Origin: a virus
Direction: 5' to 3' (one strand)
IMG/VR virus record: IMGVR_UViG_3300032297_000368
Coordinates: 17,470 to 81,469 of that record
DNA: 64,000 bases
Positions within the stretch are counted from its first letter, which is position 1, and every line of letters starts with the position of its first letter. The notes below the pieces were generated by a model. It ran no database searches and had not been told where the DNA came from. It saw nothing but the letters and a program-made list of their open reading frames with translations. The position numbers and the translations under genes were made by a program. Below are positions 1-64,000 of this stretch, in pieces.

Positions 1-271
1 CAGGTTGTTTGAATATTGGTAGATAGTTATTCACATAACCACCTGCAACGTCAACATCACCTTGAGTAAAGAATCTAAAAATGTTAGTTAAAAAATCTTT
101 TTCAGATTCAGTTAATTTACTCTTCCAATCTTTTACATCTTCTGCCATTGGCACCTCAGTATGTAACCAATGTGATTGTTCATGTTTCAACCAAGCATCA
201 TATGCCCAAGGATAGTGAAACGGTTTAAAACTTGTACGATCTTCTAACAAATTTGATTTTTTCTTACTCAT
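1..271 (-). CDS. nrdB: Ribonucleotide reductase class I beta subunit (NrdB), partial
   Basis: Only the first 90 codons are in the window; the rest runs off the left edge. The ATG at 271 overlaps the end of the thioredoxin gene by 8 bases. The visible N terminus (MSKKKSNLLEDRTSFKPF, then HYPWAYDAWLKHEQSHWL, then SEKDFLTNIFRFFTQGDVDV) matches class I R2 subunits of T4-like phages. R2 holds the di-iron/tyrosyl radical cofactor and works with NrdA to make deoxynucleotides; the metal ligands lie outside the window. Neighbouring thioredoxin and nrdA (1366-3165) support the call. Confidence 0.88.
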   Translation of the reverse strand, partial: MSKKKSNLLEDRTSFKPFHYPWAYDAWLKHEQSHWLHTEVPMAEDVKDWKSKLTESEKDFLTNIFRFFTQGDVDVAGGYVNNYLPIFKQP

Positions 272-509
272 TTATCCATGCCTCTAATTCTTGTTTTGAT
301 TTTGTACCAACCATCTTTTTCAATACTGTATTATCTTCGACCATAATTAAAGTAGGAACTGATCTAATTCCATATTCAGAAGCAATTTCATTATGCACAT
401 CAATATCAATAACCTCAATAGGTAAATTTGTATTGACTTGTTCTAATGTCATTGCTAAGGCCTTACATGGCGCACACCATGAGGCAGTAAATCTTAATAC
501 CTTTTTCAT
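264..509 (-). CDS. Thioredoxin
   Basis: This 81-residue protein has the redox motif W11-C-A-P-C15 and the cis-proline loop SVPT (Pro52) of the thioredoxin fold. It is shorter than cellular thioredoxins (about 105-110 residues) but covers the core fold. It probably re-reduces ribonucleotide reductase; NrdA downstream ends in a CxxC pair. It overlaps the nrdB start by 8 bases, so the two are probably translationally coupled. A glutaredoxin role as in T4 NrdC is possible, but WCAPC favours thioredoxin. Confidence 0.88.
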   Translation of the reverse strand: MKKVLRFTASWCAPCKALAMTLEQVNTNLPIEVIDIDVHNEIASEYGIRSVPTLIMVEDNTVLKKMVGTKSKQELEAWINE

Positions 510-527
510 TTACTCTCCGTTCTTTTC

Positions 528-719
528 TTATTTTTCGCAGGTGCGAGTTCTAGTTACTGTACCATCTGGATTTTTAACTTCTTCCCATGCTGTACACTTT
601 TGTTGTTGTACTTCTTTTTCCATAGTTGCAGGTTTTTCGAATACAGGTTCGATAACGAAATGATTGGCACCCCACCAACCAAAAGCACTTACAAAACCAT
701 ACAATAACATTTCACCCAT
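528..719 (-). CDS. Small membrane protein, unknown function
   Basis: This 63-residue protein has one hydrophobic segment near the N terminus (about residues 4-22, with WW) followed by a polar tail with two cysteines and a GTVTRTRTCEK end. It looks like a single-pass inner-membrane protein. I do not recognise a family. It sits in the RNR operon, one base after the upstream gene. Confidence 0.6.
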   Translation of the reverse strand: MGEMLLYGFVSAFGWWGANHFVIEPVFEKPATMEKEVQQQKCTAWEEVKNPDGTVTRTRTCEK

Positions 720-720
720 T

Positions 721-1365
721 TTATTTCTCCATCAATTCATTAACAAAATCTAACAATAGTTTATGCTGTACGCCACCATGATAATGATCTTTCATCCAAC
801 TATGATATGTGTACCAAATTGGTGTACCTTCAGGATGACAGCCTATAATACCGATGTTGTTTTGTATAATGGCCATCGGGTCACCATTAGCATATCTTGC
901 AATCGTTTCAAACTTTGTTTCATCACCCGCCAATGCACAACCATCAAAGAAAAACATTTTATGGTCTTCACCTTTCCATGTTATAGGCATTGCCTTTGCA
1001 TGTGGTCGTTTAGTATCTGTATTTGGTCTTGTAATATATTGTACAGCATCCACATCTTTTAGTATATTAAAATAATGACTGCCTGCCCAATATGCACCCA
1101 TACAGATACCAAGATACTTGCCACCATTATTCAGAAAATCATATATCTTTGTTCCATTATTATTGAACAGTTGATGCCATGATTCTGAATCTCCCTCGCC
1201 ACCAGGAAAAGCAACAACATCAACATCATCAAAGAAATCTTTTTCTACTTGATGTTTGGTGAATATTTTAAACATGTATTCGTCAGATAAAGCTTCAATT
1301 ATACCATTACCACATTGTATGGAACATCTGGGGTGGTGCAAAAAGAGAGCCATCTTACGTTTCAT
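721..1365 (-). CDS. Class I glutamine amidotransferase-like protein (BPL_N-like)
   Basis: This 214-residue protein has a class I glutamine-amidotransferase fold signature. The nucleophile elbow is GKYLGICMGAYWAG with Cys88, and GCHPEG supplies His177 and Glu179, completing a Cys-His-Glu triad. FPGGEGDS near residue 54 is the oxyanion-side loop. The pattern most resembles the N-terminal domain of eukaryotic-type biotin-protein ligase (BPL_N), whose substrate is unclear. It abuts nrdA (stop of nrdA at 1366-1368), so it is co-expressed with RNR. I cannot assign a substrate. Confidence 0.7.
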   Translation of the reverse strand: MKRKMALFLHHPRCSIQCGNGIIEALSDEYMFKIFTKHQVEKDFFDDVDVVAFPGGEGDSESWHQLFNNNGTKIYDFLNNGGKYLGICMGAYWAGSHYFNILKDVDAVQYITRPNTDTKRPHAKAMPITWKGEDHKMFFFDGCALAGDETKFETIARYANGDPMAIIQNNIGIIGCHPEGTPIWYTYHSWMKDHYHGGVQHKLLLDFVNELMEK

Positions 1366-3165
1366 TTAACCCTCACATGCTATGCATACAACTTCTTCAG
1401 TTGCTAACTGTTTCAAATCAATCTCCTCCATTACTTGTCGTTCGATTCGTTTTGATACTTTATCAGCCTTACCAATTTTTTCTGAACGGCAATAGTATAA
1501 AGTCTTCAAGCCTGTTTTCCATGCCATGAAATGAATTGCATGTAAGTACTTCACATTAACATCAGGTCTAAAGAAAATATTAATAGATTGTGCTTGATCG
1601 ATATATTCTTGACGATCAGCAGCATGCTGTATAATCCAACGTTGATCTATTTCCATAGATGTTTTGAATACATCTTTAGTCCAATCATCCATCCATTCTA
1701 GATGTTGTACTGAACCGTCATTTGCAATGATACTTGACCATACTTCATCATAATCTAACTCTTTATCATCCTCACATGCCTTTTTAATGATAACATCTAA
1801 GAACTTATTTTTGTTAAGGTGAGAGCCTGAGAGCGTATCTTGTCTATATGCATTTGCTCGATATGGCTCAACACTAGGAGAAGTGTTGCCCATGATAATA
1901 GAACTGCTAGCATTGGGTGCAATAGCCATGAGATGGCTGAAGCGCTGACCAGTACCTGCAGCATCCGGAGCTTCACCACGTTCTTTGCCGAGTTGGAGAT
2001 TGGCATCGTTAAGTCCCTCTCTTATATGTTTAAACATTTGTACATTACGACCTGTGGCCATTGGTGATTCAAATGCTAAGTTTTTCTTTTGTAGATAAGC
2101 ATGAAAGCCGAGAGCGCCAATACCAATAGACCGTTCACGAATAGCACTGTATCTTGCCCTTTGTATGCTGTCAGGAGCATTATCAATGAAATGCTGAAGG
2201 ACGTTATCGAGCATCTCTGCAACGTCCCGAAGAAAAAGTTTGTCATCTTTCCAATCATCATAATACTCCAAATTCAAAGAAGATAAACAACATACAGCAG
2301 TACGTTCTTTATCGGTTGGTAAAATAATTTCACTACACAAATTCGATTGTTTAATACTTAAACCTAATTTCTTTTGAAACTCTGGCATTGCTCTGTTACT
2401 TGTATCAATGAAGTGAATGTATGGTTCGCCTGTTTGCATACGCATTTCTAAAACTCTCTGCCATAATTCACGTGCTGATACTTTCTCTTTAACATCACCT
2501 GAATGAGGATCTTTTAATTCCCATGTATCATCAGCATCAGGATCAATCATACACTTTTCAATAATATGCATGAAGTCATCGGTGATATTAATACCATGGT
2601 GTAAATTTAATGTTCTTAAATTAGGATCACCTGTAGGTTTTCTCATCTCTAAAAACAACAAAATATCTGGATGACTAATATCAAGATAAGCGGCATAACT
2701 GCCACGCCGAGTACGACCTTGACGATAGGCGAGACTTGAAGCATCATATGTACGTAAATGAGGCATAATACCAACAGACTTATCATCAGCACTACGAATT
2801 CCCAAGCCAATTCCTACTCCTCCACCTAGCATTGAGAGCCAGTTGACTTCCGAGAGGGTATTGACAAGACCTTCTGCACTATCATCAAGATAAGGGAGGA
2901 AACAACTGATAGGCAAACCACGCTTGCTACGGCCAAAAGATAGAATAGGAGTAGAATAGCTGAGCCAATGCCTGCTGCTATAATTATAAAGACGCTGAGC
3001 GTGAGCCAAATTAGATCCAAAACTTTTGCTAACATATGCAAACCTTTCTTGTGGTGAGGTTTCATCCTCTTTCATATATGATTCTTTTAATCTTTTAATT
3101 CCTAATTCATCGAATAAATTATCACGTGAATAGTCTACCGTGATACCATGTACCGTTTTTTCCAT
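1366..3165 (-). CDS. nrdA: Ribonucleotide reductase class I alpha subunit (NrdA)
   Basis: The catalytic subunit, 599 residues. Visible features are the N-terminal redox cysteine in GLPISCFLPYL (about residue 88), SNLCSEI (thiyl-radical cysteine, about 276), the second redox cysteine in AVCCLSSLNLEYYD, the phosphate-binding stretch PNASSSIIMGNTSPSVEPY, and the C-terminal CIAC pair (Cys594/Cys597) that is re-reduced by thioredoxin. It is about 160 residues shorter than E. coli NrdA (761). It begins directly in the catalytic barrel, with no sign of the ATP-cone that senses dATP. Gene order nrdA - amidotransferase-like - small membrane protein - thioredoxin - nrdB looks like one operon. Confidence 0.95.
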   Translation of the reverse strand: MEKTVHGITVDYSRDNLFDELGIKRLKESYMKEDETSPQERFAYVSKSFGSNLAHAQRLYNYSSRHWLSYSTPILSFGRSKRGLPISCFLPYLDDSAEGLVNTLSEVNWLSMLGGGVGIGLGIRSADDKSVGIMPHLRTYDASSLAYRQGRTRRGSYAAYLDISHPDILLFLEMRKPTGDPNLRTLNLHHGINITDDFMHIIEKCMIDPDADDTWELKDPHSGDVKEKVSARELWQRVLEMRMQTGEPYIHFIDTSNRAMPEFQKKLGLSIKQSNLCSEIILPTDKERTAVCCLSSLNLEYYDDWKDDKLFLRDVAEMLDNVLQHFIDNAPDSIQRARYSAIRERSIGIGALGFHAYLQKKNLAFESPMATGRNVQMFKHIREGLNDANLQLGKERGEAPDAAGTGQRFSHLMAIAPNASSSIIMGNTSPSVEPYRANAYRQDTLSGSHLNKNKFLDVIIKKACEDDKELDYDEVWSSIIANDGSVQHLEWMDDWTKDVFKTSMEIDQRWIIQHAADRQEYIDQAQSINIFFRPDVNVKYLHAIHFMAWKTGLKTLYYCRSEKIGKADKVSKRIERQVMEEIDLKQLATEEVVCIACEG

Positions 3166-3184
3166 TTAATCCTCTTTGTTATTT

Positions 3185-3814
3185 TTATTGTACTGCTGCG
3201 ACTACATTAGGGAACTTTTCAGAAATAATATCCCAACATTTTTTTGCCACATCCATGTGTTCTTTCTGTGTACCATTTGCCATCCGTAGAGTGCAGTAAT
3301 GGATCCACGAACGTAAAGTTCCGTTCATGTATAATTTTGATTGTGTGTTGCCTTCTGGTAGTACAGACCTTGCTTGTTCTTTAGCAATACCGTTATTGAT
3401 TGCCCATTCATAAGCATTCTTCGATTCTTCAATCACTCGCCTTTGTCTTTCTTCCCATCGTACCTGCAATGATAGGTCGTCAGTCGTAATACTATTTTGT
3501 CTGTTTTTATTGTCTTGCAATCTTGCTTCACGTAATTCAAATGACAAATCTTTTGTTGGATCAGCATATCGTTGGCTGAATTCTTGAAACGAGAAACTTC
3601 TGTGTCGTAATATCTGTCTTGCAATATCACGTGTTGTGTTTATTTCCATTACTATATTTACCATCTCAAATGGTGACCAATGTTGATTCTTAATCAAATA
3701 ACGAATCAACTTTTCATTGCCTTCGGTAGTGTTTTGGTTACTAGGATTAGATACCCTAGCCATATAGACAATTAAATTCTCATCACCCGAAACACCAATC
3801 ATCTTTACATTCAT
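3185..3814 (-). CDS. thyX: FAD-dependent thymidylate synthase (ThyX)
   Basis: This 209-residue protein has the ThyX signature RHR-X7-S (Arg70-His71-Arg72 to Ser80, in RHRSFSFQEFS). ThyX converts dUMP to dTMP using FAD and methylene-tetrahydrofolate, replacing the ThyA-type T4 Td enzyme. I start it at ATG 3814, not the in-frame ATG at 3826, because 3814 forms an ATGA overlap with the primase stop and is preceded by GGAAGAAGAT as ribosome binding site. It lies between primase and nrdA, in the DNA precursor pathway. Confidence 0.93.
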   Translation of the reverse strand: MNVKMIGVSGDENLIVYMARVSNPSNQNTTEGNEKLIRYLIKNQHWSPFEMVNIVMEINTTRDIARQILRHRSFSFQEFSQRYADPTKDLSFELREARLQDNKNRQNSITTDDLSLQVRWEERQRRVIEESKNAYEWAINNGIAKEQARSVLPEGNTQSKLYMNGTLRSWIHYCTLRMANGTQKEHMDVAKKCWDIISEKFPNVVAAVQ

Positions 3815-4827
3815 ATCTTCTTCCAATAATTAAATTTCAAATTCGCTTTAACACCTTGAAACGTGTTATTACTTATAATATCTTGCACTTCACCTGCTGA
3901 AATGCCATTTTGTATCATCTCATTGATATCTTTGCCTTCCATAGTGTCTGGCCAGATAACAACTTTACGACCTGCCTTGATGGCTGTCTGAACCATCTTG
4001 ACAATTTCTTTATTACGAGGTTCATTATCAAAGACCAAAACAACATTCTCAACATTCATCGATTCAGCAGTTTTGTTCAGATTTGCATCACCAGAAGCGA
4101 TAGTATTATTTAGAAACAAACTGTCTATGGGACCTTCTACAATCTGTATAACCTGTGATTGATTTATTGTATCGAGACCATAGATTAATTTGTCTTCACT
4201 ATCATTTGTTCTGAGAGTTACATATCTGAGTTTATATGTAGTCTCTCCCAAAGCACGACCGGATACTGCAATTAATTCTTTATTCTGATTGTAGAATGGT
4301 ATAACCAAACGAGCATCATTAGTAATTGTTTTGCCATGATCTGGCACCAATGCATTAACAAAATCTAGATACTTCTCAGTGAACAACAATTTATTCCATT
4401 TATCTTTAGGAATATTTCTTGCAATAACATAATCTTTACAGTAGTGACCATCAGGCAATTCTGACACATACATTGCATGTTCAAAAGATTTCTTGATGAT
4501 AGGTAATCTAGTCTTGATTGGTAGTGGAGCTTCCACAACCTTGTTAGTCTCACCTGTTTTATACCGTTCAAGTACATATTCTCTATGTACCGCAGGATCA
4601 ACTTGTTTAATAAGATTGCCAATGTTCGTGCTTGCTGAACAGTTATGGCAACGGTAGAATAAACTATTTCCCTTTGCAAATGCATACCCACGAGCTTTAG
4701 ATTTATTCTTTTGACTGTCACCACAAATGGGACATGAAAAGTTCCAAAGATAGGCACTCTTCTGCTTAAAGTTCCGCAGACGAGAAGAGATAAGTTTTAA
4801 ATAAGTGGAATCTGTAGATAGTGACAT
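3811..4827 (-). CDS. gp61: DNA primase (T4 gp61-like)
   Basis: 338 residues, close to T4 gp61 (342). The N-terminal zinc-binding domain has CPIC (Cys32/35) and CHNC (Cys60/63). The TOPRIM catalytic domain shows VEGPIDSLF (about 230) and VLVFDNEPRNK (about 262), the Glu and Asp metal ligands. It makes RNA primers for the lagging strand with helicase gp41. The start ATG at 4827 has no Shine-Dalgarno sequence and lies 7 bases beyond a good sigma70 -10 element, suggesting a leaderless message. The 3' end overlaps thyX by 4 bases. Confidence 0.93.
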   Translation of the reverse strand: MSLSTDSTYLKLISSRLRNFKQKSAYLWNFSCPICGDSQKNKSKARGYAFAKGNSLFYRCHNCSASTNIGNLIKQVDPAVHREYVLERYKTGETNKVVEAPLPIKTRLPIIKKSFEHAMYVSELPDGHYCKDYVIARNIPKDKWNKLLFTEKYLDFVNALVPDHGKTITNDARLVIPFYNQNKELIAVSGRALGETTYKLRYVTLRTNDSEDKLIYGLDTINQSQVIQIVEGPIDSLFLNNTIASGDANLNKTAESMNVENVVLVFDNEPRNKEIVKMVQTAIKAGRKVVIWPDTMEGKDINEMIQNGISAGEVQDIISNNTFQGVKANLKFNYWKKI

Positions 4828-4834
4828 AATGCAT

Positions 4835-4863
4835 AATATAATACATCTTTAACACAATGTCAA
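4835..4863 (-). promoter_or_regulatory. Sigma70-type promoter before primase
   Basis: On the minus strand, -35 TTGACA (4858-4863), a 17-base spacer and -10 TATATT (4835-4840). This is near-consensus for the host housekeeping sigma factor. The expected start of transcription, about 4828, falls at or next to the primase ATG (4827). Confidence 0.7.
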
Positions 4864-4864
4864 G

Positions 4865-5299
4865 TTAATTAAATAATTTACCTAACATTTCTAATTTGAC
4901 GTTGGAAACTAACCAAGCAAACACAATTACACCACCGGCAACCATCCATCGCCATTGGGATAACTTTTGTATGTCGGCATCTTCTTTGTCATTATGTTCG
5001 GTAATATGATCTCGTAGAGATTTGATTTCATCCATAATTCTACGTTCAGTTAATTCTATCTTATCTGATAGGTTTCTGTCAACTGTAGTAATACGTGAAT
5101 GTAATTCTTTGATGTCGCTCACAGTATCTTCTTTTCTTTTATCCATATCGTTATAGATTTGGTTTGTTAGTGCGGTTTGATTATCTGTGAGCTTTTCAAT
5201 CACACGATCCATTTTGTTGCAAAGATCAGTGAGTGTACTGACTTTTACCTTCAGTACACCCACATCTACCTTTAAATCAACTTCGTTGATATCAGACAA
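4865..5299 (-). CDS. Coiled-coil protein with C-terminal membrane anchor
   Basis: 144 residues. Residues about 5-115 are charged and heptad-like, predicting a long helical coiled coil; WRWMVAGGVIVFAWLVSNV (about 114-132) is a single transmembrane helix near the C terminus. This architecture recalls XhlA-type holin accessory proteins, and a holin candidate lies 3 bases upstream, so a lysis role is plausible but unproven. The start is TTG at 5299, supported by CGGAG six bases upstream; the next in-frame Met is about residue 30. Confidence 0.65.
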   Translation of the reverse strand: MSDINEVDLKVDVGVLKVKVSTLTDLCNKMDRVIEKLTDNQTALTNQIYNDMDKRKEDTVSDIKELHSRITTVDRNLSDKIELTERRIMDEIKSLRDHITEHNDKEDADIQKLSQWRWMVAGGVIVFAWLVSNVKLEMLGKLFN

Positions 5300-5302
5300 T
5301 TT

Positions 5303-5632
5303 TTACTCCGAATTGCCCGCTTTAATCGATTCTACTTTTTCTTGACCTCTAGTCCATGCCGAGATGCCTAGAATTGCCATGAAGGAGATATGAATAAAAC
5401 CCCCGTTTTGTAGAGTCATCGATTGCCATTGACGAAATGCATCATTCGAAGCTTCTGTTTCCCAGAATTGAATGATTGAGAATAAAATTGGAAATAAAAC
5501 AAAATCGCAGATATTGATAATCATGTAAGTTACAGCCATCATAGGACGCCATTTACTGGTCATCCAATCTTCCGATTTTTGTTGAGCTTCTGTTACTGGT
5601 GGTTCAACCACTTCTTCTTTTTTAGTTGCCAT
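5303..5632 (-). CDS. Putative holin (3-TM holin-like)
   Basis: 109 residues: a charged N terminus, then SKWRPMMAVTYMIINICDF and a long hydrophobic stretch (about 28-55), and a second hydrophobic segment GGFIHISFMAILGISAWTRG (about 76-95). The WRP-Phi-M start of the first helix is typical of holin-of-3TMs proteins in marine phages. Holins open the inner membrane so the endolysin (37820-38440 here) reaches the wall. It sits beside a membrane-anchored coiled-coil gene and near the tail-fibre and spanin genes. Confidence 0.6.
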   Translation of the reverse strand: MATKKEEVVEPPVTEAQQKSEDWMTSKWRPMMAVTYMIINICDFVLFPILFSIIQFWETEASNDAFRQWQSMTLQNGGFIHISFMAILGISAWTRGQEKVESIKAGNSE

Positions 5633-5633
5633 G

Positions 5634-5840
5634 TTATGCTCCTATCTTGGCGAGTTTATTATTTATCTTTTTAAGTAATTCACTTTTTTGTTCCTCAGTT
5701 TCATCTTCAACTAATATCGAATTTTCTACATCAAAACTTTTAAGTGTTAGTATGAAAGTATCTTTATCGATTACTTTATCGTCATACATCTTACAAATAT
5801 CTGGAAAGTTTGATTCTAAAGCATGAAAGTATTTTGCCAT
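5634..5840 (-). CDS. Small protein of unknown function
   Basis: 68 residues, predicted mostly helical and rich in acidic and lysine residues (EDETEEQKSELLKKINNK). No family recognised. It is one base upstream of the holin gene, and two TATAAT-like boxes lie just upstream of its ATG in the end of the fibre gene. It is probably co-transcribed with the lysis genes. Confidence 0.55.
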   Translation of the reverse strand: MAKYFHALESNFPDICKMYDDKVIDKDTFILTLKSFDVENSILVEDETEEQKSELLKKINNKLAKIGA

Positions 5841-5853
5841 TTTTTATCCTTGA

Positions 5854-7395
5854 TTATAAATTATACCCATATGTTATGTATATTCTACCTGCACTACCAG
5901 TAACACCTAATCCATCACCTCCATTACCAGCTGTACCTCTATTAGCATCATTAGTATTTGCTGCTACTTTTTGACCACCAGTATTAGAAGCAGGATTTAA
6001 AACTTCAGTAGGATGAATATAACCACTGCCGCCACCGCCGCCATATGCTGCTGAAGTGTGTCCGCCACCGCCACCGCCATAGTAACCGCCACCGCCGCCA
6101 CCACCGCCAGCGTTGCTATTTTCGAATCCGCCAGCACCACCTGGCGCCCATCCTAATCCGCCAGCAGCTGGATATGATGCTGATCCGGAACCTCCTTTAC
6201 CTCCAGCTTTATATGATCCTGAGGTTCCTTCTTGTAACGGAACTCCACTGCCACTACCGCCAGCACCTCCAGAGTTTTGTGTTCCTTCTCCTCCGGATAA
6301 TGAGCCAGCATTAATTCCTCTTTGACCTGATTGTCCTCCACCCGCACCACCTAGACCATTAAAGAAAGTGTATGATGCGTAAGAACCTCCTCCGCCACCG
6401 GCAACCATAAGAACTGATACTGTTCCTAAAGTTTCAATACCTGTAGCACCACCGCCACCGCCTGATACTCGTGGTGCTGTGCCTCCAGTTCCACCCGCAC
6501 CAACTGTCATGCCGTATGAATTGGCCTTATACATTTTTAATAATCCACGACTAAATCCTCCGCCGCCGCCAGCATAACTAAGAATCGGACTGCCAGTAGG
6601 ATTACCGCCACCGCCACCAGCACCCCACATAGTAATATTCATCGCTGCATTAACATTAGGTATAATAGTGTATAGCGTTGCAGCTGTTGATATAGTTAAG
6701 GGGCCATCTATAGCAAAAATCCATGTAGATTTTCCGGAGATAGCAGGAGATATAGAAAAAACCGCAGTATTAGCTACACCTAAATTGAAAGTTCTATCCG
6801 ATGATTGATATTCAGTATCAGTTGCTCTTACTGTAAATGAATAGGTAGTGTAAGGTATACTTAACTGTATATTTCCGGTTAATAAACCGCCACTACTCAA
6901 AGTGATACCTTCAGGTAAACTACCTCCAATTTGTGTATATGATAAGATTGGACTATCTGATGTTGCTACGATAGAAGTAGATACATTTGAATTTGTTGTT
7001 TGTATTGGTAACGTAGTTGATGTTTGCCATGTTATTGCTCCGCCAATCTTCAATAATCCCGTTTTAAAGGCCGTTGATCCTGAAGGATTCTGTACATATA
7101 AATTATAGTTGCCATTGTTGGCAGCAGGAACAACTGCTCGAATTTGTGTTGATGTTGCACTAGTAACTGTCAAACTTGTATTAACATTAAAGTATGCCTG
7201 CACATTCGGAGCAAATCCAAAACCATTAATTATAATATAACCACCGGTATTATCTACGGCGGCTATATTTGCAAATTCATTTAAAGTATTATAATTTGAA
7301 TTTGTAACTTCAACATTCGCAATTCGAACTACATTGATCGAATATTTTTCGAATACAGATGTGTCGATATTATAATCAAATACTTTTTGTGCCAT
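5854..7395 (-). CDS. Tail-fibre protein with glycine-rich adhesin-like C terminus
   Basis: 513 residues in three parts. Residues 1-115 are an IPT/TIG-like beta module starting with a DYNIDTSVFEKY segment shared with the next two upstream genes. Residues about 120-215 look like a putative Ig (He_PIG) domain (SLPEGITLSSGGLLTG). Residues about 265-495 are extremely glycine-rich, with tracts such as GGGGGGGYYGGGGGG and GGGGGSGYIHP. Polyglycine sandwich folds of this sort form receptor-binding tips in T-even gp38 adhesins. I infer a host-recognition tip; binding target unknown. Confidence 0.72.
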   Translation of the reverse strand: MAQKVFDYNIDTSVFEKYSINVVRIANVEVTNSNYNTLNEFANIAAVDNTGGYIIINGFGFAPNVQAYFNVNTSLTVTSATSTQIRAVVPAANNGNYNLYVQNPSGSTAFKTGLLKIGGAITWQTSTTLPIQTTNSNVSTSIVATSDSPILSYTQIGGSLPEGITLSSGGLLTGNIQLSIPYTTYSFTVRATDTEYQSSDRTFNLGVANTAVFSISPAISGKSTWIFAIDGPLTISTAATLYTIIPNVNAAMNITMWGAGGGGGNPTGSPILSYAGGGGGFSRGLLKMYKANSYGMTVGAGGTGGTAPRVSGGGGGATGIETLGTVSVLMVAGGGGGSYASYTFFNGLGGAGGGQSGQRGINAGSLSGGEGTQNSGGAGGSGSGVPLQEGTSGSYKAGGKGGSGSASYPAAGGLGWAPGGAGGFENSNAGGGGGGGGYYGGGGGGHTSAAYGGGGGSGYIHPTEVLNPASNTGGQKVAANTNDANRGTAGNGGDGLGVTGSAGRIYITYGYNL

Positions 7396-10300
7396 TTAAT
7401 AACCTATAGGGTAAGACTGATACATTTCGTTGGTTAAATTTGCAGTATATCTAGCACCTCTAGTTATACGAAAGTCTTGTATGTGTCCATAATAAGGTTG
7501 CGATGTTGTGGTACCGCCAATATAATGAGCATTGACAGTGTGATTGTTTGCATCTATCCAAATGGCACCTGATCGTGAACCATCTATGTATATAGAAACA
7601 TTACTATTATAACGTTCAACAGCAACATGAACCCACGTATTACTTGTAATTGCAGCTGTACTAATTCTGTCGGCACCACCCATATAATATCTAACGTTGT
7701 TTGTGGTGGACAGATAAATTAATGGACTGTTTTGTGTTGTTGCACTTCTTTGGTCATAAATTGTTTGTTGTGCTGCACCATATCTATAAATCCAAAACTC
7801 AATGCACCAATTTCCTGTGCCAAAGTTTTCTGTTTCAGAACGTGCTGGTGCCATTTGAAGATAGTCACCAGTTCCGTCAAACCATAAAGAAGTATTCGAA
7901 TACTTATTTTTAAAAGTATTATATGTTCCACCAGCTCTTGATGGTGCTGGCCAAGATTTGGGATCAGCGATAGTTTGAAGATTATGTCTTGTTGTGTAAT
8001 CAACAATACCACCTGTATCAAAATTCATCAACAATACGGTATTGGCAGTTCTTGTTACTGGAGCTGTAGGTGGTGCCGAGTTGGCAGTATAAATCGCATC
8101 GCCTTTAACTATACGTAAATTCGAATAATAACCGAACATAGTAGCATTGTTAAATGCACCTATCGATAGTGGTACTGTTGATAATGTTGGATTAGGTGTA
8201 CCAGATATTGCTACAGCAGGATTAGCCTCACCATTAACCCATACCCTTATACCAGAACTTGTAATAGTAACGGCTAAGTGATTCCATTCCATAGCCTTTA
8301 CAGTTTTAGTAGAAACTACATATTGTGATGTACCATTATTATATTGAAATACTACTGTGCCTGCGGCTCTTAAACCGAAAGACCAATAAGTGGTTGCTGC
8401 AGCAATTGCTTGAGAACCTATTATATGAGGTACAGTTGTAGTTACTGGTAAAGAAATAGCATAGAACCAAAGTTCTATTGTGTAAGGAACTACTACACCA
8501 CTACCTGTTTGCCACCAATCATATAATTCTTTACTATAAGGAATAGTAAAATAATTTCCAGCATCTTGAGCTAACCAACTTGCACCATGTAGGTGTGGTT
8601 GATATGCATTACTACCCCTAAATGGACCAAATGGTATTATTTTAGTATTATCACCATTTCTTGTCACAGCAAAATTATTATTACTTTTATCTCTAAAGCG
8701 ATTATCAGCTAAGAGTAAAAGTTTAGTATTAGCTTCTACAGTTAATGGTTCTGTTGGAGGTGTGAATACTTGTGTACCCGTTGTAGTTTCTGTAGTTTGA
8801 TATAAAGTAGGAACAGAGTTAATTGTAACTCTAAAATTACTAATCCAACCTTTAAATTGTTCGTTTACATCTGTGGTTGCACCAACGGATAAAGGACTCG
8901 ATTGATCTGGAAAAACTATAGCATTATTAGCACGACCAGCTAATATACCGTTCAAAAATATACGGAAAGTTTCGCCGGTTCTAGTAATGCAAAGGTGATT
9001 CCATTTATTCAAATTGGGTGTATAATAAATTGAAGTACTGATACCTAAGCCCGAAGAACCTTGGAATGAAAGTTGTGCAATTGGCAATCCACCGAACGCA
9101 AAATAATACCTACCAGCGCCACCGCCACTGGCGAGACCATTATAACTCCAAACTATACCAAAAACTTGTTGATCGGTTGCTGGATGTATCCAACATTCAA
9201 TACAATGATCGTAGTTCGATAAGTATAAATTTGTGTTTGCAGCTACCGTTATGTAATCTATGTTTGTAGAAGTGCCGTCAAAATAACCAGAATAACCATA
9301 AGGACTAAACGGACTAAAAGAACCAACCGGACCGTTTTGTGCTGCAGGATAAGTTATTAATCCTCCTGTTTTAGAAGTATCGACTAATCTCTTATTATTT
9401 TCACCATCATATGTTTGCATCATTAATAGAACGGTGTTGGCATCTACGTCTGCCGGAACTGTTGGTGGTGTTGTATTGGCAGTCCATAATGCAGTATTTT
9501 TTAATACTCGAAGACCGTGCAGATAACCAATCATAGGACTACCACCGGCAGTTTGACCATCGGCACCAATTGAAGGTCTATTAGCTTTTGTGATAAAAGA
9601 TACGACAGATGTTGAAGTAGCACCAGTCTGTAATCCATTCATAAAAAGTCTTAAAGTATTATTTCTACGAGAGAGTAATAAATGTGTCCAAGCATTACGT
9701 GGCATTTGAGCACCCGTAATTAAAACTGTCGCATTATTTGTTGTTACTGTTACTGCACCTGTAGTTATTGCTTGGCCAATTCTAAGTCTTCCAGTTCCTG
9801 TAGCATCAGACAGAGCATTAGTATCGAAATACATGGACGCAGCAGCATATGTTCCTGTGTAATACACCCAACATTCCCAAGTAAAATCACCAGTTAATAA
9901 GTTAAAATCTGTACTATTTCCTGGATCAGCCAACATGTAGTCGCCAGTGCCATCAAAATAAGTTGATCCTAGTCTTGCTGTATTATTGTATGCAGTATTG
10001 TCACCAAAAGGATTGAAAGGACGTGCAGCAACATCATTGAGTCTTGTTATAGTAAAATTTCTATCACTACGATCAACGAGATATCTATCTTGAAGTGTTA
10101 ATAATACTGTATTCGAATTTTTTTGTAACTTCGTTGTCGGTGGTGTAAATGCAGCACCATAAGCAGAAGCTCTGAGCTGAACTCTAACATCAAATATAAA
10201 TGAAGAGGTAACTACGTTTGTTGTGCCTGATACTCCAATACCAAATGTTGCTGTATTTCTAGGTATAGTTCCTGATAATGTAACAGTTCCTCCTGAAACA

Positions 10301-11433
10301 CCATTAACGTAAATTGTCCATGTATCACCGACACGAGTACAAGCAATATGATTCCATTGACCTAATACTATGCTAACACTTGATGTTATTGAAACGCCAT
10401 AGGTACTTCCATTAACAGTAGCTTGAAATATTGGAGCTGTTGATCCACCAAATCCTAGTCTAAACCCAGCAATTGTAACATTAGATGCTCTTTTTGTTAA
10501 TAAATCACAAGTTCCTGGTACTGCGGATGAAAAGAACCAACATTCTACTGAAAAATCTAAATTCAAAAAGTTTAAGAAATCACTATCAGGCACAGTCATG
10601 TAATCCGCTGTACCATCAAAGTAATAGCACCATTTATCACCATAAGGATAAATTGCTGCTGGATGAATGTCACCAAAAGTTCTGAACGAATGATTACTTG
10701 GAGACATATCACTATTAAATTTAGTTTTCTCAGGACCTATAAGGTGCATAGTAGTTCTATAATATTCACTGTCTCCTGAACCTACCTCATCAATATAATA
10801 CTGAACAGTGTTTTGGTTTTCTGCATCTTTAACATCAATATACATATTGGTAGAAGAACCAGCTGTATTGGGTATTCCATAATAATAACCATTAGCTAAT
10901 AAAGTTGTGTTGGCAGGTATAGTACTACCATTTGCAACTGAATATATCAGAGTGTTTGATGTTGGTGATGAAGAAAAATTGTAATTAAAAGGATAATTTA
11001 AAAGTTTCGGGTTTAGAATTAAACTACCAAAATTTGGCCAAACAGGAAAATCACTATACTGTATGCCATTGACACGTACAGCATTAGTACCATCTCCGTT
11101 TTGAACATATACGTTATAAAAACCTGTTGGTTTTGGTGGTAATAATGCTCTTAATTGTGTTGATGAAACGTATGTTGTAGAATTTGCCTGTTGATAATCA
11201 ACTGTATCGTTATTTGAACTACCAAGAATAACTATAGAACCCGTATCGAAACCTGATCCATTAATTACAACATACGTACCAGTGCCACTTGAACCAGTAT
11301 TAGCCGCAAGATCATCTAAAACATTATAAGATGAATCTGTTATTTGTATTGATTGAATTCTAGGACCAGAAAGACCAAACTGCGCTAGTGTGGATTCTTC
11401 GATATTAAATTCTTTTATTAAATTTGATGGCAT
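7396..11433 (-). CDS. Large tail-fibre protein with five LamG-like domains
   Basis: 1345 residues. The N terminus has the shared IPT/TIG-like module (residues 1-125) and an Ig-like stretch (about 130-215). Five concanavalin/LamG-type repeats follow, each starting with a variant of YFDGTGDYM and continuing to an ECW or EFW strand and a WNHLA/WTHLL-like strand. They start near residues 268, 489, 712, 949 and 1183. Such domains bind carbohydrates, so this is probably a side fibre contacting host surface glycans. The fourth repeat has lost the FDGT motif (it reads NYFTIPY). Confidence 0.75.
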   Translation of the reverse strand: MPSNLIKEFNIEESTLAQFGLSGPRIQSIQITDSSYNVLDDLAANTGSSGTGTYVVINGSGFDTGSIVILGSSNNDTVDYQQANSTTYVSSTQLRALLPPKPTGFYNVYVQNGDGTNAVRVNGIQYSDFPVWPNFGSLILNPKLLNYPFNYNFSSSPTSNTLIYSVANGSTIPANTTLLANGYYYGIPNTAGSSTNMYIDVKDAENQNTVQYYIDEVGSGDSEYYRTTMHLIGPEKTKFNSDMSPSNHSFRTFGDIHPAAIYPYGDKWCYYFDGTADYMTVPDSDFLNFLNLDFSVECWFFSSAVPGTCDLLTKRASNVTIAGFRLGFGGSTAPIFQATVNGSTYGVSITSSVSIVLGQWNHIACTRVGDTWTIYVNGVSGGTVTLSGTIPRNTATFGIGVSGTTNVVTSSFIFDVRVQLRASAYGAAFTPPTTKLQKNSNTVLLTLQDRYLVDRSDRNFTITRLNDVAARPFNPFGDNTAYNNTARLGSTYFDGTGDYMLADPGNSTDFNLLTGDFTWECWVYYTGTYAAASMYFDTNALSDATGTGRLRIGQAITTGAVTVTTNNATVLITGAQMPRNAWTHLLLSRRNNTLRLFMNGLQTGATSTSVVSFITKANRPSIGADGQTAGGSPMIGYLHGLRVLKNTALWTANTTPPTVPADVDANTVLLMMQTYDGENNKRLVDTSKTGGLITYPAAQNGPVGSFSPFSPYGYSGYFDGTSTNIDYITVAANTNLYLSNYDHCIECWIHPATDQQVFGIVWSYNGLASGGGAGRYYFAFGGLPIAQLSFQGSSGLGISTSIYYTPNLNKWNHLCITRTGETFRIFLNGILAGRANNAIVFPDQSSPLSVGATTDVNEQFKGWISNFRVTINSVPTLYQTTETTTGTQVFTPPTEPLTVEANTKLLLLADNRFRDKSNNNFAVTRNGDNTKIIPFGPFRGSNAYQPHLHGASWLAQDAGNYFTIPYSKELYDWWQTGSGVVVPYTIELWFYAISLPVTTTVPHIIGSQAIAAATTYWSFGLRAAGTVVFQYNNGTSQYVVSTKTVKAMEWNHLAVTITSSGIRVWVNGEANPAVAISGTPNPTLSTVPLSIGAFNNATMFGYYSNLRIVKGDAIYTANSAPPTAPVTRTANTVLLMNFDTGGIVDYTTRHNLQTIADPKSWPAPSRAGGTYNTFKNKYSNTSLWFDGTGDYLQMAPARSETENFGTGNWCIEFWIYRYGAAQQTIYDQRSATTQNSPLIYLSTTNNVRYYMGGADRISTAAITSNTWVHVAVERYNSNVSIYIDGSRSGAIWIDANNHTVNAHYIGGTTTSQPYYGHIQDFRITRGARYTANLTNEMYQSYPIGY

Positions 11434-11439
11434 ATTTTA

Positions 11440-11817
11440 TTATATTGGAACAAAAACTCGTAAACCTCTATGTTTCGTAGCATAACTACCATCAGGTTTT
11501 ACAACATAAACGGTAAAATAATCTAAAACATCAATACCAGGAAGAGTAACATTTAATTCTTCTGAACTTACTACAGTTACAAGTGTAGCTGCTACATTGC
11601 CAACATAAACTAACATAGGCGAAGAATAATTATCTCCTAATATTTTAATATAACCAGTTGACGATGGTGATATTCTACCTAATCCATTGTTAGCAAAAGC
11701 ATTATCTGTAGTCCAAACAGAATACAATTTTGGTGGAAATGATGGTCGATTAGCATCATATCCTAGTTTAGCTAATGCTGCGTCATCGATATTATCAGCT
11801 GTTATTTTTTGTGTCAT
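11440..11817 (-). CDS. Short fibre-associated IPT/TIG protein
   Basis: 125 residues, consisting only of the module that begins the two larger downstream fibre proteins: an N-terminal DNIDDAALAKLGYD segment, then a beta-rich IPT/TIG-like fold ending in DYFTVYVVKPDGSYATKH. It could be the attachment piece alone, a base to which fibres dock, or a remnant. It overlaps the spanin gene upstream by 4 bases and is 6 bases from the 1345-residue fibre. Confidence 0.65.
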   Translation of the reverse strand: MTQKITADNIDDAALAKLGYDANRPSFPPKLYSVWTTDNAFANNGLGRISPSSTGYIKILGDNYSSPMLVYVGNVAATLVTVVSSEELNVTLPGIDVLDYFTVYVVKPDGSYATKHRGLRVFVPI

Positions 11818-12074
11818 TTGTTTACTTCATCGAAAATTTTCTTCTGTTCAGCATACCATTCTTGCCATGCTTGCAGTTTAATACGAATCTCATAATAAGA
11901 TTGACTATTATCTGCGGTGTTCTTGATTATCTCACTAATGTTCTTAGTATCTTCAGGAACTTTATTTAGAGTAGGTGCAGGTTGCATTAACTCTGGTGGT
12001 ACTTCTGGAAACTTTTGTTTAACAGGTACAGCAACAGAACAACCGGCAAGTAATAAGATTAAAAGATATTTCAT
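11814..12074 (-). CDS. Outer-membrane spanin lipoprotein (o-spanin, Rz1-like)
   Basis: 86 residues. The N terminus is a lipoprotein signal: MKYLLILLLAGC gives a lipobox LLAGC with the lipidated Cys at residue 12. A proline-rich stretch (FPEVPPELMQPAPTLNKVPE) follows, as in Rz1 proteins. The gene directly follows the i-spanin with a 4-base ATGA overlap. O-spanins pair with i-spanins to fuse inner and outer membranes in the last step of lysis, which implies a Gram-negative host. Confidence 0.8.
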   Translation of the reverse strand: MKYLLILLLAGCSVAVPVKQKFPEVPPELMQPAPTLNKVPEDTKNISEIIKNTADNSQSYYEIRIKLQAWQEWYAEQKKIFDEVNK

Positions 12075-12511
12075 TTTTGTGCCTCTAATGCCTTATTGTA
12101 AAACTTAATGGCTTCTGGCGTGAGAGAACAATCTTTATCTATAACTTCTTTCTGTATTTCAATTTCTTTCTTAACCACATCAATATATTCTTTTTGTAGT
12201 TTAACTTTAGTTACAATCTTCTCTCTGATAACTGTATTTACTTTAGCAGACTTTTCTTCTGCTATGGCAATCTTAGCCTCTAGTTCTTTAACACGAGCCT
12301 GCCATTTCTTTTCAACAGCAATACCACCAAAGAAATATATGGCACCAACCAACATTAGAATGCAAATGATTCTAATTGGTAATAAGTATTTACCAATGAC
12401 TGGTATCTTAGATAGGAAATAAGTTGCGATTGTGCCAAAGAATCCTAGAACTAGGAATGTATTAGCAAGTGCAAGAAAAACCGAATCTGGTAAAAAATTA
12501 AGCAACCACAC
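12071..12511 (-). CDS. Inner-membrane spanin (i-spanin, Rz-like)
   Basis: 146 residues with hydrophobic N-terminal segments (about 8-33 and 45-63), then a long coiled coil (about 68-130) and a C-terminal DCSLTPEAIKFYNKA, like the end of Rz proteins. The second hydrophobic segment makes it longer than lambda Rz in membrane content. Start uncertain: GTG at 12511, or TTG two codons later, which has AAAGG at better spacing; no ATG fits. It is paired with the lipoprotein downstream. Confidence 0.72.
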   Translation of the reverse strand: MWLLNFLPDSVFLALANTFLVLGFFGTIATYFLSKIPVIGKYLLPIRIICILMLVGAIYFFGGIAVEKKWQARVKELEAKIAIAEEKSAKVNTVIREKIVTKVKLQKEYIDVVKKEIEIQKEVIDKDCSLTPEAIKFYNKALEAQK

Positions 12512-12713
12512 CTTTGCGCCTCATGTATGTAATAAATGGATAAAGTTTTTTCTTCTTAACTCCAGGTTCACCATCTTTACCTACACCGGCGCCTGCTATA
12601 TTTCCACCACTGATATTGTTTGTGGGAATTTCTTCTTGTTGTATTGGCTTGCAGACTTTATCGGTACTACACCAATAATATCCAACACCACATTCTTTTT
12701 TGAATTCGTTCAT
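12498..12713 (-). CDS. Small cysteine-containing protein, unknown
   Basis: 71 residues: a short N-terminal part with three cysteines (KECGVGYYWCSTDKVCKPI), a glycine-rich linker, and a basic C terminus (KKKKLYPFITYMRRK). The YYWCSTDKVCKPI pattern resembles small C-x5-C modules I recall from marine T4-like phages, where function is unknown. It overlaps the i-spanin start by 14 bases and the upstream gene by 4 bases (ATGA). Confidence 0.55.
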   Translation of the reverse strand: MNEFKKECGVGYYWCSTDKVCKPIQQEEIPTNNISGGNIAGAGVGKDGEPGVKKKKLYPFITYMRRKGVVA

Positions 12714-13102
12714 TTTATCTGCCTTAGAGTATCTGCGATTTTCATGTCTATAGGTATATCGGAAGAGATTACATCTTGTCCTTTAATACCTCTGACTCGT
12801 TCCGGCATACAACTCAAAAACAACAAATATGTTTTTAAGATATCGTAATCTTCTTTAGGAACTTTAAAAAATAATAATCTAGTAGTAACTTCAACACCAA
12901 AAACATTATTCAAAATAATGAGATGATTAAGAACTAATTGTTCCCTCATCTCATCATATTTTTTGTACCGCTTAAAGAGTTTTTTAAGATAATTAAACCT
13001 TTTCATATCTTCTTTAAATTCACTCATTATGCAGTTTGGCTTGTCGTAAGCTTTAACTGCATAGAGTGTCACGTTCTCATTGGTCAAATTATCGAAATAC
13101 AT
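12710..13102 (-). CDS. Conserved T4-like phage protein, unknown function
   Basis: 130 residues, helical. The segment NCIMSEFKEDMKRFNYLKKL and LNHLIILNNVFG match a protein I recall as conserved in T4-like marine phages next to structural genes. No catalytic motif is visible. It shares one base with the upstream gene (TAATG) and four with the downstream one, so it is expressed within the virion gene block. Confidence 0.6.
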   Translation of the reverse strand: MYFDNLTNENVTLYAVKAYDKPNCIMSEFKEDMKRFNYLKKLFKRYKKYDEMREQLVLNHLIILNNVFGVEVTTRLLFFKVPKEDYDILKTYLLFLSCMPERVRGIKGQDVISSDIPIDMKIADTLRQIK

Positions 13103-13494
13103 TAATCCTCGTCTTCATCCTCCGATACGAGGGAATTAATAGTATCTTCATCGCCAACTTGTGCATAGAAGTCATAATATCCTTCATCGGTAATATAATA
13201 TATCACGTACAAATATATGATATGGTCTTCATTATCATATTGTTTTAAATCGAAAGTGATTTCATCACCTTCTTGGTCGAAATCATACATGACAGGCATA
13301 TCTAGTCCGAAACGATAAAGACATTTTCGAATCTTTTGTATGCCTGCATGTACATCCATTATTAAACCATCAGATAATTCTCGGTTTAATAATGAATTAA
13401 TTTCTCCAACGACCATTGGATTATCAATCGAAGAGGATGCACGTTGAGTCGGCTCATGTGCGTCATGAGCCTGACCTGTAATAATATTAGACAT
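13102..13494 (-). CDS. Conserved phage protein, unknown function
   Basis: 130 residues. The middle part (MYDFDQEGDEITFDLKQYDN) is followed by a tyrosine-rich beta stretch and an acidic C terminus (SEDEDED). It resembles a conserved protein of T4-like marine phages found beside the previous gene. No enzyme motif. It shares one base with each neighbour, so all three genes down from the late promoter at 14322 are likely coupled. Confidence 0.55.
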   Translation of the reverse strand: MSNIITGQAHDAHEPTQRASSSIDNPMVVGEINSLLNRELSDGLIMDVHAGIQKIRKCLYRFGLDMPVMYDFDQEGDEITFDLKQYDNEDHIIYLYVIYYITDEGYYDFYAQVGDEDTINSLVSEDEDED

Positions 13495-14294
13495 TAGTTG
13501 AGTTGTTCGTCATCAGCACCATCGCTAGTCATAGAACGCATTGGAACTAAAGTTTCATACGTTACACGACCTGCACGACCGCCAGTACCTTCTATACGAA
13601 GATTCCAACCTGGTGTTACTCCGCCTTTACGACCTTCAGCGCCAGTTAAAGATAAACTTACTTGAGTACCAACACCACCTGTACCACCAACTACAACAGC
13701 AGCAGTATTTGATTGATAGCCTTCGCCAGCAGCAGTCAATCGAGCTTTCAATAAATTGAAAGTTAAACTTGCAGTGAATCCTGTACCGCTACCAGTATTA
13801 GATGTGAATGGATTGTTAGTAACTGTAGGCAATACTGTGTAATCGCCAGCAGTTGAAATTGAAACGCCAGTTACATTACCATTAGCATTTACAGAGGTAA
13901 CTGTAAGAACTGCGGAAGTTCCTGTGCCGCCAGTAGCTGTAAAGGTATTACCAACAGCATAACCAGTACCATTTGCTGTAATTGCTGTGCCAGTTACACT
14001 AGCATTTGTAGCTACAGTTGCTTGTGAAGTATTTGCACCAGTAATAGTAACTGTTGGTAATGCTGTGAAGCCAGAACCACCTGAAGTTACTGTAACGGAT
14101 GCGATATTACCAGTAGTTACACCAGTAATTTCATCGGTAGAAATACCGAATAAACCTAATTCTATATTTGGAACATAACCACTAGCCGTAGTGTTGGCGT
14201 ATAGTGTTGAACCGTTTGCAGAGACTCCTAATCCACTAGCGACTGGTATGTTAGGCGCTGTATCGCTGGAATCTGTACTTTTATATAAAGACAT
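13494..14294 (-). CDS. Virion structural protein, beta-repeat type
   Basis: 266 residues, rich in Gly, Thr, Ser, Ala and Val. The N terminus (YKSTDSSDTAPNIPVASGL...STLYANTTASGYVPN) matches a structural protein common in T4-like marine phages. Several degenerate repeats follow the pattern SGGSGFTALPTVTITG / GAGYTVLPTV, as in beta-helix or beta-sandwich virion proteins. A perfect late promoter box (14322-14329) and AGGAGAAAAAG ribosome binding site precede the ATG, so it is a late, probably abundant product. Position in the particle unknown. Confidence 0.68.
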   Translation of the reverse strand: MSLYKSTDSSDTAPNIPVASGLGVSANGSTLYANTTASGYVPNIELGLFGISTDEITGVTTGNIASVTVTSGGSGFTALPTVTITGANTSQATVATNASVTGTAITANGTGYAVGNTFTATGGTGTSAVLTVTSVNANGNVTGVSISTAGDYTVLPTVTNNPFTSNTGSGTGFTASLTFNLLKARLTAAGEGYQSNTAAVVVGGTGGVGTQVSLSLTGAEGRKGGVTPGWNLRIEGTGGRAGRVTYETLVPMRSMTSDGADDEQLN

Positions 14295-14321
14295 CTTTTT
14301 CTCCTAATGAGTTATTGTTAT

Positions 14322-14329
14322 TATTTATA
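14322..14329 (-). promoter_or_regulatory. T4-type late promoter box
   Basis: Minus strand reads TATAAATA, the exact T4 late promoter element recognised by gp55. It lies 28 bases upstream of the structural gene start at 14294, leaving a leader of about 20 bases with a good ribosome binding site. The element overlaps the stop region of the preceding gene. Confidence 0.75.
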
Positions 14330-15824
14330 CGTTATCTACCTTTTGTACCTGAGAGTTTAATTCAGGTTCAGGTTCAAATTTGTCATTACCTTTGTTCTTT
14401 TCTTTTGCTTTCTTAACTGCTTCACGTACAATTTGTGCTTTACGTGATTCTTGTATTTGCACAGATTCAGGCACGCAGTTTGGAACTTTCTTGCCACCCT
14501 TCTTTTTCATACCAACCATCTGGTAACCTTTCCAACAAGGGTCTTCACCTTTCATCTCATTAGCTTCAGAAACTTTAGCGGTTTGTTTCTTCATAGCACT
14601 TTTAGCCAAATCACGAGCACGAGACATTGGTGTATGTTTTGCACCTGACTTATCTGTTACAGTGCCGCCTGTAGATTTCTTGTAAGGAGGATCAAAAGGT
14701 GGTGAGTATTTTTGTTTCAAATACTTGTCAACTTTGCGATCATATTCATCTTTAGGTTTCTTAGCAACAGGAGTGGCATTTGGAGAAGGAACAAATGAAT
14801 TAACTGCTTCATCGATCTCACTCATCATATAGTTGGCAACTGTTGAAATGTAATCTTCAGCAAGAGTGATCTTAGATTGAACCCACTCAGGAAGATTATC
14901 ATTATCTTCCAACATGTCATGTACTCTTTGAGCATTGTTGATAATACTTTGTAATTGACCACGAGCCATATCACCTTCGTAATCATACTCTGTTTTTTCT
15001 TTTGCTTCATTCAAGCCATATTTCTTCTTGTACCAATCTGGTGTGCCAGACTTTTTACGGAAATAACGTACAGTTGCCGAATCATTTGCTTGGTCACGAT
15101 ATTTGTTTTCTGCTGTTGTATTGTGACCTTTCATCGCTTCTGCTGCCTTGTGTGCATCTTTAGCAATGTATTCTAATTCAGCATTAGTCTTTTTGTGATA
15201 CTCATGGCCTTCTAATGGATGACGTTGTGATTGGCGACCTTCTTCCAATTCAACTTCTTCATGTAAATCAGCATGGCATGATCTATTTGGGCAACGATCT
15301 ACATGATTCTTGAAGTTTTTTGCATCATCATGAGATTTAAATTTAAAGTAAGCACCTTTATCAGAAGCACCATCATATGTACCGCCATGTTTTTTAAGTC
15401 CAGATACTACATGTTCAGTATCTTTTGCATCAGGTTCATTACCATATTTACTACCATCACTTACGTGAACTAAATGTTCTTCTTCAAGAGATTCAACTTC
15501 TTCTTTCATTGCATCAATCTCTTTTTGCTTTTGTGCTGCCATTTGTTTGTAATGTGAAGGATCAGGTAAACCAGATGCCTTACGTCTTGCAGCATGTTCA
15601 CGTGCTAAACGTTCAGCAGGAGATTCAGGAGGCATCTTAAAGTTTACTTTAATCTTAGCCTCTTGCATTGATCGTTTCTTCACATGATCTACTTGTTGCT
15701 GATATTCTTGTGAATCAACTGTATAATGCTCTTCATCATCCGTAGAACCTTTCGGTCCCTTGTCATGATTAGGATCCATTTTAGCAAAACGAATCGATTT
15801 AAATACTTTAGATGCCTTCTTCAT
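14325..15824 (-). CDS. Lysine-rich accessory virion protein
   Basis: 499 residues, highly charged and mostly helical or disordered. A central block (about residues 118-195) contains HVSDGSKYG and a histidine/cysteine-containing segment DRCPNRSCHADLHEE. Near the C terminus is GEDPCWKGYQMVGMKKKGGK followed by VPNCVPE, a module I recall from other marine phage virion proteins. Acidic peptides EEVESLEEE (108-116) and EEVELEEG (about 195) match a recurrent motif also in the next genes. I infer an internal or head-associated protein; no enzymatic motif. Confidence 0.58.
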   Translation of the reverse strand: MKKASKVFKSIRFAKMDPNHDKGPKGSTDDEEHYTVDSQEYQQQVDHVKKRSMQEAKIKVNFKMPPESPAERLAREHAARRKASGLPDPSHYKQMAAQKQKEIDAMKEEVESLEEEHLVHVSDGSKYGNEPDAKDTEHVVSGLKKHGGTYDGASDKGAYFKFKSHDDAKNFKNHVDRCPNRSCHADLHEEVELEEGRQSQRHPLEGHEYHKKTNAELEYIAKDAHKAAEAMKGHNTTAENKYRDQANDSATVRYFRKKSGTPDWYKKKYGLNEAKEKTEYDYEGDMARGQLQSIINNAQRVHDMLEDNDNLPEWVQSKITLAEDYISTVANYMMSEIDEAVNSFVPSPNATPVAKKPKDEYDRKVDKYLKQKYSPPFDPPYKKSTGGTVTDKSGAKHTPMSRARDLAKSAMKKQTAKVSEANEMKGEDPCWKGYQMVGMKKKGGKKVPNCVPESVQIQESRKAQIVREAVKKAKEKNKGNDKFEPEPELNSQVQKVDNV

Positions 15825-15826
15825 GA

Positions 15827-16750
15827 TTAATCCTCTTTAGCTCGTTTAGTAGCAGTTGCGTACATTACAGACTTAGCGTCTTTACCATAACGTTCTTTGA
15901 AACCTGAAAGACCTTTTTTCATTGACATAACGATATCTTCTTTCTTTTTAGATTCTGAAGCAGTCAATGAACGTTCTTCGAGGGCTTCTAATTCTTCTTT
16001 AGTTAGTTTTTTTACAGCACGACCAATACCTTTTTCACGATTGGACATTCTGCGTTCACGATCTTCAAGGTCTTTATCTCTTTCTGGATCTTCACCTGGA
16101 TCACCATACTGACGGTGTTCATCTTCACCATGGTCAAAAGCATCATTTGATTGATCTTTAGCAGCTTTCTTTATATAAGAACCGAGAGTTGATTTTGCGA
16201 GTTCATCAAGTTGTTCAATATCTTCAACAAAAATTTCATCGAGAGCCTTGATACCTTGTTCATCAAGTTTCTTCAACATACTTGTGAAAGATTCTTTGTA
16301 TAGTTTGGTATTGGTTCTACGTTTTTGATTAGCACCGTAAGTCTTACCTTTTTTACCAGTCTTCTCTTCGGTTTCATCTTCATCTTTGTAATTACGTTCG
16401 TGTTTTAAACCAGTGGCAGTCTTAGTAACTGTACCTTTGGTGTAATTACCCATTCTACGGTGTGCATCAGCAACTGTAGGAAATGCTTCATCGATTTCTT
16501 CAACTTCCTCTTTTACTTTTACATTGTACTCTTTACCACCTGGTCCGATATCAGCAGTTCTTACACCGATAGGTTTCTTGGTGCTAACAACAGCAGGCTT
16601 CTTAGCACGTAAAAGTTTAAAGTCATGAGAATCAATTTTACCATTCTTGTTGGCATCAATTTTATGTTGATTGCCTTTCAGTTCTTCATCCATAACATGT
16701 TGTACTGCATCAGCTACACCTTTCAGTGTTTTGTCGTTATAAGTTGACAT
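15827..16750 (-). CDS. Accessory virion protein with an EF-hand-like loop
   Basis: 307 residues, charged and helical. Residues 32-43 (DANKNGKIDSHD) fit the 12-residue calcium-binding loop of an EF-hand or dockerin motif: acidic/Asn at positions 1, 3, 5, Gly at 6, Ile at 8, Asp at 9 and 12. Acidic peptides EEVEEIDEA (81-89), ALDEIF (about 169-174) and EDIEQLDEL (176-184) match the recurrent [LI]-x-E pattern. It sits 2 bases upstream of the 499-residue protein, so the pair is co-expressed. Probable virion or head-internal protein. Confidence 0.58.
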   Translation of the reverse strand: MSTYNDKTLKGVADAVQHVMDEELKGNQHKIDANKNGKIDSHDFKLLRAKKPAVVSTKKPIGVRTADIGPGGKEYNVKVKEEVEEIDEAFPTVADAHRRMGNYTKGTVTKTATGLKHERNYKDEDETEEKTGKKGKTYGANQKRRTNTKLYKESFTSMLKKLDEQGIKALDEIFVEDIEQLDELAKSTLGSYIKKAAKDQSNDAFDHGEDEHRQYGDPGEDPERDKDLEDRERRMSNREKGIGRAVKKLTKEELEALEERSLTASESKKKEDIVMSMKKGLSGFKERYGKDAKSVMYATATKRAKED

Positions 16751-16772
16751 GTGTTTCTCCTATTTTAATTTT

Positions 16773-17369
16773 TTAACCTATTGCTACTGAACTTGTTTCG
16801 TATGCACCACTAATGTCGAAGTGGCTAGTGTTTGCTGTTGCACTAACTGGTGTATTATATTTCCATGCCAAGTCTGTTGTGCTTCCTGAATAATACAATT
16901 TCATTGTTGTATTTGAATCTGGTGAAGAATCTTCTATATCTGTGATTCCTGCAATATGATATCTTGCATCTGTAGCTTCATTATGTAAAGTACCACCACG
17001 AATTGTTGTTGTAGCGGATACAGGGAAAGGTAATGTGATTTGATATTGGCTGTTTGCACCAAAATCGGTAGTATTTGCGAATTGCACATTCACTCTAAAG
17101 TGGACAATTAAACCCTGTTTAACAAATGAACCAGTTGATACTGTACCCGATAATGTGTTACCTGACACTGTTTTGAATTCTGGGTCATATGATCTACTAA
17201 CCGATGCAATACCAAATGCAATACCACCGGGAGTCTCACCATCAGAAAGTCGTATTGGTGTTGAACCGTCTTGATCGTAAAAAACTTCTCCTTTTCTACC
17301 AATATAATTATTGGCAGTTGTGTTGCCCATAGTATCAGTAAAAAATTTACGTGTTATGTTCGTTGTCAT
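16773..17369 (-). CDS. Virion structural protein
   Basis: 198 residues, beta-rich. Residues 26-44 read KGEVFYDQDGSTPIRLSDG, a short motif widespread in phage tail-fibre and tail-tip proteins (G-E-x-x-Y-D-x-x...R-L-S-D-G-x-T-P-G-G). The rest is Thr/Ser/Asn-rich and looks like a jelly-roll or C1q-like beta domain. No enzyme residues. A structural or fibre-associated role is inferred from the motif and location. Confidence 0.6.
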   Translation of the reverse strand: MTTNITRKFFTDTMGNTTANNYIGRKGEVFYDQDGSTPIRLSDGETPGGIAFGIASVSRSYDPEFKTVSGNTLSGTVSTGSFVKQGLIVHFRVNVQFANTTDFGANSQYQITLPFPVSATTTIRGGTLHNEATDARYHIAGITDIEDSSPDSNTTMKLYYSGSTTDLAWKYNTPVSATANTSHFDISGAYETSSVAIG

Positions 17370-17385
17370 TTTTTTATTCCTTTAA

Positions 17386-17688
17386 TTAACAATTCCATTT
17401 TCTCAACGATTTGTTGATACGTGAATCTGGATCACGTGCTGTTTCAGCTGATGTTAGTTTATCTTTCATGCCTCGCATTCTACGGCAGAATGATAATCTA
17501 CGTTTAGCTGACTTAGAACCTTTTTTTAATTTTGATGGATCTGTAGTAACAGCAGTTTGTAACTTGGAACCTGGATTTTCACGGCGATAAGATTCAACTC
17601 CTTTTTGGTTTAAACCACCTTCAGGATTTTTTCCTTCTTTACGCTGCCATGCCGCAGATTCGTTAATAAATTCTTTGAATGATATCAT
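17386..17688 (-). CDS. DUF6321-like protein with capsid-targeting-like N terminus
   Basis: 100 residues, strongly basic. It begins MISFKEFINE, like the T4 internal-protein capsid-targeting sequence, with a possible gp21 cleavage after I-N-E (residue 10). The rest (AWQRKEGKNPEGGLNQKG, then RRENPGSKLQTAVT, and RDPDSRINKSLRKWNC at the end) matches the small family I know as DUF6321, seen in phages and some cells, function unknown. The start overlaps the 746-residue gene stop by 4 bases (ATGA). Confidence 0.68.
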   Translation of the reverse strand: MISFKEFINESAAWQRKEGKNPEGGLNQKGVESYRRENPGSKLQTAVTTDPSKLKKGSKSAKRRLSFCRRMRGMKDKLTSAETARDPDSRINKSLRKWNC

Positions 17689-19925
17689 ACGAATTTCTTA
17701 GCCTTAAAAGTTTGTAGGTTAATACCTTTACGTTTCAGTTCACCTTCTTTTTGATCGCCAATACTCATAGTTGTTTCATCACCAGTCATCTCAGTAACTT
17801 GTGATGCCTTACCATCTTTCTTACGAATCTTTTCACCTGTATCACGAGCAATGCTTTCACCAGATGCCGCCATAGAAAGACCTGGTTCTATGTTCTTGTC
17901 TATGGATTCGGCGATTTTGGCTTTCTGCCTTTGCCTGATTTCGATGAGTGAGAGTTTTTCTCGTTGCTCGTTGTAGTTTTGTGGCTTGGCGATTTCGGTT
18001 TGTTTTGATACGTTTTCTTCGGGGTGTATGTCTTTTTTGGCTGGTCGATAGGCTTTAAATTTGGCTCTGATCGAGTCTGCTGCTGGGGTTGAGACGGTTG
18101 GATCGGTGTTGCTTCCGTCTGTTCCGTCTTCTTGAATAGTTTCTTTACGAAATCTAGCATCTTCATTCTCCTTTATTTTAACAATGTAGCCAGTTTTATG
18201 TTTCATCACTTCACCATTTTTTAGGTGAGCTTCTTTTGCTGCAGCTCTACGTAACATAAACACTCTCAATTTACCTTTACCATCACGTAGTAGTTTAACT
18301 TTTTCATCCAACAATTCAACATCTTCATCAACAAACAATTCTTCAAACTCTTCATTAACTTTCTTTCTTGGTTTCTTTGTCATTGATGTACCTGGAGTTG
18401 GAACTGAACCTGCTTCTTTTGGATCTTCTTTTGGTATTTCAACCAACTTACCATTAACTGAATGATGTGTAACTTTACCATTTCTACCATAACGGCCAAA
18501 TCCATAATAAGTTAATCCCATAGTATTCATCTTATCTTTATGTGGATTTTCTGGATGTGCAGCCATTGTTGTTTTACTTGGTGATGGTGCAGCAGACAAT
18601 CTATCTTTACGTGACATCTCATGTGCAATCCATTCTTCAGCCTTAGGATTGGCAGCAGGTTGTTGTGTGAATTCACGGACACTTTTGAAAATGTCCATCA
18701 TCTCACCTTTCTTTTGTTTAACAACTTCGGGTGGTGCTGATCTTAAATCTTCCGAATTATCAAACTCATGGTAATTATCACCAAACATTTTAGCATATTC
18801 AGTACGAGCATTCTGTACGCTTTCCCATTTTTCACGGCGAATGTTTTCTGGTACAGTACGACCACCACGTTGTCCACGTTCAATGTTTCTCTGTTGCGAG
18901 ACTTCATCTTTAGTATTAACTAGAACCATCTTGGAGTCATATCCAAGTTCTTCCAAACGTTTTTTGATCTTAGTAACTTTCTCTACATCATCACCTGTAC
19001 CATTGATGATAAGACCATTTCTACCTAATAGTGCCAATCGTTGGCGCAATTCGGTCATACTCTTTGCTTTACCACGAACAAGATTTCTTTTCTCTTCTTC
19101 ACTTGCCGGCATTTTCTTATCAAGACCATTTTTATCCATTAAGAATTCTAATGCCTTATCTGAATTGATCTCTGTCAATCCATGGCCTGATAGTGTGTTA
19201 TCTAACACATAGTCTTTACCAGAACCAGGTCCCCCAGCAAGAAATACTACTTTAAAGATTGATTGATCGTGAACACCTTCATTCAATAAACTTTCAAACT
19301 TGGTGTTGATATCTTCATGTAAGCTCATACCTTTATGTACATCATGCATTAATTCTTTTGCATGTTTATCTGATACATGTGCAGGTACACCTTTACGGAA
19401 AGATTTGAAATCATTGTTCTTAACATGTTCACGCATCTTTGTACCAGAAATGCCTGTATCACCTTCAGCATCCGGATCTCTTGTACCTGCGGAATGTATT
19501 GTGATCTTTTTGAAATGAAATGGTACTTTGCCTTCTTTGTTAGGTTTACCATTTAGTTCTTTGAATTTTTGTTTGTACTCGGGTACACGATCTGAACCTG
19601 CAACAACATGTAGATGTGTTACGCCACTCTTATGCAATTCAGCGGCATGTGAGAAAATGGTAGGATTTTCTTTACTAGAGGCTTTTATGTTGGCACCTGG
19701 AGCATAACGCTTTAAATGCTTAACTTTTTGTTCGCCAGATAATGGATTCTTTTTAGAATCTTGTGAGTGAGATACAATCATATGATGTTCGCCACCTACG
19801 TCTTTGGCAACATCTTGCACCTTATTAATAACTTTAAGGTGACCAGTGGTTGGTGGGTTCATACGACCGTAAGCTAATACGGCGTGTTTTTCTTTCTGTT
19901 CGACCAGAAAATCTTTGAAATTCAT
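17685..19925 (-). CDS. Cytidylyltransferase-like / P-loop kinase fusion, likely virion protein
   Basis: 746 residues. It begins MNFKDFLVEQ, a capsid-targeting-like peptide (possible cleavage after Glu9). Residues 15-190 form a nucleotidyltransferase with YGRMNPPTTGHLKVI (T-T-G-H at 26-29). A zeta-toxin/kinase-like domain follows with Walker A GGPGSGKD (about 229-236). The C-terminal third is charged and low-complexity, with VDEDVELLDE (about 540) matching the recurrent acidic peptide. A second gene overlaps in another frame at 17900-18160. The catalytic motifs suggest an active enzyme perhaps carried in the capsid; substrate unknown. Confidence 0.72.
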   Translation of the reverse strand: MNFKDFLVEQKEKHAVLAYGRMNPPTTGHLKVINKVQDVAKDVGGEHHMIVSHSQDSKKNPLSGEQKVKHLKRYAPGANIKASSKENPTIFSHAAELHKSGVTHLHVVAGSDRVPEYKQKFKELNGKPNKEGKVPFHFKKITIHSAGTRDPDAEGDTGISGTKMREHVKNNDFKSFRKGVPAHVSDKHAKELMHDVHKGMSLHEDINTKFESLLNEGVHDQSIFKVVFLAGGPGSGKDYVLDNTLSGHGLTEINSDKALEFLMDKNGLDKKMPASEEEKRNLVRGKAKSMTELRQRLALLGRNGLIINGTGDDVEKVTKIKKRLEELGYDSKMVLVNTKDEVSQQRNIERGQRGGRTVPENIRREKWESVQNARTEYAKMFGDNYHEFDNSEDLRSAPPEVVKQKKGEMMDIFKSVREFTQQPAANPKAEEWIAHEMSRKDRLSAAPSPSKTTMAAHPENPHKDKMNTMGLTYYGFGRYGRNGKVTHHSVNGKLVEIPKEDPKEAGSVPTPGTSMTKKPRKKVNEEFEELFVDEDVELLDEKVKLLRDGKGKLRVFMLRRAAAKEAHLKNGEVMKHKTGYIVKIKENEDARFRKETIQEDGTDGSNTDPTVSTPAADSIRAKFKAYRPAKKDIHPEENVSKQTEIAKPQNYNEQREKLSLIEIRQRQKAKIAESIDKNIEPGLSMAASGESIARDTGEKIRKKDGKASQVTEMTGDETTMSIGDQKEGELKRKGINLQTFKAKKFV
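17900..18160 (-). CDS. Candidate overlapping gene nested in the 746-residue gene
   Basis: An 86-residue reading frame on the same strand as, but out of frame with, the longer gene. ATG at 18160 is preceded by AAAGGAG (18168-18174) at 7 bases, an ideal ribosome binding site with no reason to exist inside another gene. The product starts as an amphipathic helix (MLDFVKKLFKKTEQ) and continues Pro/Lys-rich (12 Pro and 17 Lys in 86). Local G+C rises: I count 111/240 in 17881-18120 against 62/180 in 18181-18360. An upstream in-frame ATG at 18166 is too close to the ribosome binding site. Function unknown. Confidence 0.6.
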   Translation of the reverse strand: MLDFVKKLFKKTEQTEATPIQPSQPQQQTRSEPNLKPIDQPKKTYTPKKTYQNKPKSPSHKTTTSNEKNSHSSKSGKGRKPKSPNP

Positions 19926-19968
19926 GTCTGCCTCTACAGCAAAAAATATATTAAATTTTACTATCTAT

Positions 19969-20676
19969 TTAGTATATTTCTACTTTTCCTGTACTGGCCA
20001 TGGTGCCTTGGCAGTGAATATTTTCTAATTCTAACAGATATTTTTTGTCAATATTATACCAATGTGCATGTTCCGTGTCAACACCTTGCGTTTGTACATC
20101 GTTTAGATTTTTCTGGCAAACTTGCAGATAGTCGTCAAACAAAGATATACAGAAAGAAAACAATCTGGTAATTAGAAGATTCGAGTATATCTGTTGTCTC
20201 TTGTCCGTTATCCATGTTGGCATGGCTTTCTTGAACACATACTTACCAAACTTATCATGTTCTAGTGCATCGAATTGATCTAACAGGTTTGTACGTGCCG
20301 ACAATTTAAAGATTCGTTTGACTGAACTTAACTCTTTCATCAAATCCACATTACGTTTGAATATGATTAGAGTTTTAAGTATCAGTACATTTTCAGCCTC
20401 GCTCTTTCGACCTGTAGAAGCAAACTGTGTAATATCAGGATCAGTTGACATATCTAATATCACATCACAATAATGTGCAATTCTATCGTAAGTTTCACGG
20501 TCAACTTTATTAGGAGAACCATCAGTAAATACAATCATATCATGTGGACATTTTTCACGTAATGATTTAAGACCTTCTATTGTTTGTTGTAGTCGATCTT
20601 CATTGTTAATGACACCCATATTAGGATTCAAAGCAGATGTCACAATAAACAGATTTCTATTTAAAAGAATACTCAT
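19969..20676 (-). CDS. Putative glycosyltransferase-like protein
   Basis: 235 residues. The N terminus (LFIVTSALNPNMG, then HDMIVFTDGSPNKV) has the alternating beta/alpha look of a GT-A glycosyltransferase or related Rossmann-like fold. I see no clear DxD motif and cannot assign a family. The context is a block of glycan genes; it overlaps the epimerase gene by 4 bases. It is the last gene of the block, with a gap of 43 bases before the 746-residue gene. Confidence 0.5.
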   Translation of the reverse strand: MSILLNRNLFIVTSALNPNMGVINNEDRLQQTIEGLKSLREKCPHDMIVFTDGSPNKVDRETYDRIAHYCDVILDMSTDPDITQFASTGRKSEAENVLILKTLIIFKRNVDLMKELSSVKRIFKLSARTNLLDQFDALEHDKFGKYVFKKAMPTWITDKRQQIYSNLLITRLFSFCISLFDDYLQVCQKNLNDVQTQGVDTEHAHWYNIDKKYLLELENIHCQGTMASTGKVEIY

Positions 20677-21680
20677 AGTTTTATTTTTCTCATGGTGTCT
20701 ATCATCAAAGATTCTATGTCTGTATTAGGTTTCCAACCCAATATTTCTTTTGCCTTGTCATAAGAACCTAAGGCAAACTTATTAACTTCTCGTTCTAATA
20801 CTTCAGGCTTCAAAGTCTTCTCACCTTCATTCAGTACAGGATAACCTGACCAGAATTTGGTCGATGGATTAAATGTAGGTTTAATTGGTTCTTGAAATGC
20901 GGATTCAGCATAACCTATAATATCTCTAACTGAAGTTAATGTATTGGTGCATACATTAAAGATTTCATTCTTAGCTTCTTCTTTAGATAAGCATAACTCA
21001 ATCAGATTAACTACATCATCAACGTGTACATAATCTCGAACTTGTTTACCGTTTGAATAGAATACTGGATCTTTACCATTGATAATCGTCTTTGCGATAT
21101 AGTTAATCAAAGGTGGAGATTCACGATGAATGTCTTGTCTAGGACCAAATACATTGAAGAATCTTAGTGTAACGATATCCATGTCATAGTTCTTGATGTA
21201 TGATTGAATAACTTCTTCCATCAACTTCTTAGATAATGGATAGAATAATCGAGGTGTTACTTCTATATCTTCATCGAATGGTGCATCGAGTCTGCTATTG
21301 TTTTCGTATATTGCTGAAGTACTTGCAACAATAACTCTCTGGCCTCTAGACTTTCGAACTGCATCTAGTATCGATGCTGTACCTGCAACATTAACTTTGA
21401 TACACTCGGCAGGATCACTTTCACATACAGGCAATGCTGTTATAGCTGCAAGGTGAATGACTACATCGATCTTATGTTTCTCTAAAATGAAAAACATCTT
21501 AGCACTTTCTAAGATATCATCTTGGTAGAAATCACATATCATTTCACCATCTTCGATTAGGTTTGCTATGTAACCATTGTTGAGATTATCAACAACAACT
21601 GGAGTATGGCCATTATTTTTCAATAGTAGTGCTAGAGTAGAACCTATACCACCTGCACCACCAGTAATTAATATATTCAA
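20673..21680 (-). CDS. NAD-dependent sugar epimerase/dehydratase
   Basis: 335 residues, extended short-chain dehydrogenase family. The dinucleotide-binding motif is GGAGGIGS (7-14), the catalytic pair is Y-P-L-S-K (about 146-150), and VHLAAITALP, STSAIYENN and RDYVHVDDVV are typical of UDP-glucose 4-epimerase-like enzymes. It converts a nucleotide sugar, exact substrate unknown. The start is TTG at 21680 in a TTGA overlap with the upstream stop, with AAGGA upstream; no ATG fits without losing the GGAGGIG motif. Confidence 0.85.
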   Translation of the reverse strand: MNILITGGAGGIGSTLALLLKNNGHTPVVVDNLNNGYIANLIEDGEMICDFYQDDILESAKMFFILEKHKIDVVIHLAAITALPVCESDPAECIKVNVAGTASILDAVRKSRGQRVIVASTSAIYENNSRLDAPFDEDIEVTPRLFYPLSKKLMEEVIQSYIKNYDMDIVTLRFFNVFGPRQDIHRESPPLINYIAKTIINGKDPVFYSNGKQVRDYVHVDDVVNLIELCLSKEEAKNEIFNVCTNTLTSVRDIIGYAESAFQEPIKPTFNPSTKFWSGYPVLNEGEKTLKPEVLEREVNKFALGSYDKAKEILGWKPNTDIESLMIDTMRKIKL

Positions 21681-22696
21681 ATCAAGTCCTTCAATTGGTC
21701 AGAATCACGAGGTATGTTTACTGCTACTGCTGTTGGGTATGGATTAGTTTTAGCGTAATCATTAATCAAGATACGTTTTGAATGATGTACTTCCATAATC
21801 AAATCACAATCGGCAAAACCTAAATCATCTAATAGATTTCTAGTAATAGATTCATACTTTTTATTTCTTGCCGTACAGAAGATGATCTTACAACCTTCTT
21901 CTTTCTTTTGAATTAACTTCTGTACATTCTCCATGATTGGTTCATAATCATCATAGTAATCATTTTGAGTCTTGATTATTGTACCATCGATGTCGCAGAA
22001 ATAAGTAGGTTTATCATTGAATTTAAACCAATCATCGGCAGTACCAACATCAATAAAGTTTCTGGTATTTTGTTCTACGAATACACTGCCTGTAGATATC
22101 ATGTAATCGATAATATTAGATACGAATATCTCACTCTTCCATGTAGATGTTAGTAATCTATAAGCACGAGCAAAATCAGCCGCAGACTTAAACTGATAAC
22201 CACCTACACAAAAACTATCACTCACAATTTTCTTTTCAACTACTGAACTGATAATGTTTTGTTCATTAGTAATCGTATAACTTTTGGCTGGTGCGTTTCT
22301 TATATCAGGATTTTCAGATAACTTAGATACATAGATGGCATTTCCTTCTACCAAATCTGTATCATAAAAACCATCACAGTCTTTAATTAATATCGGTGAA
22401 TTCATATTGATTGCACCAGTCATCAACGTTTGATAAACTGTATCAGCAGGACCGGCAGTTGGTTGACCTAGAACAACAATACTAACCTTATCACCAAAAG
22501 CATCTTTCAATTTCTGTGAGGCCTTATACTTGTCATCATGCGCTCTCAGAATCGTAATAACAATCCTGTGTTTACCTAAGAAGTTTTTAATGGCATTTTC
22601 AATCATCATCTTACCCGAATAATCGGTAAGTAGATACTTTGGCCTCATATTCGGGAATCTGGTCGATAGACCAGCACATGGCATAATTATTTCCAT
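21677..22696 (-). CDS. Nucleotidyltransferase-HAD phosphatase fusion
   Basis: 339 residues. The N-terminal domain (about 1-225) is a sugar-phosphate or alcohol-phosphate nucleotidyltransferase: MPCAGLSTRFPNMRPKYLL near the start and DCDGFYD at about 105. The C-terminal domain begins YFCDIDGTII (about 232) and continues IIFCTARNKKY and ILINDYAKTNPYP, a HAD-type phosphatase. The two activities in one chain suggest synthesis of an activated intermediate from a phosphorylated precursor. It is next to an APH-like kinase. Substrate unknown. Confidence 0.8.
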   Translation of the reverse strand: MEIIMPCAGLSTRFPNMRPKYLLTDYSGKMMIENAIKNFLGKHRIVITILRAHDDKYKASQKLKDAFGDKVSIVVLGQPTAGPADTVYQTLMTGAINMNSPILIKDCDGFYDTDLVEGNAIYVSKLSENPDIRNAPAKSYTITNEQNIISSVVEKKIVSDSFCVGGYQFKSAADFARAYRLLTSTWKSEIFVSNIIDYMISTGSVFVEQNTRNFIDVGTADDWFKFNDKPTYFCDIDGTIIKTQNDYYDDYEPIMENVQKLIQKKEEGCKIIFCTARNKKYESITRNLLDDLGFADCDLIMEVHHSKRILINDYAKTNPYPTAVAVNIPRDSDQLKDLI

Positions 22697-23406
22697 AATT
22701 TCTTTATCTCATCTATCAAAAATTTTTCGTCAGTATCATTTCGTGTATATGGTAATACTCTCATCAACATCAAGATTAAAATATAATCATTATTAAAATG
22801 AGGATAATCTTGTAATCCATCAATTATAGATTGTAGTTTAGAATCTAAGTAAACTGAATCATTACGTATGAACCATTTACATTGTAAGTCTTGTCTTAGT
22901 TTTGCTAAGTCGAAAACAAATGAACTATAAACAGTTGTTAATGGATCAATTAAAACAAATTCATTCTTTTGTGTATTGTATAATACATTCTCTAGAGTAA
23001 AATCACCATGATACTCAGAATAAGGTAAATACTCTGGTAACTTACCAATTAATTCTTCTGTAGTAAAAGGTAAGTTGTATTGTGTAAAATCTTTCTCTGC
23101 TAACTTAGTTCTATAAACATCAACAAAACTCATCTCTATAGTCTTTTCAGATAGTTTGTCTATAGTTTCCCTAATGAATTTTATTATCTCATTAGTTTGA
23201 TTAGTTGCAAGATAAGTTTTCATATCTAGATTAGGAATATACTCCATATTATAATGAGTGTCAAGAACCTCATATATAATTGGTATTTTTATACCTAAAT
23301 GTGACAATACATCATATCTCTCCAAATTGCGAGAAATATCTCCAGACTTACGGACAAATATTCCGTTGTCATCTACTAATTCAACTTCAGCTTTAGAGTA
23401 TCCCAT
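22687..23406 (-). CDS. APH/choline-kinase-like small-molecule kinase
   Basis: 239 residues from ATG 23406. Kinase motifs of the aminoglycoside phosphotransferase/choline kinase fold are visible: YHGDFTLENVLY (catalytic H-G-D-x4-N) and FVLIDPLT (metal-binding Asp). It probably phosphorylates a sugar or alcohol for the neighbouring nucleotidyltransferase, as LicA does for LicC. The frame is open back to TTG 23430, but that would overlap the upstream gene and neither start has a good ribosome binding site; I prefer the ATG. It overlaps the next gene by 10 bases. Confidence 0.72.
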   Translation of the reverse strand: MGYSKAEVELVDDNGIFVRKSGDISRNLERYDVLSHLGIKIPIIYEVLDTHYNMEYIPNLDMKTYLATNQTNEIIKFIRETIDKLSEKTIEMSFVDVYRTKLAEKDFTQYNLPFTTEELIGKLPEYLPYSEYHGDFTLENVLYNTQKNEFVLIDPLTTVYSSFVFDLAKLRQDLQCKWFIRNDSVYLDSKLQSIIDGLQDYPHFNNDYILILMLMRVLPYTRNDTDEKFLIDEIKKLWK

Positions 23407-23414
23407 AAATTTTT

Positions 23415-24125
23415 TTAGTCTTTTTGCCAATTTTCAAAATCGTCCCGTATCAAAGAGTGCCATGTGCCGTTATGGGGACCTGGTGGAAAAGGATGATTTG
23501 GATTAAAATACACCAAGTTATGACCAACAAGACCTTTTTCTTTCCAGTTGGCACTCATCATATCTTCACCGATCATTGTAACGCCATCATCGTAATGTCT
23601 ATCAATGTTATTAAACGAATCTGCATAACTGTTCATATGTCGTGATGAAGAGAATGCAAATTGGTCATTACCAAAATCACGGTCAGGTGTCATTCGACAA
23701 TTTGGTATATACAGTTTAGAATCATCTAGTGTTTCAAATGGTATGACAACATTCAAAGCAAAGTCATATCGACTGCGAACAACCCAATCAAAATACATTT
23801 TATGTTCATGTTCATACTCCATCTTCAACTCATTAGCCTTCATCAAGGCATATTGTTGATTCCAAGTTGCACGTGCCGGATCTTTTACTTTCCAATTTGG
23901 TTGTGGAGGAGGAACTCTGGTGTATTTTGATAGATCATTATCTAGCGATGCCTCAACAGCAAACTTTGCAGGTTTGTATAGTTCGAATATATCTTTGGCC
24001 TTTGGTGTTTGCCATACATGACAGAATACGGTAACATCATAACGATCTAATAAATTCTTTTTATGATATTCAAACCCTTGTTCGAAACACCTAGGTTGTC
24101 CTGATAAACATAATGCAATTTTCAT
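23415..24125 (-). CDS. Glycosyltransferase-like protein
   Basis: 236 residues beginning MKIALCLSGQPRCFEQG, a start shared with phage and bacterial glycosyltransferase-like proteins that also show DWVVRSRYDFAL (about 123). The upstream gene starts similarly (MRIAICLFGIIYG) and has LFILTRSDIHFN in the equivalent place, so the two are probably distant paralogues. Substrate unknown. It overlaps the upstream gene by 4 bases. Confidence 0.6.
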   Translation of the reverse strand: MKIALCLSGQPRCFEQGFEYHKKNLLDRYDVTVFCHVWQTPKAKDIFELYKPAKFAVEASLDNDLSKYTRVPPPQPNWKVKDPARATWNQQYALMKANELKMEYEHEHKMYFDWVVRSRYDFALNVVIPFETLDDSKLYIPNCRMTPDRDFGNDQFAFSSSRHMNSYADSFNNIDRHYDDGVTMIGEDMMSANWKEKGLVGHNLVYFNPNHPFPPGPHNGTWHSLIRDDFENWQKD

Positions 24126-24823
24126 TTGTAGAATCTTTCAAAAACTTCTTCATTAATTTTATAATTACGATCTGATGGTAAATTAGTCCTACACAAAGTA
24201 TAGTAACTATTCACATCACTAAATTGCTCTTCTTGTGATATTAAATGTATCTCAGAAGGATCAATATACTGTATCAGTTTATTATATAGTCCATGTGTAT
24301 CATGTGACATTGCAGAATCTCTATATGCACCGTAAGATTCGTGTAGAGATTTCTTCACAATACTGGTCATTCTTTGTGGCCACACATAAAAATTATCTGT
24401 AGTATATCTTAAATCATTCCAATGGTTTGATTCTGGAAATAGAAAGTTAAATTTATTCACATCTATATTTTCATCTAACATAACTCTATTAAAGTGTATA
24501 TCAGAACGAGTTAAGATAAACAAGTCTGCATCTACAGTCTCTAATAAATCTAATGCGCCACTCTTTGTGGTGAATCCATCAGAGTTCTCAAACTTACAGT
24601 AATTAATCTCTTTAGGTTTTACTAAATCTACTATATCGGCTTCTATCAAAGGATTAAATGATTTGTATGTTGAAAGATATAATTCAACTTCATGACCACT
24701 TTGTATGGCAGGATCAACTAAATTCTTTTTGATATTTGGCCAACAATGACGAAGGTCTCTGAGACTGCCGAACTTGCCGCCAGTCCCGTAGATTATACCA
24801 AAAAGACAGATTGCTATTCTCAT
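24122..24823 (-). CDS. Glycosyltransferase-like protein
   Basis: 233 residues, beginning MRIAICLFGIIYGTGGKFG. The segment DADLFILTRSDIHFNRV (about 100-116) corresponds to the R-x-D motif of its downstream neighbour. Fold suggests a GT-A-like transferase. Start and stop overlap both neighbours by 4 bases (ATGA), the typical coupling in this block. Substrate unknown. Confidence 0.58.
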   Translation of the reverse strand: MRIAICLFGIIYGTGGKFGSLRDLRHCWPNIKKNLVDPAIQSGHEVELYLSTYKSFNPLIEADIVDLVKPKEINYCKFENSDGFTTKSGALDLLETVDADLFILTRSDIHFNRVMLDENIDVNKFNFLFPESNHWNDLRYTTDNFYVWPQRMTSIVKKSLHESYGAYRDSAMSHDTHGLYNKLIQYIDPSEIHLISQEEQFSDVNSYYTLCRTNLPSDRNYKINEEVFERFYK

Positions 24824-25389
24824 TTAACCCAATACCAAACATCACATTCGGTGGTCAAGATTTCTTTACCCATCTTGGCAGCAAATTCTTTTACTGCCTT
24901 ATTAACACCAGGTATTACAGTGAAATCATGTCCTGCAAATATACCACCATCTTTTACTTTTGAATAATAGTTTGCACAATCTATAGAGAGTTGCTCGTAA
25001 GTATGTAAACCATCAATAAAAATATAATCAAAAAAAGAATCATTTAAAAGTCCCACAGCCTCATCAGAAGTTTTTTTATAAAAATTAAATCTTTCACCAA
25101 AAGGTAATAGACGTTGCATTGCGGTATCAAAGACTTCATTTCGATTGTCTAAGTTTCTACCATTCCAATCAACATAAGTCATGTAAGGATCAATGACATG
25201 TAATGTTAATTGTGGTAAACTGGATAACATGAAGTGTGAAGTATCTCCTATATCACATCCAATTTCTAAACCAACAATTGATTCTCTATCTTTAACTAAG
25301 TCACGTAGTCCATAACCAGAACATTTCATCTCTGTTGCTGGTCGGCCAAATGCTTCATGCTCGGTGTTAATTGTAATTGTATCACTCAT
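24820..25389 (-). CDS. Class I SAM-dependent methyltransferase
   Basis: 189 residues. SAM-binding motif I is VGLEIGCDIGDTSHFM (about 39-54), followed by LHVIDPYM (motif II) and FDYIFIDGLHTYEQLSIDC (motif IV region), typical of Methyltransf_24 proteins. Located between glycosyltransferase-like genes, it probably methylates a sugar or glycan intermediate; this is inference. Overlaps the upstream gene by 8 bases. Confidence 0.8.
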   Translation of the reverse strand: MSDTITINTEHEAFGRPATEMKCSGYGLRDLVKDRESIVGLEIGCDIGDTSHFMLSSLPQLTLHVIDPYMTYVDWNGRNLDNRNEVFDTAMQRLLPFGERFNFYKKTSDEAVGLLNDSFFDYIFIDGLHTYEQLSIDCANYYSKVKDGGIFAGHDFTVIPGVNKAVKEFAAKMGKEILTTECDVWYWVK

Positions 25390-26224
25390 ATTTTGCCTCT
25401 ATAATTTTTTTCCATTCAGGTACACGATCATATTGATGCACTATTACATATTCTTTTCCTTCAGATGTAACAACTTTATCGCCTTCTAATTTAGGAGTTG
25501 CCTCTACTAAGAAAGGTTTGAATTGTTCTATCTTACTAGGATCAGCAGTAGTTCCTAATTGACATGCCCATCCATCTTCTGAAGTCATGTACATACTACT
25601 CTTCAAATAAGGATGTTGTGATATCAATACATTAAATGTAGATTGATCTACAATAGGAATTGGACGATTGATTGATGATAAGAAGATGTTTAATGCTAAA
25701 GACTTCATAGCATAACCACGGCCTGCCAATACACCAACGTTGAATATAACATTGTTCTTGAAGTGATCGTGAATCATAGGACCGAAAGTCTCTAATAGAT
25801 TCTGATTGCCCCATGGTTCATCTTTGTAACGAATGCTTTCAGAAGAGAATACTAAGTCTTCAGATGAACCATCTGGTAGATGTTGTTCTAACCATTCAAC
25901 AGGATTTTTCTGAAAGATAACGTCTTTAACATCAGTGGTAATAACATACCGATAGTCTTGTGATTTTAATGTATTGTAGATGTGAATGAATCTTTCAACG
26001 TGTACCATCAATTGAGATTGATACACTAAGTTTCCATTATCATCTTGTTGAAATGCAATAACACTGAAACCAGCATTACTGACTTGTTGAACTGTTTCTT
26101 TATCACAATTCATAAGAATCAGGACTTTATCGCCTTCAAATCCTGATTTATTAATTGAATTAACCCAATACTTCAGTTTCGACCAATCATAGTTAGTCGA
26201 ACATCCTATAATCAAATCCTTCAT
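25382..26224 (-). CDS. Putative glycosyltransferase
   Basis: 280 residues. MKDLIIGCSTNYDWSKLKYW at the start, YRYVITTDVKDVIFQKNP (about 91-108, with a D-V-K-D metal/sugar-nucleotide-binding type motif) and NVIFNVGVLAGRG suggest a GT-A glycosyltransferase. First gene of the eight-gene glycan block in transcription order. The substrate could be host surface glycan or a phage glycan. Confidence 0.6.
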   Translation of the reverse strand: MKDLIIGCSTNYDWSKLKYWVNSINKSGFEGDKVLILMNCDKETVQQVSNAGFSVIAFQQDDNGNLVYQSQLMVHVERFIHIYNTLKSQDYRYVITTDVKDVIFQKNPVEWLEQHLPDGSSEDLVFSSESIRYKDEPWGNQNLLETFGPMIHDHFKNNVIFNVGVLAGRGYAMKSLALNIFLSSINRPIPIVDQSTFNVLISQHPYLKSSMYMTSEDGWACQLGTTADPSKIEQFKPFLVEATPKLEGDKVVTSEGKEYVIVHQYDRVPEWKKIIEAKYE

Positions 26225-26237
26225 AATAACTCCAATT

Positions 26238-26972
26238 TTAATTTACATATTTTCTAAATCTTTTGATACTTTGACCTGGTGTTCCTTTTATATAGTTATC
26301 TCGTAGCTCTGGTCTTCCATCTTCACCCGCACCAGCCTTAGATACGAACTCTTGTTCTTCTTTAATAGTTCTAATAGAACCATTATGACTTGCTAGATAT
26401 GCTGAAAACTGTACATCTGGAAATTCTTTCTTCATTGCCAACATTGCTGTCAAATTACTCATAGCATCATCAAACAAACGAACTCTACTAAATTTACCAT
26501 ACTTTAAATATTTACGTATGATCTTAACTTTGTTTTCTGCACTAGGGTTATTACCTAGATTACCTGCACGTTCAACATAAACTTTATCCATATCAACACC
26601 GTGTTGCCTGAATGTATCTAGGAACAAATGTTTATTGTCGAAATCGGAACGTGCTGTGATTATTATAACACGACTATTGGATTTATTCGAGACATTTTTT
26701 AAAATACTCTTCAACTTTGCCATCATTCGTGGTATAACTTTTGATTCTTTATTGAACTTCTCAGCATCTCTAAACTGACTGTAATCAAATGATTCGCCAG
26801 CTTTAAGTTTATATGTATTAAACTCTTGATTAGTCAATTCTTTAATGACTTTACCAGATTTAATAACGGCAATCTTTGCTGTTGTTTGGAATAAAGTCTC
26901 ATCAATATCAAATATGGTAAGTCCACCACCTTCTTCGATAGACTCATTTAAAAATTGTGTGAAGTTTTTCAT
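26238..26972 (-). CDS. HAD-superfamily phosphatase with capsid-targeting-like N terminus
   Basis: 244 residues from ATG 26972. The frame stays open to 27008, but 26972 follows the Fe-S carrier stop and yields the N terminus MKNFTQFLNE, like the T4 capsid-targeting peptide (cleavage possible after Glu10). HAD motifs: FDIDETLFQT (Asp22, Asp24), IIITARSDFDN (motif II) and VRLFDDAMSN (motif IV). The C terminus has TPGQSIKRFRKYVN. A nucleotide or polynucleotide phosphatase is possible (T4 Pnkp has a HAD domain), but there is no kinase domain. Possible head-packaged enzyme. Confidence 0.72.
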   Translation of the reverse strand: MKNFTQFLNESIEEGGGLTIFDIDETLFQTTAKIAVIKSGKVIKELTNQEFNTYKLKAGESFDYSQFRDAEKFNKESKVIPRMMAKLKSILKNVSNKSNSRVIIITARSDFDNKHLFLDTFRQHGVDMDKVYVERAGNLGNNPSAENKVKIIRKYLKYGKFSRVRLFDDAMSNLTAMLAMKKEFPDVQFSAYLASHNGSIRTIKEEQEFVSKAGAGEDGRPELRDNYIKGTPGQSIKRFRKYVN

Positions 26973-26977
26973 TTTTA

Positions 26978-27298
26978 TTATACTGTGAATGATGATCCAC
27001 AACCGCAACTTGCTTTTGCGTTTGGATTATTTACTACGAATTGAGAAGATGTCATATCTTTTTTGAAGTCTATGGTTGCTTCATTTAAATATTGCATTGA
27101 TATTGCATCTACTAAAACTTTAATGCCGTGTTGTTCAAATGATAGATCATCTTCTGAAGCCTGTTCTTCAATTGTAAACCCATATTGAAAACCAGAACAA
27201 CCACCACCTTGAACAAATACACGCAATGAACCTGGAGTATCTTCATCTTCTAAAATACTTTTTATTTGTTTTGCTGCCGATTCTGTAATCTGTATCAC
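26978..27298 (-). CDS. A-type Fe-S cluster carrier (IscA/ErpA-like)
   Basis: 106 residues with the three conserved cysteines of HesB/IscA/ErpA proteins: Cys34 in GGGCSGFQYGF and Cys98/Cys100 in SCGCGSSF. A-type carriers receive and hand on Fe-S clusters to apoproteins; viral copies are known in marine phages as auxiliary metabolic genes. Start is GTG at 27298 with GAGAGG five bases upstream; the adjacent ATG in another frame reads straight into a stop. Target proteins in this phage unknown. Confidence 0.9.
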   Translation of the reverse strand: MIQITESAAKQIKSILEDEDTPGSLRVFVQGGGCSGFQYGFTIEEQASEDDLSFEQHGIKVLVDAISMQYLNEATIDFKKDMTSSQFVVNNPNAKASCGCGSSFTV

Positions 27299-27299
27299 A

Positions 27300-27581
27300 T
27301 TAACCTCTCGTTAGATTCAATATCTTTTGTATTTGAGTCTCTAATGTTTCTTTACGGTTTGGCCATTTAATGATTGGTTGATCTGCCGTCTTTAATAATT
27401 TAGTTAAGAAAGGCAATATTAATTTCTCGACTTGTTGTAAACGTTCTTTATATTCTTCTGCCGTTTCTTCTTTCTCGGCAATTACATCTGTATATTCTTC
27501 TTCATCTATTGCTGTGAATCCGAAATCATCATCAGCAAATTCATCAATAATTTTACTTAGGTCAAATTTCTTTTCAGCCAT
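27300..27581 (-). CDS. Small acidic protein, unknown
   Basis: 93 residues. An acidic N-terminal half (IIDEFADDDFGFTAIDEEEY) precedes a helical part (LQQVEKLILPFLTKLLKTA) and a NRKETLETQIQKILNLTRG end. I recall similar small proteins in T4-like marine phages but no function. It abuts both neighbours, so it belongs to the block led by the promoter at 30065. Confidence 0.55.
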   Translation of the reverse strand: MAEKKFDLSKIIDEFADDDFGFTAIDEEEYTDVIAEKEETAEEYKERLQQVEKLILPFLTKLLKTADQPIIKWPNRKETLETQIQKILNLTRG

Positions 27582-28807
27582 TATTTACTCCAATTCTTAG
27601 CAGCATTAAAGTTTGCTTGACTAAACTCTAATCTATCTACAAGTTTTACCGCATTACCTTTAAGTCTATCAACAGCAACAAATCCTTCTGGTGCTGTAAT
27701 TCTATAACCATCGTCTGTACGTATGAATGTACCGATTGAACGAATGGTTTCTAATTTACGTACAATCAATAATTTACAATCAACTAAAAGATTCATCAGT
27801 TCAAAAATCTTTTGTAATTCGCCAGCAGAACCACGGAAGAATCTCATCATCTCATTCTTCTCTGCAATTCTTTTCTTCTTAGTATCATCTCTCTTTGCTG
27901 CTTGTACTTCTTTATTTAACTTCTCTTCAATCCATTTTATCAGTTCAACAGTGTGAGCTCTTGTATTGGTAATCTTCTGCCCTTGGCGTATCTTTGTGTT
28001 GTTGAATGTTTTAATGAAAGTTAGAATAGAATCTACGGAAGATATTCTATTTAACACTATAGAATTAATACTTCTAAATGTTCTACCTGCTTCGGTTAAT
28101 TTACTTGAAAGTATTTTAGTTTCAGTTTCGGTGAATGTTGCAGTACCTGAAGCATCAGTGAATGAAGCATCACGGAACCAAACATCTTTAGTTGTTGATA
28201 GATTACCAATATCGATGTTGAATGATGCCTTCATATCAGACATTGTTTTACCTGTGTATGAGGTATGAAACACTACACCAACATGTGCAGCCATCATTGT
28301 CTTTGCCAGTTTAGAATCTGAAGGCACAGCATAAACAATTGTATTAGGTTGAAACACTATGTACTCTTCACCATCAATTATTTTTGTATCGATATCACCT
28401 TTACTAAACATCATATCACCTTGAAGGATGCCTTTGATGCCTAGTTTAGGTAGATAACGTAATGCCATTTTAAGTTTATTGTTAAGACCTTCAGAAGCAT
28501 GATTGTTATCAATATCTTCTTCTGTATAATTTAATTTAGCATCTTTATTGAATACTGATTTAGTACCAACAAAAAACTTACCGTTTTCTGGATTGGTGCC
28601 AACAAAAATTGCTGGCGCACCGTCCCATTTAGTTGTGATATTAATCTTTGACTGTGCATGACCAGCAAGCATATCACGCAAACTTTGTAAGAAATTTATG
28701 GCACCTCGAGCACCAGCAACTCCGCCATTTAAGACTTCATCTTCTAGATGTTCGAGGTGTAAATTCTTACCTTGTTTATCTTCTGTTAAATATTCTATGA
28801 ATTTCAT
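27581..28807 (-). CDS. DUF6267-like protein, ligase/nucleotidyltransferase-like, capsid-targeting-like N terminus
   Basis: 408 residues. Starts MKFIEYLTED, a capsid-targeting-like peptide with possible cleavage after Glu9. TTKWDGAPAIFVG (about 59-71) contains K-x-D-G, the nucleotidyl-lysine motif of ATP-dependent ligases; GILQGDMMF (about 126) could be motif III; VAVDRLKGNAVKLVDRLEF near the end resembles motifs IV/V. I know such phage proteins as DUF6267 without a function. The ligase-fold reading is my inference. A charged helical part (about 290-330) precedes the end. Confidence 0.65.
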   Translation of the reverse strand: MKFIEYLTEDKQGKNLHLEHLEDEVLNGGVAGARGAINFLQSLRDMLAGHAQSKINITTKWDGAPAIFVGTNPENGKFFVGTKSVFNKDAKLNYTEEDIDNNHASEGLNNKLKMALRYLPKLGIKGILQGDMMFSKGDIDTKIIDGEEYIVFQPNTIVYAVPSDSKLAKTMMAAHVGVVFHTSYTGKTMSDMKASFNIDIGNLSTTKDVWFRDASFTDASGTATFTETETKILSSKLTEAGRTFRSINSIVLNRISSVDSILTFIKTFNNTKIRQGQKITNTRAHTVELIKWIEEKLNKEVQAAKRDDTKKKRIAEKNEMMRFFRGSAGELQKIFELMNLLVDCKLLIVRKLETIRSIGTFIRTDDGYRITAPEGFVAVDRLKGNAVKLVDRLEFSQANFNAAKNWSK

Positions 28808-28809
28808 TT

Positions 28810-30036
28810 TTAGTATATCTTTACAAATGGTCCGTTAGTGTCTCTAAATTCTTTCTTTGCACCATAGTATAATGTTTTCAACCATTCAGCCATTAATCCT
28901 TTCTTCTCGATTAAAGCCCAAGCATATGCCCATCTCATACATGTCAACTTTGATGATAATCTTCCACCAGCATACTTAGAACCCTCCTCTCGAATAGAAT
29001 AATCTAATACATTAGCAAACGAACCAGTAGAAACTATTTTACCTTTATACACAACTTTCATTTCACCAAAATCTATACTCATACGATTGACTTTAAGTTT
29101 AGATAACTCTTTTTGAAAATCAATCCAATATTTTTTAGTTTCTGTTGTCCATTTTCCTACAGGAGGAATATGAGGGTCTTTACCTGCATTAACTGGTCTA
29201 ATTATTCCGAGTTTATTATAATATTTCGAAAAGAACTCATCAATGGCGTCAGCAGAAGCTTTACCAATTTTAGCACCAGCATCTTTTCCTGTAGGAGTTA
29301 AATCGGTCTGAACACCACCTCTAGGAGTTGACATGTTAAAGTTTCTTGTTTGCCAATTAACAATTGTATCGTTCACTTTAAATTGTCCAGCAATTTCTCC
29401 ATTATCTATCTCTGTTGGAGTTTTGTTATTTGTTCCGAAATTTGCATAACACTTCAAGGGGCCAACATTTTCAAATGTTAACTCTTTCTGTTTGCCTTTA
29501 CCCATATTAGATAATTCTAAATCAGCTTTAGCTTTAGTTTTAGAAATAGCTTTAAGTGATACAGGAACTAAATCTTTAGTTTGTATTAATTCTCTCATGT
29601 ACGCATTTAAAGAATAAAGATTGGCCATTTTATCAGGATTTTTAGTGATTGAATCTAATTTTTTTCTTATTACATTTTCTTTTGTTTTTCTAACCATGTA
29701 AATATCAGCAGGATCCCAATTATCTTTTGTTGAAACGCCACATCTTTTTTTAGCAATATCTTCAATGAATGCCATAAAACCATCTCGTTCATCACGAGAA
29801 TAGGAATATCCTTTATTACTATCGCCTAGATAATTTTTTAGAGCAATACATTGTTTAGTGTATGTAGATAACCATATTTCTCTAAGTTTTACGTCTTTAG
29901 CTAATTGAGGATAAACTTGTACGATCTCAGAAAACAACTGAGATTCTGTAGGTGTTTTAACACTTTCAATCCATAATTTGAAAGCAACTTTAGAACCATT
30001 CTCTTGTTTAGCTGTCTCTATCGCATTGCCGGCCAT
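28810..30036 (-). CDS. Phage protein of unknown function
   Basis: 408 residues. The N-terminal half is helical with KDNWDPADIYMVRK (about 103); the C-terminal half has FGEMKVVYKGKIVSTGS and LTCMRWAYAWALIEKKG. I do not recognise a family. It is the first gene after a double promoter (sigma70 and late) at 30065-30098 and has a GGAG ribosome binding site, so it may be expressed both early and late. It lies 2 bases upstream of the ligase-like gene. Confidence 0.6.
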   Translation of the reverse strand: MAGNAIETAKQENGSKVAFKLWIESVKTPTESQLFSEIVQVYPQLAKDVKLREIWLSTYTKQCIALKNYLGDSNKGYSYSRDERDGFMAFIEDIAKKRCGVSTKDNWDPADIYMVRKTKENVIRKKLDSITKNPDKMANLYSLNAYMRELIQTKDLVPVSLKAISKTKAKADLELSNMGKGKQKELTFENVGPLKCYANFGTNNKTPTEIDNGEIAGQFKVNDTIVNWQTRNFNMSTPRGGVQTDLTPTGKDAGAKIGKASADAIDEFFSKYYNKLGIIRPVNAGKDPHIPPVGKWTTETKKYWIDFQKELSKLKVNRMSIDFGEMKVVYKGKIVSTGSFANVLDYSIREEGSKYAGGRLSSKLTCMRWAYAWALIEKKGLMAEWLKTLYYGAKKEFRDTNGPFVKIY

Positions 30037-30064
30037 TTATTACTCCGTTACTTGTTAATAGGAG

Positions 30065-30072
30065 TATTTATA
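30065..30072 (-). promoter_or_regulatory. T4-type late promoter box
   Basis: Minus strand reads TATAAATA, exact match to the T4 late element, 29 bases before the ATG at 30036. It overlaps the -10 box of a sigma70 promoter at 30070-30098. Confidence 0.75.
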
Positions 30073-30098
30073 TTAACACGGCTACCGAATTATGTCAA
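30070..30098 (-). promoter_or_regulatory. Sigma70-type promoter overlapping the late box
   Basis: -35 TTGACA (30093-30098), 17-base spacer, -10 TAATAT (30070-30075). The -35 lies in the last codons of the upstream DruA-like gene. Near-consensus for the host sigma factor, driving the 30036-26238 block early. Confidence 0.62.
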
Positions 30099-31197
30099 TA
30101 TCTTTTCCGCTAGTCCAAACCTCTTGTTCTGTACGTAAACGACCTTCGGTCTTCAGAGTTTCATATCTGTTAATGGCTTTCTTTCTCCACCACTCAATAA
30201 TGTTACTCAAATGAAACTTTTCATAGTTCTCACCAGCCTCTAGTTTAGTGGCTTTTCCATTGACAAAATCGACCATATTTTTGTAACCATAGTCAGATAT
30301 GAAGTATCGTTTCTGTTCGTTCAGATTCTTGGCCTTCTCGATGGTTTCTTTAAATTTTACACCTTCTGGTGTTCCTTTAAGTGCGATACCAACCATCGAA
30401 ACTATTGCATTTGATATTTTCAATTTACGACTAGAAGCATTTAGTGGTGCCAATGGTTCACCAGTAATATTCTCAACATATTCTTTCAGATCAGTATATG
30501 TTTTACCGTGTAACATAGGAAGAAAATCTGAATCTGTTAGACCTTTGTAACGAATAAAAGGTTTCATGCCATCATATTGTGACACTGTTTTTGTAGAACC
30601 ATATAAAGAAGTGGTTTCAAAAAGACAAGTGTTCATTTTATACTTGGCATTTAACATCTCACGAACTTCATGTGATGTACAGATTGCCGCCATAAGTTTA
30701 CCACCTAGATAATTATAACCAAATGGTTGTGAAGGTACAATAACAAAACCCATAGCAGCACACTCATTGAATCTTTTGGCACCACCCTCAGTTTGTGTAA
30801 ACACTGCTCCAAGCATCTCATTACGTGGCTTACAGTTAATCACAGGTGAACCTAGGCGAATAAAACCACACCATTTACCAGTTGTCTTTTCCATAACAGC
30901 AAGTCTTAGGCAACGACCTGGAATACTTGTCATATTAGAATGACTTGATATTATGTTAAGATATAAGTCCCATTGCGATTGTGACAACTCGACCACCTCA
31001 AACTCCATCGACTCTGGAGAGAGACTAAAATCTGAGTATAGGTCTTCTTCTGGTCCCCCAAAAGGAAGCGCAGGAGGTCTATCGGAGAGACTGGCCAATT
31101 TCTGTTCACGCATGTACTCATCAATACGATTGAACTTGTCAAAGTAGTCACTATAAATGTTAGCACAATGTAATGCTTGTTCTTTTGTTAACTTCAT
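30082..31197 (-). CDS. DruA-like (DUF4338-like) protein, copy 1
   Basis: 371 residues. The central part GFVIVPSQPFGYNYLGGKL and TTSLYGSTKTVSQYD are nearly repeated in the protein at 49297-50574, so the two are paralogues. The order of motifs (a GKWCGFIRLGSP strand, RNEM, an N-x-x-x-x-G-F-x-I-V-P strand, then ETTSLYG) resembles the DUF4338 family that includes DruA of the Druantia defence system. DruA biochemistry is not clear to me. Located just after helicase gp41 with a 4-base overlap. Confidence 0.6.
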   Translation of the reverse strand: MKLTKEQALHCANIYSDYFDKFNRIDEYMREQKLASLSDRPPALPFGGPEEDLYSDFSLSPESMEFEVVELSQSQWDLYLNIISSHSNMTSIPGRCLRLAVMEKTTGKWCGFIRLGSPVINCKPRNEMLGAVFTQTEGGAKRFNECAAMGFVIVPSQPFGYNYLGGKLMAAICTSHEVREMLNAKYKMNTCLFETTSLYGSTKTVSQYDGMKPFIRYKGLTDSDFLPMLHGKTYTDLKEYVENITGEPLAPLNASSRKLKISNAIVSMVGIALKGTPEGVKFKETIEKAKNLNEQKRYFISDYGYKNMVDFVNGKATKLEAGENYEKFHLSNIIEWWRKKAINRYETLKTEGRLRTEQEVWTSGKDIDIIR

Positions 31198-32588
31198 ACT
31201 TTAATGTTGTCAAATTTGTTAGTAAAATTACGTTCACGATTACCAAAAGTATTTAAAGGTTTATCTTGACCTGATTCTGAAATATCTTGTTGCGCTGATT
31301 GTTCAGTATCATATAAACGCATCTTTGCTCTATCGATACCAATAACAAAACGTTTGAATGAATTAGGATCAGACCAACGATTCTTTAATTGTTTAACCAT
31401 GATTTGGCCAAGTTGTTCTAACTCTTCAGTACTAATCAAAGCAAACATAAAGTCAGCAGTTGCGGGAAGACCAAAAGATTCAGATGTATCTTCAAGACCT
31501 GGATCGGATGAAGTAAAGCCACTTCTAGTTGTTTGTGTTGCAGATACAACAGGAACATTAAACTCAACAGCAAGACCACGTAATTCTTCTGCAATAGATT
31601 TGATGTATGTGTATGAGTTTACACCTGCACCGTGTTTGATACGAGCAGAGGCACAAATGTTCAAGTAATCAATAAAGATAATTGCAGGTTTAAAATTCTT
31701 CTTCAACAATAACTCTTGCAGTAAACCTCTGAAGTGTAACACAGATGCCGCAGCAGTTGGATATTCTTTGATGATTAGTTTGCCTTGAGTTTTACTTTTC
31801 AATACTTCAAACTTCTTCTCATAACTATCTCTAGGTAGATGTTGCAATTCATCCATAGTGACGTTCAATAGATTAGCATCGATACGTTTTGCAATCTCTT
31901 CTTCAGCCATTTCCATAGAGATATAGAGTACATCATGGCCTTGAGAAATTGCTGCAGCAGCACAGTGACACATGAACAAAGATTTACCAACGCCTGTACC
32001 TGCCAGTGCAATACTCAAAGTCTTTAGTGGCAAACCACCTTTAGATATTTTATTGAAGATATCCAGATCAAATGGTATTCTAGATTCTTTACGATGATAG
32101 AAGTCATAACGAGATTCAGCATCACTGATATAATCATGGCCAACGTTTGAATCAAATGATACTGCAAGAGCATCACTCAATAGTTGTGGTATTTCACCTT
32201 TAGATTTTTTCTGTTGTTTGTCATCAAGAATACCAACAGATTCCATGATGGCATTGTAGATGGCTTTATCTTGGCAAAACTTTTCAGTTTGTGCAATCAG
32301 CCATTGTTCTTCGGAAGGATTATCTTTGTCGTTGAAGATATCACTTAGAAGATTTATACCTTTGCGTACTTCTTCTTCAGTGTATTTGTTGGACTCTGTA
32401 AAGTTAATTACTAGTGCTTCGTGTGTGGGTAGTGTGTTGTATTCATCGCAAAATTTACCAATCTCTTTGAATAGATTTTTTTCAGTTACATCTTCAAAAT
32501 AATCTTGACGTATGAATGGTAATACTTTACGAGTGAAACTCTCGTTGTAAATCAGGTTCTTTAGGATTGTTTGTTCTAGTCTGTTCAT
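31194..32588 (-). CDS. gp41: Replicative DNA helicase (T4 gp41-like)
   Basis: 464 residues, DnaB family. Walker A ALAGTGVGKSLFMC (about 192-205), then VLYISMEMAEEEIAKRID (H1a-type), Walker B IIFIDYLNICAS and VVSATQTTRSG (sensor glutamine). Unwinds the fork ahead of gp43 and binds primase gp61. Size matches T4 gp41 (475). Its start is overlapped by the previous gene by 62 bases. Confidence 0.94.
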   Translation of the reverse strand: MNRLEQTILKNLIYNESFTRKVLPFIRQDYFEDVTEKNLFKEIGKFCDEYNTLPTHEALVINFTESNKYTEEEVRKGINLLSDIFNDKDNPSEEQWLIAQTEKFCQDKAIYNAIMESVGILDDKQQKKSKGEIPQLLSDALAVSFDSNVGHDYISDAESRYDFYHRKESRIPFDLDIFNKISKGGLPLKTLSIALAGTGVGKSLFMCHCAAAAISQGHDVLYISMEMAEEEIAKRIDANLLNVTMDELQHLPRDSYEKKFEVLKSKTQGKLIIKEYPTAAASVLHFRGLLQELLLKKNFKPAIIFIDYLNICASARIKHGAGVNSYTYIKSIAEELRGLAVEFNVPVVSATQTTRSGFTSSDPGLEDTSESFGLPATADFMFALISTEELEQLGQIMVKQLKNRWSDPNSFKRFVIGIDRAKMRLYDTEQSAQQDISESGQDKPLNTFGNRERNFTNKFDNIKV

Positions 32589-32910
32589 TATCTATGATTA
32601 ATTCCGTTAGTAAGTCACCTAGTATTGTAACAAATTCTTGACTATTTTTCAAGTCATCCATATCATGTGTACCTGGATCAATAATATCATATTGAAATTT
32701 TAATTTTGGTGGATATTCTTCTTCGATAAATTTTACATTGAAGTATTGGAATATAACACTAGAAAAAGTACCGCTGGTCAATTCGACAGCGGTACTTTCT
32801 TCATCAGGTAGATATATGAATTCGTAATCTATGAATTCGTTAAACTTCTTCTTCGGCAGTTTCGGCTGGAGTTTCATCTTCTCCAAGAATGCTTTTATAA
32901 GTGATCTCAT
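32527..32910 (-). CDS. Conserved replication-cluster protein, unknown
   Basis: Up to 127 residues. The core (KKFNEFIDYEFIYLPDEEST then KFQYDIIDPG) is a small alpha/beta domain conserved, as I recall, between uvsX and gp41 in T4-like marine phages. Long overlaps: 71 bases with the end of uvsX and 62 with the start of gp41. An alternative ATG at 32877 shortens the first overlap to 38 bases. AAAGAG upstream of 32910 and TTGGAGAAG before 32877 leave the start undecided. Confidence 0.55.
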   Translation of the reverse strand: MRSLIKAFLEKMKLQPKLPKKKFNEFIDYEFIYLPDEESTAVELTSGTFSSVIFQYFNVKFIEEEYPPKLKFQYDIIDPGTHDMDDLKNSQEFVTILGDLLTELIIDNEQTRTNNPKEPDLQREFHS

Positions 32911-33901
32911 ATTTACTCTTTACATATTCTTTAAATTTGTCATCGTTCAAAAGTGGTAACCAGAAGTCTGATGTTTGTGTATCAGCAAGTCTCATCTTGT
33001 CACCAATCTCACCTGTCTCTTGATCTACCTTTGCATACCAACCATTAGAAGGTTTACTTACGAAATTGCCTTCGAGTGCGATATCCATAAGGCCAGACCA
33101 CTTACTAATGCCGCCATCAAAAGATACACTGATAGGAATTTTAGATTTTTCTTTAACGTACCTAGATTTCTCAACGTTAATAATGAAGTTATAGCCTGTA
33201 ATTTCTGTTCCATCTTTTTCTTGTTGTCTCCCTAGAATGTAGATGTTATCGGCAGAATAATATGAACCTGTACCACCACCAACAATATCTTTAGGATACA
33301 AACCAATTTCTTTGTAAGTATGATTAACTACAACCATTGGTATATCTTTCATCGTCAAGTGAGGTGTTACCATTCTGAATAACGATTTAACTTGTTTTGC
33401 ACGTGACATATCTGCAACTGATTTACCATCAAGTGCATCGTCAACTTCTTTCTTTGATGCTAAGTTACCAATAGAATCTAGAATGATAATCAACTTATCA
33501 CCACGTTCAATGTTCTGTAACTGTTGCATGATATCAAACTTCAACTGTTCAATATCTGTAAGGGGTGTATGCAATACACGTTCCATATCGATATCAAACG
33601 TTTCAAAATATTTTATTGGTGTACCAAATTCTGAATCATAGAATAACAGTATCGCTTCTGGATATTGCTTCATGTATGATTTGGCCATCAATAAACTAAA
33701 AGCAGTCTTGAAGTGTTTAGAGGGACCTGCCCACATAGTAAGACCTGGTGTTAAACCACCATCTAATCTACCTGATAATGCCACATTAACCATTGGTACT
33801 TCTGTTGGTACTACATCTTTATCATTAAAGAACTTTGACTTAGATAATATAGAACTATCTTTGATGGTCGAATTCTTTTTTAATTTGTCGAGTAAGCTCA
33901 A
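32840..33901 (-). CDS. uvsX: RecA-like recombinase UvsX
   Basis: 353 residues. Walker A is GPSKHFKT (59-66), the UvsX form of the P-loop; Walker B is KLIIILDSIGNLAS (about 138). DVVGGGTGSYYSADNIYILGRQ is the L2 region. It forms filaments on ssDNA and drives recombination-dependent replication with UvsY. The start is TTG (33901) in a TTGA overlap with the upstream stop, supported by AAAGGAG seven bases before it; the next Met is at residue 37, after conserved sequence. C terminus acidic as in T4. Confidence 0.93.
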   Translation of the reverse strand: MSLLDKLKKNSTIKDSSILSKSKFFNDKDVVPTEVPMVNVALSGRLDGGLTPGLTMWAGPSKHFKTAFSLLMAKSYMKQYPEAILLFYDSEFGTPIKYFETFDIDMERVLHTPLTDIEQLKFDIMQQLQNIERGDKLIIILDSIGNLASKKEVDDALDGKSVADMSRAKQVKSLFRMVTPHLTMKDIPMVVVNHTYKEIGLYPKDIVGGGTGSYYSADNIYILGRQQEKDGTEITGYNFIINVEKSRYVKEKSKIPISVSFDGGISKWSGLMDIALEGNFVSKPSNGWYAKVDQETGEIGDKMRLADTQTSDFWLPLLNDDKFKEYVKSKYEITYKSILGEDETPAETAEEEV

Positions 33902-34725
33902 AACGAATCTCCTTTAAAATTTGCAATCTCACTTTTAGGAATAACTTCAACATCATTATCTTGAAATAAAGGTTCTAATGTCTGAGTCGGTATATACTCC
34001 TGTTTCTTTTTCTTAACAGGCACTTTCTTTTCAGGTGCAGGTTCTTCTTTTGCTTTTTTATATCTTTGATATGTTTGATTCGAAGCAAGTAATAATAATA
34101 TTGCCAAAGGATCAAAAACAAAAATGATAATCATAATAACAAAACGTACAGCTTTATCTATAAAAGATGGATCATTTTTTTCATATAAAAATTCGGCAAT
34201 GTAACGAATCGGACCTACTTCTGCCATAAGTTTATTCTCTACCTTCAATAAAGGTAACTTCTGTTCAGTAATAGATTTTAATTCTAATTGCGCTTCTTGT
34301 ATATTCTTATCTAATCTTTTAGAGGCAGTTTCAGGATCACCTGCACGTTGTAATAGATACGCTAGTCTTTCATTTACAATCTTTTCTTGTTGAATCAAAG
34401 TTTGTAATTGTACATTATTACTTCCCACTTCTACATTAGTTTCAATATGCGCTCTTGATAAGTAACCAAAAATTCCCATCGATGTTATACCCATCAATAG
34501 GAAAATAGATACTAGAAAATAGTAACGCATAATCCGCACAGTATCAGACCAATTGTTATGTAGCCAAGATACTGTTACCAATTTACTTATCTCTAAAGTA
34601 GTACCCATAATCACAACAGGCCAAAAAGAACCTGGAAATATTTGTGCAAGTCCTACTACAGAATAATAAGCCGCTACTCCTGATAGAGCAATGGCTGTTA
34701 GAAATGGTAAAATAATTTGTGTCAT
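33898..34725 (-). CDS. Multi-pass membrane protein with cytoplasmic coiled coil
   Basis: 275 residues. Hydrophobic segments lie at about 4-24, 33-50, 68-90 and 188-212, with a charged coiled-coil region (about 105-175) and a Lys/Pro-rich tail (KKVPVKKKKQEYIPTQ). Located between gp43 and uvsX with 4-base overlaps on both sides, so co-translated with the replication machinery. Function unknown; anchoring replication or recombination proteins to the membrane is a guess. Confidence 0.65.
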   Translation of the reverse strand: MTQIILPFLTAIALSGVAAYYSVVGLAQIFPGSFWPVVIMGTTLEISKLVTVSWLHNNWSDTVRIMRYYFLVSIFLLMGITSMGIFGYLSRAHIETNVEVGSNNVQLQTLIQQEKIVNERLAYLLQRAGDPETASKRLDKNIQEAQLELKSITEQKLPLLKVENKLMAEVGPIRYIAEFLYEKNDPSFIDKAVRFVIMIIIFVFDPLAILLLLASNQTYQRYKKAKEEPAPEKKVPVKKKKQEYIPTQTLEPLFQDNDVEVIPKSEIANFKGDSF

Positions 34726-37265
34726 CCGAATAAACTCTCTAACGTGTTTCGCCTTTCAACTTCCCAACCAACACAATCAAGAATAACTTTAACTGGTTCT
34801 ACGAAAGACTTTTGAAATTGTGTATCATAATCAATATAATCTTGAAGGCCTAACTCTTTAGGTAATCTAACTGGAAAAGAAATGACTGTATCTTTAAGCG
34901 GATTAGGTGTACGTAGGTAAGTAAATTTAAGTTTCTCACCTTCTTGAATGACCTGATACTTAGTTGTCAACCCATTATCTTTCAAAAGTTTATTATAAAG
35001 AATTGCACCCTTCACATGAATAGGTGTGCCTTTTTTATATAGTGTAACAGAATCAGAGTACTCACGCAAGCCATTTAAACCACGTGGAAAAGAAATATCT
35101 TCAGCAGGTAATGTTTTAAATTCTTCCTTAAAATCTGAAATAAATTTTTGTACATCATCTTGTGTACCGTTCATGATGATCTTGATTAGTTCCCACATCT
35201 TCTCACGTACCGCAGATGGTGTTGAAGATTTAACCATCTCTAAACCCATAACTTTAATTTTAGGTTCTTTGTATTGAACACCTTCATTGTTATGTACGTT
35301 TAGAATGTAACGTTTCTTGGCAGTCCAGATACCTTTATCTGATAATGCCTCACGTTTCATTTGCATTTTTTGGTCGTATGCGTGGACATAATCAGCAAGT
35401 TCTTTATAACTCTTATCAATAAATGGTTGAATCTTCTCCTCACATACCTTATCCATGAATTGGATGACCTTAGATGTGTCTTGTGTTTTTGATTCACCAA
35501 ACACACTTTGTACCAACCCACCAAGATTGAGATATATCGAATCCGTATCTGAAGCAATAACATAATCTGTATCCGTCTTTAATATTTTATTTACATATTG
35601 ATTTAGTTTGGCTTCAATCCAACGAATCGATAACTGACCCGCACTAGTAACAGCAAGTGCTTGCCTCAAATCATAAAATCTAAAGAACTGCGAACCCAAT
35701 GCACCGTAAGCGGAGTTTAATGAAACTTTCTTAGCAAGTTGTAGGTTATCATAACGAGCAATTCTCTTCGATAATCTTTCTTTCTCTTCTTTAGTTGTTG
35801 CCTTTTCATACTCTTGTTTCGCTTGAAGCATCATCTTCTTATACTTCTTACGATCTTCATACATAGACTCCATCATTCCAGGAAGAAAACCTTGTTTATC
35901 TGTCCTGAAATATTGGCCATTAGGTGTTAGTGTTACATTGCTGAGTTTAGAAGTATCTACCTGTTTAGTCAACAAGTTATCAACCGTAACACCTTGCATG
36001 ATAATGTTACGCATATCATCTGTGTACTCATAGGGTTCAACCAACGTCTCTGGAGAGATATTGTATTGCATGAGTAGATGTGGATATAGACTGTTCAAAT
36101 CAAACGAAGCCACCCAATCGTGTTTGCCAACTTGAGGTTCTTTTACATATGCACCTTCAAATGCTGAATTCTTTTGTTGGAAACTTTTCTGCGGAACAAC
36201 AATGCCTTTCGACAATAGATGGCAATAGATAAGAGAATCCCACATACGAGTTTGAGCAAATATATCTTCATAGTTTGTTTTAGTATCATAGGCAAGAGTT
36301 AAGCCAAGTTCTAGTAGTTTAAGTTTCTCTTCTAGTTTAATAATCAAGTCAACGTCTTTGATGTTATACTCAATAAACTTTTGATAGTTCAATCGATACA
36401 GTTGATGTAAGTTATCATACTCATCAAACGACAATTTACTTTCACCAAGTTCAACGTTAGCAATATTATCCAACTTATACGACTCTTGTGATTTACCACC
36501 CGGCGCATACCACTTGTATAGTTCGATATAATCAAGACACGCTATGCCGTAAATAGAATAAGAATGTAACTGTCTTCCCATTTTAGTTTCAGTCTTAGCA
36601 TAGATGTAATTCCATGGAGAAAGTTTCTTTGCAAAGTCTTCACCCATAACTTTATTGATTCGATTAACCAAATAAGGAATATCAAAAAACTCTACATTCC
36701 AGCCAGTGATTACATCAGGAAAGTTATCACGCCAATCATCAATAAAGTTTTTACATAAATCATATTCATCTTTACATTTGATATATGTAACATCATCATT
36801 AGTGTTATTGAAATCACCACAACCATATACAGTCATACCACCATTCAATTGACGTATTGCAATTGCTGTGATGGGTTCAGATGCACGTTGCGGATCAGGA
36901 AAGCCATTCTCAGAACCAACTTCAATATCGATTACTGCGATTGATAGATGTGAAATATCCCAATCAATATCTGTAGGATGTTCATCAGCAATAAATGAAT
37001 ATTGAAATCTTTCTTGGCCATAGATTTTGAAATTATCTACACCTTCATACTTCTTAAAGAAGTCTTTGGCTGCTCTCATACCCTCAAACTTCATAGGTTC
37101 GAGATAATCACCTTGTAGATTTGTAAACTTGGTAACTTTCTTGGAAGGCAAAAACAAAGTCGGCGCATACTTTATTTCTAAGTTAATGCGCCGACCATCT
37201 TTAACTCCACGATATAAAACTTTGTCACCGTAGATTTGGATGTTTGTATAATATTGATTAGTCAT
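34722..37265 (-). CDS. gp43: DNA polymerase family B (T4 gp43-like)
   Basis: 847 residues. 3'-5' exonuclease motif I AVIDIEVGSE (Asp113, Glu115), VITGWNVEFFDIPYL (Exo II) and YNIKDVDLI (Exo III). Polymerase motif A SFDLNSLYPHLLMQYN (about 388), motif B KKVSLNSAYGALGSQ (about 511) and motif C ASDTDSIYL (about 570). Replicative polymerase with proofreading; works with clamp gp45 (42943-43638). Slightly shorter than T4 gp43 (898). The C terminus ends RRNTLESLFG, a probable clamp-binding tail. Confidence 0.96.
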   Translation of the reverse strand: MTNQYYTNIQIYGDKVLYRGVKDGRRINLEIKYAPTLFLPSKKVTKFTNLQGDYLEPMKFEGMRAAKDFFKKYEGVDNFKIYGQERFQYSFIADEHPTDIDWDISHLSIAVIDIEVGSENGFPDPQRASEPITAIAIRQLNGGMTVYGCGDFNNTNDDVTYIKCKDEYDLCKNFIDDWRDNFPDVITGWNVEFFDIPYLVNRINKVMGEDFAKKLSPWNYIYAKTETKMGRQLHSYSIYGIACLDYIELYKWYAPGGKSQESYKLDNIANVELGESKLSFDEYDNLHQLYRLNYQKFIEYNIKDVDLIIKLEEKLKLLELGLTLAYDTKTNYEDIFAQTRMWDSLIYCHLLSKGIVVPQKSFQQKNSAFEGAYVKEPQVGKHDWVASFDLNSLYPHLLMQYNISPETLVEPYEYTDDMRNIIMQGVTVDNLLTKQVDTSKLSNVTLTPNGQYFRTDKQGFLPGMMESMYEDRKKYKKMMLQAKQEYEKATTKEEKERLSKRIARYDNLQLAKKVSLNSAYGALGSQFFRFYDLRQALAVTSAGQLSIRWIEAKLNQYVNKILKTDTDYVIASDTDSIYLNLGGLVQSVFGESKTQDTSKVIQFMDKVCEEKIQPFIDKSYKELADYVHAYDQKMQMKREALSDKGIWTAKKRYILNVHNNEGVQYKEPKIKVMGLEMVKSSTPSAVREKMWELIKIIMNGTQDDVQKFISDFKEEFKTLPAEDISFPRGLNGLREYSDSVTLYKKGTPIHVKGAILYNKLLKDNGLTTKYQVIQEGEKLKFTYLRTPNPLKDTVISFPVRLPKELGLQDYIDYDTQFQKSFVEPVKVILDCVGWEVERRNTLESLFG

Positions 37266-37268
37266 TCA

Positions 37269-37574
37269 TTAGATTTTCATTCCAGCGGGGGCAATTTCAA
37301 TACCAGAACCAAAGATTCTATTGTATTGATTCTCTAATTCTAACATAGGTGATGTAATTGTCAATATGTCTATCGATTGAAATTTAATACCTGTGCCGAA
37401 TTCTTGGCAGTACTCTAAGAAAGGTGAAAATGCAATACCACCAGTATCACCTGCTGACTTTGGTGGAACATTAATAACCTGCACAGGCTGTTTAACTATA
37501 ACTGTACCCGCAGATTCAGTTACATCACCGATGATTGTATGATTAGTTTTGAATGTGATTAGTTTAATGGACAT
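37269..37574 (-). CDS. Small beta protein, Sm-like candidate, conserved in T4-like marine phages
   Basis: 101 residues from ATG 37574, which has ATGAGGTG upstream; the frame is open to 37604 but those codons overlap the previous gene. MSIKLITFKTNHTIIGDV and IVKQPVQVINVPPKSAG, then ENQYNRIFGSGIEIAP, match a conserved protein of marine T4-like phages. The pattern (short sheet with a G-D turn, then a lipophilic strand) also fits the protein at 55290-55703, so both may have an Sm-like fold. Role unknown. Confidence 0.6.
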   Translation of the reverse strand: MSIKLITFKTNHTIIGDVTESAGTVIVKQPVQVINVPPKSAGDTGGIAFSPFLEYCQEFGTGIKFQSIDILTITSPMLELENQYNRIFGSGIEIAPAGMKI

Positions 37575-37794
37575 TTGACACCTCATAAGAAGCATCCAAT
37601 ACACCCAATGTTACCCACTTTTTAGGGAACAACATCTCACGACCGGCAAAGTCTTTCATGTTATAATTAGGATCATCAACCAATCCTAATACCTCAACTT
37701 GTTTATCAAATTCTCTATAAAAGAGATCATATGAATAGGCAGAAGGAAACTTGTTCACTTCTGCCAGTTGTTTTGCCATTTTATACATACTCAT
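37564..37794 (-). CDS. Small protein of unknown function
   Basis: 76 residues, ATG at 37794 with GTGAGGTAAATA upstream as ribosome binding site. Contains FPSAYSYDLFYREFDKQVEV and FPKKWVTLGVLDASY. No family recognised. Overlaps the next gene by 11 bases and precedes gp43 by one gene. Confidence 0.55.
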   Translation of the reverse strand: MSMYKMAKQLAEVNKFPSAYSYDLFYREFDKQVEVLGLVDDPNYNMKDFAGREMLFPKKWVTLGVLDASYEVSNVH

Positions 37795-37819
37795 TATTTA
37801 CCTCACTGTTAATAAAAAA

Positions 37820-38440
37820 TTACAATACTTTCAGATTGTTTTCAAAATGTGATTTACGATCTTCAAGTCCTATGGTACCACCATTAATTCGTTTTGTCAA
37901 GGTCAGGATGTCCTTTTTATCCGCAATTTCATTCAATTTGTTTTTGTTCCAGAACCAACATGCCGATTCAATAGCACCATCAAGTGTCTCGCAATAGGCA
38001 ACTGCTTCATCTATTGATTTACCGATTGAAGTTGCAAATGCGGCATAGTTATCATGTCCTGTCAATTGAATTGCACCACGACCACGATACTTATAACCAT
38101 CACCAGACTTTTCATCACCGTTACCCATACGTGATGCATAAACTTTATTAGCAATCATTTCAGGTTTACGTTCGTACTTGAGTGCTGTTGCTTCATCAGG
38201 AAAGTATTTCTTAAATGTACCCATCAAACCTTTTGCACCGTAGTTTAGGTTTTCTTTCAATACAGTGAAATCTAAAGATTCATGGCCACATTGTGCTAAG
38301 AAAGCTGCAACTCTTTCTTTAGTGGTTATATCATACTTTGGTAATACTTTTGAAAAAGATTCAAATAACTTATCTGTCTCTTTGTTTTTCCCTAAACATT
38401 GTTTAAGTTTTGCTGCGGTAAATTCGAAGTTGAATGACAT
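37820..38440 (-). CDS. GH19 chitinase-like endolysin
   Basis: 206 residues, glycoside hydrolase 19 fold. The catalytic glutamate is in AQCGHESLDF (Glu54), with YKYRGRGAIQLTGHDNY (about 105-121) and the closing TLTKRINGG motif typical of phage GH19 endolysins. It cleaves peptidoglycan glycan strands. No signal peptide, so release depends on the holin (candidate at 5303-5632). Surprisingly it lies in the replication region, far from holin and spanins. Confidence 0.9.
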   Translation of the reverse strand: MSFNFEFTAAKLKQCLGKNKETDKLFESFSKVLPKYDITTKERVAAFLAQCGHESLDFTVLKENLNYGAKGLMGTFKKYFPDEATALKYERKPEMIANKVYASRMGNGDEKSGDGYKYRGRGAIQLTGHDNYAAFATSIGKSIDEAVAYCETLDGAIESACWFWNKNKLNEIADKKDILTLTKRINGGTIGLEDRKSHFENNLKVL

Positions 38441-38619
38441 TCTCTACTCTCCTTTGTTGTATTTGTAAGGTATATACTACCATCACGAACATCATATTCA
38501 AGTTTGTCACCAACTTCCCATCCTAACTCTTCAACCAATTCTTGTGGTAAGTCTAATATTCCATCGCCATTTTCCAATATGGCACTTACCTTTGTTATAT
38601 GAACTTTAGTTTTTGACAC
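38392..38619 (-). CDS. AbrB/MazE-type DNA-binding protein
   Basis: 75 residues with a swapped-hairpin AbrB domain: GDGILDLPQELVEELGWEVGDKLEYDVRDGSIYL pattern across about residues 17-52 (core piece LPQELVEELGWEVGDKL). AbrB-like proteins bind DNA as regulators or antitoxins; no toxin gene is adjacent. The start is GTG at 38619 and there is no internal Met. The last 49 bases overlap the endolysin start. May be a phage regulator. Confidence 0.7.
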   Translation of the reverse strand: MSKTKVHITKVSAILENGDGILDLPQELVEELGWEVGDKLEYDVRDGSIYLTNTTKESRECHSTSNLPQQNLNNV

Positions 38620-39118
38620 GATAAATTCTCACTCTACATTTCTGTAAAAAATTAATCCCATCATCGTTTTTATATTCGTGTTCATATATAACTTCTGCAA
38701 TTCCTGCCTGATAGATCATCTTTGCACATTCTAAACATGGTGCATGTGTAACAAATAAAGAAGCACCTTCAGATGAATTTGTTGAACGTGCTACCTTTGC
38801 TAATGCATTTGATTCAGCATGTAATACTTCAGGTCTTGTTTTTAATCTGTATCTTCTGCCATCTTTTCCTGTTAATGGCCATTGATTTTCAATTTCAGGT
38901 GGATCAATCCAACCGCCTGCTTCTGAAGGAAAATATTCTTTAGTTTCGCATGTATTATTCCAATCAACAGGCATTCCATTGTAACCAATACCAATGATAG
39001 TATTGTTCTTTACGATTACACAACCTACTTGTAATCGTTTGGCACTTGAAAGTTCTGCATAAACACTTGCAGCTTTCATATGTGCCTTAACATACTTACT
39101 CTTCATCAACAGTGACAT
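38606..39118 (-). CDS. Deoxycytidylate deaminase
   Basis: 170 residues. Zinc site HAESNA (His100, Glu102) and PCLEC (Cys128, Cys131) of the cytidine/dCMP deaminase family. Converts dCMP to dUMP, the substrate of ThyX here. The insert between GYNGMP and the zinc motif is typical of phage dCMP deaminases. Overlaps small genes at both ends (14 and 23 bases). Confidence 0.9.
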   Translation of the reverse strand: MSLLMKSKYVKAHMKAASVYAELSSAKRLQVGCVIVKNNTIIGIGYNGMPVDWNNTCETKEYFPSEAGGWIDPPEIENQWPLTGKDGRRYRLKTRPEVLHAESNALAKVARSTNSSEGASLFVTHAPCLECAKMIYQAGIAEVIYEHEYKNDDGINFLQKCRVRIYRVKN

Positions 39119-39269
39119 TTTTCTTTTTACTTTCTTTTCTTACGATTTTGGATTCTACTTCAGCTTTAATCATAGATTGTTTGTAGAAAGACTTATGTTC
39201 AGAGTCTTGAATTGTTGCTAAAACTCGTTTGACTGTTTTAGGCATTTTAAAAGCGGAGTTTGTTTTCAT
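39096..39269 (-). CDS. Small conserved protein (57 residues)
   Basis: A short gene read from ATG 39269 with AAAGG at good spacing. The product starts MKTNSAFKMPKTVKRVLATI, continues SFYKQSMIKAEVESKI and ends in a Lys-rich tail. The KM-[SP]-K-x-V-K-R segment resembles a small protein I recall from marine T4-like phages. It follows the Hsp20 terminator hairpin and overlaps the dCMP deaminase start by 23 bases. Confidence 0.65.
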   Translation of the reverse strand: MKTNSAFKMPKTVKRVLATIQDSEHKSFYKQSMIKAEVESKIVRKESKKKNVTVDEE

Positions 39270-39287
39270 AATATACCTTTATATAGA

Positions 39288-39307
39288 AGTGGGGCATAAG
39301 CCCCACT
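39288..39307 (-). terminator. Hairpin downstream of Hsp20
   Basis: Perfect 8-bp stem AGTGGGGC / GCCCCACT with a 4-base loop, directly after the hsp20 stop. The downstream side (minus strand) is TTCTATATAAA, only moderately U-rich, so termination strength is uncertain. Confidence 0.6.
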
Positions 39308-39309
39308 CG

Positions 39310-39783
39310 TTATGCTGCTTTTTTAGTTTCTTGTAAAAGTTGTGGTGTAAACTCTAAGAGTTCTTCACCAATAGCAACCTTACGTGGCTTTCTATGTTCT
39401 GGAATAATATTTTCTAAACCAATACGTAGAATGCCATCTTTGTATTCAGCACCTTTAACTGCAATGGTATCTGATATAGCAATTGACTTAGTGAATGAAC
39501 GTGTACCAATACCACGATGCAAATAATTCAATTCAGTCTTATCTGCCTTTTCACCTTTGATAGTGAGTGTATTTTCTTGCACTTCAATATCAATTTCATC
39601 TCGACTAAACCCAGCAACAGCCAACTCCACAATATATTTGTGTTCATCGGTTTTGATGATATTGTGTGGTGGAAATGTCGTGACAGGTTTATCATTTAAA
39701 AGTGATTCAACATCACGAATGAAATTTTCAAAGCCCAAACTGTTATTTAAAACCATTGGACCAAAGCGACCAGTAATAGTCAT
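39310..39783 (-). CDS. Small heat-shock protein (Hsp20/alpha-crystallin)
   Basis: 157 residues with an alpha-crystallin domain (about 38-135): YIVELAVAGFSRDEIDIEV, LTIKGEK and the G-x-L motif in YKDGILRIGLENI. Acts as an ATP-independent holdase, here perhaps protecting phage or host proteins. Flanked by hairpins on both sides, so it seems a single-gene unit. Good ribosome binding site AAAAGGAG and a TATAAACT element upstream that could be a weak late or sigma70 -10 box. Confidence 0.9.
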   Translation of the reverse strand: MTITGRFGPMVLNNSLGFENFIRDVESLLNDKPVTTFPPHNIIKTDEHKYIVELAVAGFSRDEIDIEVQENTLTIKGEKADKTELNYLHRGIGTRSFTKSIAISDTIAVKGAEYKDGILRIGLENIIPEHRKPRKVAIGEELLEFTPQLLQETKKAA

Positions 39784-39807
39784 AGTAGTTCTCCTTTTAG
39801 TTAAGCG

Positions 39808-39839
39808 AGTTTATAAAGAAGTGACCCCGAAGGCATCAC
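39808..39839 (-). terminator. UUCG-type hairpin upstream of Hsp20
   Basis: Minus strand has GTGATGCC-TTCG-GGGTCAC followed by TTCTTTAT. The C(UUCG)G tetraloop is typical of T4-like terminators, but the stem has mismatches. It would end transcription after the 60-residue gene. Confidence 0.5.
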
Positions 39840-39843
39840 CCCT

Positions 39844-40026
39844 TTATTTAGTTAAAATTTTAAATGCTTCACGGTTGACCAGAAAAGTTCTTTCTGGATG
39901 ATCTTCTTTAAATACTCTAATAAAAGTCATGCCATTAGATTCCGAAATATCAGATATATCTCTACAGATAACTATATCACCCGTGAAAGTGTTTTTTAAT
40001 TTGACTGGCGGTTTCACTTTTTTCAT
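39844..40026 (-). CDS. Small protein of unknown function
   Basis: 60 residues: KLKNTFTGDIVICRDISDI and HPERTFLVNREAFKILTK, an all-beta look with a short C-terminal helix. No family recognised. Located downstream of RegA, followed by a terminator-like hairpin. Confidence 0.55.
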   Translation of the reverse strand: MKKVKPPVKLKNTFTGDIVICRDISDISESNGMTFIRVFKEDHPERTFLVNREAFKILTK

Positions 40027-40040
40027 AATATAACTCCATA

Positions 40041-40445
40041 TTAATACTCTTGTCTTTTCTTACCAATATTGTATTTACTTACCAACTCCCATTCATCCTT
40101 TTCTTTGAAAGCAATGATTTTAATTTGGTGTACAGGTGCAATCTTATCACCGATAACTTGTGGATTTACAATATCAACCAATTCCCATTCTTCTAACAGT
40201 CTTGCAATTGCATTTCTTCTTTCAATATCATTGTCTGATATGTTCGAAGGCTTACCATCTAAAGCAAATAATTCTTTGAAGTGTACAATATAATATCTTC
40301 CTTGTTTATGTAATATATGGCAAGACTGATACAATACTTTCTCTTTTCGTGAAGATACTCCGATTCGGGTTAGTGTCTCACGTACTTTCAAAAAATCATC
40401 TTGTTCTACAAGTGTCACCTCGATAAATTTACTTAAATCTACCAT
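40041..40445 (-). CDS. regA: Translational repressor RegA
   Basis: 134 residues, close to T4 RegA (122). Matching segments include FLKVRETLTRIGVSS, KEKVLYQSCHILHKQGRYYI and VHFKELFALDG. RegA binds the start regions of early mRNAs and blocks ribosome entry. The order gp45... gp44-gp62-regA follows T4. Its own gene may be among the targets, as in T4. Confidence 0.92.
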   Translation of the reverse strand: MVDLSKFIEVTLVEQDDFLKVRETLTRIGVSSRKEKVLYQSCHILHKQGRYYIVHFKELFALDGKPSNISDNDIERRNAIARLLEEWELVDIVNPQVIGDKIAPVHQIKIIAFKEKDEWELVSKYNIGKKRQEY

Positions 40446-40446
40446 A

Positions 40447-40830
40447 CTATTTCCTTAATCCACCGGTGTCGGTTTGTTGTTTTATTTGTTGGATTTGTTC
40501 ATCATTTAGTAGGCGGAGAGCTTCACGAGCTTTAAGGTCTGAAAAACCATAGACTTGTTTGATGCAGGATATATCATCATGTTTTTCAGCTTTTACCCAC
40601 TTCATGAACGGTCTTTTTTGAGACCGTACGGTATTTAGTAAATAATCATTCTGTAGATTTTTATCTAGATGGTGCCTCTGGTTCATCTCATTTGCGTACA
40701 TAATACAATCTTTATGGTACGAAAGTGATCGATTTACCAGAAACGGTTGATACTCCTTCTCAGTTATATCGTCAACAATTAGATTCTTTTTGCCTTGCAA
40801 TATCTGGTTAACAAATTCAAACGGACTCAT
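40447..40830 (-). CDS. gp62: Clamp-loader small subunit (T4 gp62-like)
   Basis: 127 residues from ATG 40830. This start gives an ATGA overlap with the gp44 stop and has GGAGTTCAA upstream; the frame is open back to 40866 but there overlaps gp44. MSPFEFVNQILQGKKNLI, FLVNRSLSYHKDCIMYANEM and LKAREALRLLNDEQI match gp62 of marine T4-like phages. Forms the 4:1 gp44/gp62 complex that loads clamp gp45. Shorter than T4 gp62 (187). Confidence 0.85.
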   Translation of the reverse strand: MSPFEFVNQILQGKKNLIVDDITEKEYQPFLVNRSLSYHKDCIMYANEMNQRHHLDKNLQNDYLLNTVRSQKRPFMKWVKAEKHDDISCIKQVYGFSDLKAREALRLLNDEQIQQIKQQTDTGGLRK

Positions 40831-41759
40831 TTGAACTCCAGATTCACCATCAATTCTGTTAGGCAAGCGACTGTATTGATCTCAGCATCAGCAACAAAAG
40901 CATTCTTATACTGATAGTCAGCCAAGATAACCACCGCTTGTGGAATAGATTGTGGTTTCAAAGTATCATAAAGATTATCATACAGTTTTCTAAACAAAGT
41001 GGCAGCATCAATATCATTACTAGCAACCCATTTACGAATTGCACCAAAGTCTTTATCTTTCAAAAACTTCACAATGTCATTGATAGCAACATCACCAATT
41101 TGATTTAGAATACCAACATCAATCTTACCAAACTGCGAATATCTTTGCAGTTCATTAATGATACGGCGAAAATCTGGAAAATGTTTCTTGATTAATTCAG
41201 CAATAACTTTATCATCATACTCAATAGTTTCATTAGCCAAAACGGATTGAATTCGTTTGAAGAATTGTCCTGCCATTTGAGCCTTCTCACCATTCTTCAA
41301 CGTGAAGTCAACGACAGCACATCGTGAATGTAGAGGTTCAATGATACGATTTTTAAAATTACACGTGAAGATGAATGAGCAGTTACTAGCAAACTCTTCA
41401 ATAGCATTACGCAATGCTGGTTGTGTAGAATTTGGATTTAGATAATCTGCTTCATCGATAATGATAACTTTACGACCACCCATCAAACTCATAGATGATG
41501 CATAAGTTTTTATCTTAGTTCTGAATACATCGATACCAGATTCATCAGAACCATTGATTACCATGTAATCGCAACCTATCTCGTTGCACATGGCTTTGGC
41601 GATTGTTGTCTTGCCTACTCCTGCTCCACCACTCAGTAGTAGATTTGGAATGTTTTTCTGATTGACGTACTCTTGAAACGGTTGCTTCAAACGGTCTGGA
41701 AGAATACAATCCAGAACCGTTTGAGGCCGGTACTTCTCTGTCCATAATAAATGTTGCAT
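40827..41759 (-). CDS. gp44: Clamp-loader ATPase (T4 gp44-like)
   Basis: 310 residues, AAA+ family. LLWTEKYRPQTVLDCILP at the N terminus, Walker A LSGGAGVGKTTIAKAM (about 42-57), Walker B KVIIIDEADYLN (about 100), sensor 1 SFIFTCNFKNRI and the SRC motif at LHSRC (arginine finger). Size like T4 gp44 (319). Ribosome binding site GAAAGG lies 6 bases before the ATG. Confidence 0.94.
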   Translation of the reverse strand: MQHLLWTEKYRPQTVLDCILPDRLKQPFQEYVNQKNIPNLLLSGGAGVGKTTIAKAMCNEIGCDYMVINGSDESGIDVFRTKIKTYASSMSLMGGRKVIIIDEADYLNPNSTQPALRNAIEEFASNCSFIFTCNFKNRIIEPLHSRCAVVDFTLKNGEKAQMAGQFFKRIQSVLANETIEYDDKVIAELIKKHFPDFRRIINELQRYSQFGKIDVGILNQIGDVAINDIVKFLKDKDFGAIRKWVASNDIDAATLFRKLYDNLYDTLKPQSIPQAVVILADYQYKNAFVADAEINTVACLTELMVNLEFK

Positions 41760-41823
41760 AAGAACCTTTCACATAAATCATAATATATTACTATAAGGAA
41801 TAAAACGAAAATAAAAATATATA

Positions 41824-42831
41824 TTAAACTACAATCAAATCTTGTTCACCAGCTTTAACATCTTGAGGTAAAAAACCTACAACTTGCCAAGGAAAAGTTT
41901 TGTGTTCTAGATAATATTTCATGACATCTAATAAAGCAGTTTCAAGTTTTTGAAAATTATTTACCATCTTATCACGTTTTTCTTTCAAAGGATATTTTTC
42001 CGTCGGAGATTTTGTGTGACAAATAAAATATGAAGTTGATCCTGTTTCTGAAAACTTTTTAGCTGCGCTCATAATATATTCATACTCATAACCTTCTAAC
42101 ACCGACCAACCAAAAGATTTTCTTTTCTTATCGAATTCACCACTAGTAACATAATCAGTTGTTTTCTGAACAAAATTATTAACATCGTGTGGAGTATAAG
42201 TGACGGTATCAGAATAAACAGCAACGCCATTTTTCTGCATGTTACGAACGACATCACGAATTACTTTTGCTTTTGTATTACCATGCATATTTTTACAGTG
42301 TGCATCCAAATAATCACGAATACTATCACAATTAGGTTCGACAAGTTTAGAATTGTGATCTAAAAGTCTGCAAATAATATTTACAGCATCATCTTCACTT
42401 GTTTCTAAATGTGGAGGGTGATCGTTTTCATCTAACTGAAGCGTTCTTAGAGAATCTTCATAAGTGGATTTTTCATCACCAGTAATTGCATATACATCGA
42501 AAATCCATTTATTGTAATTATTAGCCAACAAAGCTTCCAATCTATGATTTCCAGCAATTAACTCATATTCGTAAGTATGACCATCTATTAGTTGTACTTT
42601 TTCACGAACTATAGGTGGAGACTTAGAATAATTTATTCCGTTTCTAAAAGATTCGGTTAATCTCTGAATATTATTATAGTTCTTACCTTTTTTTCTAACA
42701 GGATTATCTTTGAGTGGTGGAATGTAAATCTTGAAAATATCAATAATTGATCTATCAAGATACTTTACGCCGGGGGTGTTGTAGCGTCCAAAGGTTACTT
42801 TAGACGGATCGAGGGTGTTAATATCAAACAT
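41824..42831 (-). CDS. ParB-like N-terminal-domain protein
   Basis: 335 residues. PPIVREKVQLIDGHTYEYELI followed by AGNHRLEALLANNY (about 72-106) is the ParB/Srx-type motif (G-N-H-R-x-x-A). The rest is helical with no second domain I recognise. Phage ParB-like proteins can be nucleases, CTP-binding partition factors or regulators. Located between sliding clamp and clamp loader. A hairpin (42851-42885) precedes it. Confidence 0.65.
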   Translation of the reverse strand: MFDINTLDPSKVTFGRYNTPGVKYLDRSIIDIFKIYIPPLKDNPVRKKGKNYNNIQRLTESFRNGINYSKSPPIVREKVQLIDGHTYEYELIAGNHRLEALLANNYNKWIFDVYAITGDEKSTYEDSLRTLQLDENDHPPHLETSEDDAVNIICRLLDHNSKLVEPNCDSIRDYLDAHCKNMHGNTKAKVIRDVVRNMQKNGVAVYSDTVTYTPHDVNNFVQKTTDYVTSGEFDKKRKSFGWSVLEGYEYEYIMSAAKKFSETGSTSYFICHTKSPTEKYPLKEKRDKMVNNFQKLETALLDVMKYYLEHKTFPWQVVGFLPQDVKAGEQDLIVV

Positions 42832-42850
42832 ATACTTCTCCTATAAAATT

Positions 42851-42885
42851 CATACTTGGAGATCAAACGTCTACCGTTAAGTATG
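42851..42885 (-). other. Inverted repeat in the leader of the ParB-like gene
   Basis: CATACTT (42851-42857) and AAGTATG (42879-42885) form a 7-bp stem with a 21-base loop, 20 bases upstream of the ATG at 42831. It could be an operator or a leader structure. There is no T-run for a terminator. Confidence 0.35.
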
Positions 42886-42897
42886 AAGTGGGTTTAA

Positions 42898-42922
42898 AAT
42901 CTCCCACCCAACGTGGGAGATT
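42898..42922 (-). terminator. Rho-independent terminator after the sliding clamp
   Basis: 10-bp stem AATCTCCCAC / GTGGGAGATT with a 5-base loop, followed on the minus strand by TTTT. Ends the transcript of gp45 and upstream genes. Confidence 0.75.
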
Positions 42923-42942
42923 GTGCTGCAAAAGATATTTAG

Positions 42943-43638
42943 TTATTTTGCTTTTTCAAACTTTGAACCAACTTCTACAGCAATCCAATACTGTAATGGT
43001 TGTTTCTTATTTTTGAAATGAGCAACAGGAACTCCGTTGTTTGTGGAGTATTCAACATCATATTCACCAACTAAAACTTTTTGTAACGTTTCTGTTTTAA
43101 ACATAATACGATACTTGTCTCCGTTACCTTCACCAATCTCTAGTGCTTCAGTGCTTGCAGCATCATTCGAGGCATCGAAAGTAACCAACTTGATTTTTTC
43201 ACCATCAGATTCGATTGAAATGTGAGTGGAAGATAATACGTTTGCAGCTTTCAATAACAAAGTAAAATCAGTCTCAGTCAAAACAAACTTAACGTCAACG
43301 GTAGTTAATTTGATTGAATTTTCTGGTGGTACTGTGATGGTTTTAACATCAGCAAAACGATACTTCAGTTTAGAACGACCTTTGTTACCAACAATCATAA
43401 CATGCTTGTCATCGAATTCAAACGATGAATCATCACCATGCAAAGAGATTACTGATAGGAAGTTATTGACATCATGAATACCAAACTCATTAGGAATATC
43501 TTCAGTGATTGTGGCTTCTGAAAGGATATTCTTATGTGCCGATACGGTCTTCAGGGTCTTGCCTTTGCGAAACAGCATACCTTGGTTGATGCTCGCAAAG
43601 TTTTTAAGAATGCCTAGTGTTTCATTTGAAAATTTCAT
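42943..43638 (-). CDS. gp45: Sliding clamp (T4 gp45-like)
   Basis: 231 residues, same size as T4 gp45 (228). MKFSNETLGILKNFASINQG, FGIHDVNNFLSVISL and MIVGNKGRSKLKYRFA match T4-like clamps. A trimer encircles DNA, tethers gp43 and, in late transcription, is the mobile activator for gp55-RNA polymerase. Followed by a strong terminator. Confidence 0.9.
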   Translation of the reverse strand: MKFSNETLGILKNFASINQGMLFRKGKTLKTVSAHKNILSEATITEDIPNEFGIHDVNNFLSVISLHGDDSSFEFDDKHVMIVGNKGRSKLKYRFADVKTITVPPENSIKLTTVDVKFVLTETDFTLLLKAANVLSSTHISIESDGEKIKLVTFDASNDAASTEALEIGEGNGDKYRIMFKTETLQKVLVGEYDVEYSTNNGVPVAHFKNKKQPLQYWIAVEVGSKFEKAK

Positions 43639-43653
43639 TTTAAAACCTCATAA

Positions 43654-44016
43654 TTAAGAATTATCAACTACAGAATATAGTATATCATGTTCATACAAAA
43701 ACATCAAGCAGCAAATTGCATGTGCTAAGTGATGTCTTCCTGAATCTGAATCTATTTGTTCACCTTCTTTCCATGCCCACATGTGTCTTTGTGCAGCATC
43801 GAAATAACGATTGATAGAATCAGGAACATGTTTCCAATTTCCTGGTTCATATTTTTCAGCACCAAACGTTAACACATCAGCAGTAGCTTTAAGTGCTAAT
43901 GGTGGTAAAAGACCATAACGTATTTTACCACCATCAAACTTACGACCACCTGTTGTTGCTGTTTGAGATGCCTTGATGCTCTCTTCAATAGAGGCTCTAA
44001 TAGCATCTCGATCCAT
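43654..44016 (-). CDS. dATP/dGTP diphosphohydrolase-like (DUF5664)
   Basis: 120 residues. GGRKFDGGKIRYGLLPPLAL, LTFGAEKYEPGNWKHV and HMWAWKEGEQIDSDSGRHHL are characteristic of the DUF5664 / dATP-dGTP diphosphohydrolase family (MazZ-like members hydrolyse dGTP or dATP). Probably adjusts the dNTP pool. Shares one base with the upstream gene (TAATG). Confidence 0.82.
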   Translation of the reverse strand: MDRDAIRASIEESIKASQTATTGGRKFDGGKIRYGLLPPLALKATADVLTFGAEKYEPGNWKHVPDSINRYFDAAQRHMWAWKEGEQIDSDSGRHHLAHAICCLMFLYEHDILYSVVDNS

Positions 44017-44810
44017 TACAGTCTACCTGTAAGTTCAGCAACCTTAGGCATGTTACCAGTGAATGCGTAACTACCGATGTGTTGAGTTCTCATCCATGGA
44101 CACAGATAGATTTGTCCACCAATTTTACGCCACCACTGACAGAACATATAATCTTCTGAAAGATAACGGTGTGAAACTGGATCAATCACTGTATCAAAGT
44201 AAGCATGAATGTAACGTGAGCCATCAAAGTGTGCTTGACCAACATGATCTGGTTTATATTGAAGTTCAGGATATGCATCCTTAAACTTAGTAAACACTTC
44301 ACGTTTAATCATCATGAAGCCTGTACCAATTTCCATAACTTCTAATGGTTCGCTTACTTGAAACTGTTGAGTGCCATGTACTACGTTGAATACATATTCA
44401 CCAACTAGATTTTCTAGTTCACGTGCCTCTAATTGTGGATGTGTACGTGCTGCATGTGCAATGTTAGCCCAATTGATAGACTTCTTAGGATAAGGAGCGC
44501 CAATAACATCCTTATCTAAAGCCATTAAGGCAACAACGTCTTGTGGATTAAAATGAATATCAGAATCCAAAAACAATAGGTGAGAACAATCTGAACGGAG
44601 AAATTCATCGACTAGATAATTTCTTGCTCGTGTGATTAGTGATTCGTTGAATAGGAAGGAAAACTTTGTTGCTACACCGTATTGGTTTAACATGTTTTGT
44701 AAATCTAAGGAAGACTTAGCATACAAACCATGGCATTGGCCACCATACATTGGTGTTGCTACAAATAATTTATTTTTTTTCAAGTCATCGATTTTTACTT
44801 GTATTTCCAT
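44016..44810 (-). CDS. Putative GT-A glycosyltransferase
   Basis: 264 residues. KKNKLFVATPMYGGQCHGLY start, LITRARNYLVDEFL, and LLFLDSDIHFNPQDVV with a D-x-D metal motif (about 81-83), then a HRYLSEDYMFCQWWRKIGG acceptor loop. This type is frequent in marine phages. It may glycosylate DNA, virion or host envelope; it is not in the main glycan block but beside the clamp gene. Product unknown. Confidence 0.7.
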   Translation of the reverse strand: MEIQVKIDDLKKNKLFVATPMYGGQCHGLYAKSSLDLQNMLNQYGVATKFSFLFNESLITRARNYLVDEFLRSDCSHLLFLDSDIHFNPQDVVALMALDKDVIGAPYPKKSINWANIAHAARTHPQLEARELENLVGEYVFNVVHGTQQFQVSEPLEVMEIGTGFMMIKREVFTKFKDAYPELQYKPDHVGQAHFDGSRYIHAYFDTVIDPVSHRYLSEDYMFCQWWRKIGGQIYLCPWMRTQHIGSYAFTGNMPKVAELTGRL

Positions 44811-44821
44811 AATTTACCCAT

Positions 44822-44859
44822 AAAAAAAAGAGGAGAGATACTATTATATATCTCTCCTC
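44822..44859 (-). terminator. Strong Rho-independent terminator after the winged-helix gene
   Basis: Perfect 11-bp stem (44830-44840 with 44849-44859, GAGGAGAGATA / TATCTCTCCTC), 8-base loop, then TTTTTTTT on the minus strand. Confidence 0.9.
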
Positions 44860-44879
44860 GAGCCTAAAATTTAATTATT

Positions 44880-45152
44880 TTAGGCAAAAGCACTTTCGCC
44901 TTTAGCTTTGAGTGCTGCGATACCAGCAGCAACTACACGCTTAGAAGGAGTACCTAGGCGATAGTAAGAAACTTTTTCGCCATTTGCATTTACTCGTGTG
45001 TTTAAGTAAATAGCATGACCGTCATTGCGAAGGTCATTGATTGTTGCGGATGGGTTTGAAACACCAAACACGCTTTGCATTTTAGCTGCGGTCAAAGTGT
45101 TATAACCATCTTTTTTAGAAAGATACGCAAGAATTTTAGATTTAACAGACAT
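44880..45152 (-). CDS. Small winged-helix DNA-binding protein
   Basis: 90 residues. YNTLTAAKMQSVFGVSNPSA reads as helix-turn-helix, then TINDLRNDGHAIYLNTRV as recognition helix and wing. Basic and compact. It is a single-gene unit: its own near-consensus sigma70 promoter, an 80-base leader with a hairpin, and a perfect terminator. That layout suggests an abundant early DNA-binding regulator. Target unknown. Confidence 0.72.
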   Translation of the reverse strand: MSVKSKILAYLSKKDGYNTLTAAKMQSVFGVSNPSATINDLRNDGHAIYLNTRVNANGEKVSYYRLGTPSKRVVAAGIAALKAKGESAFA

Positions 45153-45172
45153 TACAAATACCTCATAAAGTT

Positions 45173-45217
45173 AAAAAAGTGAATCGCTGCATTTACTACC
45201 AGACCGAGATGCGATTC
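45173..45217 (-). promoter_or_regulatory. Leader hairpin with T-run (attenuator candidate)
   Basis: In the leader of the winged-helix gene, GAATCGC and GCGATTC form a 7-bp stem with a 23-base loop, followed by AC and TTTTTT (45173-45178). This looks like a weak intrinsic terminator ahead of the gene. It could attenuate transcription or just stabilise the message. Confidence 0.45.
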
Positions 45218-45238
45218 GTTATCTCAGAATATAAAACA

Positions 45239-45267
45239 AGTATAATATAATTAATTATCAAAGTCAA
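45239..45267 (-). promoter_or_regulatory. Sigma70-type promoter for the winged-helix gene
   Basis: -35 TTGACT (45262-45267), 17-base spacer, -10 TATACT (45239-45244). It immediately follows the terminator of the CobS-like gene. Confidence 0.78.
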
Positions 45268-45270
45268 TAG

Positions 45271-45299
45271 AAAAAGAGGCAAATAATATTATTTGCCTC
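45271..45299 (-). terminator. Rho-independent terminator after the CobS-like gene
   Basis: A perfect 24-base palindrome (45276-45299, GAGGCAAATAAT and its complement) followed by TTTTT on the minus strand, beginning 5 bases past the stop codon. Confidence 0.85.
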
Positions 45300-45304
45300 A
45301 CTGA

Positions 45305-46498
45305 TTAGAACGGTATTTCTTGACCAACGGTATTGTTGGTAACAGTGCTTGCAACCGTATTAGCAGTCTCAACTGAAGCATCCAGTTTAGTGTACAGGTC
45401 TAAGAATGATGCCTTAGTGTCCTCATCAAAACGATTCAAGCAGTATGAAAGTGCCTTGACACGATCTTTATAGATACCGAATGTACGTGCAATGTGTACC
45501 AAACGGCGAGTAGCAATAACCTCATCACAACCGCCATCACGGAACGTTTGACGGATAACATCTGCCCATGTAACTAACTTATCGGCAAATTCGTTATCTT
45601 CAGCACCAACGGCTTTCAATTCACCACGAATGATTTTCTTTTCGACAGCAACTGGCGGCCAATCCTGTTCGAATGTATTCACAAAGCGCTCTAAGAATGC
45701 TTCATTCAATACGTTAGTAAACATGAAACGACCATCTTCAGAACCTTTACCTTTAGTATTAGCAGTGGCGAAGATTGTAAAACCTGCAGCAGGTGTTACC
45801 AATTCGTTTTTCTTTTTGAGTAAGAAAGGTTTGCCTTCTAATACACGCTGTAAACAGGAAAGATTCTGAGCACCATAATCAATCTCATCAATACATAAGA
45901 CCGCACCTTCACGTGCTGCTACAGTAACGGGGCCATCACGCCATTCCATCTGGCCGTTAATCAACACAAAGTTACCTAACAGATCAGATTCATCAGATTC
46001 GGGTGTCATTGATACGCAAATAAATTTACGTTTTAATTTAGCACAAGCCTGTTCGATTGACATTGTTTTACCGTTACCAGATTGACCAGTAACGAAAACA
46101 GGAAAGAATTGATTCGATTGAATGATATTAACCACATCATCAAAGTTACCAAAAGGTACATAATTCTTGTAAACTTTAGGAACTAAATCGGTTGCTTCTA
46201 AATCGGTAGTGATATTAGAAATACGATTACCAGATTTTTCGGTCATAGGAATTACCTTTGCTACAGAAGCAGATAGTGCCGCAATTTGCAATTCATCATT
46301 CGAAGCTACAGCTTTAAAATCTGAACCTGTTTTATAAACGCCACGAGAAATTTTATTAGCCTCGTCATTAATATACCAATAAGGTATAGCCAAATTGTTA
46401 TCAGCACATAAGTCTTTAATTTCGGCAAGTTTAATTTCTGGTTGGCCGAATGTTGTCAAAAGATCAATAAACTTTTGACGCTTTGCAGAATTACTCAT
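45305..46498 (-). CDS. cobS: CobS/MoxR-like AAA+ ATPase
   Basis: 397 residues from ATG 46498, with GGAG eight bases upstream; an in-frame GTG at 46507 is less likely. Walker A FVTGQSGNGKTMSIEQA (about 134), Walker B VLCIDEIDYG, sensor 1 FTIFATANTKGKGSED. Resembles CobS, the AAA+ subunit of aerobic cobaltochelatase, common in T4-like marine phages. The adjacent upstream gene codes for a CobT-like VWA protein, the usual MoxR-type partner. Own promoter and terminator. Whether the substrate is cobalt-corrinoid is unproven. Confidence 0.85.
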   Translation of the reverse strand: MSNSAKRQKFIDLLTTFGQPEIKLAEIKDLCADNNLAIPYWYINDEANKISRGVYKTGSDFKAVASNDELQIAALSASVAKVIPMTEKSGNRISNITTDLEATDLVPKVYKNYVPFGNFDDVVNIIQSNQFFPVFVTGQSGNGKTMSIEQACAKLKRKFICVSMTPESDESDLLGNFVLINGQMEWRDGPVTVAAREGAVLCIDEIDYGAQNLSCLQRVLEGKPFLLKKKNELVTPAAGFTIFATANTKGKGSEDGRFMFTNVLNEAFLERFVNTFEQDWPPVAVEKKIIRGELKAVGAEDNEFADKLVTWADVIRQTFRDGGCDEVIATRRLVHIARTFGIYKDRVKALSYCLNRFDEDTKASFLDLYTKLDASVETANTVASTVTNNTVGQEIPF

Positions 46499-46530
46499 AA
46501 TATACACTCCATGTCACTATCAATACTACC

Positions 46531-46558
46531 ATTATATCACGCTGACGGAATAAGTCAA
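46531..46558 (-). promoter_or_regulatory. Sigma70-type promoter for the CobS-like gene
   Basis: -35 TTGACT (46553-46558), 16-base spacer, -10 TATAAT (46531-46536). A 5' part TTGACTTATTC is shared with the promoter at 48912-48940. Confidence 0.8.
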
Positions 46559-46563
46559 CCACT

Positions 46564-48882
46564 TTATACAGCTATTTCTTGTATGAAACGTGAGACCAGT
46601 ACTCGGTTTACCTGACGTTTTTTGTTATATTTACCAAAAGCACTTTTAAGTTTGCCTGCGGTAACATTACCGTTAATCTCCAACTCTTCGTTATCAATTT
46701 GTAAATTATCGCCACCAGCAATAAAGTAAAATTTACGGTAGCCAAAATTGTGTGATTCTAAGAATTTTTCAGTTTTCAATTCTTGCATTTTTTCTTTAAG
46801 AATCGGTGAATTTCTATATTCAGATTCATAGTGATGACGACCAGGTATTAATGTTTCATCAATCTTATCGATCAAAGTTTTTTTATCATCAAATCTAAAA
46901 TGACGGAACAAAGCATTTCTAGCTGATGAACCTTTCTCAGTGATAAAGAAAGCAAAAGTTTTAGCACCGGTGGTATCTGTTAACCACTGTAAAGCAGCAC
47001 CTGTCATATCGTTATCTTCACGTGATAACAGATAACTTTTTTTAGTTTTATTATCAGTAAGAATGACGTTTTCACGGTTAAGATTATAATAACTTTGAGG
47101 TTTATGTAGTGCTTTAGGATCACTTACATACCGATTAGTAGCATCAGCATCACCGTCTTGAATAAAAACAATATTCACCAAGTCTAAATTATTATTTTGT
47201 TTAAACGAATCTACAATAGGTTTTACCGCAAAAACAGTTTCATTAAATGGTGTTGCACTCAGTGTTTCTGTTGGCGGTAAACCACCATGAGCTCTGTTAT
47301 AATAACTATCAGGATTACTATAATCATAAAGGCTTCTGATATACAATAAATTTTTAACAGCCTTAGTATATTCACTACCGCTCATGCGAGAATTTAAATA
47401 CTCACGTAGGAAAACATCATCTAAGTATAAATCATTCAGATTGTTTTCAAAACATGGTGGTATGCTCTCATCAAAGTCAATAGAGTATTCTAATTTTCTA
47501 ACAACTTGAGCGTCACCAAAACCATAAACAATAAAAGGAATATTTACTTTACGGCAAAACATAGTTAAGATTAAAACCTGTTCGATAGAACCTGCCATAT
47601 TGTTTGACATTGAACCAGATTTATCTAACAGAATAACTAAGCCATGAGATTTACCTTTTGGTGTTTTTGTAAGTTTACGGAAGATAGAATCATCAAGTTT
47701 ATACTTGTAGATTTTACCCATGTCAAGATCACCACTGGTAGATAATTTAGTTTTAGCATAAGATTTTGCCGCTTTACGCATTTCAAATTCTTTTGCCAAT
47801 AGTGAAATGTATCTCTCATTCTTTTTCTTAAACTCATTTAATGAATCATTAGATTCGAGTACCGAAGCACCACGGTGTTCAATGACATAATTGGTAATAC
47901 CTGCATGTACTTTTTCAGCAGGTGTAATAATGTTTTTCAGATTAGGTGTTGGTACATTAATATAAACAAAAGGTTTAGATTCTTTTGATAACAATTCAGT
48001 TTCACGTAAACGGAAACTCTCATCGGTTTCACATGTAGGTTCGAATGAATTATTATCGTAAGATTCTTTATCACGATTTATTTCGGATGATTCTTCACCT
48101 TCCTCATCATCACCTTCACCGTCTTTAGCATTTAAAGGCTTACCATCTTCACCTTCATCACCCTCTTCATCACCATCACCTGTAGTGTCAGCATTAGATT
48201 CTTCACCGTACTCTGATTCGATCTCAGATTCGGAATCATAATCATCATCACCGTCACCTTCACTCAGGTCATAATCTTCTTGCAAATCTTTTAACAATTG
48301 CTGTTCTTGTTTTTCTTGCTGTTCTTGTTTAGAATATGCCCATACTTTATCAGTAACAGCAACAACATCTTCCCAAGTTTCACAAGCAAAAACTTCATCT
48401 ACCAGTTTTTGTTCTTCTGGTGTAAAATCTAAACCAGCAGTGGTGAATAAAGATTTAAAGTGTAAGTTTAAACGGTCGATAAAAAACAATTCACTTACAG
48501 GACGGCCTTTGATACCGAAAAAATCTTCTTGATTGAATTTTTCGTAGGCAGTTTTAAATGATTTTTTAAGACCGGGGTAACGGCGTTTAATTTTCTTTTC
48601 GATACGAGCATCTTCAATAACATTTAAGAAATGCTTGTAACCTTTACCTTTAGTACATACAGCATCATGCCAACCTTGTTGAGGTGTTTCAGTAGCATGG
48701 CCTACCTCATGACCTAACAAAAGATCATAAGTATCACCGCCCATATCTTTCCAGATGGGGCAAACTAATGTACGGTTTTTCAAATCGAAATACGCTGTTT
48801 GAACCTTAGCGTGTTGGACTGTAATATTTTCGGTGGCCATCAGCTTGGCCAATTGGGATTTAGACTCTACGGTAAATGTCAT
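46564..48882 (-). CDS. CobT-like protein: HExxH metallopeptidase-like plus VWA domain
   Basis: 772 residues. N-terminal LLLGHEVGHATET has H58-E-x-x-H62, a zinc-metallopeptidase motif. A central acidic low-complexity region (about 200-275, mostly D/E/G/S) is like CobT. A von Willebrand A domain follows with MIDAS LLDKSGSMSNN (about 414) and FIQDGDADATNR. VWA proteins pair with MoxR/CobS ATPases, and that partner is the next gene. May be a chelatase subunit or a protein-remodelling complex; the HExxH end is not in cellular CobT. Confidence 0.8.
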   Translation of the reverse strand: MTFTVESKSQLAKLMATENITVQHAKVQTAYFDLKNRTLVCPIWKDMGGDTYDLLLGHEVGHATETPQQGWHDAVCTKGKGYKHFLNVIEDARIEKKIKRRYPGLKKSFKTAYEKFNQEDFFGIKGRPVSELFFIDRLNLHFKSLFTTAGLDFTPEEQKLVDEVFACETWEDVVAVTDKVWAYSKQEQQEKQEQQLLKDLQEDYDLSEGDGDDDYDSESEIESEYGEESNADTTGDGDEEGDEGEDGKPLNAKDGEGDDEEGEESSEINRDKESYDNNSFEPTCETDESFRLRETELLSKESKPFVYINVPTPNLKNIITPAEKVHAGITNYVIEHRGASVLESNDSLNEFKKKNERYISLLAKEFEMRKAAKSYAKTKLSTSGDLDMGKIYKYKLDDSIFRKLTKTPKGKSHGLVILLDKSGSMSNNMAGSIEQVLILTMFCRKVNIPFIVYGFGDAQVVRKLEYSIDFDESIPPCFENNLNDLYLDDVFLREYLNSRMSGSEYTKAVKNLLYIRSLYDYSNPDSYYNRAHGGLPPTETLSATPFNETVFAVKPIVDSFKQNNNLDLVNIVFIQDGDADATNRYVSDPKALHKPQSYYNLNRENVILTDNKTKKSYLLSREDNDMTGAALQWLTDTTGAKTFAFFITEKGSSARNALFRHFRFDDKKTLIDKIDETLIPGRHHYESEYRNSPILKEKMQELKTEKFLESHNFGYRKFYFIAGGDNLQIDNEELEINGNVTAGKLKSAFGKYNKKRQVNRVLVSRFIQEIAV

Positions 48883-48898
48883 TTTGATAATCTCTCAT

Positions 48899-49087
48899 TT
48901 ATTCAGATTCTATTATATCATTTTCAAAAGAATAAGTCAAGTATTCCTGATATTCAGGTAACTTTTCAATCTCGGACATTATCTTTTTGATACCAAATTG
49001 ACGTATTGCACATTTGATATCTAAGATTGCATATTGATAACTGTTATCAATATGATATTCATCGTAAATCTGTTGTAATTTTGACAT
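48899..49087 (-). CDS. Small protein of unknown function
   Basis: 62 residues from ATG 49087 (GAGGAAAAC upstream); the in-frame upstream ATG at 49105 sits at the predicted transcription start. Helical: SKLQQIYDEYHIDNSYQYAI and YSFENDIIESE. No family recognised. Has its own promoter and contains the promoter of the CobT-like gene in its 3' part. Confidence 0.6.
   Translation of the reverse strand: MSKLQQIYDEYHIDNSYQYAILDIKCAIRQFGIKKIMSEIEKLPEYQEYLTYSFENDIIESE
48912..48940 (-). promoter_or_regulatory. Sigma70-type promoter for the CobT-like gene
   Basis: -35 TTGACT (48935-48940), 17-base spacer, -10 TATAAT (48912-48917), inside the 3' end of the small upstream gene. Confidence 0.8.
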
Positions 49088-49111
49088 GTTTTCCTCACTG
49101 TTCATGTTACC

Positions 49112-49139
49112 ATTATACCAGAACCAGTGAGTAAGTCAA
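49112..49139 (-). promoter_or_regulatory. Sigma70-type promoter for the 62-residue gene
   Basis: -35 TTGACT (49134-49139), 16-base spacer, -10 TATAAT (49112-49117). It begins directly after the T-run of the terminator at 49141-49170. Confidence 0.8.
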
Positions 49140-49140
49140 T

Positions 49141-49170
49141 AGAAAAAGTGTTGTAAAAATACAACACTTT
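49141..49170 (-). terminator. Rho-independent terminator closing the structured RNA region
   Basis: Perfect 10-bp stem (49145-49154 with 49161-49170, AAAGTGTTGT / ACAACACTTT), 6-base loop, T-run TTTTTCT on the minus strand. Confidence 0.85.
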
Positions 49171-49177
49171 GGGAAGA

Positions 49178-49277
49178 TGGAGCGGTGAGACTGATTCGCA
49201 CAATCGGACTAGGTTGGGCACCCAATCTGTTCTAAACCACCGCATATTAAGCGGTGATTACTACATCTAATCACCGC
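49178..49277 (-). ncRNA. Structured RNA with a tRNA-like end (candidate)
   Basis: Minus strand: a perfect 10-bp hairpin GCGGTGATTA / TAATCACCGC (49251-49277), then a 66-base tRNA-like unit (49178-49243). In the unit GCGGTGG and TCACCGC pair as a 7-bp acceptor stem, followed by T and CCA; just before the 3' acceptor strand is a T-arm, GATTG-TGCGAAT-CAGTC. The 31 bases where D-arm and anticodon arm should be are 10 short and lack a usable anticodon. A TATAAGTA box lies at 49281-49288 and a strong terminator follows. Either a decayed tRNA or a tRNA-like regulatory RNA. Confidence 0.5.
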
Positions 49278-49296
49278 ATATACTTATATAGGCGTT

Positions 49297-50574
49297 TTAT
49301 CTGCCAACTTGAGGTAAATATTTCTCCTTACATTCTTCCCATGACAAATAAATTAAATCGTCATAGAAAAGAGTTTCATATGAAACATTATTCTTTTTGA
49401 TTAGTTGTTTGATACGACCTTTAACATGTTTTGTTTTCCACAATTCAGTCAAAGCCTGTTCACTATTATCAAACAGTTTAGTCATATCACCTTTATAATC
49501 GCCACGTAAAAATTCACATGTCTTATCAAATAATGGTGCAAAGTAAATACCTCTGTGGTGTTCTGCCTTAATTAATTCTTTTGGTACTTTTAATTTTGAA
49601 TATGTAAAGTTCAAAGAACGATTCTTGTGGTCACGTTTATATGGTTGACCAGAAGGTTTCTTTGCTGCGTACCATTCAAAGTATTTACGTGTATGATTAA
49701 CTTTCAACCACTCACGTACCTTATATCTTGTATTGCGTTCAGGTTCAAACGATACAGAACCAGAACTGAAACCCATCGGCAACCAATGATCTAGATTATC
49801 ATACTGAGACAAACCACCGGCCTTTGTACGACCATATAAAGATGTTGTAGTGACGCCAACAAGTTTATCTTTATATTGATTTTGCCATGTCTTCTCTACT
49901 GTATCAGATAAACAAAGCAATGCCAATAGTTTACCACCAACATAATTAAATCCTAGCGGTTGTAATGGCACAATAGTAGAACCAATAGCAGTGTGATTAA
50001 TCATGCCGCCTTGTGTTTTTAATTCTCTTTCCCAACCAATAAACTTATCACGAGGTGTTAAGTCTAAGAAATCTGAAGAGATACAAATAACACCGAGATA
50101 TTTCTTAGTTACTTTATCTTGTACAATAAAGTTTAAGTTTCTACCGATGTTAGAGTTGTTCTTCATGGTAGATGAGAATGTACGAATACAATTCCACAAT
50201 TCAGGAAGATTACTATCTTTTACATTTGTATATATCAGTGTCGGTTCAAGATTCAGATAATCTTCTGGTGATGTTGGCATCCAGATATTATCTTTAACAT
50301 GTTGTATCAACTCAGCCTGAGATTCATCTTGCAATACCTTTTTAGGACCTGACCATAGATCAGATACAATCATAGTAGGAAACTTTTCTTGAATCTCACA
50401 CCACTTCTGATATAGAATATACTCACGCACATCCATCTTAGAAATATACGACAAGTCTTCTTCTAAAGAAGTTTTAATATCTTCTTCACTATAATGTACA
50501 TAATTCTCAGGAGGATTTTCTCGTTGCCAATCATTCCACTGAGTTTCAATATCTTTAATTTGCTGTTTGCTCAT
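49297..50574 (-). CDS. DruA-like (DUF4338-like) protein, copy 2
   Basis: 425 residues. GRNLNFIVQDKVTKKYLGVI, PRDKFIGWERELK, GSTIVPLQPLGFNYVGGKL, WQNQYKDKLVGVTTTSLYG follow the order of conserved blocks I know from DUF4338/DruA proteins (a V-G-R-N-L-x-Y-L strand, R-D-x-x-I-G-W, an N-x-R-x-L-I-x-P strand, W-x-x-x-Y-x...E-T). The central part is closely shared with 30082-31197. Function unknown in phage. It overlaps the deformylase end by 20 bases. Confidence 0.65.
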   Translation of the reverse strand: MSKQQIKDIETQWNDWQRENPPENYVHYSEEDIKTSLEEDLSYISKMDVREYILYQKWCEIQEKFPTMIVSDLWSGPKKVLQDESQAELIQHVKDNIWMPTSPEDYLNLEPTLIYTNVKDSNLPELWNCIRTFSSTMKNNSNIGRNLNFIVQDKVTKKYLGVICISSDFLDLTPRDKFIGWERELKTQGGMINHTAIGSTIVPLQPLGFNYVGGKLLALLCLSDTVEKTWQNQYKDKLVGVTTTSLYGRTKAGGLSQYDNLDHWLPMGFSSGSVSFEPERNTRYKVREWLKVNHTRKYFEWYAAKKPSGQPYKRDHKNRSLNFTYSKLKVPKELIKAEHHRGIYFAPLFDKTCEFLRGDYKGDMTKLFDNSEQALTELWKTKHVKGRIKQLIKKNNVSYETLFYDDLIYLSWEECKEKYLPQVGR

Positions 50575-51142
50575 TTAATCTTTTCTGTTTCTTCACATTG
50601 CGTTTAAGAGTTTTAATCAGTTTAGTTTGTCTCTGTCTTGCCATTTTCATTGCAAGTGGACCTACATGATCTTCTAATAAAACACCATTCATATGATCTA
50701 GTTCATGCATGAAGCATCGTGCAGTTATACCGGTCAATGACATCTTCTGTACTTGGCCATTAACATCAGTAAATTCAACATCGATAGTTGATGATCGTTT
50801 CACAGGAACAAAAAGACCTGGATAAGATAAACAACCTTCACGACTCTTATCAGTTTCATCAGACTCATCAATAACTTTAGGATTAATACACACTATGTTG
50901 AAGTCTTCGTAACCAATAACAAATACTCTTTCGGGAATACCACATTGATTTGCCGATAGACCAATACCATCATATAACTTACGTGTCATCTCTAAACGTT
51001 TAGCTAACTCATTCATTTTAGGGTTAGGCAAAGGCGAATCATATAGAGGCATTTTTTGCCTTAACATATGAAACTCGTCACCATAAACAGGTAAAGGTGT
51101 TATGTTTGGTTCTGTATTGATCGTTAAAATTTCACTCATCAT
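50555..51142 (-). CDS. def: Peptide deformylase
   Basis: 195 residues with all three deformylase motifs: GIGLSANQCG (59-68), EGCLSYPG (102-109; Cys104 metal ligand) and CFMHELDHMNG (His146, Glu147, His150). Removes the formyl group from nascent proteins. Phage copies are known in marine T4-like phages. Starts in an ATGA overlap with the methyltransferase gene, with AAGGATAGA upstream. Confidence 0.93.
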   Translation of the reverse strand: MMSEILTINTEPNITPLPVYGDEFHMLRQKMPLYDSPLPNPKMNELAKRLEMTRKLYDGIGLSANQCGIPERVFVIGYEDFNIVCINPKVIDESDETDKSREGCLSYPGLFVPVKRSSTIDVEFTDVNGQVQKMSLTGITARCFMHELDHMNGVLLEDHVGPLAMKMARQRQTKLIKTLKRNVKKQKRLNEQTAN

Positions 51143-51915
51143 TCTATCCTTGGTTTATTATATAATGTTTCCAATATATGTTGTACTGGCCAATCTTCTC
51201 TACTATCGCATAATAATACATTAATGTCAAGCATTTCTCGCAAACACATCCGAACTGGAAAAGGAACACTTAAAGAATGCCTAGCAACATTGATAAAGGT
51301 TATCATTTTAGTTTGCATTTTCTGTACGTGCTTCTTCTTACACATGTAAGCCTTATTGTCACCTATAGCATACACTCGCCAGTTTTCATAATTGTATTTC
51401 GCCAGACTATATTCAATCGCAGCACTATTAACACCTGGATATTCATAATCATTGAAATCATCCAAGACAATAGTACCCTCATCATGCATGTGTTGAGTAA
51501 ATACTGTTAGATCATTCATCACCGCAGAATGCTCATGACAACCATCGATATGTAATAGTCTTAAAGGTTTATCAAAAAATATTATTTCATCATCTAATTT
51601 TGTGGTATCTTGTAATCTCCATACCAACAAGTTTTCTTCACCAGAAAATTTACGTATATTTCTTTCAGCCTCTATTCTAGATATTTCACTAAAGATATCA
51701 TACAGATATAATCTATCTGTTTTCTTTTTAAAATTAGATAATGCTATGGCACTTTTACCATAAGCTACACCAATTTCACAAAGATCACCTGGAATATTTT
51801 GTTGTATGTCATTAAGTAAGCCGTATAACATAACAATGTCAATTGGATAAAACCAACCAGGAACTTCTTTGTCGATCACTTCTTTAAAGTGAGTTAAGTA
51901 TTCTTTAAAATTCAT
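51139..51915 (-). CDS. SAM-dependent methyltransferase (TylF/Methyltransf_24-like)
   Basis: 258 residues. GDLCEIGVAYGKSAIALS (about 42-59) is motif I, LRLLHIDGCHEHSAV (about 117) the motif IV region, then GTIVLDDFNDYEYPGV. These resemble TylF-type macrolide/sugar methyltransferases and the 24820-25389 protein. Likely target is a sugar or small molecule. Overlaps gp46 by 4 bases. Confidence 0.75.
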   Translation of the reverse strand: MNFKEYLTHFKEVIDKEVPGWFYPIDIVMLYGLLNDIQQNIPGDLCEIGVAYGKSAIALSNFKKKTDRLYLYDIFSEISRIEAERNIRKFSGEENLLVWRLQDTTKLDDEIIFFDKPLRLLHIDGCHEHSAVMNDLTVFTQHMHDEGTIVLDDFNDYEYPGVNSAAIEYSLAKYNYENWRVYAIGDNKAYMCKKKHVQKMQTKMITFINVARHSLSVPFPVRMCLREMLDINVLLCDSREDWPVQHILETLYNKPRIE

Positions 51916-53624
51916 TTTGCTATCCTTGAAAAGTTCTTTATCTTTTCGAATCGAACCACATTTCTAAATTTGTCCTGCAATACATCACCTTTGTGTGATA
52001 TGACAAACAGGTTAACATCTTCAAGCATTTGTAATATGTTCATCAAGTATTCGGTACCGTTTACATCTAGTGAAGAATCAAATACTTCATCAAGTATTAA
52101 TAGATTAGTGTTCGTAGAGTTTTTAAGTTTTGCCACAGCACGCCAAGTTAATAATAGTGCCATATCAATACGTTGTTTCTCACCTTCACTGAAAGATGCA
52201 TAACTGAATTCATCACGATGACGAGACTTGATTGTTTCTTTAAACGATTCGTCTAGGTTAAAATTAACAAAGAAATCCAAAGATGATAAATACTTATTTA
52301 CCAGTTTATTAATTATAGGTAAGTATTGTTTAATAATTTTGGTTTTAATTCCCGTATCTCTTAACAAACTCATTGCGACTTCAAAATATGTTTTCTCTAG
52401 GATCAATTCTCTCAGTTCTACTTCCAATTGGCCAAGCTGTAATTTTAGTTGCTCTAGTTTGGTATTTTCTTCGTGACCTTGGTTGGTAGAATTCTGAAGT
52501 TCTTGTATTAACTTTTGCAGTTTAGAAATATATTTGTTGATGCCACTAATTGATGCATTAATGGTGGCAATTTCAACTTGAAGTTTCTGAATTTCTTTTT
52601 GTTTATCAGTTATCTCAGTTAACTTAGTTTGCTCTTCAAGTAACTTACTTCCTAAAGCAGCAAGACCTGATTCAGCTTCTGTTATCTTTGTGTTGATATG
52701 ATTACATTCTCTCTCTTTAATCTCAGTTGCAATTTCTTGCCTACATGTAGGACAGTTATCATTCTGTGAAAAGAATTCAATATCTTTATTAAACTTACCA
52801 ATATTGTTTTCAATCTGAGATTCTAGTTTAACAATCTTTTTAATCTTACCTTCAATTTCAGTTTTGTTGGCAGTAGATTCGGTTAATGTATCTATTGTAG
52901 TCATAATCGATTGACTAGATTCTAATAGAGTTTGTAATGCGGTATTATTAGTTTCTATTTCAGATTCATACTCTTTTACTTTCTGTTCATCATTCTGTTT
53001 AGCAGATTCTAAATGTTCTTTCTTTAGATTGTACTCTTGTGTTTTGAGTTCGATATCTGATTTCTTTGTAGTGATAGAATCTTTATTAACCGACATTCGA
53101 TCTTTGACAATAGAATTCATTGTTGAAAAGATTTGAATGTCTAATAAATCTTCAATGATTGCTCTACGATCAGATGACGATAATTGCATGAAAGGTGTGA
53201 ATGATGCACTACCTAAAATGACAATCTGAGTAAATGATTTATAGTTTAATTTGAGTATGTTACGTTCGAGATGTTCTTGGTAATCTCTACTAGCCGCATC
53301 TTGATTGATTAAGATACCGTCTTGATATATTTCAAAAATGTTGGGCTTAATACCACGAACGATTCTATATGACTTAGCATTGACCTCGAAAGTAATTTCA
53401 ACAACACCGTCTTTCTGATTGATAGAATTTAACAGTTGAGGTTTATTGATATTACGAAATGGTTTACCAAACAAAGCAAAACACAATGCATCAAGCATCG
53501 TAGATTTACCAGAACCGTTTTCACCAACAACAAGTGTGTTGGTATATTCATCAAGTCTTAACTCAGTGAAATAGTTGCCAGTACTTAAAAAGTTTTTCCA
53601 TTTAATGGTTCTAAAAACAATCAT
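51912..53624 (-). CDS. gp46: Recombination endonuclease subunit (T4 gp46, SbcC/Rad50-like)
   Basis: 570 residues. Walker A VVGENGSGKSTMLDALCFAL (about 31-50), long coiled coils around the zinc hook CPTC (about 290-293), ABC signature FSEGEKQRIDMALLL (about 476) and Walker B LLILDEVFDSSLD. With gp47 it resects DNA ends for recombination-dependent replication. Like T4 gp46 (560). Confidence 0.95.
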   Translation of the reverse strand: MIVFRTIKWKNFLSTGNYFTELRLDEYTNTLVVGENGSGKSTMLDALCFALFGKPFRNINKPQLLNSINQKDGVVEITFEVNAKSYRIVRGIKPNIFEIYQDGILINQDAASRDYQEHLERNILKLNYKSFTQIVILGSASFTPFMQLSSSDRRAIIEDLLDIQIFSTMNSIVKDRMSVNKDSITTKKSDIELKTQEYNLKKEHLESAKQNDEQKVKEYESEIETNNTALQTLLESSQSIMTTIDTLTESTANKTEIEGKIKKIVKLESQIENNIGKFNKDIEFFSQNDNCPTCRQEIATEIKERECNHINTKITEAESGLAALGSKLLEEQTKLTEITDKQKEIQKLQVEIATINASISGINKYISKLQKLIQELQNSTNQGHEENTKLEQLKLQLGQLEVELRELILEKTYFEVAMSLLRDTGIKTKIIKQYLPIINKLVNKYLSSLDFFVNFNLDESFKETIKSRHRDEFSYASFSEGEKQRIDMALLLTWRAVAKLKNSTNTNLLILDEVFDSSLDVNGTEYLMNILQMLEDVNLFVISHKGDVLQDKFRNVVRFEKIKNFSRIAK

Positions 53625-54691
53625 TCTGTAGTTTCAGTATTTAAAGCTTCAACGTATAATTCACGCATCAGTGTTTTGAGTTTATCAGGTTCTACATTCA
53701 AAGGTAGATTATCAATATACTTAGACAATATGGTCATTGTATCTTCTGCTTGATCTACAATATCATCATCAACTTCAGAAGTTACATCATTAAAATCTTC
53801 TACAATAGAAATATCATATATGCCTGTTTTGTATAAGTTATCTAATACATTATCAAACAGGTAAGGATTATTCTTATTGATTACTACAACTTTCAAATAA
53901 GTTTCTTTGTAGTCATTGTAATTAAAGTTTTTCCAATAATCAAAGTCTTGCGATTCATCATTGTAAAATACTTTACGAAACATTGTGTAAGGATTTTTAA
54001 TGAATGATAGTGAACGATCTTCAGTATCAAAGATATGAAAACCTCTTTCATCATCAAAATCTGCCCATGTCATTTCACCAGGTGTTCCTACGTAAGTAAT
54101 ATTATCTGCGGTAGATTTATGGTGAAAATGTCCACTTAACACTATATCATACTTGTTTAATTTGGTTCTGTCAAGGCCACCTTGATGAACATTGCCTCGA
54201 TCCATTTCAAAGCCATCAATCTCAAAATGTCCCATACAAATTTGAGATTTGGTATTAGTCATGTGTTTGAGTATTTCTTCCTCATTCTCATCACATATCC
54301 AAGGAACAAAATCGATAGGCACACCATCAAACTCTTCGGTACAGTATTTGGATATAAGCTTCACATTGTCATAATCTTTCAGTAATAAACCGGTAGAGTT
54401 AACTTCTAATGTGTTCTTATAGGCAATATCGTGATTACCTAATAACGTATAGAACTGTATGTTATTGTCTTTAAGTTTATCGAAAAAGTATTTACGAGCT
54501 AGGTGTAATGAATTAAAATTGATAAACTTTCTACGGTCAAATAGATCACCTAATTGAATTACCGTATCAATATTATTTTCTTTCAAATACGGAAAGAATA
54601 CTTTGGTATAGAACAAAGCATAATGTTTATGAAAGTGTAAAGAGTCTCCACGCATACCAAAATGCGTATCACCTAATATAGCTATCTTCAT
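53621..54691 (-). CDS. gp47: Recombination nuclease subunit (T4 gp47, SbcD/Mre11-like)
   Basis: 356 residues. Calcineurin-type phosphoesterase motifs: AILGDTHFGMRGD (Asp8, His10), IQLGDLFDRRK, LLGNHDIAYKN and LSGHFHHKS. Forms the nuclease with gp46; 4-base overlap with it. Size like T4 gp47 (339). Confidence 0.95.
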   Translation of the reverse strand: MKIAILGDTHFGMRGDSLHFHKHYALFYTKVFFPYLKENNIDTVIQLGDLFDRRKFINFNSLHLARKYFFDKLKDNNIQFYTLLGNHDIAYKNTLEVNSTGLLLKDYDNVKLISKYCTEEFDGVPIDFVPWICDENEEEILKHMTNTKSQICMGHFEIDGFEMDRGNVHQGGLDRTKLNKYDIVLSGHFHHKSTADNITYVGTPGEMTWADFDDERGFHIFDTEDRSLSFIKNPYTMFRKVFYNDESQDFDYWKNFNYNDYKETYLKVVVINKNNPYLFDNVLDNLYKTGIYDISIVEDFNDVTSEVDDDIVDQAEDTMTILSKYIDNLPLNVEPDKLKTLMRELYVEALNTETTE

Positions 54692-55224
54692 GTTAAATCG
54701 TCTTCAATGGTAGGAGTTTCGTCCTTCTTTGCCTTTTTATTCTTTCGGTTTTCTTCAAAGTTGTGTATAAATTCGGAAATGTTTTCATATAATTCAAATT
54801 GTTTACTCATACCGTCATCATCGGTATAGAATTCACCTTCATCAAAAATACCAAACTGTTCAGTTGCCTTATACTTAACGTAGAGTTGTTTCTTCTCTTT
54901 CATAATTCTACGCAAGAAAGCATAATATATTATTTGAGTAAAATAAGCAAATGGATTTTTCGATTTATCCGGATTAAAGTTATGAAAGTACATTAGGCAA
55001 TTCTCAATGCCATCTGATATCATCTCATCTCGGAAAGAATATGATATAAAATTGGGTTTTCTAGAAAGATGATCTGCAATCTTTAGAAAACATTCACCAA
55101 TATAATTTGGTATCTGAGGAGGTGGTAGATTAGATTCTTTGTTAGCATCACAAGCTGTTCTATAATCTATTAGTGCCTTTAAGAAATCGGCATTGTTCAC
55201 ATAATGTTTTGGTTGTTTACTCAT
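54688..55224 (-). CDS. gp55: Late transcription sigma factor (T4 gp55-like)
   Basis: 178 residues from ATG 55224, which has AAGGTGAAT as ribosome binding site; an in-frame TTG at 55248 is less likely. FISYSFRDEMISDGIENCLM and NPFAYFTQIIYYAFLRRI are the sigma region 2 core that reads the -10 TATAAATA. Needs sliding clamp gp45 for activated late transcription. Three perfect TATAAATA boxes occur in this window. Confidence 0.92.
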   Translation of the reverse strand: MSKQPKHYVNNADFLKALIDYRTACDANKESNLPPPQIPNYIGECFLKIADHLSRKPNFISYSFRDEMISDGIENCLMYFHNFNPDKSKNPFAYFTQIIYYAFLRRIMKEKKQLYVKYKATEQFGIFDEGEFYTDDDGMSKQFELYENISEFIHNFEENRKNKKAKKDETPTIEDDLT

Positions 55225-55289
55225 ATTCACCTTATTTTCAGTTGACAAACGGCTTGACAGGTGTTAGACTGGCGGTGTTCCGTTAGATA

Positions 55290-55703
55290 TTAATGTATTG
55301 GTTCTTTCTTCTTTACTTCCATTAGCTGATCTATTTCATCATCAGTATAGTAATCATCTCCAGGTTCTTCATAACTTTCTTCTTCAAGTAAATCTTCCAT
55401 ATTAGCTGACTCTGTATATAATTCAATCTCAGAAATAGTGTTGTCGTAGTACTCCATAAATTCTGCTTTGGGTTGAATTACCGTCAGTATATCTTTCTGA
55501 GATACTGTTGCAACATTCTCTATCATTACCTCAACAGGTAGCCATGGCATCATAACCATCATAGTCTTACCTGTTTCTAATCTTCTAAAAACTAATCTCA
55601 TAGGTCCCTTTAAGGTAGCTTGATTAGTTTCTATATCATGCGTATATGAAGCTACTATGTCTTCACCACTTTGCATTCTAATTATTTTTATATTTTCTCT
55701 CAT
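55290..55703 (-). CDS. Sm-like candidate protein with acidic tail
   Basis: 137 residues. IKIIRMQSGEDIVASYTHDI, TLKGPMRLVFRRLET, MMVMMPWLPV fits an Sm-like fold (strand, S-G-x-D/E-I loop, strand) as in conserved small T4-like marine phage proteins; the C-terminal third is acidic (EEESYEEPGDDYYTDDEID). Similar in layout to 37269-37574. Sits between UvsW and gp55. Possible RNA-binding, unproven. Confidence 0.6.
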   Translation of the reverse strand: MRENIKIIRMQSGEDIVASYTHDIETNQATLKGPMRLVFRRLETGKTMMVMMPWLPVEVMIENVATVSQKDILTVIQPKAEFMEYYDNTISEIELYTESANMEDLLEEESYEEPGDDYYTDDEIDQLMEVKKKEPIH

Positions 55704-57163
55704 GGTTTTATGTCTATGTTGTAAAACTTGTAGTTGAACTTTTCATCATCGTATATTTTAACACGTTCTATGAAATGATTCAAGGTAAAATTAACATGTT
55801 TGCCTGTTCTGAAATCGTCTGATATATCGAATAGAACTGCTTCATCTTTGTCATCACCTAGTCTAAGACTACGACCTATTGACTGAAGATTGCGTACACG
55901 AGATTTGCTAGGAGAAGAAAAGATAATGTTGTGCAGATTCCTAATATTAATGCCAGTAGAACTAGTTCCATATGATGCCACAATAATTGCATCTTTTTCG
56001 GTTTCTGTGATGGCTCTGATTTGTTCTCTGAGTTCGATGTCTGTTTTTCCATAGATGAGAAAGACCTTTCTGTCTGTGACTTTTTCCATCAACATTGCAT
56101 GAAGAACTTTACCATGTTTCTCAACAAACTGGAACAGAATCATAGTATTACCTTTGAGTGATAAAGCAAGATTACGAATAAATTCATTTCTTGCTTTACT
56201 TAATACTATGTATTCCATTTCAGTGTTGTAGTCCCAATCTCTAGACTGTTTACAAATTTCTTCTGGATATTTTAATATTAAACATTTAATTTTAAAATCT
56301 GCAATTTGTTTTTTGTCCATCAACTCTTTAGTTGTTGTTGCTCTATATGCTGGACCAAAAAGGCCTTCTAATACTAGTTTATGTGTTTGAGTACCATCTA
56401 ATGTACCTGTACAACCAAATCTAAAACGAGCATTCAAACAACTAGTTAGAATAGTCATTAAAGATTTAGCTTTAAATTCATGTGCTTCATCACCCAAAAC
56501 AAAATCAAATTGTTCAAAGTATTCTGGTTCTCTTTTATAAATTGATTGCCATGTTGTGATAGTTAAAGGTAGATCAGTATCTTTTTCTCTACCTGAATAT
56601 TGACGATGAACATTCTCATCAACGTCCCAACCATAAGACTTAAAGTCAGAAAACATTTGTTCAACTAATGATGTTCTAGGTACAATCATCAATCCTTTTT
56701 TATGACCTGAATTAAAAAGGTAACGAATGACTAGATATTGTATGAGTGATTTACCTGATGCTGTAGGTGAAATTAATAATGTACGTTTAGTTCTTATTGC
56801 CTGAACAAAAGAATCTAATTGATAATCACGAGGCTCAAAAGGTAATTGTAAAGTTTTAATAAACTCATTAGCTTCATATACTGAAAAGTTTTCGGTTAAT
56901 TCTAAATCAGGATGAACATCTATTTTATAATTACGTTCTTCACAAAACTTTTTAATATATGCAAGTAGTCCATGATAGATTGTGAAAGACTGTAGATTAA
57001 ACAATCTTATCTTACCGTCCCACAATCTATTCTTATATTGAGGAGTGAATTGATAACCCGGAACTAAAAATGTAAAGTAATCAGAAAGTTCCTGTGCGGT
57101 ACTTCTTTCACAATCCACTTTAATGTAAACTTCATTCTTTTTAGTTAGTGTTATATCACTCAT
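55700..57163 (-). CDS. uvsW: UvsW RNA/DNA helicase
   Basis: 487 residues from ATG 57163, giving a TAATG overlap with the uvsY stop; the frame is open to 57250 but that would lie within uvsY. Helicase motifs: PRDYQLDSFVQA (Q-like), LISPTASGKSLIQYLV (motif I), LGDEAHEFKA (motif II, DEAH), TGTLDG (III), IGRSLRLGDDK (VI). Unwinds R-loops and branched DNA and shifts replication initiation from origins to recombination. T4 UvsW has 503 residues. Confidence 0.93.
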   Translation of the reverse strand: MSDITLTKKNEVYIKVDCERSTAQELSDYFTFLVPGYQFTPQYKNRLWDGKIRLFNLQSFTIYHGLLAYIKKFCEERNYKIDVHPDLELTENFSVYEANEFIKTLQLPFEPRDYQLDSFVQAIRTKRTLLISPTASGKSLIQYLVIRYLFNSGHKKGLMIVPRTSLVEQMFSDFKSYGWDVDENVHRQYSGREKDTDLPLTITTWQSIYKREPEYFEQFDFVLGDEAHEFKAKSLMTILTSCLNARFRFGCTGTLDGTQTHKLVLEGLFGPAYRATTTKELMDKKQIADFKIKCLILKYPEEICKQSRDWDYNTEMEYIVLSKARNEFIRNLALSLKGNTMILFQFVEKHGKVLHAMLMEKVTDRKVFLIYGKTDIELREQIRAITETEKDAIIVASYGTSSTGINIRNLHNIIFSSPSKSRVRNLQSIGRSLRLGDDKDEAVLFDISDDFRTGKHVNFTLNHFIERVKIYDDEKFNYKFYNIDIKP

Positions 57164-57597
57164 TAGATGCCTTGTATAAATCTCTCCCAAGCAATGAAGT
57201 CTCTCAATTGAAATGTACGAGAGTTTAATTCTTTTAATATACTTTGGCAAACATCAACAATCTCATCATACATAATTTTATTAGCCATAAGTTTATTTAA
57301 GTCTTCATCACTTTCGAAGTATAAGTTAATATCAGATTTTAAAGTATATGGAAATACCTCCCAGCCACGAGCATCTAGTTCAGATTGATCTAGTTTGCCT
57401 GTGTAGTATTCCCATTTTACTTTTTTAAGTTTGTTAAATTTAAATTCTGCTTCTTTAGAAAGCAAACGATACCGAGAAAGTATGTTTAAATACTTACTGT
57501 GTAATTGTGGTATATTGATTAGTTCTTTACCAGGTTCTGTACGGTCAATAACAGAATCTTTTTTCCACGTGTCTAATAATTCTTCAAGTTTGTTCAT
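57163..57597 (-). CDS. uvsY: Recombination mediator UvsY
   Basis: 144 residues, close to T4 UvsY (137). LEELLDTWKKDSVIDRTEPG, IPQLHSKYLNILSRYRL, KLKKVKWEYYTGKLDQSELD and FQLRDFIAWERFIQG match UvsY of T4-like phages. Loads UvsX onto ssDNA. An ideal ribosome binding site (AGGAGG, 7-base spacing) is half hidden in a hairpin. Confidence 0.92.
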   Translation of the reverse strand: MNKLEELLDTWKKDSVIDRTEPGKELINIPQLHSKYLNILSRYRLLSKEAEFKFNKLKKVKWEYYTGKLDQSELDARGWEVFPYTLKSDINLYFESDEDLNKLMANKIMYDEIVDVCQSILKELNSRTFQLRDFIAWERFIQGI

Positions 57598-57604
57598 TAT
57601 AAAT

Positions 57605-57619
57605 CCTCCTTTCTAGGAG
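57605..57619 (-). promoter_or_regulatory. Hairpin over the uvsY ribosome binding site
   Basis: On the minus strand CTCCT (57615-57619) pairs with AGGAG (57606-57610) around an AGAA loop. The pairing would mask the Shine-Dalgarno AGGAGG. Short, so modest stability. Confidence 0.45.
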
Positions 57620-57629
57620 TATATACTAT

Positions 57630-58163
57630 TTAAAATAGTTTTTCAACATCATAATAAGAAAATCTGAATGTTGCATCAGCTGTTACTGTATTATCTGCCG
57701 ATTCAGTTGTTGATACTACAAATGTGGACAAAGAAGTCGGAAATAATTCATGAAACTTAAATCGATATAATGGGTTATTATGTGATGATAACAACGTCAA
57801 AGATGCATCAGAATATTGTGGTGGTAAATTTAATGATCTATTTTGATTTAGATTACGAAGATTCACATACTCGGCAAACTCTTTAGGGAAAGTCATCGCA
57901 CGAATCCAATCGTGTATCTCTAGCCATCCTAATAACTCTTCATCAACATAAAAAGTTACACTCATCAAATCATATATTGCTTTTTCACCTGGAACATACA
58001 AGTCAACGAACGGAGTATTTCTAGGAACCTCAGACATAGAAATACCAGGAACACTTACACCTTGACAAAAGAATTGTAGGTTTGGTGCCCGTTCAAAGCT
58101 CAATATGAACTTATTAGGTTGAAAAAAGTTTTGGTTTATTGGGTTTCTGTTAAGTGCTGTCAT
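57630..58163 (-). CDS. gp3: Tail completion and sheath stabiliser protein (T4 gp3-like)
   Basis: 177 residues, like T4 gp3 (176). FFCQGVSVPGISMSEVPRNT, VTFYVDEELLGWLEIHDWIR and LFPTSLSTFVVSTTES correspond to the same blocks in T4 gp3. It caps the tail tube end. Comes directly after the gp23 terminator; upstream are only a GATAAATA box (58169-58176) and a poor ribosome binding site. Confidence 0.85.
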   Translation of the reverse strand: MTALNRNPINQNFFQPNKFILSFERAPNLQFFCQGVSVPGISMSEVPRNTPFVDLYVPGEKAIYDLMSVTFYVDEELLGWLEIHDWIRAMTFPKEFAEYVNLRNLNQNRSLNLPPQYSDASLTLLSSHNNPLYRFKFHELFPTSLSTFVVSTTESADNTVTADATFRFSYYDVEKLF

Positions 58164-58180
58164 ACGTATATTTATCCGTA

Positions 58181-58207
58181 AAAAAAAGAGACCCCGAAGG
58201 GTCTCTT
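58181..58207 (-). terminator. Strong Rho-independent terminator after gp23
   Basis: Perfect 9-bp stem AAGAGACCC / GGGTCTCTT (58186-58194 with 58199-58207) with TTCG loop on the transcript, followed by a T-run. Typical after the major capsid gene. Confidence 0.92.
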
Positions 58208-58243
58208 AAAACACAATATAATTATTATTATGTTTGTGTAAGA

Positions 58244-59578
58244 TTACATTAAGTTAGCAATCTTGAATGCACGGTAGTACAGGTTGGTCTTGGCGTTAAT
58301 AGCGCCCATACCTTGTGTAGCACCTTCAGCAAATGGGTTAGCAACTAGACCATAACGTGTCTTGAAGCCGATCTTTGGTTGGAAGTTGTTTGTGTCAACT
58401 GCACGAACCATTTGCAGAGGAACGTATGGGCAGTAGAAAATACCTGCGTCATAAGCGTTCGAACCTTTGTAACCCATAACAGCGAATTCAGCTGTTGAGT
58501 TAGCAGCAAAATATGGATCGATATACACTTTGATACGACCAAACAGAGTACCAGCAAAAGTGTTACCTGTGTCATCAACGGTTAAGTTGATGTTTGAGCT
58601 GAGTGCTGATTGATAGTCAAGAATACCAGCCATTGCCAAAGCAGATGCTACGTCTGAAGAACAGATCATAACATTACCTTTGCCACGACGGGTTGTCTTA
58701 GCGATGGTGTTAGCTTCACGCTCTAATTGGAATGCCAAACCTTTGATCTTTTCAACCATCCAACGACCGTTAGAATCTGTATCTAAGTCAAATGTACCAG
58801 CAGTAGTTGTACCTACTTGAGCACCAACTTTAGCGGTTGTATAGATTGTACGGATAACTTCACGGTTGATCTCAGCAAGAATTTCTGTTGAGAGGATGTT
58901 GCTTAATTCGGTTTCTGCGTCTAGACCATGAACTGCTTTCAAGTCTTGTGCAAGTTCCATTGAGTATTCTGCCTTCAAAGCACGTGTCTTTGCAGTTACA
59001 GAAACTTTCTCAATTGAGAATGCCATTTCTTGGAATGTCAAATCTTCAGCAACCGAAGTAGCCATAGCTTGACCAGTTGCAACTGTCGAAGCAAATACGT
59101 TTTGTGAACCGAATGCTGTGTTAGCAGCAAGTGAAACTGCGGTATGGGACAATTTGTCGCCAGACCATGCTGTGTTAGCCTCATTGTAGAATGCTTCAGA
59201 AGCACCAGCAGCAACGTTTTGTGATGCATAGGTTGAACGCATTGCGAAGATCAAACCTGTAGGACCAGTCATTGGTTGAACACCGCAGATGTCATAAGCG
59301 ATCAGGTTTGGTAATGAACGGCGAACTAAAGAAATCAGGATTGGATCAAAACCAGCAACAGGACCTACGGCAGCAGAACCACCGGAGAAACCTGTACCAC
59401 CCAATGAATTGGTTGGTGCTGTCTCTTGAAGCATTTGACCTGATTTTTGCATCTCTTGAGCTTGGTTCTCAAGAATAACTGCTGTAACTGCCTTACGATA
59501 TGGATCTTTAATCGCTGGCAAATCTGGGTGGTCGAGTACGCCTTCCCATTTCTTTTGTAAATTTTCAGAAAGATACAT
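58244..59578 (-). CDS. gp23: Major capsid protein (T4 gp23-like)
   Basis: 444 residues. PNLIAYDICGVQPMTGPTGL is the hallmark of gp23. The N-terminal region is cut by gp21: MLQETAPTN gives an L-x-E site at residues 50-52, in the place of T4's cleavage after Glu65. AAGGAGATTTAAAG precedes the ATG. Followed by a strong terminator. Confidence 0.97.
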   Translation of the reverse strand: MYLSENLQKKWEGVLDHPDLPAIKDPYRKAVTAVILENQAQEMQKSGQMLQETAPTNSLGGTGFSGGSAAVGPVAGFDPILISLVRRSLPNLIAYDICGVQPMTGPTGLIFAMRSTYASQNVAAGASEAFYNEANTAWSGDKLSHTAVSLAANTAFGSQNVFASTVATGQAMATSVAEDLTFQEMAFSIEKVSVTAKTRALKAEYSMELAQDLKAVHGLDAETELSNILSTEILAEINREVIRTIYTTAKVGAQVGTTTAGTFDLDTDSNGRWMVEKIKGLAFQLEREANTIAKTTRRGKGNVMICSSDVASALAMAGILDYQSALSSNINLTVDDTGNTFAGTLFGRIKVYIDPYFAANSTAEFAVMGYKGSNAYDAGIFYCPYVPLQMVRAVDTNNFQPKIGFKTRYGLVANPFAEGATQGMGAINAKTNLYYRAFKIANLM

Positions 59579-59599
59579 CTTTAAATCTCCTTAGTTTTA

Positions 59600-60640
59600 T
59601 TAAATTTTTGTTTTCGAAATTGCTTGCATTACTGAAGCGACATATGGATCAGCAGTTGCTGTTTTCTTTTCGCCTGCTTCAGCATCTTCTACCTGTTCGT
59701 GTAATTGCTTCTCATTGGCTTTTACAATGCCAGATGGGAAATAGTTTTCACGGATTGTTTCAAGTTTCTCAGTGAATTCTTCCTCTGTGGAAAATTCTAC
59801 ACTCTCTGCGAGTGATTTGATTTTTTCAACTTGAGTTGCCGTTAAACCTTCACAAACGGTACGAACGATATCTGTCTTTGTAGATTCTACAAGAGCTTTC
59901 TTGTATTCGATACCACGCTCAATCTCTTCATTGAGTTTAGTTTCTAAATCTTCTACTTTACCAGAAAGTTCATCAACTAGGTCAACCTTGTCTTCTGGAA
60001 CATCGATGTAATGTTCAGCAAACAGATTGCGTAAACCTGCGATAAACTCTTCAGTTAACTCTGAACGTAAACCAGATTCGATAGCGATTTGATTCTCTTC
60101 AACCCACTGTTCAACAACGTAGTTGAGGTAGTCATCAACCTTCTCGGTTAATTCTGATTTAACAGCTTCAACAGCTTCTTCTAACATAGAAGAGTATTGT
60201 GCTTCAATTTGTTCTTCAATTTGAGCAACACGGTCAGTAACACGTGCTTCAAAAATTGTAGCTACTTTAGATTTGAACTCTTCAGAAATGGTAGAATCAT
60301 CGGCAAATAAAGCATCAACATCTTCCTTCATTTGCTGTTTCATTTCTTTCTTAGCTTCCAAAACGACTTCTTCATCTTCAACTTCTACGTCTTCTTTTTT
60401 CATCTTCAACTGAGTATCAGGAGAAGCATCAGAAGGCTTAGTTGTTGGAGCTGTAGCACTCTTAGCTGCTTTGGTTGTATCCAATTTAGCAGAATCATCG
60501 TCTGGTTTGTAATTCTGAGGGGTAGGACCACCAACATCTACTTCAGTAGATGGTAGTTTTTGAGGAGGCATTGCGGATGCTTTTGACTTGCTACCAGACA
60601 AAATATCAGCTGCTGCTTCCATAAGTTTATTTGTTGCCAT
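59600..60640 (-). CDS. gp22: Prohead scaffold protein (T4 gp22-like)
   Basis: 346 residues, charged and helical. An N-terminal low-complexity Pro/Ser/Thr/Lys region (about 15-85) precedes a long coiled coil with LFAEHYIDVPEDKVDLVDEL and a C terminus FPSGIVKANEKQLHEQVEDA. Forms the core around which gp23 assembles and is degraded by gp21. Late promoter at 60666 and AAAGGAG upstream. Confidence 0.92.
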   Translation of the reverse strand: MATNKLMEAAADILSGSKSKASAMPPQKLPSTEVDVGGPTPQNYKPDDDSAKLDTTKAAKSATAPTTKPSDASPDTQLKMKKEDVEVEDEEVVLEAKKEMKQQMKEDVDALFADDSTISEEFKSKVATIFEARVTDRVAQIEEQIEAQYSSMLEEAVEAVKSELTEKVDDYLNYVVEQWVEENQIAIESGLRSELTEEFIAGLRNLFAEHYIDVPEDKVDLVDELSGKVEDLETKLNEEIERGIEYKKALVESTKTDIVRTVCEGLTATQVEKIKSLAESVEFSTEEEFTEKLETIRENYFPSGIVKANEKQLHEQVEDAEAGEKKTATADPYVASVMQAISKTKI

Positions 60641-60665
60641 TAGGAATCTCCTTTTTTTATTTCTT

Positions 60666-60673
60666 TATTTATA
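60666..60673 (-). promoter_or_regulatory. T4-type late promoter box
   Basis: TATAAATA on the minus strand, exact match, 26 bases upstream of gp22. Drives gp22 and gp23. Confidence 0.78.
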
Positions 60674-60676
60674 AAA

Positions 60677-61327
60677 TTACAGTTTTCTTAAAAAATTCTC
60701 GAATAAATGAAGAGCGACTTCTTCTATTTGTTTAGAAGAGGCAGTTCTTATTTGTCTCTTTGCATTGTCGATGTCGCACTCTACATAACGACCTTCAACA
60801 AATAACCATTCTTTATTTTCCATGATACCTTGTACAAAAGCACCAGGTGCCGAAGGATCAGCAACGATATCTGCGGCTGTCGCTAAACGAAAGTCGTCCT
60901 GAACGATATTGTATCCCTCTTTAGCTTGAACCAAAGAACCCATACCACGAGAAGAAACTCCAAGGTTAACTCCCGAATCAATAAAGTTTTTAACGATTTG
61001 ACCGTATGGTGTATCTAAGATTAATGCCTTACCGACAAATGTGTTACCATCTTCTTTTAAGGAAACAATCTTATGTGAAACTCTTTCGAGGTTGATAGAA
61101 GGTGTATCTGGATGACCAAGTTCACCTAAAGCTCTATTAGTTTCAACGTACTCTTTCATATAACGAGACACTTCATTACGAAGTGTTTCCATCTTATAGT
61201 AACGTCTATTTCTATTAGGTTCATCGCCTACTAGAAAACGACCTTCAATATAAAGATTCTTCTTACCTGATTCGGTTGTCTCGGTGAGATAGTTTACATT
61301 CTCGACAACTTCTTTTATTAATTTCAT
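60677..61327 (-). CDS. gp21: Prohead maturation protease (T4 gp21-like)
   Basis: 216 residues, serine protease of the herpesvirus-like assemblin fold. RFLVGDEPNRNRRYYKMET, GELGHPDTPSINLERVSH (catalytic His) and GVSSRGMGSL (catalytic Ser) are visible. Cuts after [LI]-x-E in prohead proteins. The N terminus NYLTETTE carries a likely self-processing site (L14-T-E16). Confidence 0.94.
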   Translation of the reverse strand: MKLIKEVVENVNYLTETTESGKKNLYIEGRFLVGDEPNRNRRYYKMETLRNEVSRYMKEYVETNRALGELGHPDTPSINLERVSHKIVSLKEDGNTFVGKALILDTPYGQIVKNFIDSGVNLGVSSRGMGSLVQAKEGYNIVQDDFRLATAADIVADPSAPGAFVQGIMENKEWLFVEGRYVECDIDNAKRQIRTASSKQIEEVALHLFENFLRKL

Positions 61328-61336
61328 TTTAATTCC

Positions 61337-61714
61337 TTAAAATTCTAAAGGACTAGGATAATCAGCTGTCTTAGACACCTGAAGTATCAGAGTGCCTGCT
61401 GTACCTGAATTTGTTACGTAAATGTTTGCAGTAGATGTATTTGAGATTGCAATATCACCTTGTGTTAACGGTAAAAAATTATTACCAACCAATTGCAATA
61501 CTATTACTCCAGTATCATCATTACCTCTATAAACAGTCCAAACACCATCAGTTGTTGAAATTGCAGTTGTAATACTTGCTGACGTAACTATTTCTGCAAC
61601 TGGACTAGCTGTTGGCTCTGTTGAAAGTGCTGTTAGATTAATACGTGTAGCTGTATTACCTGTTACAGTAATAACAGACTTTGAACGTCTTGCATTTACA
61701 ATGTTGTATGCCAT
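61337..61714 (-). CDS. Small beta-rich head-region protein
   Basis: 125 residues, rich in Thr, Ser, Val and Ala. VITVTGNTATRINLTAL, GVWTVYRGNDDTGVIVLQLV, ANIYVTNSGTAGTLILQVS suggest a small beta-sandwich. Sits between a prohead core gene and the protease gene. Could be a decoration or vertex protein; not recognised as a T4 protein. Confidence 0.58.
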   Translation of the reverse strand: MAYNIVNARRSKSVITVTGNTATRINLTALSTEPTASPVAEIVTSASITTAISTTDGVWTVYRGNDDTGVIVLQLVGNNFLPLTQGDIAISNTSTANIYVTNSGTAGTLILQVSKTADYPSPLEF

Positions 61715-61715
61715 G

Positions 61716-62156
61716 TTATCTTATTCCCATTGATTTTCGGCGGCGCATTGACATCTTTCTTTTTAGTAAAGTTCTTGTCAACTTAGCACGACCTTTTGTT
61801 TTCCAGTATCTTTTAAGTGCTCTTTGCTTATGAATTCTTTGAGTAGCAGATATACGTTTAACTGAGCTACCTGATATTCTATAACCTTTAACTGCTGATC
61901 TACGCACATTACGTTGAACAACAATTTTTCCTTTCGAATTGCGGCGAATTCTTCTACGAATCTTTTGAATTCTACCTACTTTAACAACGTTTCTACTTGG
62001 AGCTTCATCTAATAATTCTACTTCTTCATAAACACTAGAACCGACTACTTGTTTTAATTCTTGTAGTTTATCTGAGGCAATCTCATTCAATCTATCAAAT
62101 ATAGATTGTTTTGCTTCAACTAACTTATTCTTAATTATGTGATCTACAAAATTCAT
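61716..62156 (-). CDS. Arg/Lys-rich prohead core protein (gp68 position)
   Basis: 146 residues. Residues 1-52 are acidic-amphipathic with L12-V-E14 and E-E-V-E-L-L-D-E (44-51), each a possible gp21 site. Residues 53-146 are extremely basic (RIQKIRRRIRRNSKGKI, RALKRYWKTKGR, LLKRKMSMRRRKSMGIR). Cleavage after Glu51 would release a protamine-like peptide. The location between gp67 and gp21 is that of T4 gp68. I infer a DNA-binding internal head protein. Confidence 0.62.
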   Translation of the reverse strand: MNFVDHIIKNKLVEAKQSIFDRLNEIASDKLQELKQVVGSSVYEEVELLDEAPSRNVVKVGRIQKIRRRIRRNSKGKIVVQRNVRRSAVKGYRISGSSVKRISATQRIHKQRALKRYWKTKGRAKLTRTLLKRKMSMRRRKSMGIR

Positions 62157-62946
62157 ATATCTTGTCGAAACTATCTTGTGATTCGGTTAAATTAAGAATA
62201 AACTGTCTTTGATTTTCTTCAGTTAAACTATAAAATACTTCTAATATCTGTTCACATACATTAGATTCCAAACGAATAGAAGTACCGTCATTTAACTGGT
62301 GTTCTATTTGTTCATTCAATTCAGTGGCATATTCCATTTTCTGAATGAACGATTCTGGATTAAGTACAGCATTTACATTAGTACCAAAAGGTACTGAGAA
62401 ATATTTTTTAATTCTATCGTTAAAATATAAAGCAACTTTCGTATTGTCTGGATAAAGACGTATTGCTTTTCTTCTCAAGACTAATACGAAAGGTGGTTCT
62501 TGATCGAACATACCACCTGGTATACCACCCATCCCCGTGAGTTCGTTTATAATTTCTTCTTCTGTAATCGCACGTGTAGGATCTTTTCTGACTTCATCAG
62601 GATCATACAATTTAATTCTACTCTTTCTTACTTTTCTACCTGAAGGTGATAGTTTAAAATCTGTGGTACTAATGCCGGCATAATCTTCTTTGACAGCTCT
62701 ACGAGCCTGCATATTAATACTCTTATTATTAGAAAGTAAATCTACCATCTTAGTAAAAATGTTTTGTATAATAGCACGGTCAGCTTGTGTAAAATTAGGT
62801 TTATCTTGACCCATCTTATCCAAGATTTGGTGTATTCTACTCAACTGTGCTTTGTTTGCCAAACCGGCACGAACTAAAGCATCAAACTTAGAATAGTCTG
62901 ACTTTTCTTCTTCAACGATAGATTTAAATTCGTTTAAATATTTCAT
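62131..62946 (-). CDS. Prohead-region protein, unknown
   Basis: 271 residues. MKYLNEFKSIVEEEKSDYSK start with I10-V-E12, a possible gp21 site; a central segment PPFVLVLRRKAIRLYPDNTK and YFNDRIKKYFSVPFG. Helical. Conserved position after gp67 in T4-like marine phages, I believe, but no known function. Overlaps the following gene by 26 bases and gp67 by 4. Confidence 0.6.
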   Translation of the reverse strand: MKYLNEFKSIVEEEKSDYSKFDALVRAGLANKAQLSRIHQILDKMGQDKPNFTQADRAIIQNIFTKMVDLLSNNKSINMQARRAVKEDYAGISTTDFKLSPSGRKVRKSRIKLYDPDEVRKDPTRAITEEEIINELTGMGGIPGGMFDQEPPFVLVLRRKAIRLYPDNTKVALYFNDRIKKYFSVPFGTNVNAVLNPESFIQKMEYATELNEQIEHQLNDGTSIRLESNVCEQILEVFYSLTEENQRQFILNLTESQDSFDKIYEFCRSHN

Positions 62947-63140
62947 TCGGTAGTTTCAGTTTCTTCTGGCTCTACTTCTGTTTCTTGTTCTGGTTCTTCT
63001 GAACGATATAACGATTGTGCTATATCTTTCTTAATAAAATCTAGAGCTTCAAAAGACTTATTAGATAAAGATTGTGTAATAGCTTCTTTTGCTGCAGCAG
63101 CATTGCCTTGGGCAATTAAGTCAATAATATTATTTTCCAT
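62943..63140 (-). CDS. gp67: Prohead core protein (T4 gp67-like)
   Basis: 65 residues. Helical N terminus (MENNIIDLIAQGNAAAAKEA) and strongly acidic tail (EEPEQETEVEPEETETTE), as in T4 gp67 (80 residues). Position immediately after the portal gene matches T4. Confidence 0.85.
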   Translation of the reverse strand: MENNIIDLIAQGNAAAAKEAITQSLSNKSFEALDFIKKDIAQSLYRSEEPEQETEVEPEETETTE

Positions 63141-63148
63141 GATATCTC

Positions 63149-64000
63149 CTACTTGGTTGTTTTATTTAGTTTAGAGGAATACTTCTCTACCTCAGAATCT
63201 AACATAGGTGTCATACTCTCAGATGCACCTTCTTCTTGTGTGTTATCTTCGGGAGGATAAGCATCAGGATCAACTTGTTCTTCTTGACCTGGAACTCCTA
63301 ATACTGGTCCTATTCCTTGTTCTTCTTCTGCGTCAATTTGTTTTTGCATGTTCTTAATATCTTCATCAGACATATGTAGAACATGCTTCTTAATCCATTC
63401 TTGTGAATAATATTTACCAATAAACGGATCTGTCATCGTTAATAAATTAATACGTTCACGCAATAATTCTGCATCACGCAATTCAACAAAGTTATTATCT
63501 TTCTTAAAGTCGTAATAGATGGCTTCTCTAAACTCTTCCCATTCAGCTTGTGTGCAGATACCTTTTAATACTAATTGTACTTTAAGTGCATGGTCGAATA
63601 TCTGAGCAAACTTATTACGAAGTCTTTGAATAAACTTTGTAAACTTAACTTCATCTCTAGTAACTTCAGTAGAACGACCTATACCAATCATACCGCCAGA
63701 TTGTTGTGGCTCTAATCGTGAAAGAGGAACATTCAATGAATTTAATAATTTGGATCTAAAATACTTAACATCTTCTAATTCGCCAAGATTTTGACCAGCT
63801 GGTAGAGTTGTAATCTCTGTACCTTTACCACCTTCACGGCGAGGCAACCAGAAATCTTCTAACATTGACATGTGCTTACGGTCATCTCTCAGTTCACCAG
63901 TCGATGCATCGTAAACCATTTTATTTCTATACTTCACCATAACGTCACGTAAATATTGTTCAGCTTTACCTTTTGGTAAATTACCTACGTCAATATAAAA
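63149..64000 (-). CDS. gp20: Portal protein (T4 gp20-like), partial
   Basis: The 5' part is beyond the right edge; the frame stays open to 64000, beginning FYIDVGNLPKGKAEQYLRD. NSLNVPLSRLEPQQSGGMIG, FTKFIQRLRNKFAQIFDHAL, KYYSQEWIKKHVLHMSDEDI are gp20 blocks. The dodecameric portal is the vertex through which DNA is packaged and to which the tail joins. C terminus is acidic and disordered. Confidence 0.95.
   Translation of the reverse strand, partial: FYIDVGNLPKGKAEQYLRDVMVKYRNKMVYDASTGELRDDRKHMSMLEDFWLPRREGGKGTEITTLPAGQNLGELEDVKYFRSKLLNSLNVPLSRLEPQQSGGMIGIGRSTEVTRDEVKFTKFIQRLRNKFAQIFDHALKVQLVLKGICTQAEWEEFREAIYYDFKKDNNFVELRDAELLRERINLLTMTDPFIGKYYSQEWIKKHVLHMSDEDIKNMQKQIDAEEEQGIGPVLGVPGQEEQVDPDAYPPEDNTQEEGASESMTPMLDSEVEKYSSKLNKTTK

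Follow-up and report, generated by a model that had tools for sequence, protein, structure and literature searches.

Why should four viral proteins whose downstream domains are unrelated by domain search begin with nearly the same nine or ten residues? Within the window analyzed here, a 64,000-nucleotide stretch of an 81-kb IMG/VR record of a marine T4-like virus (IMGVR_UViG_3300032297_000368), four minus-strand genes encoding a DUF6321 protein, a cytidylyltransferase/kinase fusion, a HAD protein and a DUF6267 protein start with peptides that fit F-x-x-[FY]-[IL]-x-E, exactly where the initial annotation had placed them (Table 1). Of the 116 N termini called mechanically in the record, three showed the strict form F..[FY][IL].E; starting the HAD gene at its ATG, which sits within a longer mechanical open reading frame opening at TTG 27008, makes four. 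None of the remaining called genes of the record carried it at the N terminus. Chance would give 0.11 such N termini when estimated from the motif density within these proteins, or 0.03 when estimated by shuffling. A looser [LI]-x-E anywhere near the N terminus was not enriched (9 seen, 8.6 expected) and was rejected as a signal; we therefore took the full four-position motif as the signal.

Table 1 Features of the tagged genes and head genes. A slash marks a predicted or candidate cut; CTS, capsid-targeting sequence.
Feature	Position	Strand	Basis or remark
DUF6321 protein, 100 aa	17386..17688 (ATG 17688)	-	DUF6321 E=2.6e-19
Predicted CTS MISFKEFINE/S of DUF6321 protein	17659-17688	-	
Cytidylyltransferase/kinase fusion, 746 aa	17685..19925 (ATG 19925)	-	domain searches
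NMNAT-like cytidylyltransferase domain of fusion	aa 17-127		
Zeta-toxin/AAA_33-type kinase domain of fusion	aa 225-372		
Degenerate third site FEELFVDE of fusion, aa 527-534	18324..18347	-	after VNEE
Internal CTS-like site FESLLNE/G of fusion, aa 210-216	19278..19298	-	junction of the two enzyme domains
Predicted CTS MNFKDFLVE/Q of fusion	19899-19925	-	
HAD-superfamily phosphatase, 244 aa	26238..26972 (ATG 26972)	-	domain and structure matches
Predicted CTS MKNFTQFLNE/S of HAD protein	26943-26972	-	
DUF6267 protein, 408 aa	27581..28807 (ATG 28807)	-	nucleotidyltransferase-like motifs
Predicted CTS MKFIEYLTE/D of DUF6267 protein	28781-28807	-	
First gene of late operon (phrog_1462)	28810..30036	-	without CTS
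T4-type late promoter TATAAATA	30065..30072	-	heads DUF6267-HAD operon
gp23 major capsid protein	58244..59578	-	candidate gp21 site GQMLQE/T
gp22 scaffold	59600..60640	-	late promoter TATAAATA at 60666-60673
gp21 prohead protease (Peptidase_S77), predicted processing enzyme	60677-61327	-	E=8.5e-38

In T4 IPIII, mutagenesis has shown that residues 4 and 7 control targeting to the head and residues 8 and 10 control cleavage by gp21 (PMC9026906). The fixed positions of the motif coincide with all four of these residues, with aromatics at about 4 and 7, I/L at about 8 and E at about 10. In the T4 genome, the strict motif matched IPII, IPIII and gp61.1 only, and the gp23 site AFGSFLTE/A has the same form. 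The shared N terminus is thus very probably a T4 IPIII-type CTS, by which the enzymes would be packed into the head, trimmed by gp21 and leave with the DNA. This reading agrees with the core inference of the initial annotation, a portable capsid-targeting tag on head-packed enzymes, which is supported by all the tests available: the residue match, conservation, gp21-bearing genomes and late promoters seen here, and the virion mass spectrometry of tagged homologues or analogues in the literature. The aromatics at the first two fixed positions would dock the new protein into the prohead scaffold core, and gp21 would cut after the glutamate ([IL]-x-E/), leaving the mature enzyme free within the head, where DNA would be packed around it. 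At the next infection, the enzymes may exit with the DNA and act ahead of any phage gene expression. For this virus we infer docking, cleavage and injection, the last by analogy to the T4 internal proteins.

The domain assignments of the initial annotation largely stood. CTP_transf_like plus a Zeta_toxin/AAA_33 kinase were recovered in the fusion, as were DUF6321 and DUF6267; the function of the C-terminal part of the fusion was not assigned by domain search. The HAD protein gave weak matches by sequence (DUF2608, acid phosphatase B, and polynucleotide kinase in a second search) and better ones by structure, its best PDB matches being HAD domains (E=6e-5), and it has the DxD motif and an invariant FDID-x-T core. 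In 38-40 homologues of the DUF6267 protein, K60-W-D62-G63, E374-G375 and K388 show little or no variation, and motif I (K-x-D-G) and motif IV (E-G) of covalent nucleotidyltransferases and RNA ligases are conserved. A PDB sequence profile search found no match and a fold search with the AlphaFold2 model (mean pLDDT 77) no significant one (best PDB match E=0.5; several of the weak matches are capping enzymes or ligases), so that an RNA ligase identity was rejected and "ligase-like" may be kept for the motifs, not for the fold. The predicted cargo would comprise an NAD/nucleotide adenylyltransferase, a small-molecule or polynucleotide-type kinase, a HAD phosphatase, a KxDG nucleotidyltransferase-like DUF6267 protein and DUF6321. 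Within the proposed set of nucleic-acid or nucleotide-handling enzymes, two members are on weaker ground than in the initial annotation: DUF6267 as ligase-like, and DUF6321, which has no known enzymatic activity.

gp21 lies in the window, as had been claimed, and hence in the same genome as the tagged genes. The promoter of gp22 recurs at 30065, ahead of a tightly packed operon of the gene 30036-28810, DUF6267, a gene at 27581-27300, an Fe-S protein and HAD; this promoter was absent from the initial annotation. An exact TATAAATA was not found directly upstream of the fusion and DUF6321 genes. The first gene of the operon gave no significant match to the tagged first genes of the Melnitz and HTVC008M operons, and reading the entire gene row as cargo was rejected, as the glycosyltransferase cassette (19969-26224), the Fe-S protein and the gene 28810-30036 have no tag. 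Across viral contigs, late promoters preceded 17 of 100 tagged genes and 50 of 1,079 neighbors (P=1.6e-5); at DUF6267 genes, 40 of 65 had one on the same strand and none on the opposite strand.

In a scan of viral contigs, about 40 protein families bore the tag, among them SAM lyases, adenylate kinase, NMNAT, kinases, HAD, DnaJ and one ADP-ribosyltransferase-like protein (PF03496). Contigs recruited by the tag had 49 more tagged genes among 1,232, and control contigs had none among 391 (P=1.6e-6). We preferred this count as the cleaner one, since a broader tally takes in the families of the query and one search pattern derived from the tag. Controls were recruited with a shifted motif and are imperfect: some matches (MKSFKQYFLE and the like) also fit F..[FY]F.E, and this group was split off because it also holds every gp21-bearing control record. 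With that split, gp21 was present in 18 of the 21 tagged contigs with a length of 70 kb or more and in 0 of 6 controls. Fifty tagged proteins, mostly unrelated, have M1, K2, F3, F6 and E9 alone in common. Among HAD relatives, 33 of 43 carry the tag; in DUF6267 leaders, a set recruited without use of the tag, 49 of 74 have the strict form and 73 of 74 [IL]xE. DUF6321 relatives have the CTS or an [LI]xE site directly ahead of their AAWQRKEGK core, and in distant, otherwise divergent homologues of HAD, the fusion and DUF6267 the tag is kept before variable linkers. It is absent from the HTVC008M cytidylyltransferase (MKTLKELLRKK), S-SM1 DUF6267 and one HAD subgroup (MKITDLLEAEG). Entropies over the regex-chosen sites are partly circular and were not counted as evidence.

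Virion proteomes of cyanophages recurrently contain unexplained metabolic enzymes (NMNAT, SAM hydrolase, a kinase, even a Cas9-like protein), and their authors were unable to distinguish cargo from contaminants. According to published mass spectrometry, tag-bearing non-structural proteins are present in virions of S-CREM2, S-SM1 and S-SCSM1. In S-CREM2, five of the six tagged proteins among 219 ORFs are detected non-structural proteins (P=1.3e-4), including a SAM hydrolase, a kinase and a cytidylyltransferase, a count that uses a residue set broadened to [LIMF] and [FLY] once S-CREM2 had been seen; the original F..[FY][IL].E retains only ORFs 6, 14 and 154, all three in the virion. The tagged S-CREM2 operons also lie behind late promoters. 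The sole strict carrier among 225 called genes of S-SM1 is its virion cytidylyltransferase T4-GC190, and the virion NMNAT of S-SCSM1 begins MKSFLQFLKE. Directly after the predicted glutamate cut follow ADEKQQQ (ORF154), FDRDQESLEESSLSR (ORF6) and EETEAHK (ORF14) in S-CREM2 and AAESGASVQAK in S-SCSM1 ORF91.

The fusion carries a second CTS-like site between its two enzyme domains, which is new here and absent from the initial annotation. Its N-terminal CTS is kept in close fusion homologues. Kinases that stand alone have a start homologous to the internal site, and free-standing relatives of the second domain begin at its glutamate. With a site of this kind again lying between the NMNAT-like domain and the kinase domain, we infer that gp21 would also split the fusion into separate enzymes; by its sequence, the 746-aa chain looks like a cargo polyprotein. 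It is somewhat more probable than its opposite that marine T4-like phages use a portable seven-residue targeting-and-cleavage module both as N-terminal address tag and as internal linker, and that cargo enzymes are therefore made as polyproteins, head-loaded as one chain and cut by the protease before injection. A possible but distinctly less likely reading is that the tag packages and is not cut, or is cut at the N-terminal site alone, the internal site being a flexible linker. Targeting and cutting are separable in T4 (Asp at position 10; PMC9026906), a linker derived from an old N terminus could stay similar while uncut, and the third site of the fusion is degenerate here (VNEEFE-x-F[LI]xE in relatives). 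Against this, in all linkers and stand-alone kinase starts found by search, E directly precedes the conserved kinase-domain start G[VL][HNY]D..IFK; the residue at -3 is hydrophobic in most of them, and the one in between is variable.

That the tag instead docks its carriers to another phage assembly (a replication complex, a membrane site or another compartment), with relatives in the virion by carry-over, is improbable. Carry-over of abundant proteins is raised by the virion papers themselves, and the cargo families resemble metabolic or replication helpers. However, the motif positions are the head-targeting residues of T4, a docking-only tag gives no reason for a conserved P1 Glu and P3 Leu/Ile, and the tagged genes co-occur with gp21 and late promoters. 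In S-CREM2, moreover, the tag selects virion proteins out of all ORFs, and enzymes such as its ribonucleotide reductase are absent from the published virion table. Chance or shared ancestry without function is very improbable: two of the four genes adjoin and amphipathic N termini are common, but the chance expectation is low, the downstream domains are unrelated, and the tag persists ahead of variable linkers and is absent from control contigs.

The proposed head-targeting tag has several known counterparts. T4 IPI-IPIII (Mullaney and Black; PMC9026906) likewise bear a 9-10-residue N-terminal peptide in a gp21-encoding genome; these are packaged and trimmed, and after injection they block type IV restriction (PMC12373910). 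Those are small proteins, whereas here large multi-domain enzymes carry the tag, which recurs on about 40 protein clusters across viral contigs, and a same-form site lies between fusion domains. T4 Alt, an ADP-ribosyltransferase, resembles the predicted cargo as a head-carried enzyme with a late promoter and a gp21-cut N terminus (MELITE), but its propeptide is shorter and the F..[FY] part is missing from it; the window yielded no Alt-like protein. In phiKZ and SPN3US, a gp21-related protease cuts head ejection proteins after Glu (PMC5694885), several with propeptides of more than 100 residues, whereas 9-10 residues of T4 form precede the predicted cut here. In P1, too, a portable N-terminal signal, that of DarB (PMC9024508), brings an anti-restriction protein into the head; this signal is a separate one, located at about residues 6-10 and with the first 30 aa being sufficient, and P1 head assembly differs. 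The enzyme family of the fusion's N-terminal domain is found, unfused to a kinase, in cyanophage virions as NMNAT/cytidylyltransferase, which has been suggested to travel into the host; no packaging signal is named in the accessible sections of PMC3037559, PMC9602691 and PMC10665884, and the CTS was found here on these virion proteins themselves.

Because the tag sits on dozens of enzymes in related viruses, some of them detected in virions, it allows the proteins that uncultured marine phages bring into their hosts to be predicted from sequence. A readable tag helps to separate cargo from contamination in cyanophage virion proteomes, and such predictions can be checked in existing spectra. 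The internal sites suggest that the capsid protease doubles as a processor of cargo polyproteins. The repertoire looks like immediate counter-defense and host takeover; judged by its domain families, the cargo of this virus would most plausibly be an immediate-early kit that counters host defense by repair of NAD/nucleotides or RNA.

The initial annotation had proposed that four unrelated enzymes share a capsid-targeting-like N terminus, and the four sequences it named were found exactly as stated (see table). Four genes carry the strict motif of this putative capsid-targeting sequence (CTS), F..[FY][IL].E, at their start, compared to 0.11 expected from how often the motif occurs within the same proteins and 0.03 from shuffles. 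The four fixed positions are those that govern targeting (residues 4 and 7) and processing (residues 8 and 10) in T4 IPIII, whose first 10 residues are enough for packaging (PMC9026906). Applied to the T4 genome, the strict pattern returned IPII, IPIII and gp61.1. The latter, 54 aa long and annotated only as hypothetical, begins with a full CTS and so is possibly an unrecognised internal head protein. The gp23 maturation site of T4, AFGSFLTE/A (slash, cut), has the same form.

Coordinates of tagged genes, CTS-like sites and neighbouring features (slash, predicted gp21 cut)
Feature	Position	Strand	N terminus or site
DUF6321 protein	17688	-	MISFKEFINE
746-aa fusion	19925	-	MNFKDFLVE
Degenerate third site of the fusion	18324-18347		
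Glycosyltransferase/NDP-sugar cassette amid the cargo region	19969-26224		
HAD protein	26238-26972	-	MKNFTQFLNE
Fe-S assembly protein (PF01521), late operon with DUF6267 and HAD, untagged	26978-27298		
DUF6267 protein	28807	-	MKFIEYLTE
Head of DUF6267-HAD operon, behind TATAAATA	30036		
Gene behind TATAAATA	14294		
T4 gp61.1 (AF158101)	L007:18966-19130		MKTFKEFIKE/D
S-CREM2 ORF12, Cas9-like nuclease	L008:7704-10313		FASFMAE/A
Tagged proteins of viral contigs	L170:4617-6551; L190:3954-4532; L231:3283-4269		

The window covers 17470-81469 of a viral record of 81,469 bases and carries the head genes for portal, gp21, gp22 and gp23 at 58-64 kb; the cargo genes have their closest relatives in Kyanoviridae (Methylophilales phage Melnitz, Pelagibacter phage HTVC008M and cyanophages). 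The T4-type late promoter TATAAATA occurs three times in exact form, always on the coding strand and 25-28 bases upstream of a gene start, the third gene besides the two listed being gp22. Across viral loci, the 2.5 kb upstream of DUF6267 genes contained TATAAATA on the gene's own strand in 40 of 65 cases and on the opposite strand in none. More generally, it was found near 17/100 tagged genes versus 50/1,079 neighbours.

HAD relatives retain F4, [FY]7, [IL]8 and E10, with variable intervening residues and indels in the linker to the FDIDET core. Of 74 leaders of DUF6267 relatives, gathered by patterns lying outside the tag, 49 had the strict tag and 73 had [IL]xE. In close homologues of the fusion, M-x-F-x-x-F-[IL]-x-E is conserved. 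Several cargo proteins (the HAD protein, L121 and L123-L125) have a second short module in common, GAG-x-WGT..EL...Y..DTPGQ, which is possibly another shuffled element.

For cyanophage S-CREM2, a relative whose virion proteome is published (PMC10665884), a widened tag marked 6/219 ORFs, five of which are non-structural virion proteins detected by MS (hypergeometric P=1.3e-4, with the pattern widened after a first look at the data; the original gave 3/3 in the virion). These are a SAM hydrolase (MKDFDSFLEE), an APH-like kinase (MKRFDAFLTE), a cytidylyltransferase (MKNFSSFLTE), ORF13 and ORF136, while the sixth carrier has only 55 aa. TATAAATA precedes nine S-CREM2 genes, including those for the SAM hydrolase and the cytidylyltransferase as well as the first gene of the ORF15-14-13-12 operon. 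ORF12, part of this virion proteome, bears its CTS-like site near the N terminus but further in, and may represent a Cas9-like enzyme carried in the head by a phage. In S-SM1, the strict pattern matched just one of 225 called genes, that of the cytidylyltransferase T4-GC190, which Sullivan et al. detected in the virion, and the virion NMNAT of S-SCSM1 begins MKSFLQFLKE as sole tag carrier within the 35 kb examined.

The 746-aa fusion, with putative NMNAT-like and kinase domains assigned by family, contains FESLLNE/GVHD between the two, conserved as F[EN]x[LI]LxE/GVHD in nearly all homologues. Stand-alone kinases begin exactly at this site: HTVC008M with MIPFILKE/GLYDPGIFK, Melnitz with MKTFAELQE/GVYD and viral contig L146 with MKTFQDFIQE/GVND (kinase-domain alignments to the fusion, E=2e-49 for HTVC008M and E=2e-30 for L146). 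Many relatives have a third site, VNEEFE-x-F[LI]xE, after the kinase. A 92% identical relative (L099) has about 50 extra residues with this site intact (FEQFIKEA), and the window fusion appears to have lost them. In the simplest reading, tagged genes would have fused and their former tags remained as protease sites between domains; we infer that gp21 would cut the fusion at its internal site.

Scanning viral contigs for a ribosome-binding site, ATG and tag yielded at least 120 stretches, versus 49 in all for a control with the same residues at altered spacing. Among the matches listed, 109 proteins with a length of 60 aa or more formed 41 clusters, and 50 tagged proteins had in common only M1, K2, F3, F6 and E9. 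Pfam families included SAM lyase, adenylate kinase, ADP-ribosyltransferase, Zeta/AAA kinases, CTP_transf_like, DnaJ, protein kinase, DUF6267 and DUF6321; the L170, L190 and L231 proteins gave no Pfam match. Again among the matches listed, further tagged genes made up 49/1,232 in tag-recruited contigs, each contig's recruiting gene excluded, versus 0/391 in control contigs (P=1.6e-6), and gp21 was found in 18/21 tagged contigs with a length of 70 kb or more, two of which look like one virus, versus 0/6 untagged controls.

The CTS was already known in T4 and served to locate T-even ip genes (PMC12373910), and a T4 review, the only literature found to combine 'capsid targeting sequence' with 'cyanophage', suggested that T4-like phages may use it generally (PMC9026906). 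As far as the literature searched shows, it is new that named marine-phage enzymes bear the CTS, that published virion proteomes agree with it, that it is associated with gp21 and late promoters and, judged from sequence, that it has apparently been reused as interdomain sites. The HAD identity is supported by motif and fold. In DUF6267, the KxDG and EG motifs are invariant or almost so, while a fold search with it returned no significant match. It is plausible that the cargo would help to repair NAD, nucleotides or RNA on entry, the stage at which T4 IPs act against restriction enzymes by blocking them (PMC12373910). The tag may also be a guide to new counter-defence proteins, with the tagged, Pfam-less proteins as a starting point.
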